In this document: positions 1 to 64,000 of the stretch, piece after piece
Numbering within the stretch: position 1 is the stretch's first letter
Layout: the number at the start of each line of letters is the position of its first letter
Source of the DNA: Beroe forskalii
Lineage: Eukaryota; Ctenophora; Nuda; Beroida; Beroidae
Reading direction: 5' to 3'
DNA length: 64,000 nt
Assembly: GCA_011033025.1 (NCBI GenBank)
Contig: WFMF01000693.1
Span: forward strand, 1-64,000
Notes under the pieces: generated by a model
Database searches by the model: none
Seen by the model: only the letters and a program-made list of their open reading frames with translations
Told to the model about the DNA's origin: nothing
Translations under genes and position numbers: made by a program

Positions 1-530
1 GGGCCTGAGTGAGCCTATTGAGGCTGAGGAGCCTAGTGGAGGCTATGGAGCTAGCGGAGGCTGAGTGGAGCCTAGTGGAGGCTGAGTGGAGCCTAGTGGA
101 GGCTGAGGAGCCTAGTGGAGGCTGAGTGGAGCCTAGTGGAGGCTAGGAGTGTAAGACAGTTGGAGCTGTCTGAAAGTTTGGCTATATATTGTTTTTCATA
201 GTACACATAAATCACCATTTTCAGCAAGAAATTTGTGTTTTGTAGGCTTATTGATTTAGGTTTCACTCGGCCTTTCAGCTTCCCACTCGGCCACTTCAGT
301 TTCCATTAGCTCCATTAGCCTCCATATGGAGGGCTTTAGCCTCCACAAAATGACTTTTTTAAATTTCTGTGGAGGCTAATGGAGGCTAATTCTTGAGTGG
401 AGGCTAGTGGAGGCTAGTGGAGGCTAAACCAAAAATTTAGCCTCCATGGAGGCTGAGTGGAGGCTGAGTGGAGGCTGAGTGGAGGCTAGGAGGAGGCTAA
501 TGGAGGCTAGTGGAGGCCATCATAGAATAT
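1..530. repeat. GGAGGCT/GAGCCTAGT short tandem repeat clusters
   Basis: Two blocks, 1-155 and about 365-520, consist of diverged tandem copies of GGAGGCTGAGT / GGAGCCTAGT (about 10-17 bp units). The AT-rich spacer between them contains scattered single copies and inverted ones (TTAGCCTCCA near 310-350 and 440). No coding potential is visible. It lies 3' of the Kelch gene. Confidence 0.8.
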
Positions 531-1345
531 CCTACCTACTGTTATTTATAATATATTCAATGTTGAAATATTAATAAAATTTCTGCAAACCTAAATTAAT
601 TAAAGATTATCAATAAATAAAATAGTTTAATGTTTCTCAGGCAAATTCCATTTTTCGTCTATAGTGGACGATATAATATAGTTTTCGGTTTTAAATGATT
701 TTTTGATACGATACGATAAGTCCCATCTATATTATTATTAGATTATCTCTATAACAGATAAAGCTAAAAGAGCTACATCTGCAAAAATCATAATATCTTT
801 TCATTGCAGAGGTTTCTTCAAGCTCATTATATGGAGGTCGAAAAAACAAAAACTTTCCATCTTATTTATTTTGCGAATTTTAGCCCCGGTCCTTCAAAAA
901 CGCGCACCACTTTAGAAGCTTAGTATTCGGGGCATAATTTCTATTTGTCTAAAGGGCAATCTGTGAAATATTAAAAGATAGATTGAAGTATTTAGAACCA
1001 AATATTCGCTTAAAGGCATATATTATCATAGGGTATTATATATCAAACCGTATCGATGATTTGCTGTCGATAGACCTCATGATCCATCGCACACTCTGTC
1101 CCTGCACACTGTCCAGTGTCCCAGCAGGACCCCCATCCCCCTTCTCAGCTCTGTCCAGTGTCCCAGCAAGACGCTGCACTGGATTCCCACCAGGACCCCA
1201 TCCCCCCTTCTCAGTTCTGTCCAGTGTGCTACTCTCTGCACACCCCTACTATCCCATCCTCTAGGCCATGGTGCGGCGGTGTGCTGCTCTCAGCTCTGCC
1301 CTTTCTTTCCCATACTTTGCTCCAGCACATCATGCTGGATGATCC
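531..1345. other. AT-rich intergenic DNA 3' of the Kelch gene
   Basis: No gene is supported. At 1095-1235 a C/T-rich block repeats CTGTCCAGTGTCCCAGCA two to three times. The short ORFs across it are products of that repeat. Confidence 0.6.
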
Positions 1346-4300
1346 CTAGACCATGGTGATGGAACCCGCTCCAGCATCTACTCGGGGAACGCTCATCTTA
1401 GACACGTACACCCACTTGTTTACCCTGATGTCGAGCTTTTCAACGGTTTGCAGTGGAGACGACCCCAGAATGCCTCCGGGGGCATAGTATCGTGAGGCGG
1501 GGAATGTATGCGGAAGATACATTCTCTGAGAAGATGTGATACACAATCAGGAAGAATTTGCGAAATGTAACACGAAAAGTCGGAATTCTCCAAGCTTCCA
1601 AGAACATCTGGATATACGGTGACAGAGGGGTCACTAGGGTGTCACTACTTACCTCCGGCTGAGTAGAGATCGTTGTTGAGGACTGTGACATCCACCCCCG
1701 CCCTCTGCGTGTCCATGTCACACACTGCACTCCACTTGTCAGTGCGGGGATCGTACCTGCGAGGGGTGGTGATGAAGCCAGATGCGTAGTACGTTGTCAT
1801 GGTGATTTTTTCAAGTTGTCATGGTGATGCGTACAAGCACTACGCATTGCGTAGTACGTTTTCATTTGAACACGTCACATTTTGAAGATTCGAATCAACA
1901 ATCATGTGCTTCTAGTAAATCTATGGCTAAAAACTTAAACGATATAATTTTCAAACGGTGTTTGGGACACATTATTCTCAAGAACGGTTCCGTTATTCAG
2001 AAGTAGGCAAGTAAGGCTTCCTCCCAGTGATATTTCATATTCATTGAAGCAGTAATGACCACCAGCTCTCACCTTTCCACTGTAGCTAGAGGCCTTGTTC
2101 CATCCAACCCTCCCACTGCGTAAATAGTGTTGTTCAGAGCCGTCACACCAACCGCGTACCTGGTGTCAAGAGTGGTGTCAAGAGTGAAGTGGTGTCAGAG
2201 TGAAGTGGTGTCAAGAGTGAAGTGGTGTCAGAGTGAAGCGTTGTCAGGAGTGAAATGGTGTCAGAGTGAAGTGGTGTCAAGGGTGGAGTGGTGTCAAGAG
2301 TGAAGTGGTGTCAGAGTAAAGTGGTGTTAGAGCGAAGTGGTGTCAGAGTGAAGTGGTGTCAGAGTAAAATGAACAAGTTTTAAATGAAAATACATCTCAC
2401 CGGCTCATGCTCATAGAGGCAACGTTTTTCCAGGTATTCGAGTACGGATCATACATTTCAACTGTGGAAAGGTGACTGTGCCCGTCGAACCCTCCTGAGA
2501 AATAAATTCCATGAAAACAAAGTATCCTAGGCCATAGGGAAGTTGCAAGAATTATGGACGGTAAGAGTGTTACAGTTTCATAGATAATTTCTCAAAATCT
2601 ACTCATAAATGTTTAAATAAATTAGAAAATTTTCGCAATTCAATTCGTTTTAAACACACGAAGTGTACCTACCCACAGCAAAGACCTTGTTATCCAAAGC
2701 AGCCGCCCCCAGAGCGAACCTACAGGTCTGCAGAGGGGCTATGGGTTCCCAACTGTTAGTGTTGTCATGGTAAACCTCAGAGAGACTTAGCAACTTCGTT
2801 CCTGCGCAAAGTTATACAGTGTTAGTGTTGTCATGGTAAACCTCAGAGAGACTTAGCAACTTCGTTCCTGTGCGAAGTTAGTACGGGGTTGTCGAAACTG
2901 TATGCAACTTATGCCACGTTAATCTGAATCCTAATTTGGGAAATATGAAACAAATAATGTGGAAACAGTGAAGCAATTTAACTCCGCCCCGAACTCACCA
3001 TCGTATCCCCCCACAGCGTATATCTTGTGGTTGAGAGTGGTGACCCCGGCCCCTCTCCGGGCTGATATCATCCGACCCATGCAGGCCCATGTGTTGGTGG
3101 CCTGGTTATAGCACTCCACACTGTCAATGGGAGAGATGCCGTCAAAACCACCCACCTGAAGGGGGGAGAGGAGGGTAGAAGGAGGGTTGAGGGGAATTTG
3201 CAATCTTAAATTCATAGTTATCGAATCTTAAATTCTTATTTTCGGTGAAAATAGATCCGAATAATACGTCATATAGGAGAGGGAGAGGGGTGACATAAGA
3301 GGGGTTGTGATAAGAAAGGCACGGATATTCCTGGAATCAAATAATGAGTAAGGTTGCCTAGCAACGCGTGACATAGCAACACGTTGCTTAGCAACGCTTG
3401 ATCCTCACCGCGTAGAGCGTCCCCCGTAGCACCGTGACTCCCACCAAACTCCTGCTTTTCTTGAGGGGCCCTGCTTCATACCACTCATCTAACTTAGGAC
3501 TGTAGTACTCCACTTTGTTAATAGCGTCCGCCATGTTCACGTTACACGCGCCACCTGAGGGGGGGGGGGGTTAAGTAAGTACTCCTGACAAGTTAGAGGG
3601 GGTTTAGAGAGGGTACAGAACCTTATCTTGGGGGTTCAGATGTGCTCCAGGGTTGGGAATGCGGAACCTAATATCTAGCAGGAAAAAAGGGGATGCAATG
3701 ACGCATCACATGTAATAATTTAGAATCCACTCACCGACTACGAACATGGCATCACCAGCTCTCCTCACAAACTTGTTCCCCCTCTCTCCTCCTCCCTTCT
3801 CCCTCGTTACTACCACCCCGCCTGAGAACATTCCAATTTTAATTGAAACCCATTCCTTGGAACATTTCAATGATTTTATAATTTGAATTAGAATCATTTG
3901 TATTTCAATTTTCTAAGCGTTGGGTTGTCTTGCTAGGTTGTCGGTTGAGGGCATATATCTCACCTCCTCCTCCTCCTCTGTCCGCGTGATACGTAACGCG
4001 CGAGCTGTCACGCGAAGTCACGTGGTTGCGATGCGTGTCACTCTTCGAAGTGGTAGACGGGAGGCTGGAAGGAGTGATGACAATCTCGCAAGGGTGAGAG
4101 ACGGAGGGGATCAGGTCGGAGGTTTTAATTGTTTCCCTGATGGTTGTTATGGGTTATCATTTCTCAATAAATCCGGTTACCATTTGGGTTTCGGTTGGCT
4201 GAAATCGCCTGGTTTACCGGTATTTCGGTTCGGGTAACCGACCGCTTCCCTTAACGGTTACTCGCGAAATAAAACTATTCAGGTATGGTTTCGGTTGGCT

Positions 4301-7300
4301 GAAAACGCCCGGTTAACCGGTATTTCGGTTCGGTTAACCGGTCGTTTCCTACCTGATGGTTGTGATGGGTGCTATCCCCTGGTGGTGGTGATGGTGGTGG
4401 TTCTCTCCCGGTTTCTTGGATTTAGAATCAGCCGTGGGTTCAGCCCTCGTTACTTCGGCAACCGTGGCAGGGCTTTTGGTGGGAGTTTTACGTTTGAAGG
4501 CAGAACCTGGCGAGGAATTGTCAATAACAAGTGACTTGGGTCAAATTTCTGAATATTATTAATGGATGATTGTTGAAATAATAAAATGGCTCATGCAAGA
4601 AATATTGATTCGTAGGGCTGCATCATTAACCGTTGCCATAGTTACCGTTGTCAAGGTTTATTTTGTTGGGAGGGGAGGTGAGTTGGTTAGTTCCTCTCTT
4701 TCTGGAAGGAGATCCGTTAACTCTTTTAGGAACTACTGGCATGACAGGGACAGGCTGGATAATGGTGGGTTCAGATGCCAGAACACTGTCCAGAGTTACC
4801 TGAGGGAATCACAGAGTTATTCTGTGACTTCTATAATGAACCTAAAGAAATGATTGAGGAATTATACATTCACTCAGCTCTGAAACCTAATTTGAATTAA
4901 CAACATCCTTACTTTACACAGTGGAATTAAGCAAATCCCAAATTTGAACAAAAAACGCAAATCATTTCCTCGCGTTTGACTACACGAACCTTTGACACAT
5001 CTTCCGAGAGGAGCTTGAGTTTGGCGACTGTCAGCAACACAGTCTCCCTTGTGTCCGGGAATTCGTTAACCAGCTCGTTACCCACCAGGTTAGACATAAT
5101 GAAGGGGGCTGGGAGCATCTCTAGTTTGATCTGAGGGGTGAAATTATGAAATAGACAAAAATTTGAACATAAATCTTACACATTGGAATATTCTGTAATT
5201 TCCGTTTTATCTCAATGTTAGACATCTAATGGATTTGTAGGAACCTACCAGTTGAAAAAGGTCTTTGAAGAACCTTTTCCTGTTGTCCAAATCATGGTTA
5301 ATCCAACAGAAAACTGCAATAGCAATAGCCTGTTCGTTCCTGAAGGGGTAGATCTGCAGGTTGAGAATCTCGATGACTTGGCTGGAAGTCAGCATGAAGA
5401 ACTCCTCGCTCTTAGCCACGTCCGTGAAGTTCCGGGCGATGAAATCCTCGGATTTCTTCACCAGCTCACCACAATCCTGAGGGGGGTCAATTTGAACTTC
5501 ACGCATCGTTTTCCCGCCATCCAACCCGCGCCATATCTGGTTGGATGAACCCAAGTTATAACATCCAGCGAAGATGGCTGATGAAAATCGCCCAAATTCT
5601 CAAATTCAATCCCCTGCACCTCTAAATTCACCCCCTGCCGGCAGCCACCCAATCTTACCTCCAGTAGAGCAAAGTACCGTATCCCCACACTGTTGCTCGG
5701 ACTGATGTGTCGCTCCAGAAAATCCGTACACGCGTCTCTCACAGGCAGGAACTTTAGACTTCCTGCGGGTAGGATGGTTTAGATTAATTTATATCTCAGT
5801 TTCAATCAATTCAGAATTTCTACAATGAGGCCCTTGCAACCTGACAATGGAGCAGCTAGAATGGCAGATTGAACCTCTTTTCTTTCAAATTTTACCGGCA
5901 AAAATTCTTTCCAAAAATTCTCACCTGCCCCCTGCAGCATCTCCTTGACATTGTCTTTACCCACGGTAATGTTACCGGTGTAGGCAAACTCTACCAGCTG
6001 CCGAACTATAGTCTCAGTGATACCCTGAGGAGTGAAGAGAATACAGTCAATGGGAATATACAGACTACAGTCAAATCCAAATACATCAGGGAAGACAAGT
6101 TAACATGTTCATGCTCATCTAAAATCATACCCCTCATGCTAAAATTAGGTGACAGGTGTCATCAACCTACCACTTAGAGCTACAATAAATGGCGTCATCA
6201 ACTTACCACTTTGAGCTATGATAATGACGTCATCAAACTACCACTATGAGCTATAATAAATAACATCATCACTTGAGTAAAAACACCCGCAGTACTCACG
6301 GAAATGTTGACAGTTGCAGAGGGACCCTCGGCCTGTTTGTTGTCAAACATTGCTCTGAAGAAGGTAGAGCTGGCTGCTAACACCGACTTGTGAGCTAGGA
6401 TCTCCTGGGAGTATTCCAAAAATAAATACTTGTGTTTGATGAGACACGCTGCATTATACAGCGTGCCACTTTTCTAAAACACAAGATTTATTTTTCATCA
6501 AAAAACACATTTTTAGTATTTTCGTTTGAGGTTCCGTGGCAACTATTCCAAAATCTATTTTGGACCATATTTCAGATTTCGTCACATGATTAACCACTTG
6601 TTATGCTGTTATGTCATACTATCACACTATTGCCAAACTTTTAAACTTCCCCTGAGAAACCGTTGACAAGTGCACATATTTCGCTGCAGTTGTCGACAAA
6701 TTTAGAAATTTGTTTACCGAATGTTAATTGTGTTGAATATTTCCGAAGCCACTGGTCGTTGGAAACGCCTACTTGCGAGTTTTATGAAATTTTATATTGC
6801 TGAAAAATGCGGCTGATATCTATATCAATACAATCTAAGACATCAAACCAGGTATAATATTGCCAACCACAAAAAAGGGTTAAAAAAGGTGGTTGAAGTC
6901 AGAATTTCAACAATTGAATAACGGTATGTTAGACTCACAGTTGAAAATACAATACTCAAAGTTGAAATAAGATAATCACATTTGATATAAGATTCACAGT
7001 TGGAATAAAACTCTCAGTATCATTGACGGTGAGGACCACATTACAGAACTTCTTAACTTTCCTCAGATCGTTCATAATGGCCAGCATCTGCTTAGCGTAG
7101 TCCTGTGCCATGTAGGAGATATCCAGGGTAGAGGAGTACCGGGGGTCGTTAGGGGGCGGCTCGGACTTTAATACCTGGAGGAGGATGGGAAGTTGAATGC
7201 TTGGAAAATCAACCAAGGTAAACAATAAACATTTATCAAGTCAAGTTTTTCTATCGGGCATCTGATTTCTCAGTATTAAATTTTAAATTTTTTGAAATTA

Positions 7301-7549
7301 ATTTTGAGGAGTTTGAAATTGAAGAAGAGAAAGAGAACTTAAAACTGGTTCTTGACTCACCGATCTCTCAAACACCAGAGGGAAGGGGTCCTCCAGAACC
7401 TTACAGCCCTCCGTGGTCAGGTCTATGGTTGGGGGAGCCACCCCCAGGGGTTTGGTGAGGGGAAGTGCCCCCAGATGGGGCTTCTTAGGGGGCGTGGTCT
7501 TGCGTTTCTTACCGCTCTCCATTTGAATGGGCATTCTATTCCCTCTCAC
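1346..7549 (-). CDS. BTB-BACK-Kelch (KLHL-type) protein, 18 exons, complete
   Basis: Likely a substrate adaptor of a Cullin-3 ubiquitin ligase (family knowledge). Exons, 5' to 3' on the minus strand: 7549-7361, 7174-6998, 6404-6300, 6024-5925, 5762-5659, 5476-5249, 5130-4990, 4799-4646, 4506-4353, 4136-3964, 3821-3735, 3554-3409, 3155-2999, 2801-2673, 2494-2401, 2159-2073, 1756-1653, 1473-1346. Every junction has AG/GT and the phases close, summing to 2457 nt (818 aa). Residues ~1-63 are a basic leader. BTB is ~100-205 (AHKSVLAASSTFFRAMF, then EFAYTGNI). BACK is ~205-345. A ~180-residue low-complexity linker with a run of six His follows. Six Kelch blades fill ~531-818 (AVGGYDG, GGFDGHSHLSTVEMYDP, AVGGLDG). 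The start is the first ATG of the open first exon; a second Met lies five codons later. I do not recognise the exact orthologue. The weakest donor is ACT|GTGAAT at 6998. Confidence 0.92.
2161..2375. repeat. GTGGTGTCAAGAGTGAA minisatellite abutting a Kelch splice acceptor
   Basis: About 12 imperfect copies of a 16-18 bp unit (GTGGTGTCA(A)GAGTGAA) begin directly at the acceptor of the exon 2159-2073. On the gene strand the intron end CTCTTGACACCAG is itself one repeat unit. Confidence 0.85.
2756..2880 (-). repeat. Duplicated 5' part of a Kelch exon plus acceptor
   Basis: A segment of about 60 bp covering the first ~45 nt of the exon 2801-2673 and its acceptor is repeated at 2821-2880. This creates a second potential acceptor upstream. 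Only the proximal copy runs on into the full exon. Confidence 0.75.
4190..4352. repeat. Inverted/direct repeats CGGTTAACCGGTATTTCGG in a Kelch intron
   Basis: Two copies of a block (GGTTTCGGTTGGCTGAAA... CCGGTATTTCGGTTCGG) about 100 bp apart, each with internal palindromic GGTTAACC. They lie between the exons 4506-4353 and 4136-3964. Confidence 0.6.
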
Positions 7550-8016
7550 TGACTCCCGTCCAGGCGAAATGTTAGATCAGGTGACCTTCCATCACCTGAC
7601 GAGGGAAAAAATCCTTTTTTTGTTCATCTGAATTCGCCGAGAATTCAGATGAACTCAAGTGATCGATTAAATAAGTTTGAAACTGATGAAGGCGGGAAGT
7701 TTGGAATTTTACCGATTGACAATCACTGGAAATATAATGGTGACATACTCTAATAATGGTCTATGACCCGAACCACCTTTTTTATAAGACAAACTAGGAA
7801 ATTAAAGAAATTCAAGGAATTTACGGAATTGGCGTCTTATTAACTGTCGAAAATTTCACCATTAACAAATGTTTTCAAATGATATTGTTTCTGATACGGC
7901 AGGGTAACGATTCCATTAAAAGTCAACCGTCAACCTATCAAAATATCGGAATATTATAAATTACTCGTTAATAATTAATATTCTATAAATTCAACACATC
8001 TAATATACTAATTTAT
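7550..8016. other. Upstream region of the Kelch gene
   Basis: AT-rich and presumably contains the Kelch promoter. There is a short inverted repeat around GAATTCGCCGAGAATTC at 7631-7646. No recognisable core promoter or other gene. Confidence 0.4.
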
Positions 8017-9532
8017 TTTTTCCCAAAACCAAAAAGGATTTGGTTGTGATGGTCCGCGGCGGTTTTAAGGCGTTCTTTATTGTAAAACCCATGATATGAG
8101 AAAGAACGCATCGGTTAAAACTGCTGCAACGTCACTTCAAAATGTACAGCATTCACGTAACTATAATACTTCGAAAAAGTGCTGTTGCGGCAGTTTTAAC
8201 CGATGCGTTCTTTCTCATATCATGGGTTTTACAATTAAGAACGCCTTAAAACCGCCGCGGACCATCACGACCAAATCCTTTTTGGTTTTGGGAAAAAATA
8301 TCACCCTTTTTCTGTGCCCAGATATTGAAATTTAGCGTGAAATCGCACGTACAAAATTCACGTTACCTAGCATTACTGATGACGTCACAATTACGTCATA
8401 AAATTAGATAAGCTATCTGAAACCCATTCATCTGCAATCTTGGGACTATGACCGACAACATATCCAAAGATGAAGTTCCGAGATGGTCCCGTTCTCTCAA
8501 AATCATCCTTACCGTTTTTGCGATTTTTTGCGATTTTTTCGTGTCAAAGTGTTTCAAACAAGCGCCAATATCTCAATGATACCAAGTAGCCCAGAACTTT
8601 TCGACCACATTTTTGGAAAGTACATTGAATTTCCTTTCTGCGGTAACAGGAGCATTTTTTCCTATCTCGGAAGCTTCATACCGAAAAAGTGCGTTGAAAA
8701 ACGCCTATTTTTCGGAAATTGAAATTTAAAATTCATGACATTGTGACGTCATAATGACGTCATAAAAATGACATGAGACAATTTTAAGGGCAATATTCGT
8801 AAGTTCTACCTTTCTTCTTTCCAACGCTGGGTCAATGAGCCCTGTATCTTGTATGGTTCTCGAGATACAGCTGTTTAAAGAGGGTATACTTTTCACCTAA
8901 AAATGTTCTCTATTGGTATGTAGGTACCTATGTATATGTATATATACCTATCTATATATATGGTCGTAACCCGATTTAACAAGAACACCCTCGATTTTGG
9001 CAAAATTCAAGTTGTTATAACTCGGCCATTTTATTCAATCGATCTGAAATTTTGACAGTTGCACCTTTGACCTCTAAACATGTGATGTTCAAATTTTAGT
9101 GCGATTTCGGCAACGGGAACTTCCTCAAATTTTAACGTGAAATATGGCCAATCCATGAAAATATATAGTTGGAGGCTGGCAAGCAAAGTTACCTAAACTC
9201 ACTCCCGATGCTCGGGGGCTCGTATAATGTTAGGATCGCCGTCCAATGCTCACCCTCGGACCCTTCGGGTCCTCGGGCTCGCGCTCGGGCCTTCGGCCCT
9301 CACTCAGTTAGGTTCGCCGTCTAATGCTCGCCCTCGGACCCTTCGGGTCCTCGGGCTCGCGGCTCGGGCCTTCGGCCCTCGCACTGTTAGGTCCGCCGTC
9401 CAATGCTCACCCTCGGACCCTTCGGGTCCTCGGGCTCGCGCTCGGGCCTTCGGCCCTCGCCCAGTTAGGTTCGCCGTCCAGAGCTCGCCCTCGGGCTCGC
9501 GAACCGCCGCGGGGGGCTTGCCAGCCCCCTGA
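8017..9532. mobile_element. Helitron-like non-autonomous element, copy 1
   Basis: Begins with TTTTCCCAAAACCAAAAAGG and ends with a GC hairpin (GGGGGGCTTGCCAGCCCCC) followed by CTGA and a T. This resembles a Helitron 3' end (hairpin plus CTRR, insertion at A|T). The first ~290 bp (8020-8300) form a long imperfect palindrome, with arms of ~125 bp around ~8160. The 3' part (9215-9510) has four GC-rich ~72-bp tandem units, each holding two perfect hairpins (GGACCCTTCGGGTCC and GGGCCTTCGGCCC). Copies 2 (30664-32200) and 3 (42523-43857) share both termini. No Rep/helicase ORF. The Helitron assignment is inference; the multicopy element with fixed ends is seen. Confidence 0.7.
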
Positions 9533-9753
9533 TTTATGCAGAATCTCAGAATATAAAACGCAGCACGGAGAGAGATAACTGCTATTGAAAACAAACACTG
9601 AGTCCTCGTAGAGTTGTAGTACACAGTATAATGCACTTGAATACAAGTGAGTACAAGTGGAGATGTACAGCAATATATAAAACTTGTATAGAGGAAAAAG
9701 CTTTGCTCTACAATCTCATAGGAGTATGCATTGTACATATCTTTTTATGTACT

Positions 9754-11804
9754 TACTAGAAAGGCCCGTTGGGCCTGCTAGATGATACAGGACCAAATAA
9801 TAAGCTCTCAAAAAGTTTATGAAGGAGCAGAATTTATCATTATTCGTTGATTACTTTTAGTAATGCTGGACCGTGCGAGTTTTGATCATTATAATTTGCT
9901 CTTGTATGATGAATCTAAATCTGAAAATTAAAACCGAGTATCGTACTCATACTGAACGTTGAATCAAAACATTGATTTGTGCCAAGAGCAGTATTCCAAA
10001 TTCGCAATGTGCTATGCCCAAATTTGATTCAATTTGATTTTGATTTTGTTCAATCTAACATTGCTGTAAATTCACATTTTTTCGTTACCATCAACTCAGC
10101 ATTGATTTAAATCGACCGACGTCTGTCACAGATTTATGAAGAGATGGTAACGGAAATAGCCTCCACGATGCCAGCCATACCCGTTCTCTATTTCCAGATC
10201 TTGAATTTCAAATGAAAAACAGTTAACACGTCGCTCTTTCAAACGCTAAAACGCATCAATCAACAACGTATCAGAAAGCACTCGCATAGAACTGATTATA
10301 ATCTGCACGTGCAGAATATCTGTATCCATAGCAACGGCGCGACTTAGCCCAGCTAAGCCTTCGTTTCTCTTGATATCTTCTTGGCAAGCTCAAATTTAAT
10401 TGTATACGGAATTACAGACAAACATTATTCACGTGTGACTTTACTTTATATATAAGATGTAATTGATTTGAATAAAATATATAGATATTATATTCCGAAA
10501 TTGTACATGACGAAATACATTAAAATGTAAAAGAAATACATTAAAATTATTGAACTGTACATTACAATACAAAAAGTACAACTTGCATGACGCGCAACAT
10601 TCAAATTTAATGGACCTTAACCTGTAAAATAATTTGATGAAGCTCACTCCTGTCAGAAACTGATAGATCGCAAATTAATCTGGCGATGAGTATTGAGTAT
10701 AAATATATTACCTATCTTAAATTATGGATTTGAGGTTTTCTAACAATCACTATCGCTCCGTCGACCAGAGGTAACCACGAGCGTTTTTTATAATTTCGAA
10801 TTTCAAGGCAAGTGTTAAATTCTTACAAAAATTGAAGACTGCAGTATCTCTATTACTTATTATTTGTTTAAGAAGGTTTTGAACATGCTTTTCTTGACGG
10901 AAATGTGACAGCGGATGGTCTGAATGCCTGAATTTGAAAAATCACCTTTTCATGAAAAATATCAGGGGCCGAACATAGAAATAAAACATCAGCGTTAGGG
11001 GCCGAACAAATTCGCACAAAACTACAAAATATTGCCGGTCAGTCAGTCACAACACAGATATAAACACATACCTACAATAATTAATATATATACCCACTCC
11101 TTTATAAATCAAGGCACATCTTATATATAAAGTAAATTCACACGTGAATAATGTTTGTGCCGCCGTACACAATTAAATTTGAGCTTGCCAAGATGATATC
11201 AAGAGAAACGAAGGCTAAGCTGGGCTATTAGTCACGCCGTTGCTATGGATACAGGTATTCTGCACGTGATTATGATCAGTTCTATGCGAGTGCTTTCTGA
11301 TACGTTGTTGATTGCTGCGTTTTAGCGTTTGGACGTGTTTACTGTTTTTCATTTGAAATTCACGATCTGGAAATAGAGAACGGATACGGCTGGCATCGTT
11401 GAGGCTATTTCCGTTAGCATCTCTTCATAAATCAATGACAGACGTCGGTCGACTTAAATCAATGCTGAGTTGATGGTAACGGAAAAATGTGAATTTACAG
11501 CAATTTTAGATTGAAAAGAATCAAAATGAATCATATTTGGGCATAGCACATTGCGATTTTGGAATACTGCTCTTGGTGTAAATCAATGCTTTGATTTAAC
11601 GTTCAGTATGAGTACGATACTCGGTTTTAATTTTCAGATTTAAATTCACCATACAAGAGCAAATTATAATGATCACAATTTGCACGGTCCAGCATTACTA
11701 AAAGTAACCAACGAATAATGGTAAATTGTGCTCCTTCATAAACTTTTTGAGAGCTTATTATTTGGTCCTGTATTATCTAGCAGGCCCAACGGGCCTTTCT
11801 AGTA
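9754..11804. mobile_element. Fold-back element with ~700-bp terminal inverted repeats
   Basis: Termini are TACTAGAAAGGCCCGTTGGG and its reverse complement. The left arm (9754 to ~10460) is matched by the right arm (~11105 to 11804) with SNPs and small indels, for example TTATTATTTGGTCCTGTA in both orientations. A ~650-bp AT-rich centre has no transposase ORF. The outermost TA may be a target duplication, as in TA-inserting DNA transposons (inference). Confidence 0.8.
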
Positions 11805-13480
11805 TTATTATAAATCTGTGATATGTCAACAAGCTAGTATATGGGAGTATACAAAAGACGCATACATTAACAATATGTGAGTATAGTAAATATATGTTAT
11901 ACACGACCAGAACCTCGCATACTTTAGCTCAAGGCTGGTTGTACTCCGTAGGGAGCGTGTCAGTTGTTGAGGGAAAAAAAGGTTACAGCCCTGTAAACTA
12001 TAAGGCACCCTTCCCACTTGAAGTTGAATGATTTCGAAAAATCCCCATATTTCTATCGGATCTATCCCCGGATTCCAGAATTATTGTCCAATATAAGAAT
12101 ATCTCCTAAGAGTAAAAAAAACTGACCAGGAGTTGATTTACGGCGGACGGCTGACATGTAAACGCCTATCTAACGAATGCGACATATCTTTTAATGTGTA
12201 CAATGTACATGCTGCTCCTTCATAACTTGATAACTATCAACTTCTTCTTAACTTCTGATTAATGCAAGCATTATTTGCAATTATACAACCATCAATGGTG
12301 CCCCAATGACTCAAAAGCAGGTCATAATGATGTTTTTTGAGCAGAATATTTATCATCTACATGTTCTGAACGGGATTAAAAAGTATAAACAGAAGGGAAT
12401 ATTGTAAAATACCTTTATGCTGAAATTACATCTTAAATATGAAGCTACGAGATAATCAAAGTTAAAAGTCAAGAGGGTAATCCCGAGCCAAAGAAAAAAA
12501 AGGAAAAAAGAATTCAATTAAAATGTGCCAATAAAAAAGAAGTGAACAAAAAGAGTTGCTCTGTGAAAACCACACAGCGGAGAGAAATTCTAAGCCTCAC
12601 AGTATAAATAGGGCCCCTTTCTGGGGCCCGGGGATGTTTCCCGTCTGCACGGGCCTGAATACCGAGTTATTGCCCAATATAACAGACACGGAGTACAAGA
12701 AAAGAGTGGTAACCTCCTACTAACCCGGCAGCTGCCAGAGGATATATTTTACAGGTTTAAAGGTGGAGTTGGGTTACAAACCAGGGATCTGGTTACAATA
12801 ACAGACCCCGGCTCTAGGATGTGTCTACTCGAGAGAAATAGGCGGGAAAGATGATGTCATAATCAGGGTATAAGGTGGTAAGTTTGTGACGTTGAATCGT
12901 CTATTTTTCGCGCGCGGAGACTACTCTTGGTAGATTGTGATGTCATTATCAGGGGTTAGAGTGGGGCGCTGATGAAGTTTTAATGTCTCTTATTTTTTGG
13001 TAGGGCAATACATGTTGTAAATAAAATATAAAATATAAGGCCATGTGCTGGGATGATACGTGATATTCCATATTGCTCTGAAAGTGGTTTGCGGTTTCCT
13101 GTCATCAACACACCATTCTATGCCATGATAATGACGTCATCAATTCACCTTTCTGAGCCACCACCTGCCGCTGTAATATGTCACATAAATATGCAGGGTG
13201 CATCATTTGGGAGGGTCATTTCAGCACTGGTATAAATGCTGTAAAACCTGGACTCTCCAGCGACAAAGGTTGGGGTGCATTATGTTGAAAGGAATGCATG
13301 GTAAGGAGATGCATCAGATGCATGAACGGATGCATGAGGATTCTGGATTCTTCCAAGCCCTTTGGATTTACGAAACATGATACCATGGCTCATTAGGCTA
13401 ATATGCAATTATCGGTTTCACTGACAATAGACTGAAGTCAAGTACCAACTTATCAACTCTGGTTAACAACATGAAAGCGC
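11805..13480. other. Intergenic DNA upstream of the YTH exons; a possible small exon
   Basis: Mostly AT-rich. At 12631-12717 an ATG in a GC-richer context opens a 29-codon frame starting MFPVCTGLNTELLPNIT and ending at a stop, with a GT donor inside it. A different frame is open from ~12640 to 12853. Either could be an upstream YTH-gene exon; neither matches anything I know. 13195-13380 is a GATGCAT-rich stretch. Confidence 0.35.
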
Positions 13481-13489
13481 ACGATGCAC

Positions 13490-13995
13490 GCTTTGGTGTC
13501 AATTGTAGAATGGTGTCAAGGACTGTAAAGTGGTGTCAAGGATAATGAGTGGTGTCAAGGATTGTAGAGTGATGTCAAGGATAAGTGATGTCAAGGATAA
13601 GAGTGAGGTGTCAAGGATAAGAGTGGTGTCAAGGATAAAGAGTGGTGTCAAGGATAAAGTGGTGTCAAGGATAAAAGAGTGGTGTCAAGGATTGTAAGGT
13701 GGTGTAATTCTTGCCAAGGATGAACGCAAATAAGGATTGATGTCCAAGGATTGTGAGGTGATGTCAAGGATAGAGTGATGTCAAACTTCAGTTAAGGACT
13801 GTCCCTGATACAAAGAATGGTGTCAAGAGTTGAATGGTGTCAAGGACTGTAGAGTGGTGTCAAGGATAAAGTGGTGTCAGAGATTGTAGAGCGATGTCAA
13901 GGATAAGAAGTGATGTCAAGGATAAAGAGTGGTGTCAAGGATAAAGAGTGGTGTCAAGGATAAAGAGTGGTGTCAAGGATAAAGAGTGGTGTAAT
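13490..13995. repeat. GTGGTGTCAAGGATAAAGA minisatellite
   Basis: More than 20 copies of a 17-20 bp unit sharing GGTGTCAAGGAT, interrupted at 13705-13735 and 13790-13810. It ends ~85 bp before the acceptor of the Q-rich exon at 14079. It shares the core GGTGTCAA with the repeats at 2161-2375, 50055-50165 and (reversed) 58990-59115. Confidence 0.85.
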
Positions 13996-14078
13996 TCTTT
14001 ACGCAAACTTGAGCCGCGCACGCTAAAGACGAGCAAACTTCAGTTCGAACTGTCCCTGTAACCTTCCTTATCTCGCAG

Positions 14079-16543
14079 CAACAAGCACAGCAGCAGCAGC
14101 AAGCGGTTACAGGGGCCCGGGGAGTTACCGGGGTGGAACAATACAGCAGTCAGCAGTACGGCAAGCCTCCCCTTCCGGGGGCACCGCAGAATGCCAAGTG
14201 AGTGAGGGGCACCGCAGAATGCCAAGTGAGTGAGGGGCACCGCAGAATGCCAAGTGAGTGAGGGGCACCGCGCCACCGCAGAATGCCAAGTGAGTGAGGG
14301 GCACCGCAGAGTGCCAAGTTAGTGAGGGGCATCAAAGAATGTCAAGTGAGTGAGGGCACCGCAGAATGCTAAGTAAGTGTTCAATGGCAGAATGCCAAGT
14401 GAGTGAGGGGCACCGCAGAATGCTAAGTGAGTGTTCCTAGGCAGAATGCCAAGTGAGTGAGTGGCACTGCAGAATGCAAGTGAGTGAGGCACCGCAGAAT
14501 GCCAAGAGTGAGGGCACCGCAGAATGCCAAGTGAGTGAGGGCACCGCAGAATGCTAAGTGAGTGTTCTAGGCAGAATGCCAAGTGAGTGAGTGGCACTGC
14601 AGAATGCAAGTGAGTGAGGGGCACCGCAGAATGCCAAGTGAGTGAGGGCACCGCAGAATGCCGAGTGAGTGAGGGGCACCGCAGAATGCCAAGTGAGTGA
14701 GAGCACCGCAGAATGCCAATTGAGTGAGGGGCACCGCAGAATGCCAAGTGAGTGAGGGGCACCGCAGAATGCCAAGTGAGTGAGGGGCACCGCAGAATGC
14801 TAAGTGAGTGTTCCTAGGCAGAATGCCAAGTGAGTGAGTGGCACTGCAGAATGCAAGTGAGTGAGGGGCACCGCAGAATGCCAAGTGAGTGAGGGGCACC
14901 GCAGAATGCCAAGTGAGTGAGGGGCACCGCAGAATGCCAAGTGAGTGTTGTTAGGGGCACCTTTGTCAGAAATTACTTCTGTGAGTTGGGGCATGCAAGG
15001 GTGTCATAATAGTCTGACAAGGGCGCCTCGTTGTAATGTTTTTGTTCTTTTCGCACTAGATTGATTCTGACAGTTTCCTCCCAGGTATTTCATCATGAAG
15101 TGCGGTAACCAGCGGAGCATTGAGGACTCCGTCCAAAGCGGGTTCTGGGAAACATCAGCTGTAACGGAGAAAAAGTTGAACCACGCGTACGCCCTTTGCA
15201 AGAATGTGTTCCTGGTGTTCAGTGTACAGACTAGTGGGCATTTCCAGGTAAGGAGGAATTACCTTAGGTGTATTTATGTGGAGTAAAATTTTGGTGTTTA
15301 CAAATTTGTTAGGGTGCAATTTGGGGATCTTTCTCAAGTCATTACTCTAGTTAACATATTATGATAATGACGTCATTTTTGAACTGTCATGGTGTGTGAA
15401 AAAATGGGGATTTTCCCGAAAAATCCCCAAATTACAGCGTTTATAAATAAACCTCCTAAGGTAGCTGAGACTGTTGTCAGGGGTAGTATGAGTCGCTGAA
15501 CACTCAACAGGTGTCGGAATCTCAAATTTTGTCCCTCATTTAATGTGCCCACACAAGAAATTGGCGGTTGGGGTGAATTCCTAAAATAGTAATAATAATT
15601 AACAAAAGTGTGTTTAAACTGTTGTTATGACCTATACACACGGCACCCTACTCCCAATACTTCCTCGTCATTTCTGTCGGCGCATATTAGGTACCATCAA
15701 TGGTAAGGTTAGTTGATGACGTTGAAGTTGAACTACATATTTTTCGAGCGCGGGATTTGATAATTATATGAACGGGAATCCTTCTTACCCACATTCTGAT
15801 TTGCCCCAATCTCCCCCACCCAGGGATACGCTCGGATGATTGCACCCTTCACAAGCGGCAGTAACGGTGGAGTGGTTAGGATTGAGTGGCTGAAGAGGGC
15901 TAACCTGCCCTTCCAGCGCTGCCACCACCTCTACAACCCCTGGAATGAAAACAGGTAGTTTTGAGAACCTGTACTGAAATTTGTTGATTGTAGAGTTGCC
16001 AAGACAGTAAAAATTTAGTTTTATTATAAAGAATTTAGTTTTATTATTGATCAGAAAAGGCTATTTAAAATCTGACAGAAAGGTGCAAGTTGCGCGTGAC
16101 GGACAGGAGTTGGAACCAACTGTCGGAGAAAGTTTGTTACGACTTTGGGACGATCTGCCCTCGTACACTCCCCGAGGTAATTACACTCGGCGAAATCTTC
16201 AGCGACATTGACCAATCAGCGAACGAGTTTGCAGTCAACTCGCGCGCTGATTAGCCCATGTCAAATGGACCTGTGGGTAAACTAATACGCCGAAAAAATT
16301 ACACTTTTACTTCAAACCAGTTCACTCAACACATAGTATACGCACAACTTCAAGTTCAACTTCAAGAGGCTCAGAAAATTTCACTAAAAAGCCTTTCATT
16401 TAAGTAATCAATTTCATAAAATAGAGAACAAAAATATTATCACCACACGCTTGACGATGAAAATTTGCTCTCGCTGTTTTTGACCGGATACTTTCTATCA
16501 ATGATGTTCATTTTCAGGGAACTACTATAACCGTCCGATGTAG
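14079..16543 (+). CDS. YTH-domain RNA-binding protein, 3' exons (YTHDC2/CPSF30-YTH-like), partial
   Basis: The YTH domain reads N6-methyladenosine in RNA (family knowledge). Exons: 14079-14197, 15085-15247, 15824-15954, 16079-16176, 16518-16543. AG/GT borders and phases agree throughout and the last exon ends in TAG. The first exon encodes a Q-rich tract (QQAQQQQQ) and YGKPPLPGAPQNAK. The YTH domain follows: YFIMKCGNQRSIEDSVQSGF, W, then EKKLNHAYALCKNVFLVFSV, SGHFQGYARM, VVRIEWLKRANLPFQ, NPWNENRKVQVARDGQELEP. The C-terminus is short, ending GNYYNRPM. NPWNE...RDGQELEP resembles YTHDC2/CPSF30-type YTH domains most. The first cage tryptophan is present (GFW). The segment between GYARM and VRIEW is short and has no tryptophan. 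Upstream exons are not identified. Confidence 0.87.
14181..14955 (+). repeat. Minisatellite of amplified exon end plus 5' splice site
   Basis: About 28 tandem copies of a ~27-bp unit. Each copy has exonic GCACCGCAGAATGCCAA followed by the intronic donor GTGAGTGAGG. The first copy is the true 3' end of the Q-rich YTH exon (donor after 14197). The array therefore carries dozens of potential 5' splice sites. ORFs of up to ~147 codons on the minus strand here are repeat artefacts. Confidence 0.9.
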
Positions 16544-19017
16544 AAGTCAGATGTTTTGATCGGACTGGCAATATTCCCTTGCTGAATTCAGATCCCAACA
16601 CCCCAATGCGAACTGAAACTAGGACAGTTCTTTATTTATATTCAATAACTGTTATTTTCATGAATCGATTTGTATTGCAACTATTATTTGACTTAACAGA
16701 GGCAGTTCGAACTGCACTTTGCGCGGCTTTGGGTGCGCGGCTTATGTTTGCATGCTGTACGCCGCGCAAACATAAGGCGGATGTAACGTTCGTCGGTCAA
16801 CCGAATGGAACCGGTCGATCGATCAACTTCATTTGATCGACTGATGTGTTTTAAATATAAAATCTTTGAGCTAGTAGAGAAACAACTTAATATTGATCAT
16901 TTAAACACAATTCAAGTCATTAGAGACCAGGAAAACACATTTTTCTTTCAAATGGAGTTGATCGATCAAACAATTCCATTCGATCGACCGACAAACGTTA
17001 CGGCCGCCTAAGCCACACACACACGAATTCGAAAGACGCGCAAACTGCATATCGATCTGTCAGAGAAGCGGTAACCGTAAAGCATATTCAGAGATGGCCA
17101 ATTTTCTTGCTGGTGTGCAATATTTTTATTACTGGGTTCACAATTTTTATCTACTTTGTACCACACGTTTAATATTATGCGATGCAAGGAAGCATTATGA
17201 TAATATCTAGCATGATTTACTTTTAGTTCATAACCATTTTTTAAACAAAATTGAATTTTAGAAAATTCAAATTGAATGATTATGAGCCAATACCATGAAC
17301 TAATCACTCACGTATACCAAAGGGAACAAAGATTATTCTGAAAAATTAGGAATGTTATAATTTAATTGGCTGCTTTTAGCTCTATTTACAATTTTTCCCT
17401 CCCCATTGGCCTTTTTGTGAATACAAAAAGGCAAATGAGAGGGTTGGCAGAGATCGTGGTTTGGGAAGGTGAGAATAGGGATATGTGTATATCAGGTCCT
17501 GATTTGCAATACAGCTACTGTAATTTCTGGAAAGTGTCTTTGATTGCTCCTTTATAATATTTAAAAAAATGTCCCTCCCTCCGTCCGTCCTTCCGTCCGT
17601 CCCTTCATCACAAATCTTCAAAATCGCGAATTTCATAATCATTGGCTGTCGGTTGTCAAAACTAAAGTCTTGGTCCATCCGTGGAAAATGCTCAAATTCT
17701 CTAAAATTACGATAAATTCTAAATTGAAGGGCTGTACATTCGTGACTTACTTTAAGGAGTGAGTTGGGCTATGGATTGAGGGATAAGTTGATAAGCTTCG
17801 GTTCTCAATTAGTTTTAGTACCAATCTGTATCACTATTCGACTGTATACTGAATTCGACTAAGTTCAAAAAATACGGTGGGTCGATGTGATTTGTGAAAG
17901 ACGAATGATTCTTTTCGGAACGAGAGACAGAAAGCACGAAAATTGAAATTTGAAGATCAGAAATTTGAAGATCAAGAAAATATAGCGCGTGAACAAACGG
18001 TTACACAATCTGATGCGAAACGGAAACGAATTCAACGAAATGGCGCGAAATCTACAACGAACTGATTACAACTTGATATGTAAGAACGCGCGCGCAAGAA
18101 TTTCAGAAGAAATGGCTTTTATTCTCGGTGGTCGCGCGCAGCATTGGCGCAATATTTATACTCCTGCTAGGGTGCCTGTTGTAGAATGATGCACCGCCGG
18201 GTTGGAAATTTATTACATCCCACAAACAAGAATTGAAGAATTAAGCCCGCTGCCGGCGCAATTCTTGTTTATTTTATATAATTTTGAATCAAGCCTTCAG
18301 CACTTGTCACTTGTCAGATATTTAAATTGTTAGATGTCTGGCAATTCAGCACGACGCGTTGGCCTTTCTTAAAATTTGTTTTACACATTATGATAAATTC
18401 GTTTTAAAATAATATCAATTATCATTTTACTTTAGTGGATGAAGAAGCAGGACATTTTTCATTGTGATATTAATTTTTACACAATCAGAATTAATTTTAA
18501 ACCAATGCTTTAATAAATCTTGATGATTTATCATTCCTATTTAAAGTAGTTTTTGGATTATTTGTCAGCCGTTTTCTGACCTTATTTTAAGTCGGAGCGC
18601 GCGCAAAGATGCTCAGACAAGTACAACGTCTGGCAAGATTGGCCAGACGTTGCCTGACCCCCTTCGCACGCACCCAGACTATTTGATTTAAAATATGGCC
18701 CAGAAAATGTCTGGCAAATTACATTTATTACTTTTAATTTTTTTTACAATTACATAAGATTAAGTTACTCAAATAAGTTAGTTTTCAACGATTGAAGCAA
18801 CTTTCCACTCACAGTCTGATAGTCACCATATTCTCGAAGTTTGCACATTTAATCTAATATCTTCGATACTTTAACTTAATGTTAAATGTTGTATGTGCTA
18901 TTTGTTACTGCTGACTATTTATCCTCTCCTTCTTATATATTCATGTTCCTTTCAAAGCAATCGTATTTGATTTGAGTTCTAGTTTCACTCAAGGTTTGGC
19001 AAAAAAGCGCGCGTTCT
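16544..19017. other. Intergenic region 3' of the YTH gene
   Basis: AT-rich. It contains a fold-back element (listed separately), a CCGTCCGTCC-type microsatellite at 17575-17605, and an open frame at 17989-18189 (starting MNKRLHNLMRNGNEFNE) with no recognisable match. Near 18600-18660 there is a short inverted AGACGTTG/CAACGTCT pair. No other gene is supported. Confidence 0.5.
16720..17015. mobile_element. Small fold-back (MITE-like) element
   Basis: GGCGGATGTAACGTTCGTCG, then a GGTCGATCGATCAACT-type segment at 16775-16835, is repeated in inverse orientation at 16950-17012 (GTTGATCGATCAAACAATTC ... ACGTTACGGCCGCCT). The spacer is ~110 bp. A further short GCGCGGCTTATGTTTGC inverted pair sits at its left edge. 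No ORF. Confidence 0.6.
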
Positions 19018-21002
19018 GTTACAGCGGCGTAACGCTACTACAGCAGCGTAACGCTGTTACAGCAGCGTAACGCTGTTACAGCAGCGTAACGCTGTTACAG
19101 CAGCGTAACGCTGTTACAGCAGCGTAACGCTGTTACAGCAGCGTAACGCTGTTACAGCAGCGTAACGCTGTTACAGCAGCGTAACGCGCTGTTACAGCAG
19201 CGTAACGCTGTTACAGCAGCGTAACGCTGTTACAACGATGTTGCACAGCAGCGTAACGCTGTTACAGCAGCGTAATAACGCTGTTACAGCAGCGTAACGC
19301 TGTTACAGCAGCGTAACGCTGTTACAGCAGCGTAACGCTGTTACAGCAGCGTAACGCTGTTACAGCAGCGTAACGCTGTTAGCAACGCTGTTACAGCAGC
19401 GTAACGCTGTTACAGCAGCGTAACGCTGTTACAGCAGCGTAACGCTGTTACAGCAGCGTAACGCTGTTACAGCAGCGTAACGCTGTTACAGCAGCGTAAC
19501 GCTGTTACAGCAGCGTAACGCTGTTACAGCAGCGTAACGCTGTTACAGCAGCGTAACGCTGTTACAGCAGCGTAACGCTGTTACAGCAGCATAACGCTGT
19601 TACAGCAGCGTAACGCTGTTACAGCAGCGTAACGCTGTTACAGCAGCGTAACGCTGTTACAGCAGCGTAACGCTGTTACAGCAGCGTAACTGTTACAGCA
19701 GCGTAACGCTGTTACAGCAGCGTAACTCTGTTACAGCAGCGTAACTCTGTTACAGCAGCGTAACGCTGTTACAGCAGCGTAACGCTGTTACAGCAGCGTA
19801 ACGCTGTTACAGCAGCGTAACGCTGTTACAGCAGCGTAACGCTGTTACAGCAGCGTAACGCTGTTACAGCACTAAAGCGTAACGCTGTTACAGCAGCGTA
19901 ACGCTGTTACAGCAGCGTAACGCTGTTACAGCAGCGTAACGCTGTTACAGCAGCGTAACGCTGTTACAGCAGCGTAACGCTGTTACAGCAGCGTAACGCT
20001 GTTACAGCAGCGTAACGCTGTTACAGCAGCGTAACGCTGTTACAGCAGCGTAACGCTGTTACAGCAGCGTAACGCTGTTACAGCATGCTAACGCTGTTAC
20101 AGCATGCTAACGCTGTTACAGCATGCTAACGCTGTTACAGCATGCTAACGCTGTTACAGCAGCGTAACGCTGTTACAGCAGCGTAACGCTGTTACAGCAG
20201 CGTAACGCTGTTACAGCAGCGTAACGCTGTTACAGCAGCGTAACGCTGTTACAGCAGCGTAACGCTGTTACAGCAGCGTAACGCTGTTGCAGCAGCGTAA
20301 CGCTGTTACAGCAGCGTAACGCTGTTACAGCAGCGTAACGCTGTTACAGCAGCGTAACGCTGTTACAGCAGCGTAACGCTGTTACAGCAGCAGCGTAACG
20401 CTGTTACAGCAGCAGCGTAACGCTGTTACAGCAGCGTAACGCTGTTACAGCAGCGTAACGCTGTTACAGCAGCGTAACGCTGTTATAGCAGCGTAACGCT
20501 GTTACAGCAGCGTAACGCTGTTACAGCAGCGTAACGCTGTTACAGCAGCGTAACGCTGTTACACAGCAACGTAACGCTGTTACAGCAGCGTAACGCTGTT
20601 ACAGCAGCGTAACGCGCTGTTACAGCAGCGTAACGCTGTTACAGCAGCGTAACGCTGTTACAGCAGCGTAACGCTGTTACAGCAGCGTAACGCTGTTACA
20701 GCAACAACGCTGTTACAGCAGCGTAACGCTGTTACAGCAGCGTAACGCTGTTACAGCAGCGTAACGCTGTTACAGCAGCGTAACGCTGTTACAGCAGCGT
20801 AACGCTGTTACAGCAGCGTAACGCTGTTACAGCAGCGTAACGCTGTTACAGCAGCGTAACGCTGTTACAGCAGCGTAACGCTGTTACAGCAGCGTAACGC
20901 TGTTAGTGTTACAGCAGCGTAACGCTGTTACAGCAGCGTAACGCTGTTACAGCAGCGTAACGCTGTTACAGCAGCGTAACGCTGTTACAGCAGCGTAACA
21001 CG
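19018..21002. repeat. 19-bp minisatellite, about 100 copies
   Basis: Near-perfect tandem array of CAGCGTAACGCTGTTACAG. The unit contains AGCGT-A-ACGCT, a palindrome with a one-base centre, and GTTAC/GTAAC inverted pentamers, so either strand can fold. Variants cluster locally: four consecutive GCATGCTAACG units at ~20085-20150, and AGCAGCAG expansions at ~20385-20410. Confidence 0.97.
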
Positions 21003-21918
21003 TGTGTGTCCCCGAAGAATCAGTTATTTATTCTCCTTCAAAAATATAAAATTAATTTATCCTTCTAGGACACAAATGTGTCCCTGAAGGGCAAGTTGTT
21101 TCTATTTTCGAAAAATGGAACGATAACCCCGTATATAACGCCTGACGAGATTTAGATGGAAAACTTGTCGATTTCATGTAAAAATAAATAAAATTATGAT
21201 TACAATTCACACGAATAATTTTATTTTCATTTAAAATCATTTGCAATTCTAGAAAGAACTACTGAAATAAAATGGTAAAACATTCCTATCACAAGGCGTA
21301 AAACTAAATTAACTGTACTTGTAAAACATTGCTTTAAACCAAAGCTTTCTTTTCGCAAACGTATGAACTATAAGCATCTGATGAGATGAATGTAGGAATC
21401 TGGAATGTAAATAGAGGCCGAGGGTCACGATCCCCGCAACAATAACATGGAAGCCGGAAGGGTTTACGGTTTAGTAACGAGTAAAAAGGAAATCGAAGAC
21501 AGAAAACTAAAAGTGAGAATAGAATAATTATAAACTTTGAAAATGAAAGTTAGACATATCAAAAGTGTGATGGGAGCGCCACTTATTTCCTGCTAAGTTT
21601 CCGAAGAAATCTACCTTTTTAGAAATACTGACCCTGGTCATGACCCACCTGGGTCAGATAATCACGGTCTGACTGGTGCCCACAAAAACGAAAAGGCAGA
21701 GCAACAGAAATTACTGTAATTCTTATTCTATGGACTTCCGACTTATCGGAATCGGAGGATTACATTTACATCTACTGTGATTGGGATTGGGAACTTTCTG
21801 TCTGGTAATGGTTGGTATCAAAAATGTAAAATTAGAAAAATCACCATGCCAATTATATAAAATTAAAAATCCCTAATGAATTTGAAACAATGAAACCTAC
21901 ATTATATATTTGGTTTCA
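21003..21918. other. 3' flank of the ABCC gene
   Basis: AT-rich sequence between the minisatellite and the ABCC stop codon, with no gene seen. Its importance is that a corrupted copy recurs at ~23580-24340. Confidence 0.6.
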
Positions 21919-35160
<13,242 letters not shown>

Positions 35161-36620
35161 CTGGGTTTAAACTTTAAGATTATACACTTAATTCAGGCTT
35201 TTTGTGTTATTGGAAAGTACCGCGACTCTCAGGACAGGTTTATAGTTATGGAATTATGAAATCCACTTTTCCATGCCCCATGGTTTGGATTTTATGGTTA
35301 GAAAGTTAGAATGTGCATTGTACAACTTAGTACTTCAGTATGAGCGATTGTTCCGATTTGAGAGGTGTTATACGTATTCCGTGATAATTAAATAAATCTG
35401 ATAAGAAGAACGAATCCTTGCTCCATCTTGCGGATAAGTTTTCTATAACAGCGGCATTTTCCGATTCTGTACATGCACCTGACAAGTGTTAAATAGTTAA
35501 ATTGTTGTAGTTTCATTGTGAGAGGTTTTGTAACTAGCAAAAATTGCAAACCGCTATATTATGCACCGAGCGCGAAGCGCGAGGGCATAATAACACATTA
35601 AGACCGAGGCCGAAGGCCGAGGTTTTAATGGAAGGTTTGCAGTTTTTGCGAGTTACAAAACCGAATTATGCAACGACAATACATGAAGGTATATATTTCG
35701 TAATCATGTATAATTCAAGCAACAATATGGGAATATGTAGTGTTATTGGCTTGTCTAGTATTTGAGCAATTGTAATAAGTGCAGCTACTGTATCCTTCAG
35801 TGTTAAATCTGCGGTCTGTCACCCCAGTGTTTATTTCTAACACCTCTCCCTCCTATAGTAAGGTCACGTTTTGAAAAACACCAGAGTACAATGCCAAAAT
35901 GGTTTTATTATAAACTGTAGTTCCACTTTTTTGGCACTGTAGTTGCACTTTTTAAAAAGTGTAACTGTTTTAGCGTGCATAATGGGTATAAAGGAGCACT
36001 GCGTAAACCTCCTTAGAAGTTGCATAATATACCATACGCAACGCGCACAAAAACGCGCGAAAATTTATATTGATCCAAATTCTTTTTGGGGGCCTTTGTT
36101 TATAATTTGGTCAAAATGAACACCGCGCGCGACTGAAAGTTTGCTAGAATTTCATCGAATTACTGACTTATTCCAACCACGCACAAGTTCAATAATTGAC
36201 TAGTTTACATTAATAAAACGTAGAAGTCTAGCTAGCAAACATGCACACGATTAACAAATGGCATAACAAAAGTGTAATTAACATTTGATTTTTGATCAGT
36301 GATAAAAGATGTTGGATTCGTGAACAGTATTAGGGCTTATTATAATTATTTTTAGGGCTATAATAGGGTGCGCGAAGTGTTGACATATTTCATGGGAATT
36401 CTTTCGTATTCCATTCAAGATCTTCTACATTTTATTGTACCAAGAGTCTGTGAAATGGAGATAAAATGTCTGAATAGAAGTACTGTAGAGTGTAGGTAAA
36501 TTGAGTTATCATTCTGATGTACCATCCATTTATTTACTCATTTCACTGTTTATGGCATAACATAATGCTTTAATGAAGTAATGAGATCATTTAGTTAACT
36601 AGTTAGTTGGCTTTATATGG
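35161..36620. other. Region upstream of the NBD1 exons; short hairpin repeats
   Basis: No exon for the TMD1-NBD1 linker could be identified. 35560-35640 holds compact hairpins (GCGCGAAGCGCG, GAGGCCGAAGGCCGAGG) of the same style as those in the Helitron-like tails. AT-rich otherwise. Confidence 0.45.
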
Positions 36621-37535
36621 TTGGGCAACTGGCCAATTCATTTACCTTATATACAGACTTATGACTTTTCTACTCTTTATACTAATTTGAAACACGATGA
36701 AATCAAAGTAGCACTTAGAGATGTGATTAAGTTAGCATTTAGGCATAGTAAATGTAATTATATTTCTGTTTATGATAAAGGTTTTGCTTGGGTTAAGAAC
36801 CCAAGAGAAGGTACGTTTAAATTCAATGCAGATTCTTTGATTGAAGCTATTGATTTTATTCTTGATAATTCTTTCTTCAGTTTAGGTAACAATATATTTA
36901 GACAGATTGTAGGTGTACCTATGGGGATAGACCCTGGTCCTTTCATAGCTAATCTTACATTATTTTATTATGAGTATAGGTATTTAGATAAACTTTATAA
37001 AATTGACTATTTCAGTGCTAGACGCCTGAATAATACTTTTAGGTTGATAGATGACATAACATCTATTAATTCTGATGGTATTTTTGCAGAACATGTTAAA
37101 AATATTTACCCAGAAAGTTTAGTATTAAATAAGGAGAATATAGACGATAGTAGTGCCCACGTTCTTGATTTAAATATTAATATTGTCAATCAGAAATTTA
37201 TTGTAGGCGTTTATGACAAGAGAGATGATTTCCCATTTAATATTGTTCAATACATGTCAAAATGTAGTAATTTGTCCGCAGATACGTTGATTGGTGTATT
37301 TGGGTCACAGTTAATTAGATTTTTTAGAATTTGCAATAATCTTGATAATTTTAAAAATAGAATTAACATAATGCTTGGTGTGTTTATTAAGTTAGGATTT
37401 AATCGGAATATTCTTTGGAGAAAATACCGTCATCTCGCACAGAAGTACAATTTTACTGGTAAATTCAGTGACTTAAGGAATTGGAATGTTTGTTCAAGGA
37501 AAGTAGCAGTAGTGATACACCCAATACCTAATTAG
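36621..37535 (+). mobile_element. Penelope-like reverse transcriptase, truncated
   Basis: Continuous 304-codon frame without a true ATG at its start. It has RT motifs in order: YDFSTLYTNL (residues 14-23), IVGVPMGIDPGPFIANL (~96-112), the catalytic RLIDDI (141-146), and DLNINIVNQKFIVGVYDKRD. The motif order fits Penelope-like elements. The N-terminal part and any GIY-YIG endonuclease are missing, so it is a dead 5'- and 3'-truncated copy, though the remaining frame is open. Confidence 0.78.
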
Positions 37536-38860
37536 CATGTACGTGCGTACATCGGGATACTGCGTGTATTACTGCTTTACCATAGAACAATATTCGTTTT
37601 CTGTTTTGTCCCTTTAACGCGAGATTGTCGTAGTTTTTGAATTAAATTTTTGGATTTATCATTTTTCATTATTCTGTATGTAAGCATTATACTTTTACTT
37701 AATTAGTTACGTATTAAATTATTAAATTATTCAGTAGTGACTTTATTTTAATCTTTACACTATATAGGAAAATTGAGGGAAGATGATAGTTGAGCTCATA
37801 AAACATGTTTAAGTCGCCAATGCACAATCTAAAGTTTGTGAACCTCAATCAATAGCCTTTTACTTGTTATACCTTATATACATTACCTTTATTATTAATT
37901 TATGCTATGATTTGCTTTCCATGAAGAATGCCTTTATTACATTTAGCTGCGTCCCATGATTGTTTTTCTACTTCCCCCTATTTCCCTTCGCTTACACTTA
38001 CTTCAAGTTTGCTTCTATTCTATTACAATTACGTACTTAATACGTTCTTTATTTACTGTCTTGGTGAATGAGTACAAATTAAAGTAAGTGTTTTCACACA
38101 TTAAATGGGATGTTTACTTAATTATATGTTTATCTATTCTTTGATTTCCATTAACTCTTTTCATTGAACTGGGAGCTTTTTTATTACTTTGGTTACGGTT
38201 AGGGGTACATATGGAATGGTTTCACCTTCTATATGTGCGGCCTCCGGGGTGTAGGTTTCTTGGGCTTGGAGGCCGAAAAATCGTGTGTGGTACACTTTGT
38301 GCTGCACAATCACCCTTGCCCAACTGATGACCCATGTTAGCCCTAGAGCACTAACGTTCACTTTCAGGCCTTAAATTATTATTAAAAATCATATAATCCT
38401 TTTAAGCATGATTTACTGGAATGATATTACATAAATACATATGATTTAACCTTGCATGGTTACACGTATAATCGTTCATTTTTCATTGCCTTTTGTAACC
38501 CTGAGATATGGACTGATCGGACTACAGCACTTCTGTACTGTAGTTCATAGATTAAATTATATATTGAAGTCCTACAAGCTTACAAGAGTTCCGCAGAAAA
38601 CAGGAATTCCACAGAAAAAAGAAATGATACATAATACCATGGATACAAGTGGTTCCGTCACAGTATACATCGACAAGAAAACTAGATAAGAATTATATAC
38701 AGCTGTTGATTAAGTCAGACATTCTTTGATAACAGAAGCGCTTTAACATGACTCGACGGCCAGGAATGCGTGAATTATGAAATGAAGGGTACATTGTACA
38801 TGAATGTACTAAGCCTAAAACTAATTTCAAACATATATTCGCTTGCATGCATTTTTGAGG
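37536..38860. other. AT-rich region after the Penelope fragment
   Basis: Presumably residual element and intergenic DNA. A minus-strand open stretch at 38375-38161 (reading WVISWARVIVQHKVYHTRFF) has no start context or recognised match. Confidence 0.4.
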
Positions 38861-38861
38861 A

Positions 38862-39205
38862 ACTGCAGTGGGTTCTGTCACAGAACTGCGGCGGATTCTG
38901 TCACAGAACTGCGTTGGGTTCTGTCACAGAACTGCGGTAGGTTCTGTCACAGAACTGCGGTGGGTTCTGTCACAGAACTGCGGTAGGTTCTGTCACAGAA
39001 CTGCAGTGGGTTCTGTCACAGAACTGCGGCGGGTTCTGTCACAGAACTGCGGTAGGTTCTGTCACAGAACTGCGGTGGGTTCTGTCACAGAACTGCGGTG
39101 GGTTCTGTCACAAAACTGCGTGGGTTCTGTCACAGAACTGCGACGGGTTCTGTCACAAAACTCTGGCGGATTCGGTCACAGAACTATTGCGGGTTCTATT
39201 AAAGT
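38862..39205. repeat. CACAGAACTGCGGTGGGTTCTGT minisatellite (~24 bp)
   Basis: About 14 imperfect copies of a 22-24 bp unit containing GGTTCTGTCACAGAACTGCG; TTCTGT-CACAGAA is itself an inverted repeat. The open frame through it and on to 39419 is a consequence of the repeat. Confidence 0.9.
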
Positions 39206-39832
39206 AAAAACCTGTTTTATCGCTGTTTCCGTTGGCTTCATACTTCTTTTCTTCTTTATGGAGAAAGTTCTTGTTAATGATGACCTCGTTACTGAGGTTA
39301 AGGATAGCTGCTTTCTTGTGGAGATGAGTTATTTCGTCCGCGTTCAGAAAATTCTGAGAGGGGTTTATTATAAGTGTCATTACATCTTGGCACATTCAGG
39401 CATGAATTTTAGTTTTTGAAATTCTGAGATCAATCTGATGATAATTTAACAGAATATGTTTGAATGCTTTATAGGTATAAAATATTTGAATCAACATTTA
39501 GTTTACATAAAACACACAAAATTTGATGAATTGACACACATAATCATACTCATAGCCAACAGACATCGGACAAAAATGGTCACATGGTACTATTATATAT
39601 GAACACATCAGTAAAATTGCACATGGAATTACTTGACACTTGCATACGAACTTCTTACACATTTCATGAACAAATACTCTAAACTTCAATTCAGTAAGAA
39701 CATGCACATGAAGTAAGAACACATAAGTGATAAGAATAATCACATTGAGTAACATTGGATCCAGTACAAAAGTCAAGAGAACTTTCAATGAAAAACAAAT
39801 TTTCAGAAAAAGATAAGTTATAGTAAGACCCC

Positions 39833-40943
39833 AACTAATCGTGACATGACGCGTCACGTCACGCGTCACGTCATGCGTCCCCTGTTGTAACTAATCGTGA
39901 CGTGACGCGTCACGTCACGCGTCATGTCACGATTAGTTAGAACAGGGGACGCGTCCCCTGTTCGGAAGAAAATCCTAACTAATCGTGACGTGACGCGTCA
40001 CGTCACGATCTCGCGCGCGCATTTCTTCCGGATTTTGACTCAGGATATCAATGAGCACAGCAGAGCGAGATCTAGTGTCAAATGAGGAAACAAGAAGTAA
40101 CTTCATATGATTTCTGACAGGTCACAAGACAAGAGGTCTTTAACAACTCAAGGTGAAAGTGAAAGGTTCAACATTAGACCTGTTTTATTTGCCCGAAAAT
40201 ACTGCAATAACGCACCAACTTCAAGTTCATATAATCAAGCTATCGGTTGTCAGCAAAATTGAACGAACAATCAATAATGCGAAGGGACAACTGCAACACA
40301 GTAAACAGAGTAAGCACAAGCAACATATCAGATAGCAACAAAAGAGAAATGGTATATCCTGATGAGGAAGGCGTTGACCCCTGTTGTAGGCTGATCAGGT
40401 GACCTATGTCTCATATCAACCGCCCTTGCATTACTGCATGATACAGGTTACCTGACCACCGGTCAGTCTACAGCAGGGGTCAACGCCTACCTCATCAGCA
40501 GACCCCATTTCTCTTGTGTTGTTATCTGATATGTTGCTTGTCCTTGCTCTGTGTAGTGTGTACTGTGTAGTTTCCGGTTCTGCCTTCGGAATTTTGATTT
40601 TTCGCTAAATTTTGCTGACAATCGATAGCTTGATTATATGAAGTTGATGCTTGATGCGTTATTGCACTATTTTCCAATTTTTGGGCAAATAAAACAAGTC
40701 TAAGTTGAAGCTTTAACTTTTAATTTGAGTTGTTAAAGACCTTTTGCCTTGTGACTTGTCAGAAATCATATGAAGTTACTTCTTGTTTCTTTATTTGACC
40801 CTAGATCTCGCTCTGCTCACTGATATCCTGAGTCAAAATCCGGAAGAAATGCGCGCGCGAGATCGTGACGTGACGTGTCACGTCACGATTAGTTAGGATT
40901 TTCTTCCGAACAGGGGACGTGTCCCCTGTTCTAACTAATCGTA
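39833..40943. mobile_element. Fold-back element with CGTGACGTGACGCGTCACG termini
   Basis: Arms of ~500 bp (left 39833 to ~40350, right ~40480-40943) are mutual reverse complements, sharing GCGCGCATTTCTTCCGGATT and the core TTCATATGATTTCTGACAGG. The termini consist of nested CGTGACG/CGTCACG palindromes and ACAGGGGACG blocks. No ORF of its own. Present only in the left arm. Confidence 0.8.
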
Positions 40944-40954
40944 TTTGATATATC

Positions 40955-43900
40955 TGAACATGGGTGTGAAATAAATCTTAATCTAGGTTTGAGGTTGGAT
41001 CCGATAGCATATAGGTCAAATATATACCCAAAAAAAAGTTTCAAAAATTTTCGATGCGGAAACCCATTTTTTGGCCACGCCCATTTTGGGCAGTGGCCAA
41101 AAAATGAATCAACGATATCTCAGCTTCTGTTTATGGAAAAGTTATAAATGACCACTCTAACCGACGTAGAATTGTCCGTTTTGGTAGGATAGAACATGTT
41201 TTCAAGGTTCTATCTCAACCCGTTCCCGAGATAATCCCAAATTTGGCCATTTTGGCTGTCCGTCAGGCCCAATTTGGGCATATGGGCAGCTCATGAGATG
41301 GAGAACATCATAACCATGTAACTCGACTGGAAATGATCGGTTTAAGAGGGTAGAGCATGGTTTCAAGGCTCTATCTCAACTCGCTCTCGAGATAATCCCC
41401 AATTTGGCCATTTTGGCTGTCCATGAAACCCAATTTGGGCTTTTGGACAGCTAATGATATGGAGACCGTCAAAACCATGTAACTCGACTGGAAATGGTCG
41501 GTTTATGAGGGTAGAGCATGTTTTCAAGGCTCTATCTCAACCCGTTCCCGAGATAATCCCCAATATGGCCATTTTGGCTGTCCATGAAGCCCAGTTTGGG
41601 CGCTTGGACAACTAATGATATGGAGACCGTCAGAACCATGTAACTCAACCGAAAATGATCGTTTTATGAGGGTGGAGCATGTTTTAAGGCTCTATCTCAA
41701 CCCGTTTTAGAGATAATCCCCAATATAGCCATTTTGGCTGTCCATGAGGCTCAGTTTGGGCATTTGGACAGTTAATGAGATGGAGAAAATCAGAGCCATG
41801 TAACTCGACCGGAAATGATCGGTTTATGAGGGTAGAGCATGTTTTAAGGCTCTATCTCAACCTGTTCCCGAGATAATCGCCAATAAGGCCATTTTGGCTG
41901 TCCATGAGGCCCATCCTGGGCATTTGGACAGCTTATGGGATGAATACCATCGGAACCAGGTAACCCGACGGGAAATGATCGGTTTATGAGGGTAGAGCAT
42001 GTTTTTAAGGCTCTATATCAACCCGTTCACGAGATAATTCCTAAATTTTAGATATTGGCGGACCTATGGCTCAATTGGTGCACTCAGCTGAGGTACTCAA
42101 TGTAATGACTAGCTTAGTCACAAGAGATAATCGGTATGTGGTGTAGAACTGTAGAAGATTCTAGATGAAACGTTGTGCCTGTCATTCAGGCATGATGGAG
42201 TCAGTGAAACTGGACTCCTCCAGAACCTACTTTTGACGGACAGTCTACGCTGTAAAAGGTATTGTTCTTGAGAGCATAGGTTTCTCCCAAGTCTAACTTT
42301 AGGCAAGGACCTCCAGAGACTGATATGAAACCAATTGTACGAACTTTAGAAATGGGAATTTCATCATCATGATAAGCCTAGGGAATATCCGACAAAATTG
42401 AGATACTTCATTTTCGTTAAAGAATGATGCCTTTTCGAAATAGCCTTTAGTTGCACGAAGGAATTTTGAATAGTCATTAGCATAGTTCGTTTCATTGATG
42501 CCAGATAATTGCTTGTATATTAATTTTTCCCAAAACCAAAAAGGATTTGGTTGTGATGGTCCGCGGCGGTTTTAAGGCGTTCTTTACTGTAAAACCCATG
42601 ATATGAGAAAGAACGCGACGGTTAAAACTGCTGCAACGTCACTTATGAAATATACAGCATTCACATACCTTAAATGCATCAAAAAAGTGCCGTTGCGGCA
42701 GTTTTAACCGTCGCGTTCTTTCTCATATCATGGGTTTTACAGTAAAGAACGCCTTAAAACCGCCGCGGACCATCACAACCAAATCCTTTTTGGTTTTGGG
42801 AAAAATATCACCCTTTTTCTGTGCCCAGATATTGAAATTTGGTGTCAAACCACGCGTAGAAAATTCGCGTCACCTAGAATTACTGATGACGTCACAATTA
42901 CGTCATAAAATTAGATAAGCTATCTGAGACCCATTCCTTACCACAGTTGGGACTATGACCGACAACATATCCAAGGATGAAGTTCTGGGATGGTCTTGTT
43001 CTCTCTCCACTTGCTTCACAAATTTTGCCATTTTTTGGGATTTTTTCGCGTCAAAGTGTTTTAAACAATCGCATATATCTCAATGAAGCCGGGGATCCCA
43101 GAACTTTTCGACCACATTTTTGGAAAGCACATTAAATTTCCTTTCTACGCTAGGAGGAGCATTTTTTCCTATTTCGAAAGCTTCATACCGAAAAATTGCG
43201 TTGAAAAACGCCTATTTTTGGGAAAATCGTCATTTCAAATTCCTTGTTTTGTGACGTCATTATCATGACGTAAAATAGTTTTTAAGGTGATTTTCAGCAA
43301 GTTCTATCTTTCTACTTTCCAACGCTGGGTCGATGAGCTCTGCATCTTTTACGGTTTTCGAGATATGGCTGATTAAAGAGGGTATACTTCGTGCACTAAA
43401 AAGTCTCTCGTATATGTATTATGTATGTCTATCTGTATATATATGGTCGTAACCCTATTTAACAAGAACACCCTCGATTTTGGCAATATTGAAGTTGTAA
43501 TAACTAAGCCATTTTTAATCCAATCGATCTGAAATTTTGACAGTTGCACCTTCGCCCTCTAAACATGCGATGTTCAAATTTTTGTGCGATTTCGGCAACG
43601 GGAACTTACTCAAATTTCAACGTGAAATATGGCCAATCCATGAAAACATATAGTTGGGGGCTGGCAAGCAAAGTAACATTAACTCACTCCCGATGCTCGG
43701 AGGCTCGTGTACTGTTAGGATAGCCGTCCAATGCTCACCCTCGGACCCTTCGGGTCCTCGAATATATCAGGCCTTCGGCCCTCGCACTGTTAGGTCTGTC
43801 GTCCAATGCTCGCCCTCGGGCTCGCAAACCGCCGCGGGGGACTTGCCAGCCCCCTGATTCACCAACCATCTCATAATCAAGGATACTGTAAAGTTTTATT

Positions 43901-45229
43901 CCAGAATGTAATTCCGATGGAACAGAAATCCAGGAAGCTTGCCGATTCTAGATTCGCCAATAGATGCACTCAATTGCACTAAGTCCTTGTTAATGGCAAC
44001 CTGGTTACCTGTTATCTTCTTAATTTCATAATATAAAACTGGTTATGACGATATTACGTAACTATTTAAACTCTTTCAATAAACCTCATTGTACGAATCT
44101 ATGACTGACGTCTTTCTATACTACTATGACACGTGTCTATAATTTGTTACAAAAGCTGATTCGGCTATATTGAGATAACAATGCGCCGAAAATGTTGGGA
44201 TAATCTGAAATAGAGAAACTCATTGTATACTCACCTCAATAACACCTGTTAAAACTTCAGAGTTCATCGGATCACGAGTCTTGGAGCCACCATTAAAGCA
44301 TTAACCACAGTGCAGGGGAGAAATATCCCTCAGAGAACTTGGGATCTAGAATCTTCTACACCACATACAGATTATCTCTTGGTGACTAAGCTAGTCATTA
44401 CATTGAGTACCTCAGCTGAGTGCACAAATTGAGCCATAGGTCGGCCAATATCTAAAATTTAGGAATTATCTCGGGAACAGGTTGAGATAGAGCCTTAAAA
44501 CATGCTCTACCCTCATAAACCGATCATTTCCGGTCGAGTTACATGGCTCTGATGTTCTCCATCTCATTAACTGTCCAAATGCCCAAATTGAGCCTCATGG
44601 ACAGCCCAAATGGTCATATTGGGGATTATCTCGAAAACGGGTTGAGATAGAGCCTTAAAAACATGCTCTACCCTCATAAACCGACCATTTCCAGTCGAGT
44701 TTCATGGTTCTGACGGTCTCCATATCATAAGCTGTCCAAACGCCCAAATTGGGCTTCATGGACAGCCAAAATGGCCAAATTGGGGATTATCTCGCGAGCG
44801 AGTTGAGATAGAGCCTTGAAACCATGCTCTACCCTCTTAAACCGATCATTTCCAGTCGAGTTACATGGTTATGATGTTCTCCATCTCATGAGCTGCCCAT
44901 ATGCCCAAATTGGGCCTGATGGACAGCCAAAATGGCCAAATTTGGGATTATCTCGGGAATGGGTTGAGATAGAACCTTGAAACCATGTTCTATCCTACCA
45001 AAACTGACAATTCTACGTCGGTTAGAGTGGTCATTTATAACTTTTCCATAGACAGAAGCTGAGATATCGTTGATTCATTTTTTGGCCACTGCCCAAAATG
45101 GGCGTGGCCAAAAAATGGGTTTCCGCATCGAAAATTTTTGAAACTTTTTTTTGGGTATATATTTGACCTATATGCTATCGGATCCAATCCTCAAACCTAG
45201 ATTAAGATTTATTTCACACCCATGTTTGG
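40955..45229. mobile_element. Long-TIR element with internal ~165-bp tandem repeats, containing Helitron-like copy 3
   Basis: The inverted termini GAACATGGGTGTGAAATAAA (left) and its complement at 45229 extend to ~42180 and ~44335. The arms contain tandem ~165-bp units (GGCCATTTTGGCTGTCCATG ... GTAGAGCATGTTTTCAAGG ... CCCGAGATAATCCCCAA): about five or six on the left and four on the right. The centre carries Helitron-like copy 3. No transposase seen. Confidence 0.8.
42523..43857. mobile_element. Helitron-like element, copy 3 (diverged)
   Basis: Same TTTTTCCCAAAACC start, palindromic head and CAGCCCCCTGA|T end as copies 1 and 2, but with many substitutions and fewer 3' hairpin units. An older insertion nested inside the long-TIR element. 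Confidence 0.75.
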
Positions 45230-45531
45230 TATAGCCCTTACTATTAGACACTCAAAGATATATTTCAAGAAAAGAAGAATGTAGGTGAAAGTATTTTTCT
45301 AGAAGACGGCTAACAGTGATCTTCTCACTGAAGATTCAACGTCAATAATTGATCCCTCTAAACTACGAAAATGACGTAATCAATTGATCACTACTAACTA
45401 TGGTAATGACGTCATCAATTCATCACTCTTAATTCTGATTATGACGTCACTATCCCATGCTCTTTACCGCATTACTATCTTTACTCTAATCCTCAAGAGC
45501 TCAAGGATGGTACACACATAAAGCTGTTTAC

Positions 45532-45644
45532 CTCTATTCTACTCATGCTGTGAAGGACTTGGGGCACGAAGGAGAAGGTGTGGCCCAGAAAGATGTTGAT
45601 GTAGAGTTTTAGGGTATTGGCGATGGAGAGGTAGAAAAACAAAT
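45532..45644 (-). CDS. Variant exon V5, left arm (ABCC TMD1 helix segment)
   Basis: 113-nt exon. Its acceptor CTCAG follows a ~490-bp pyrimidine tract and its donor is GTAAAC. It enters in phase 1 and exits in phase 0 and ends FLGHTFSFVPQVLHSMSRIE. Its predicted protein is identical to the right-arm copy 63166-63278. The hydrophobic helix followed by P-Q-x-x-H-x-x-x-R-I-E matches the last TMD1 helix and start of the NBD1 linker in MRP4-like ABCC proteins (my recognition, not a computed alignment). Confidence 0.75.
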
Positions 45645-45647
45645 CTG

Positions 45648-46135
45648 AGGAAGGGAGGGTGAGGAAGAAGGGAGGGTGAGGAGGGGGGAGGGTGAGGAGG
45701 GGGGAGGGTGAGGAGGAAGGGAGGGTGAGGAGGAAGGGAGGGTGAGAAGGGAGGGAGGGTGAGGAGGAAGGGAGGGTGAGGAGGAAGGGAGGGTGAGGAG
45801 GAAGGGAGGGTGAGGAGGAAGGGAGGGTGAGGAGGAAGGAGGATGAGGAGGAAGGAGGGTGAGGAGGGAGGAGGGAGGGTGAGGAGGAAGGGAGGGTGAG
45901 GAGGAAGGGAGGGGTGAGGAGGAAGGGAGGATGAGGAGGAAGGGAGGGTGAGGAGGGAGGGAGGGTGAGGAGGAAGGGAGGGTGAGGAGGAAGGGAGGGT
46001 GAGGAGGAAGGGAGGTGAGGAGGGAGGGAGGGTGAGGAGGGAGGGAGGGGTGAGGAGGAAGGGAGGGTGAGGAGGAAGGGAGGATGAGGAGGAGGGGAGG
46101 GTGAGGAGGAAGGGGGAGAGGAGGAAGGAAGGGGT
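45648..46135. repeat. (GGAGGAAGGGAGGGTGA)n polypurine tract upstream of V5
   Basis: About 30 copies of a 14-17 bp unit. On the gene strand it reads CCTCCTCACCCTCCCTT, a ~490-bp pyrimidine tract ending at the V5 acceptor. The 187-235 codon frames here are repeat artefacts. Confidence 0.95.
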
Positions 46136-46139
46136 GTGG

Positions 46140-47219
46140 AAGATGGAGAAGAATGAAGAGGGGCTTAGACAATGGGAGAGGGCATGTGTGTAGATTGTGG
46201 CGTTGTTTTTTGTGGATATTTTGTGAATCTCATTAAAATCTTGCAATACATTTTGTCGCCATAAATGTAGTATACTGACGACTATAGACGACTTGAAAAT
46301 CCCGAAAACTGATAAGCCTTGCTTCGATTCATGGTTGATGCATGATGACTGAAGTGTTCAAATTGCTGCTTTCACCATTCCATTGATGACTACACCACCG
46401 TCTACCGTGCCTATCGCTGTTCATTCTTGAGATCAAGGCGGCAATGCTTATAAAACTGAGTCACGAAATATATTTAGCTTTGATTTCGAATTTAACTTCA
46501 CTTCGGACAACTATGCAATACCAGTAGTATGTGATCCGAACTCGATGTATAATATTCACAGTACACAACTGCACCTAGTGTTTAATTGACTGATGGTAGA
46601 AGTAGGCACCTAGTGGACAATTAGCTGATATAGTAGTAGGAGTAGGCAGGACAAAAACAACGACTAATGACTATACGACACATGCGCGAAACAACTGACT
46701 AACTTTTTCACATCACAGAATGAAAATCAAACAAAATATGCTTATTTATTTAGTGCTTGAAAATCGTAGTTAAATATCAAGCCACGAGGGAGGGAAATTT
46801 AGCGCCAACATTAAGTAAAAATGAATCACGATAAGAAATGCGCCGGCAGGCGCAATTGCTGTTCAGATTTAAAATCATCATGGAGGGATATGATCACAGG
46901 CTTTGTATTGAACTCGATTTATACGAGAAGATTATGATGAATCGTAAGCTGATAGATTGGAGGAAAGTTTGCTGTGTACGATAAATAGGCGGTTGATGAT
47001 AGCGACAGTCAGCCACTATCTGGAACTTTATTAAGAACTATCTAGAACTATGAGAGTATGAGAATTTGAAATTGTATCATGAAACCGCCCATTTCTCGCG
47101 CGTAGCCCATGCAATCAAACCTCTCTCAAGAAAAATAGGCGTTTAAGTGACACTCGCTTTGTACAATTGATAATCACGTCAACCTAACCGCCTATTCCCG
47201 ATCACAGCAAGGTCCGTAC
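46140..47219. other. Palindrome-arm spacer between V5 and V4
   Basis: AT-rich and matched at ~61726-62760 in the right arm. No further exon was recognised. Confidence 0.5.
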
Positions 47220-47332
47220 CTCAATCCGTCCGACACTGTGTATCACTTGAGGCACGGTGGTGAAGGTGTTACCCAGGAAGGCCACGATAAGGACCCGAAT
47301 CATTCCCAGCATACAGATCAGGAAGAACCAAT
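47220..47332 (-). CDS. Variant exon V4, left arm
   Basis: 113 nt, acceptor CCCCGCAG, donor GTACGG, phase 1 to 0. It ends FLGNTFTTVPQVIHSVGRIE. It differs from the right-arm copy 61613-61725 by at least one conservative residue (Ile for Phe near the start). Confidence 0.75.
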
Positions 47333-47334
47333 CT

Positions 47335-47950
47335 GCGGGGAGTCACCGGAAAATGCGGGATGACACCGGAAAATGGGGGAGATACCGGATAATGGGAGGA
47401 GTCACCGGAAAATGGGGGGAGTCACCGAGAAATGGGGGGAGACACCGGAAAATGGGGGGAGTCACCGGGAAATAAAGTCACCGGTGGGGGGGAGTCAACG
47501 GAAAATGGGGGAGTCACCGGGAAATGCGGGGAGACACCGGGAAATGGGGGAGTCGCCGGAAAATATTGGAGGAGTCACCGGGAAATGGGGGGAGTCACCG
47601 GAAAATGGGGGGAGACACCGGGAAATGGGGGGAGACACCGGAAAATGGGGGGAGACACCGGAAAATGGGGGGAGTCACCGGAAAATGGGGAGTCACCGAG
47701 AAATGGGGGGGGGGAGACACCGGAAAATGGGGGGAGTCACCGGAAAATGGGGGGAGACACCGGAAAATGGGGGGAGACACCGGAAAATTTGAGGAGACAC
47801 CAGAAAATGGGAGGAGTCACCGGAAATATGGGAGGGGCCACTTCAAAATGGGGGGAGTCACCGGGAAATATGGGAGGGGCCATTTCCAAATGGGAGGGGC
47901 TACTTCAAAATGGGAGGGGCTGCTTCAAAATGAGAGGAGTCACCGGGGGG
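47335..47950. repeat. GGGGGGAGTCACCGGAAAAT minisatellite upstream of V4
   Basis: About 30 units of 19-21 bp. The gene strand reads ATTTTCCGGTGACTCCCCCC, and the unit next to the exon (CCGGTGACTCCCCGCAG) contains the V4 acceptor itself. The 140-188 codon open frames here are artefacts. Confidence 0.92.
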
Positions 47951-48359
47951 GTTGAGTTTGCGACAAATTGGTACTTCGACGACATCAGCTCTGAATAATA
48001 TAATATCTAAGATAGATGTTATTTCCCTTCCTCTTCAGGAAGGAGCTCAATAGCATGATCTAACGACTGAAGATGGAAAATAGACCAGACCTAGCATTAG
48101 AAAATCTAAATATTATGAAAGGGGTTTAAAGCTCGAATCTAAGTTCTTCCGTCATGACTTTATCGAAAATTTCGGTAACCAAATCTCCGAGCAAATAATT
48201 TGTAATCAAACAATCTGTAGACGATCAAGGAAACAAACCAGATAAGACATTGCCAATCAACCATCGCTTAAACACACAAAAATCAGTCGATATGATAACA
48301 TCAGTCGATATGATAAAACGTCAGATAGATTTTAGTGAACATGCAGATTTAGACACTAC

Positions 48360-48472
48360 CTCAATTCGTAGCAAGCTATGTATGACTTGGGGGATGGCCA
48401 TGATAGCGTAGCCCAGGAAGGCGTTTAGGTACAGCATCAAAACGTGCAAGACAGCCATGATGAAGAAGATCT
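48360..48472 (-). CDS. Variant exon V3, left arm
   Basis: 113 nt, acceptor AATTCTCAG, donor GTAGTG, phase 1 to 0. It ends FLGYAIMAIPQVIHSLLRIE; the right-arm copy has Val for the Ile after PQV. Confidence 0.75.
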
Positions 48473-49899
48473 CTGAGAATTGATTGATATCAAAGAGCAG
48501 GCCCAAAAAGCAGGCCCAATATATTGTGGGGCAAAAATACTGGGGATCAAAATTTTGGGGGTTCGAAAATATGGGGATTGTTTTTAATATTACCAATGTT
48601 AACGTAATATGATGACAGCTTCATATAAGAAATTTTACGGGGTGCGACAATAGGTTGATTTTTCCATAAAATTCCCAAATTTCTTTGCACAAAAATATGA
48701 CGTGGGGAATTTAAAATCTTTTGAGCTTTTGGTGAATAATGAAGAATTGACGAATCAGCTACTGTAATCAGGCCGCGTGCTTTGGGCCAATAAAAATACA
48801 ACTACAAAAACGTGCCAACCTAACCTTGGGTAGCCCACTTTTCCGAATTGCAAGACTGAGAGTATCTATATCTGTCAACCTGACAGCGTGTATTCTAGTG
48901 CACTGCATGAGTTCTACCGTACGCCCCCTCAGCTTCTCCAAGTACTACTCAAGTAATTTGAGACAAGTCGTCACTGTTGCCACCAACAATCCACTTTCCA
49001 TGCAGCATTTTTATACGACATTACGACATATTACAGTAACTCATGCATGAATTTGTACTTTTAACTTTTTGTAAATTTAGGATAAAATTAAACGTGATTA
49101 TCATTATTAAAAAGCCTAAATGCCACGTCAAAACCATGACAGAATATGTCTCGTTTTATCGTTTGTATAAACTTATAAAGTCTTTAAAAGAACATATTTT
49201 AACATTCATGTAACTGATCATGTAAGAGCCTAGTGTGTAGACTCATTAATGGCCCCAAAACAAGTACTTATCTGATTGAATTTGCTTAAATGGTCGTTCG
49301 GTCATGCCATTATTCAAGAAGACACTGACTGTTATATAGTTATTTATGTATGTCAACTGTCAAGGTCGTACTAACTCCCTTGCATAAAAATGGGGGATCC
49401 GAATTTTTTCTTTCATTAATAAATCGCAACGGATCACACCACTCTTAACGATCGCAGTCATTTTAGTGGTCGATACTTCCAGAGTCCATGCGATAAAAAG
49501 TCGAAATGTGCTGTGCTGCACAGTGCACACACGCCAAAGATGTCATTCTATGATTTTGTACCATAGATTTTAATGGCCAAACAAAAACGCCATGCACCTT
49601 TATAAACTTACAACATTCACGTTCACTGGCATTTGGTTAGGAGTTCACTGTGACACACTTTACAGTTGCAACAGGACGTATATAGTAGAGACGCATAGGA
49701 TTTTAAACGATTTTAAAAAAGTTTAAACGCCAGCTTGGTGCACTTCCCGTGGTCTGATTTTCATGAAATTGATAATATCGTGCATTTAGATGACCTTAAG
49801 TGAATTGCCAAAATGTTTATCAAAAGCTCATTTCATCCCAATTTCGTAGGCAGTTTAATTTTCGCAACTCCGTCCTATGCGCCCCCACTAATATTGTAC
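48473..49899. other. Palindrome-arm spacer between V3 and V2
   Basis: Non-coding and matched by ~59261-60558 in reverse orientation. Short open frames are not conserved between arms. Confidence 0.5.
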
Positions 49900-50010
49900 C
49901 TCCATCCTATGGATGCCATGAATTGCCAGGAAGTGATGTCACCATGTAGCCGATATACACACAGAGATACAGCCGTATACCATCCGCCAGAGATATGAAG
50001 AAAAACATAT
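49900..50010 (-). pseudogene. Variant exon V2, left arm, with frame-shifting 2-bp deletion
   Basis: Matches the right-arm exon 59148-59260, with the same acceptor (TCCCCAG) and donor (GTACAA), but is 111 nt because of a 2-bp net loss after TCACTTCC. The frame then runs into TAG before the donor. This variant is dead in the left arm. Confidence 0.75.
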
Positions 50011-50054
50011 CTGGGGAGAGGGTTCAATCTGAGAAGACTTCATACCTTCATGAA

Positions 50055-50170
50055 GTCTGGTGTCAAGAGGAAATGGTGTCAAAGTGAATGGTGTCAAGAC
50101 TCAAGGGGTGCTGGTGTCAACGTGTCATGCTAAAGTGGTGTCAGAGTGAATTGGTGTCAAATTGAAGCGA
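50055..50170. repeat. GGTGTCAA-type repeats upstream of V2 (left arm)
   Basis: Five to six irregular GGTGTCAAAGTGAAT-like units, mirrored at ~58990-59115. Same core as the repeats at 2161-2375 and 13490-13995. Confidence 0.7.
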
Positions 50171-50245
50171 AGTCATCCGTCAAATTGGCTACGTGAAATG
50201 GTAGCTATTTGGGGATGGAGATAGTGTATTTTAATATACAAACTA

Positions 50246-50386
50246 CAGTACAGAGTTGCTGTAGTTTGGACCGTACATATCTCAATTCTCAGGGTTAGGA
50301 GAGAACAACACCAGCCATGGTGTTGTTCTCTCCTAACCCTGAGAATTGAGATATGTACGGTCCAAACTACAGCAACTCTGTACTGT
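50246..50386. mobile_element. Near-perfect ~140-bp hairpin, left arm only
   Basis: ACAGTACAGAGTTGCTGTAG ... its exact complement, arms of ~63 bp around CCAGCCATGG. The homologous place in the right arm (~58880-58940) lacks it, so it is a recent insertion or was lost there. MITE-like. Confidence 0.8.
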
Positions 50387-52600
50387 TAACTCAGCAACTC
50401 AGCGTTACGAAATTAGCAACACTGGATCCAAATTCCTTCTGCAACCAAGGTCACGTCACTAGAGTCACTTACATAATTTAATGATTATCGTCATGGTCTC
50501 AGAAATTGGATGAGAAACTTAGGAGCTACGATATCACAGTTTATCATATTTTTGATTAAATTGTTACTAAGAAATTCATCATATTACGAAATAATACGAA
50601 AGTTTTATGGAGGTATATGAACTTAAAATGAGAAATCTCACTTTAAAATCACTTAGATCTCTTTTAAAATCATATGTTCTGCGTCAAATAGGTGAATAAG
50701 TAGAGTCTAATGAAGTAATAAGTATAAGATCAATGCGAAGAATACTACCTAACTAAATGAAATTTATGAGACACTTAATTACGAATTTTATCAAAAAACA
50801 CAAATTAAGTGGGTAAGAAATGATGAAAATGATGATGGAATCCAATGTCTTATCTATAGAGGTGTATGGGTATACTACAAACATAACAAAATACTGTATT
50901 CGATTTTCTAATTCAAGGATTGACATAAGAGGCAGAAGAGACTAAACTGTGAATCATCAGCAGTTGCCCAACAGTTGTAAGGTCTCCCTGCCATCTGCGA
51001 TGTAGGTGTACCATCAGCAGGTGACAAAGGGAAACGGAGGGGTTTCGGCCCACGTACCCCTCACAGCTTACAACTGCAAGGCTGGGCCACCCAGGACTCC
51101 GGATTCCTGAGCAACACAGTTTAGAGGGAAGGGGGAAGAAAAAGAAAGAGTTCAGTAGAGGTGGAAGATCAATGATTGCTAAAATCACACAGTTACTTTA
51201 GAAGTAATAAAATATCTATGTAGTATAAGGTAAGTATTCTTTTATTGGCAGCAATTTTACACTTTTAGTTTTACCTCTATTCTTCTAGCACAGTAAAATA
51301 GATCAGGGACAATGGTGAGGAAATGTCCAAGATATATATACATAGATACTGGCTAATCGCATCCTCCACGCATATGTAGAAAAGCACATCTGTTGGTATC
51401 AATGGAGGTTTTAAACTTTACAACACTACTTTATACAATCAAATTTGAGGATGTCGAAATGATGAATATGTAAACCACGTGACGGGTACAGCGAAGGGGG
51501 ATAGGGGGACCATGGCGCTGAAAAGTCTCGGGGGCTAGTCTGCATGCGGTTGCCATTCTCTTCAGATCTGACTTGGGCTTTGTGGGACACACATTAAGAA
51601 GACTGGCAGACACCATCACAAATAAGATAAGTTTTAATGTCTGTTGTGTGTTGGTTTCCACGCACATCACTCAACCATACCTAACTTAATGCAGACTAAC
51701 CCCCATAGCTCGGCATCCTCAAAATTTGATTGTGCATGTAGTGCTGTGGAGGTGGGACTGCAATTGATAAATAGATTAGTTGGTCGATCAACTGATTGAT
51801 TGACTAATAACACTATGGCAGCATGCAGGGTAATGTCTATTCGAGTCTACTTCAGTCAACTTGTTTACATGATCAGTTCCCTGTTTTTGTGGGCTGATTT
51901 TTGCTGACATACTTGATACCTGAGCCTTGTTTTTGGGCAGGGTTTGGACTCGATAGTATTTCCGAACGTTCTTTGACTTTTGATAGTGGCCAAAAGGGCA
52001 TGGTTGAATCACACATCTAAAAATCCTTTAAATTGATGTACAAAGGTACTGCTACGCAATTAGATGATGATCAGTTTAATAACGTACAGGTCTATAGTGT
52101 GTGGCAGACCTATACAATTTGACTCTACTTTCAATTATCTTGATATCAAATGCCTTGACTGAAATAGAAATGTGTGATTCTCCCCAAGTTCCGATCCACT
52201 ACTGAGGTAGGAATTCTAAATCATATAAACATAAACATAAATGTACTTATTATTTTAGTTTTAATAACTTCTATTTTAAGACAATATTATTGTAATGATT
52301 TGATATTATGATATGAGATTTTGCTGCATGCCATAGGTAAACAGTTATATTATGAGACATTAGAAAATTTTAAAGGTTAAATCCTAAAAGTCAAAGTGCA
52401 CAACCCTGCATAATGCACATTTGCAACCTAATTATCACCAACTCACCCACATGTTTGCTACTGTGTGTTGTCGGTATAATTGGAATATAAATGTAACAAA
52501 AATAAGCGGGAATGGAAATGGCAGTGAAAAATATGTACATATGCTGATATTTTCTTAATTTCATCAACTTTATATATACCTTGACTTAAAACACCATATA
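50387..52600. other. Inner end of left arm and start of loop
   Basis: AT-rich. Arm homology ends at ~51390. 51430-52012 contains minus-strand open stretches (one begins MIQPCPFGHYQKSKNVRKYY) of unknown nature, possibly transposon debris. No confident gene. Confidence 0.4.
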
Positions 52601-52760
52601 TACTGCCAAAATGTTTATTTCAGGTGTCTGCCGGATTACTTTGCGTCTCATCTGGGTCTCTGCTTTTGAGATGCTGAGAGTGGCGATCGTTCCAGCTAGC
52701 TCCCATTGCGCACGGATTGGTGCTCTGGTTCCCTTGTCCCCTGGAGCGCCTCCTTCCATC

Positions 52761-55700
52761 ATCATGACGAAAGGCAAACGACCAGCCCAGTCTGGAGATC
52801 TGAAAACCCCCTGCTGCAACCGCAGTCCCAAACAAGAGAGCTGCAAGGTCAGCTGGGAACTCACCTGCTTCTTCTCCAGTGAGTCGTAAAGACTCTCTCC
52901 CTCCCAGCAAGCCACCAACATCAAGCAGCTCAGTCGCTGAAGACCTTGATGAAACACTGCAGATAGATGTCCTAGAAACAAGCTCTAGCACACCAGCAAA
53001 CATCAGTCTGCTAGCACCCACTGCTGACAAACTGTCCCTGTGCTGTGTTTGACCGGAAAAGCACAGACATCACATGCCCAAGTGCAATGAGAAGCTGTAG
53101 CACACATAGAGTGTTGTAACCTGAGACTCACACGCAAGCTGTTGCCAAGAAGTAGGGCCTAAATGGGAATGCCCCTGGTGCTACCAGCCCTCAGTACCAA
53201 ATCCTGATGTCAAAAAATGGGAATGAGACTGTAGAGTCGTTGAAAGCATTCATGTCTGAGCATCCTCACTGACTTCAGAACTGTTCTGAGATGCTAAGGG
53301 ATGGTGCCTCAAGTGTAGAGTTCTTCAATCACCACATCAAACATTTGCTCATTGAGGAAACCAAATTTAAAGATCATAATGCAAACAATCTCTGATCTTG
53401 CCACGGATGTGAAGCTAATTAAGGATGACATCAGGAAATGTCACTAAGACTAGCCAAAGGGACATCTGAATTTGAGGATATGAAATCCCACATCTCCACT
53501 GGCATAGTTAAGGATCACACTGCTGGATTCAAGGCTATTCGAGATGAGATTCATCAGTTGAAGGACCAAATGAACTCCTTGATCAGTAAGCCAGCCCAGG
53601 AAATTTCTCCGGAGCTATAAACAAAATCTCAAGATTCCCAATGGAAGAGATTAGTAAAATTGGGGAGAATGTTGCTGCATTCTCCAACTAAGTGTCCGAC
53701 ATGCAGCAGTCAATGACAGCAAACACCACAAGAAGCGTCAGGCCACCATCTCCTGCTGCTATGCAACCCAACACTACATCACCACACATGAGAAAAAAGG
53801 AGGATCTATGTACACCGTTCACGATGTATAAAGACGATGCTGTCTCACTCGATCTCAAAGACAGACTCCTTGGCTTTGTCAATGGCAGAGAAAGTACATT
53901 CAAAACCATTGGATCAGAAAACTCCAGAGACGTCTTGTATTACGGAGGCTATAGCTACAGATATGCTGGAGGTAAACATGAGGCTCAGCCCATCCCTGAT
54001 GAAATCAAGAGCCTCATTGACTCTACGTCACCAAAACCGTTGGACGGTTGGTCAAGTAACCCCCCTCTGGTTTGGATGTGATCAGCCCATTTTGTCTCTT
54101 TTCAGGTTCCGTTGTCACATCCAAACCCGCGGGGGTTACTTGACAACTTCATCAATAACAACTGTGTTATCTTGACAGATGTATGTGGTTTGAGACCCAT
54201 GTTAACTGCCCAAAGGCAGTTTGGACTCATTACTTGCCCTCACGTAGTCTGAACCCACGTAACTAACCCACACACAAGCCGAGCCCACGTAACTTACCCT
54301 GACAAAGTCCAAAAACGTTATTCTAACTTGGAATTACTAGAATTGATATATTTTCTTAATTTCTAAATCGTCCACATAATTCGTGCTTAAATATAGCAAC
54401 CAGATCTAATTTCACGTACATAAGTCGTATTTGAACTTATTTCAACGTAACCAAGTCGAAAATCCCGTGTAAATATCAATTTCTTCAAATCCCCTAATTT
54501 CTACGAAACGTCCGTGTGTACTCACGTGCTGAAGTATAGCACATGCATCTTATTTCATGTGCATTAGTCGTATTTGAATTCATTTCAACGTAATCAAGTC
54601 GAAAATCCCGTGTAAATATCAATTTCTTTAAATCCCCCTAATTTCTACACAAAACGTCCGCGTGAACTCACGTGCTCCACTAGTTCATCGTATATTTCCC
54701 ATCCCTATTCACTGTGAGACATAGAAAAACCATTATCAGTAGACCATCGTATCACAGAATAGGATTACAATTACACAATTTTTCGTTATAAACGTAATTT
54801 CAATCAATTTGCAGTTCAATTTTTAGAAGCCTCTCACGACAACAATCTTCGACCGATCGCCCTGAAACTCGTTTTATAGCTAAATCTTAAGGTCTTAAAG
54901 CATCATATCAAAGTAAAACATAATCCGATGAAAAATCTTTGAGTCGGAGATGTCCAAAGTAGCGCAAAATAGCATTCTATCGCAAAATACGCTATTTTAG
55001 TGGTTTTACGCGATTTTTATGACGTCATCACAGCACCCAAATAGGCTCAAACCAACTTCCCATATAGCCTAAGCCACAATTCCGCCTTAGCACAACATAC
55101 TTTGACCGGTCTCATCTCAAGATAAGTCGCAGTTCTTGACATCTCACTCGTTTAAGTTTTGTCCAATAATTTGGAAATCGATTTTTAACCGTACCTTAGA
55201 AAATCGCGTATATCTCGATGAAAAATCGAGATAACCCAATAATCCATATGATTTTCTGAAAGCTCTTTAAATTTGCTAAAAAATTGTTCCGAAAAATCAG
55301 AGAGCTATCTCCTTTCCTTCTTTGTGAAAAATGCGCTCGAAAATGACCTATTTTCGCTAAAAAATGCAATAAAATTTCGCTAAGTTGATGACGTCATAGT
55401 GACGTGAAAATGACGTCACCAGAACTTCTCACATAGCCTAAGCCACACTCCCATCTTAGATCAACAAAACTTGACCTCGATCATGGCTCTACCATTTCCC
55501 GTTCTTGAGATCTCATCGTTTTAAATTGGGTCCCAAATTATCAGCTCTTATTATTATTATTAATCTTATTATATATTATATCACCCTGTGACACTGAATT
55601 CTCTAACTTATAGCCCTGGCCAGTTACGTTACTGTAGCGTGCGATCTAAGTATACGCGTATCAATAAGAACGGTTGTCCTAGACCTAAAATTTTACGACG

Positions 55701-56460
55701 AATCGTTCTAGATAGGTCTCGACTCTCTATTTCTTTTTCTTTTTTTTCTTACCGCGGGGGGTTACCGCCCTGGCCAGGGCGGGAATAAAGCCACATCTCC
55801 CTAACCCAGAAGCTGTCTTCAACTCATGTCTGATAAGCCGCTACTCGACAGGCTCAAACTGCATACCTCCTCATAGGGATGACGAAGCAGCTATTGATCC
55901 TGAATCAGACATAGTAACTGTTTCAATAGGAGCTGAAAGGACAATGACGTTCGCCAACAACGATGGAACCTCATCCGAGCAGAAGGTGCTTAAGGACAGA
56001 AGTGTTCTTGTTTCTTCGAGATTCGCACAGGACTTCTGGGTTCACAGCATTGAACCATGCGAATCATCAGAGATAAGGTACAGCTTCACATTCCGCCACA
56101 TAGCCCCACACTTCATAAACAGCACAGTTATCCTAGGTGACTCGAACACAGCTAACATCAAGTTCGGGAGTGGGGTTGTAAGCTCGGTGCTTGGATGCCA
56201 GGGAAACGGGTTAAGGTTGGTCACATTGATGCCATCCCTGAACCTGAGAAAATCGGACCCTACAGAATATAGTTATACACACCGGTATTAACAGTATTAA
56301 CTGTAGCCCGAGATTCAAAAAGTCCAACAGAGCCCTCATTGAGGGCATGGAGGAAAAAGTGAGGAAAATATGTGAAATGTACCCAAAGGCGAAGGTCTAC
56401 ATAAGTCTCCTCCTTCCAACACGGCTACCAGTAAAAGAAATAGTTCAGTAAAAGAAATAG
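52761..56460 (+). pseudogene. Decayed element ORF: zinc-finger/coiled-coil region, AlkB-like oxygenase, SGNH-like hydrolase
   Basis: In order: a Ser/Thr-rich start (MTKGKRPAQSGDLKTP at ~52764); a stretch with one frameshift (DSLPPSKPPTSSSSVAEDLD); a C-x-C/H zinc-finger-like remnant (CCV ... PEKHRHHMPKCNEKL) at ~53040; a coiled-coil-like piece at 53438-53620; then an AlkB-like domain split into 53692-54060 and ~55795-56130. The second piece has the Fe(II)/2-oxoglutarate signature: PHRDDE, FWVHSIEP, and Arg in RYSFTFRH. An SGNH-like start follows (VILGDSNTANIKFG, ~56125-56170), with KVYISLLLPTRLPV at ~56390-56440. Stops and frameshifts make it non-functional. It is probably a retroelement accessory ORF (inference). 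Confidence 0.65.
54048..55790. mobile_element. Insertion splitting the AlkB-like ORF
   Basis: After GGTTGGTCAAGTAACCCCCC the AlkB frame stops, and it resumes at ~55795. A 40-bp inverted repeat (GTCAAGTAACCCCC ... GGGGGTTACTTGAC) occupies 54048-54150. The rest is AT-rich with TGACGTCA motifs and ends in ACCGCGGGGGGTTACCGCCC, TGGCCAGGGCGG, resembling the GC hairpin end of the Helitron-like copies. Likely a related but distinct family. Confidence 0.6.
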
Positions 56461-57418
56461 TTTATTTTACATCAACAATCAAATAATATGTCCGATATGT
56501 TAGATTAGAAAATGTACATGGAGTACTCAGGTACTTGAGATTCTGTGTTTTTTCAATCAGGCACCTTAAAGTTAAACTTACAAATATTTTTTTCGGTGGG
56601 AGTCGTAACAATTGTTGTTACCTGCAAAGTATATCAGCCCTACAGCAGATGGTAAATAGTAAAGAATACAGCTTAAACATCAATTTCATTAGGTATTTTA
56701 ATCAACGTGATATTAACTTTCTACATAGAATTTCGCAGATCTATTTTTCTACCTCTCAATGGTTTCCAACCTGAAACTTTTCCTCAATTTGTGTGTAGGA
56801 CACTGCTTTGCCTTCATTCCCCAAGTTATCTTTAGTCTTCAACGTATCCAGGTTCCTAGATGTAAAATACATATAATCAGACCATCGTGTTTTTGAGTTT
56901 GCATGTACATAATTTACAAATGACTCGTCGTTCTCAAGTTTGATTGACACTTGATGTAAATTACTCAATCTAAATAAGATTTATTTGGATAAATCGGTGC
57001 TTGTCCATAATTCGCATCAAACTAATCACTACGACGGTTTCATTAAAATCAGAAGTAGTAAGAATGTTAAGGTAATGAAAGGTGAACAGTTGAATACTAA
57101 ACTTGACTTTAACTCTGGCTTTTATCGTCGACTACAGCCCCATTGCTTTGAATCTTGCCTGTTTTTGAGGTCTTCTAAACCTATCTTATACGTTCTACAA
57201 ATTATTAGCTGCCAAAGTACTTTTCTTCTACTTGAGACTACTGGTCTTAAATAGATAATTTCATTCCTATCCTCCTCATTGGGCTGTAACCGGTCAAGAA
57301 TAGTTTGACGAAAATATGGACATCTGTCCCCAGTTCTCGGTATAACATTCTTGTCTTTTTCTCCCCGACCACTTGCAACTACTGTGGATCAGCTGATTGA
57401 AACAAGTACTCTTATTTA
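56461..57418. other. Loop sequence between the AlkB relic and V1
   Basis: AT-rich. Open frames at 56756-56968 (minus) and 56985-57254 (plus) lack recognisable domains and splice context. Confidence 0.4.
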
Positions 57419-57530
57419 GTTATTATTTGGTCGTTTTCTGGTCGTTTTCTGGTCGTTTTCTGGTCGTTTTCTGGTCGTTTTCTGGTCGTTCTCTGGTCGT
57501 TTTTCTGTCGTTTTTTGGTCGTTTATCTGT
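57419..57530. repeat. TGGTCGTTTTC 11-bp tandem repeat upstream of V1
   Basis: About ten copies of TGGTCGTTTTC, T/C-rich on the gene strand, ending 25 bp before the V1 acceptor. Confidence 0.9.
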
Positions 57531-57554
57531 CGTAATAAATGTAAACCCCCGCAG

Positions 57555-57667
57555 ATTTGTTCTTCTTCATGTCGATGGCGGCAGTATTGAGAGGTTATAT
57601 TAACGTCTTCCTGGGGAGAACCATGCTTTCAATACCTCAAGTTCTACACAGCTTCTCCAGGATCGAG
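57555..57667 (+). CDS. Variant exon V1 (palindrome loop, single copy)
   Basis: 113 nt, acceptor CCCCCGCAG, donor GTACGG, phase 1 to 0, ending FLGRTMLSIPQVLHSFSRIE. It lies ~0.7 kb inside the palindrome breakpoint, so it has no left-arm partner. Confidence 0.72.
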
Positions 57668-59147
57668 GTACGGAGAATAATGCCGTGTACAGCCTGATTA
57701 TGACGTCACTACTCCAAAATGCCTACTGTTTGTGAATGGAATTTAGTCTGTGAAATGTGAATTGCGTGGCCTGATCAAATACTCTATTCAGATTGATTCT
57801 GTTGCAATGATTCAAGGTGACTATTTTCACAATCATAAGTTTCTTGTAGATGTGAAGGTAAGGTAAGTTTCTTCAATTCCAAGTCTAGGTACTCTAGTTC
57901 CAAGTCTAGTTACAGCATTGGGATGAATATAAGCATATATTGTACGATGCAATGTCGAGTTCAATATGGATCGAAATGATGGCCTACAATTATATTATAG
58001 GGTGAGCAGAATAAAGGTATGCTTAAGCATTAAGCATGCAATAGGTATGCATGTGAAAACTGAAGAACTGAGGGAACCTTATAATATAATTGTTTGGTAA
58101 CTTTGTTTGGTAACATGTGTTGATGATTGATCGTCTCCTGCCAGTAATCTTGTGAGTCCAATTCTTCTAAACATGGGTCGCTTGCTCTTGGGACGGCCTG
58201 CCTATGAATTCTTCAGCTTTGATTCCGGAGTGAACCGGATGCCGTATTGCAATAACCTTCATATCCTAGTTACATAAAACTTTTATATAGTTCAATCAAC
58301 TTTCATACAAAATTTAGAAAAAACGAACTTTCACTGCTGACCCCACTCACCTCCAGTAAGACAAGCAGATGTACTTTTCTACATTATGCATGGAGGATGC
58401 GATTAGCCTATATCTATGTATATATCTGGAAATTTCCCCCTTCTATTTATTTTGCTGTAGATATTTTCTTACTTCTAAAGTAACTGTGCGATTTCCATCA
58501 TCATTTCCATCATTTTTACCCACTTAATTTGTGTTATTTTGATAAAGATCGTAATAAAGTGTCTCATAAATTTCATATAGTTAGGTAGTTTTCTTCGCAA
58601 TGATCTTATACTTATTACTTTTTTAGACTCTACTCATTAAGATTTAAGTGATTTTAAAATGAGATTTCTCATTTTTAGTTCATGTACCTTCATAAAACTT
58701 TCGCATTATTTCTTGATATGATGAATTTCCTGGTAACAATTAAATCAAAAATATGATGAACTGTGATATCGTTGCTCCTTAGTTTCTCATCCAATTTCTG
58801 TGATGATGACGATAATCACTAAATTATGTAAGTGACTCTAGTGACGTGACCTTGCTTGCAAGAGCAGCGGATCCAGCGTTTCTTATTTCATAACGCTGAA
58901 GCCATGGTGTTTGATGTTTGGTCCCCATATACACTTCAAATAGCTACCATTATTTAACTTTTCACGTTGCCAAATTTGCTGATGACTTCGCTTCACTCTG
59001 ACACCAATTCACGCTGACACCACTTTATCATGAAAAGTTAACACCAACCCCCCTTGAGTCTTGACACCATTCACTTTGACACCATTTCCTCTTGACACCA
59101 GACTTCATGAAGGTATGAAGTCTTCTCAGATTGAACCCTCTCCCCAG
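57668..59147. other. Spacer between V1 and V2; right-arm start at ~58370
   Basis: Non-coding. The inverted homology with the left arm begins at ~58370 (TACTTTTCTACATTATGCAT ... versus 51395-51375). 58990-59115 holds the TTGACACCA-type repeats that precede the V2 acceptor. Confidence 0.5.
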
Positions 59148-59260
59148 ATATGTTTTTCTTCATATCTCTGGCGGATGGTATACGGCTGTATCTCTGTGTG
59201 TATATCGGCTACATGGTGACATCACTTCCGCAAGCAATACATGGCATCCATAGGATGGAG
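59148..59260 (+). CDS. Variant exon V2, right arm (intact)
   Basis: 113 nt, acceptor TCTCCCCAG, donor GTACAA, phase 1 to 0, ending YIGYMVTSLPQAIHGIHRME. The most diverged variant, but it keeps P-Q-x-x-H-x-x-x-R-x-E. Confidence 0.72.
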
Positions 59261-60477
59261 GTACAATATTAGTGTGGGCGCATAGGACGGAGTTGCGAAA
59301 ATTAAACTGCCTACGAAATTGGGATGAAATGAGCTTTTGATAAACATTTTGGCAATTCACTTAAGGTCATCTAAATGCACGATATTATCAATTTCATGAA
59401 AATCAGACCACGGGAAGTGCACCAAGCTGGCGTTTAAACTTTTTTAAAATCGTTTAAAATCCTATGCGTCTCTACTATATACGTCCTGTTGCAACTGTAA
59501 AGTGTGTCACAGTGAACTCCTAACCTTATGCCAGTGAACGTGGATGTTATAAGTTTATGAAGGTGCATGCCGTATTTGTTTGGTCACTAAAATCTAATTC
59601 TATGGCACAAAATCATACTTCATAGAATGACATCTTTGGCGTGTGTGCAGTACAGCACTTTTCGACTTTTTATCGCATGGACAGTGGACACTGGAAGTAT
59701 CGATAACCATACAGGCGGCGATTGTTGAGATTGGTGAGATCCGTTGCGATTCTAAAATTCGTATCGCTCATTTTAATGCGAGAGAGCTAGAACGACCTTG
59801 AAATACATAAAATATAGCAGTCAGTGTCTTCTTGAATAATGGCAAGACCGAATGACCATTTAAGCAAATTCAATCGGATAACTACATGTTTTGGGGCCAT
59901 TAATGAGTCTACACACTTACATGCTCTTACATGATTGTTAAAATATGTTCTTTTAAAGACTTTATAAGTTTATACAAACGATAAGACGAGACATCTGTCA
60001 TGGTTTTGACATGCCATTTAGGCTTTTATTATAATCATAATCACGTTTAATTTTATCCTAAATTTACAAAAAGTTAAAAGTACAAATTCATGCATGAGTT
60101 ACTGTAATGTCGTGATGACGTATAGCAATGCTGCATGGAAAGTGGATTGTGGGTGGCAACAGTGACGACTCGTCCCAAATTACTTGAGTAATACTTAGTA
60201 GTTGTATCATTATTGGCTCGAAGCACGTGGCCAGATTAGCTTATCGGTCAATACTTCATTATTCATCAAAAGATGTTAAATTCCTGCAATATTTTTGTGA
60301 AACGAAGTTTAGGAATTTCGCGGGAAAAAATCCACTTTTTTGTCGCACCCCATGATGATAAAACCATCATGTGACGCCATCATCATACTTTAACATGAGT
60401 AATGTTGAAAACAATACCCATATTTTATAACCCCCAAAATTGTGATCCCCAGAATTATTGTCCCACATTTTATTGGG
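59261..60477. other. Spacer between V2 and V3
   Basis: Non-coding; mirror of ~48540-49899. Confidence 0.5.
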
Positions 60478-60540
60478 CCTGCTCTTTGGGCCTGCCCTTT
60501 GGGCCTGCTCTTTGGGCCTGCTCTTTGGGCCTGCTCTTTG
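60478..60540 (+). repeat. GGGCCTGCTCTTT 13-bp tandem repeat upstream of V3
   Basis: Five copies, ending 19 bp before the V3 acceptor. The left arm has only about two copies (48490-48520), so the array length differs between arms. Confidence 0.85.
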
Positions 60541-60558
60541 ATATCAATCAATTCTCAG

Positions 60559-60671
60559 AGATCTTCTTCATCATGGCTGTCTTGCACGTTTTGATGCTGT
60601 ATCTGAATGCTTTCCTGGGGTACGCTATCATGGCCATCCCCCAAGTCGTACATAGCTTGCTACGAATTGAG
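60559..60671 (+). CDS. Variant exon V3, right arm
   Basis: 113 nt, acceptor AATTCTCAG, donor GTAGTG, phase 1 to 0, ending FLGYAIMAIPQVVHSLLRIE. Confidence 0.75.
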
Positions 60672-61160
60672 GTAGTGTCCTAAATTAATCTGCATGTAAA
60701 CTCAAATTTATCTGACGTTTTATCATATCGACTGATGTTATCATATCGACTGATTTTTGTGTTATTAAGCGATGGTTGATTGGATATGTCTTACTTGGTT
60801 TGTTTCCTTGATTGTCTACAGATTTATTGATTACACATTATTTGACTGGAGATTTGGTTATACAAATTTTCGATGATATCATGACGGAAGAACTTAGATT
60901 CGAGCTTTCAACTTCTTTCATATTATGTAGATCTTTCTAATGCTAGTTCCGGTCTATTTTCCATCTTAATTTGTTGATCATTCTATTGAGCTCCTTTCTG
61001 GCCGGAAATGACGTCTATATATAAAATTCGGCTGATGTCGTCGAAGTATCAATTTGTCGCACACTTTAACCCCCTATTTTGGTTACACAGTACTTTGATG
61101 CTCCTTATCTTTTGATCCTCGCGCGATAAGATGGCAGTCGAGACTTGCAATTATGACGTC
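60672..61160. other. Spacer between V3 and the V4 repeat
   Basis: Non-coding and AT-rich; mirror of ~47970-48359. Confidence 0.5.
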
Positions 61161-61164
61161 ATTT

Positions 61165-61600
61165 TCATAGTTTGAAGTGGCCCTCCCATTTTGAAGCAGC
61201 CCCTCCCATTTCCCGGTGTCCCCTCCCATTTTGAAGCAGCCCCTCCCATTTCCCGGTGACTCCCCCCATTTTGAAGCAGCCCTTCCCATTTTGAAGCAGC
61301 CCCTCCCATTTCCCGGTGTCCCCTCCCATTTTGAAGCAGCCCCTCCCATTTCCCGGTGACTCCTCCCATTTTGGAGCAGCCCCCTCCCATATTTTCTGGT
61401 GTCCCCTCCCATTTTGGAGTGACCCCTTCCATTTTGAAGTGGCCCCTCCCATATTTCCCGGTGACTCCCCCCATTTTGAAGCAGCCCCTCCCATTTCCCG
61501 GTGACTCCTCCCATTTTTAAGTGGCCCCTTCCATTTTGAAATGGCCCCCTTTTTCGGTATCTCTTCCCATTTTGAATTGCCCCCTCCCATTTTTTCCGGT
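61165..61600 (+). repeat. Pyrimidine-rich minisatellite upstream of V4
   Basis: About 20 units mixing CCCCTCCCATTTTGAAGCAG and CCCCTCCCATTTCCCGGTGA, ending at CCGGTGACTCCCCGCAG. It is related to the left-arm array but with a different unit composition, so the arrays evolved independently after the inversion. Minus-strand frames of 107-201 codons are artefacts. Confidence 0.9.
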
Positions 61601-61612
61601 GACTCCCCGCAG

Positions 61613-61725
61613 ATTGGTTCTTCCTGTTCTGTATGCTGGGGATGATTCGGGTCCTTATCGTGGCCTTCCTGGGTAACACCTTCACCACCGTGCCTCAAGT
61701 GATACACAGTGTCGGACGGATTGAG
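61613..61725 (+). CDS. Variant exon V4, right arm
   Basis: 113 nt, acceptor CCCCGCAG, donor GTACGG, phase 1 to 0, ending FLGNTFTTVPQVIHSVGRIE. The start encodes WFFLFCMLGMIRVLIVA, a clear transmembrane segment. Confidence 0.76.
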
Positions 61726-62765
61726 GTACGGACCTTGCTGTGATCGGGGAATAGGCGGTTAAGTTGACGTGATTATCAATAATTGTGCAAAGCGAGTGTC
61801 GCTTAACCGCCTATTTCTCTTGAGAGAAGGTTAATTGCTGGGGCTGCCCGGCTGCGTACGAGAAAAAGGCGGTTTCATGATACAATTTCAAATTCTCATA
61901 GTTCTAGATAGTTCTTAATATAATAGTTCCAAATAGTGGCTGACTGTCGTAATTAAAGCGTTATCATCAACCGCCTATTTATCGTACACAGCAAACTTTC
62001 CTCCAATCTATCAGCTTACGATTCATCATAATCTTCTCGTATAAATCGAGTTCAATACAAAGCCTGTGATTATATTCCCTCGATGATGATTTTAAATCTG
62101 AACAGCAATTTCGCCCGCCGACGCATTTCTTATCGTGATTCATTTTTGCTTAATGCAGGCGCTTAATTTCCCTCCCTCGGGGCCTGATATTTAACCACGA
62201 TTTTCAAGCACTAAAGTTATAAGCATATTTTGTTTGATTTTTCTCCTGTGATGTGAATAAGTAAGTCAGTTGTTTCGCACATGTGTCGTATAGTCATTAG
62301 ACGTTGTTTTTGTCCTGCCTTCTTCTACCATCAACCAATTAAACACTAGGTGCAGTTGTGTACTGTGAATATTATACATCGAGTTCGGATCACATACTAC
62401 TGGTATTGCATAGTTGTCCGAAGTGAACTTTAATTCGAAATCAAAGCTAAATATATTTCGTGACTCAGTTTTATAAGCATTGCCGCCCTGATCTCAAGAA
62501 TGAACAACGATAGGCACGGTAGACGGTGGTGTAGTCATCAATGGAATGGTGAAGGCATCAATTTGAACACTTCAGTCATCATAAATCAACCATGAATCGA
62601 AGCTAGGCTTATCAGTGTTCGGGATTTTCAAGTCGACTGTCGTCAGGATACTACATTTATGGTGACAAAAATGTATTGCAAGATTTTAATGAGATTCACA
62701 AAATATCCACAAAAAACAACGCCACAATCTACACACTACATGCCCTCTCCCATTGTCTAAGCCCC
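61726..62765. other. Spacer between V4 and the V5 repeat
   Basis: Non-coding; mirror of ~46150-47219. Confidence 0.5.
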
Positions 62766-62784
62766 TCTTCATTCTTCTCCATCT

Positions 62785-63160
62785 TCCACACCCCTCCCTT
62801 CCTCCTCACCCTCCCTTCCTCCTCACCCTCCCTCCCTCCTCACCCCTCCCTCCCTCCTCACCCTTCCTCCTCACCCTCCCTCCCTCCTCACCCTCCCTTC
62901 CTCCTCACCCTCCCTCCCTCCTCATCCCCTCCCTTACTCCTCACCCTCCCTTCCTCCTCACCCTCCCTTCCTCCTCACCCTCCCTTCCTCATCACTCCTC
63001 CCTTCCTCCCACCCCTCCCTTCTTCCTCACCCCTCCCTCCTCACCCTCCCTCCTCCTCACCCCCTTCCCCTCACCTCCCTTCCCCACCCTTCCTCCTCAC
63101 CCCTCCCTTCCTCCTCACCCTCCCTCCCTCCTTTCCTCAGTTCCTCCTCACCCTCCCTTC
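62785..63160 (+). repeat. (CCTCCTCACCCTCCCTT)n polypyrimidine tract upstream of V5
   Basis: About 25 units ending in TTCCTCAG at the V5 acceptor. Shorter and reordered relative to the left arm. The 172-232 codon frames through it are artefacts apart from the V5 residues at their ends. Confidence 0.95.
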
Positions 63161-63165
63161 CTCAG

Positions 63166-63278
63166 ATTTGTTTTTCTACCTCTCCATCGCCAATACCCTA
63201 AAACTCTACATCAACATCTTTCTGGGCCACACCTTCTCCTTCGTGCCCCAAGTCCTTCACAGCATGAGTAGAATAGAG
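63166..63278 (+). CDS. Variant exon V5, right arm
   Basis: 113 nt, acceptor TTCCTCAG, donor GTAAAC, phase 1 to 0, ending FLGHTFSFVPQVLHSMSRIE. Predicted protein identical to the left-arm copy. Confidence 0.76.
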
Positions 63279-64000
63279 GTAAACAACTTTATGTGTGTAC
63301 CATCCTTAAGGATTAGAGTAAAGATAGTAATGCGGCAAAGAGCATGGGATAGTGACGTCATAATCAGAATTTAGAGTGATGAATTGATGACGTCATTGTC
63401 GTAGTTTAGAGTGATCAATTGTCGACGTTCAATCTTCAGTGAGAAGATCATTGAGCAGCTTAAAATGTTAGGCGTCTTAGAAAAATACTTTCACCTACAT
63501 TCTTCTTTTCTTGAAATATATCTTTGAGTGTCTAACGTGTCTTTTAATGAAAATTTGTTTTTCATTGACTCTTGTACTGGATCCAATGTTACTCAATGTG
63601 ATTATTTTTATGTGTTCTTACTTCATGTGCATGTTCTTACTGAAGAGAAGTTTAGAGTATTTGTTCATGAAATGTGTAAGAAGTTCGTATGCAAGTGTCA
63701 AGTAATTCCATGTGTAATTTTACTGATGTGTTCATATATAATAGTACCACGTGACCATTTTTGTCCGATGCCTGTTGTCTATGATTATGTGTGTCAATTC
63801 ATCAAATTTTGTGTGTTTTATGTAAACTGAATGTTGATTCAAATATTTTATACCTATAAAGCATTCAAACATATTCTGTTAAATTATCATCAGATTGATT
63901 CCCCAGAATTTCAAAAACTAAAATTCATGCCTGAATGCCAAGATGTAATGACACTCTATAATAAACCCTCTCAGAATTTCTGAACGCGGACGAAATAACT
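63279..64000. other. Outer right arm, no gene seen
   Basis: TGACGTCA motifs at ~63355 and 63390, then AT-rich sequence matching 39325-39830 and 45240-45530. The open frames 63511-63830 are mirrored at 39498-39869 but start differently and contain arm-specific indels. No domain recognised. Confidence 0.45.

What the first reader, a model, noticed from the sequence alone, without database searches (positions are those of the whole stretch)
45532..63278. Cassette of five paralogous 113-nt exons encoding alternative ABCC transmembrane-helix segments: candidate mutually exclusive exons
Seen: nine copies of five variants (57555-57667; 59148-59260/49900-50010; 60559-60671/48360-48472; 61613-61725/47220-47332; 63166-63278/45532-45644). 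All have AG acceptor and GT donor, enter in phase 1 and exit in phase 0. Eight are exactly 113 nt; the ninth has a 2-bp lesion. All encode a hydrophobic helix ending P-Q-[VA]-x-H-x-x-x-R-[IM]-E, with the preceding residues very different between variants. Known: that motif position resembles the end of TMD1 in MRP4-type transporters, next to the substrate pathway. Inference: 113 is not divisible by 3, so exactly one exon must be chosen per transcript. The left-arm set is upstream of and co-oriented with the NBD1 exons at 35 kb. A Dscam-like exon choice swapping a transporter helix would be a new way to diversify substrate range. I know of no such description, but cannot search.
Basis: partly seen in the sequence, partly recalled or inferred. 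Interest (0 to 1): 0.88.

Follow-up and report, generated by a model that had tools for sequence, protein, structure and literature searches.

The report
Swappable helix exons in transporter gene
A transporter gene in an unidentified organism, probably an animal, carries at least six alternative versions of one membrane helix as separate, interchangeable-looking exons; this kind of exon choice is already known in related transporter genes, so it is a good new example rather than a new mechanism.

Summary
The nine exon copies exist as described; a tenth intact one (V0, 56739-56851) and one decayed variant per arm were missed. Each variant corresponds to transmembrane helix 6 of TMD1 of an MRP4-like ABCC transporter (MRP4 351-387). 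Six variants give six different triplets at three published substrate-pocket positions. Entry is phase 1, exit phase 0: two variants together give a stop in 15 of 15 ordered pairs, none also gives a stop, and V5 joins 14 downstream exons in frame. Between arms the exons are under purifying selection (dN/dS 0.09) while introns diverge 9-12%. Genome searches find all ten copies on one 67.5-kb contig; a paralogue has a single helix 6, apparently sharing an exon with helix 5.

Mutually exclusive splicing is the best explanation, but no transcripts were available. The claim of no prior description is wrong: tandem exon arrays in metazoan MRP genes are published (eight exons in Drosophila MRP). Open: no helix 1-5 exons were found on the contig; the inverted arms flank a dispersed repeat and may be joined haplotypes; each gene copy has at least one apparent lesion. 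New member of a known kind.

The parts
56739..56851 (+).
   Evidence: AG/GT sites, open frame, same length and phase
57555..57667 (+). V1, variant TM6 exon
58349..58437 (+). decayed variant exon (relic), right arm
   Evidence: weak profile match (E 0.011), frame broken, no recognisable PQ..H..R end
59148..59260 (+). V2, variant TM6 exon, intact
60559..60671 (+). V3, variant TM6 exon
61613..61725 (+). V4, variant TM6 exon
63166..63278 (+). V5, variant TM6 exon
63975..64000 (+). start of constitutive exon E1 of the right-arm copy (continues beyond the window); one nucleotide shorter than the left copy here, so out of frame
51319..51409 (-). decayed variant exon (relic), left arm
   Evidence: weak profile match (E 0.006), frame-shifted; an end like the variants (VPDLFYCARRIE, then GT) remains in another frame
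49900..50010 (-). V2', left-arm copy, 111 nt, frame broken
48360..48472 (-). V3', left-arm copy
47220..47332 (-). V4', left-arm copy
45532..45644 (-). V5', left-arm copy, identical to V5 in the exon
39212..39353 (-). E1, first constitutive exon after the cassette (linker TMD1-NBD1)
35412..35478 (-). E2
32858..35171 (-). exons E3-E9, NBD1 and start of the linker to TMD2
29521..32678 (-). exons E10-E14, linker and first part of TMD2
29190..29287 (-). E15, TMD2 exon that reaches an in-frame stop before any GT donor; its end carries a 22-nt direct repeat spaced by 31 nt
21922..29070 (-). remaining TMD2 and NBD2 exons; the last three exons occur twice, partly decayed
51420..52560 (.). dispersed multicopy repeat between the arms (tested from 51420 on, so its left edge is not fixed); an AlkB-type ORF at 55716-56288 also lies between the arms

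Best explanation
A tandem array of at least six 113-nt exons, used one at a time (mutually exclusive splicing), supplies alternative versions of transmembrane helix 6 of TMD1 in an MRP4-like ABCC exporter of an unidentified organism, probably an animal. SHOWN from sequence: collinear match to MRP4 351-387, equal length and phase, splice sites, in-frame joining to the downstream gene, stops on double use or skipping, purifying selection between arms, no further copies found in the assembly. INFERRED: that one exon is chosen per transcript (frame or NMD quality control, possibly helped by RNA pairing), and that the choice changes substrate range, because helix-6 pocket residues differ between variants. 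The part of the gene from the cassette on exists twice, in divergent inverted orientation around a dispersed repeat (the right copy is cut by the contig end). Whether that is a real duplication or two joined haplotypes is open, and exons for helices 1-5 were not found on the contig.
For: Exons confirmed and extended. TM6 aligns to MRP4 (8sx7) 352-401 without gap, running on into the next exon. MRP4 TM6 residues L363, L367 and F368 line the ligand pocket (PMC10202912 and PMC11948813, passages read); by that alignment V0 to V5 read LLC, GVF, LVY, LAF, VAF, LIF there (sequences). 15-exon model V5' to E14, 614 residues, open in one frame with all phases matching. Double use gives a stop in 15 of 15 ordered pairs of right-arm variants; skipping also gives a stop; each of six alone joins the left copy's E1 without a stop. 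Arms (V3-V5): 8 differences in 339 exon nt against 501 in 4330 aligned non-exon nt, p=2e-9; dN/dS 0.09. Between variants dS is saturated in 9 of 15 pairs and dN/dS is 0.20-0.61 in the other 6. Ten copies on one contig; the paralogue on C395 has one TM6, inside a longer open frame with TM5.
Against: No transcript data. The helix-6 stretch by itself is a weak match to MRP4 (9.5 bits, i-E 2.7 for 8sx7; 1.0 bit for 8bjf) and is supported mainly by its position. No TM1-TM5 exons found on the contig with probes from human ABCC4 (recalled), C395 and C540. Left copy: V2' broken; E15 reaches a stop before any GT donor. Right copy: E1 out of frame by 1 nt; E6-E8 not matched at E 0.01, and its last 1.1 kb at the contig end looks error-rich or decayed. 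Several donors are weak. A docker-selector RNA system was not found: of the tested flanks only V1's pairs strongly with the intron after V5, through a motif common in this window. Variability shows no helical-face periodicity at 100 degrees: 4566 of 5000 shuffles reach the observed value.
Confidence: 0.72

Rival explanations
1. The palindrome is an assembly artefact: two haplotypes of one gene were joined head to head at a dispersed repeat. The cassette is real, but there is one gene, and the join cut off the TM1-TM5 exons of both. (Compatible with the best explanation; it rivals only the two-copy reading.)
For: Both arms lose the gene upstream of the cassette, with repeat sequence between them. 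No other copy found in the assembly. Short contig ending inside the gene with poor sequence. Another inverted repeat, about 98% identical, on C691.
Against: 9-12% mismatch in aligned non-exon sequence with many indels is large for alleles (inference). V2' and the repeat in E15 look like real mutations rather than read errors (inference).
Confidence: 0.45
2. Decaying duplicate: the array belonged to a working gene, but both copies here are 5'-truncated pseudogene pieces that no longer make protein.
For: No TM1-TM5 exons found; broken V2', E15 and right E1; half-decayed duplicate of the last three exons.
Against: Exons diverge less than half the intron rate, P=0.002 (0.04 without the V3-V4 intron), nonsynonymous sites alone P=0.001, so both copies were probably constrained for much of their separate history; 8 of the 9 stated copies and V0 are intact.
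Confidence: 0.25
3. The exons are ordinary tandem duplicates of which only one is used and the rest are idle.
For: One relic per arm shows that copies do die; no expression data.
Against: V3-V5 conserved between arms with 6 synonymous and 2 nonsynonymous changes; six variants keep length, phase and six invariant residues at 27-62% amino-acid identity.
Confidence: 0.12

Closest known systems
Tandem mutually exclusive exon arrays in metazoan MRP (ABCC) genes, e.g. Drosophila MRP/CG6214
   Same: ABCC exporter, tandem homologous exons, one per transcript; PMC6071210 gives 8 exons for Drosophila MRP and cites Yue 2017 for independent arrays across phyla (passages read). Splice variants of CG6214 and its mosquito and moth orthologues are mentioned in PMC4234516 (passage read).
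   Different: Here MRP4-like by score, while the Drosophila paper's title calls its gene an MRP1 homologue (reference list); helix 6 alone is swapped. Yue 2017 is not held and I did not look up Grailles 2003, so whether their exons cover the same helix is unknown to me. The inverted double copy has no counterpart in the passages I read.
Dscam1-type mutually exclusive splicing
   Same: One exon chosen from a tandem array with invariant flanks (here inferred)
   Different: Far smaller array, a transporter helix instead of immunoglobulin domains (recalled); docker-selector pairing not shown here
ABCC4/MRP4
   Same: Best solved-structure match; helix 6 and linker align without gap
   Different: The human gene has a single helix 6 (recalled); vertebrate MRPs lack such arrays (recalled from the Yue 2017 abstract)

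Membership tests
Tandem mutually exclusive exon arrays of metazoan MRP genes | Lies in an ABCC/MRP gene | tested here: met
Tandem mutually exclusive exon arrays of metazoan MRP genes | Two or more adjacent homologous exons of equal length and phase with splice sites | tested here: met
   six of six intact right-arm variants 113 nt, phase 1 to 0
Tandem mutually exclusive exon arrays of metazoan MRP genes | Inclusion of none or two destroys the frame | tested here: met
   stop in 15 of 15 ordered pairs and on skipping (taking the upstream exon to end in phase 1)
Tandem mutually exclusive exon arrays of metazoan MRP genes | Constitutive exons on both sides | tested here: inconclusive
   downstream met; upstream TMD1 exons not found on the contig
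Tandem mutually exclusive exon arrays of metazoan MRP genes | Transcripts show one and only one exon | not testable with these tools
Docker-selector (competing RNA structure) splicing | A docking site pairs with a selector beside each variant | tested here: inconclusive
   one strong pairing (V1 downstream, 0 of 200 shuffles as low) through TGACGTCA, which occurs 21 times against 0.72 expected; V3 upstream (right arm) 10 of 200; V5 downstream flanks overlap the probe; the other flanks 32 to 198 of 200
ABCC4/MRP4 subfamily | Closest to MRP4 among ABCC | tested here: inconclusive
   MRP4 315.6 bits, MRP2 306.3, MRP3 269.7, MRP1 269.6; NBD1 alone prefers MRP3 and MRP2; no tree was built
ABCC4/MRP4 subfamily | No TMD0 domain before TMD1 | not tested
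   the N-terminal part of the gene was not found

The most novel reading that the evidence does not exclude
The transporter is a split gene: the two inverted arms are real, opposite-strand libraries of helix-6-to-C-terminus modules, and the missing TM1-TM5 part is supplied from another transcript by trans-splicing, as in mod(mdg4) (recalled), so that helix choice and copy choice are both combinatorial.
Probability: 0.03. Interest if true: 0.85.

Novelty: new member of a known kind. Interest (0 to 1): 0.36.

Why it matters
Helix 6 forms part of the MRP4 ligand pocket, and the six variants carry six different residue triplets at the three published helix-6 contact positions. If used, the array is a natural set of pocket swaps in an otherwise constant exporter, so it tests directly whether exon choice tunes substrate range in ABCC pumps. 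In the same genome a paralogue keeps helix 6 in one open frame with helix 5, so the introns that isolate the helix were either gained with the array or lost in the paralogue.

Tried and rejected
Docker-selector pairing: scanned 114 windows in the introns before V0 and after V5 against five inter-variant introns, then tested 20 flanks of 150 nt around ten exon copies (V0 taken one base off there). V1 downstream stood out, V3 upstream weakly, and the V5 downstream flanks overlap the probe itself; the V1 pairing uses a motif common in the window. Not claimed.

Helical-face test of variability: negative.

First splice of the downstream exons had exon ends off by one and showed a stop; corrected ends gave the open model.

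Rfam (gathering thresholds) and tRNA scans of the window: nothing.

An ABCC-like TMD1 fragment on C170 looked like a possible missing 5' part. No NBD match, and no helix-6 match of note, within 956001-968000; no DNA match of its first 4 kb to C795; left as a lead.

Organism: not identified. 216 Mb, 1134 contigs. An intronless 1510-aa ABC ORF on C3 looks fungal to me (inference), so the assembly may be mixed.

Literature: all 10 searches used.
Full report
OBSERVATION. Eight are 113 nt; 49900-50010 is 111 nt with a complex lesion. A sixth intact variant, V0 at 56739-56851, was missed, and both arms also carry one decayed, frame-shifted variant. The right-arm order is V0, V1, relic, V2, V3, V4, V5; the left arm has relic, V2', V3', V4', V5'. 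Thus there are ten recognisable copies, nine of them intact, besides the two relics.

GENE. On the minus strand V5' continues in frame through 14 more exons (E1-E14), 614 residues without a stop, with every splice phase matching; several donors are weak. The best solved-structure match is MRP4 (315.6 bits), just above MRP2 (306.3); NBD1 alone prefers MRP3 and MRP2. Pfam finds the ABC ATPase and TMD2. The variant exon aligns without a gap to MRP4 residues 351-387 and the alignment runs on into E1; taken alone that stretch is weak (9.5 bits for 8sx7, 1.0 for 8bjf), so it is the position that carries the assignment to TM6 of TMD1. No tree was built, so 'MRP4-like' rests on scores.

WHY ONE AT A TIME. 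113 is not a multiple of 3. Any of the 15 ordered pairs of the six right-arm variants gives a stop inside the second exon. Skipping all gives a stop in E1, taking the upstream exon to end in phase 1. Each of the six alone joins the left copy's E1 without a stop. This shows that productive mRNA needs exactly one; it does not show how the cell achieves it. A docking-site search gave no consistent system: one strong pairing (V1 with the intron after V5) uses TGACGTCA, which occurs 21 times in the window against 0.72 expected.

SELECTION. Between arms V3, V4 and V5 differ at 8 of 339 nt, against 501 of 4330 aligned nt of the four neighbouring non-exon stretches, one of which includes the relic (p=2e-9, counts). 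dS is 0.083, dN 0.008, ratio 0.09, from 6 synonymous and 2 nonsynonymous changes. V2 was left out of both because of its lesion; V0 and V1 have no left partner. The exon count is below half the intron rate (P=0.002; P=0.04 if the minisatellite-rich V3-V4 intron is dropped), so both copies were probably constrained for much of their history. Between variants dS is saturated in 9 of 15 pairs; the other 6 give dN/dS 0.20-0.61.

FUNCTION. In human MRP4, L363, L367 and F368 of TM6 contact PGE1, cAMP, methotrexate and PGE2, with sulindac contacting L363 and L367; L363A and L367A have lower ATPase activity, and mutations of all three affect transport of a fluorescent cAMP to varying degrees, less than W995 of TM12 does (PMC10202912 and PMC11948813, passages read). 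Placing V0 to V5 on that numbering by the gapless alignment gives LLC, GVF, LVY, LAF, VAF and LIF. A change of substrate range is an inference from this. Variability has no helix-face periodicity.

GENOME CONTEXT. The window is contig C795, 67,545 bases, of a 216-Mb assembly. The last 3.5 kb hold E1-E5 and part of E9 of the right-arm copy; E6-E8 were not matched at E 0.01, and the final 1.1 kb looks error-rich or decayed. Genome-wide protein searches place ten cassette exons on C795; the only other TM6 match in that search is a single one on C395 (the tool scores only its best candidates). That paralogue has TM5, TM6 and the linker in one open frame, apparently one exon, with no array in the 8 kb fetched, which serves as an internal control.

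PROBLEMS. Probes for TM1-TM5 from human ABCC4 (recalled), C395 and C540 find no credible exon on C795. Genome-wide, TMD1 matches outside C795 fall on C395, C540, C183, the fungal-looking C3 and a fragment on C170. The arms flank a dispersed multicopy repeat, present from 51420 at the latest, some ten bases beyond the left arm's last match (my query began at 51420). Two haplotypes joined at a repeat would explain why both arms lose the same upstream part; a real inverted duplication is not excluded. The left copy also has a broken V2' and an E15 that reaches a stop before any GT donor, where a 22-nt direct repeat spaced by 31 nt lies; the right copy's E1 is out of frame by one nucleotide. I describe these and mended none.

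PRIOR WORK. PMC6071210 (passages read) lists MRP with 8 mutually exclusive exons in D. melanogaster and reports, citing Yue 2017, independent tandem exon arrays in MRP genes across phyla, with competing RNA structures. PMC9013439 (passages) and PMC4234516 (passages) mention the Drosophila case, and PMC2680897 lists Grailles 2003 in its references (passage). Yue 2017 is not held; from memory its abstract names several invertebrate phyla and early chordates.

VERDICT. A real, constrained, frame-locked array of alternative TM6 exons: a new member of a known kind, with a helix choice that makes the substrate-range question unusually direct.

Noticed in passing
window 2934-3227 and 5210-5599 (-): Kelch and BACK domains of a KLHL-type gene.
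   Followed up: no
window 21922-25248 (-): The last three exons of the left ABCC copy occur twice; parts of each copy are decayed.
   Followed up: partly
window 26572-27585 (-): RNase H ORF of a mobile element inside a late intron of the left ABCC copy.
   Followed up: no
window 55716-56288 (+): AlkB-type 2OG-Fe(II) oxygenase ORF between the arms.
   Followed up: no
window, 21 sites: TGACGTCA occurs 21 times against 0.72 expected, several of them in repeated contexts.
   Followed up: partly
L017/L018, C691 485-496 kb: Another inverted repeat, about 98% identical, beside ABC-transporter-like exons; possibly the same kind of assembly or duplication event.
   Followed up: partly
L003/L004, C3 442-446 kb: Intronless 1510-aa full ABC transporter ORF that looks fungal (inference), suggesting a mixed assembly.
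   Followed up: no
L041, C170 near 960.5 kb: ABCC-like TMD1 fragment with no NBD match within 956001-968000.
   Followed up: partly
window 61726-61855 (+) and 47090-47219 (-): Possible hairpin just downstream of the V4 donor, present in both arms by eye; not folded.
   Followed up: no
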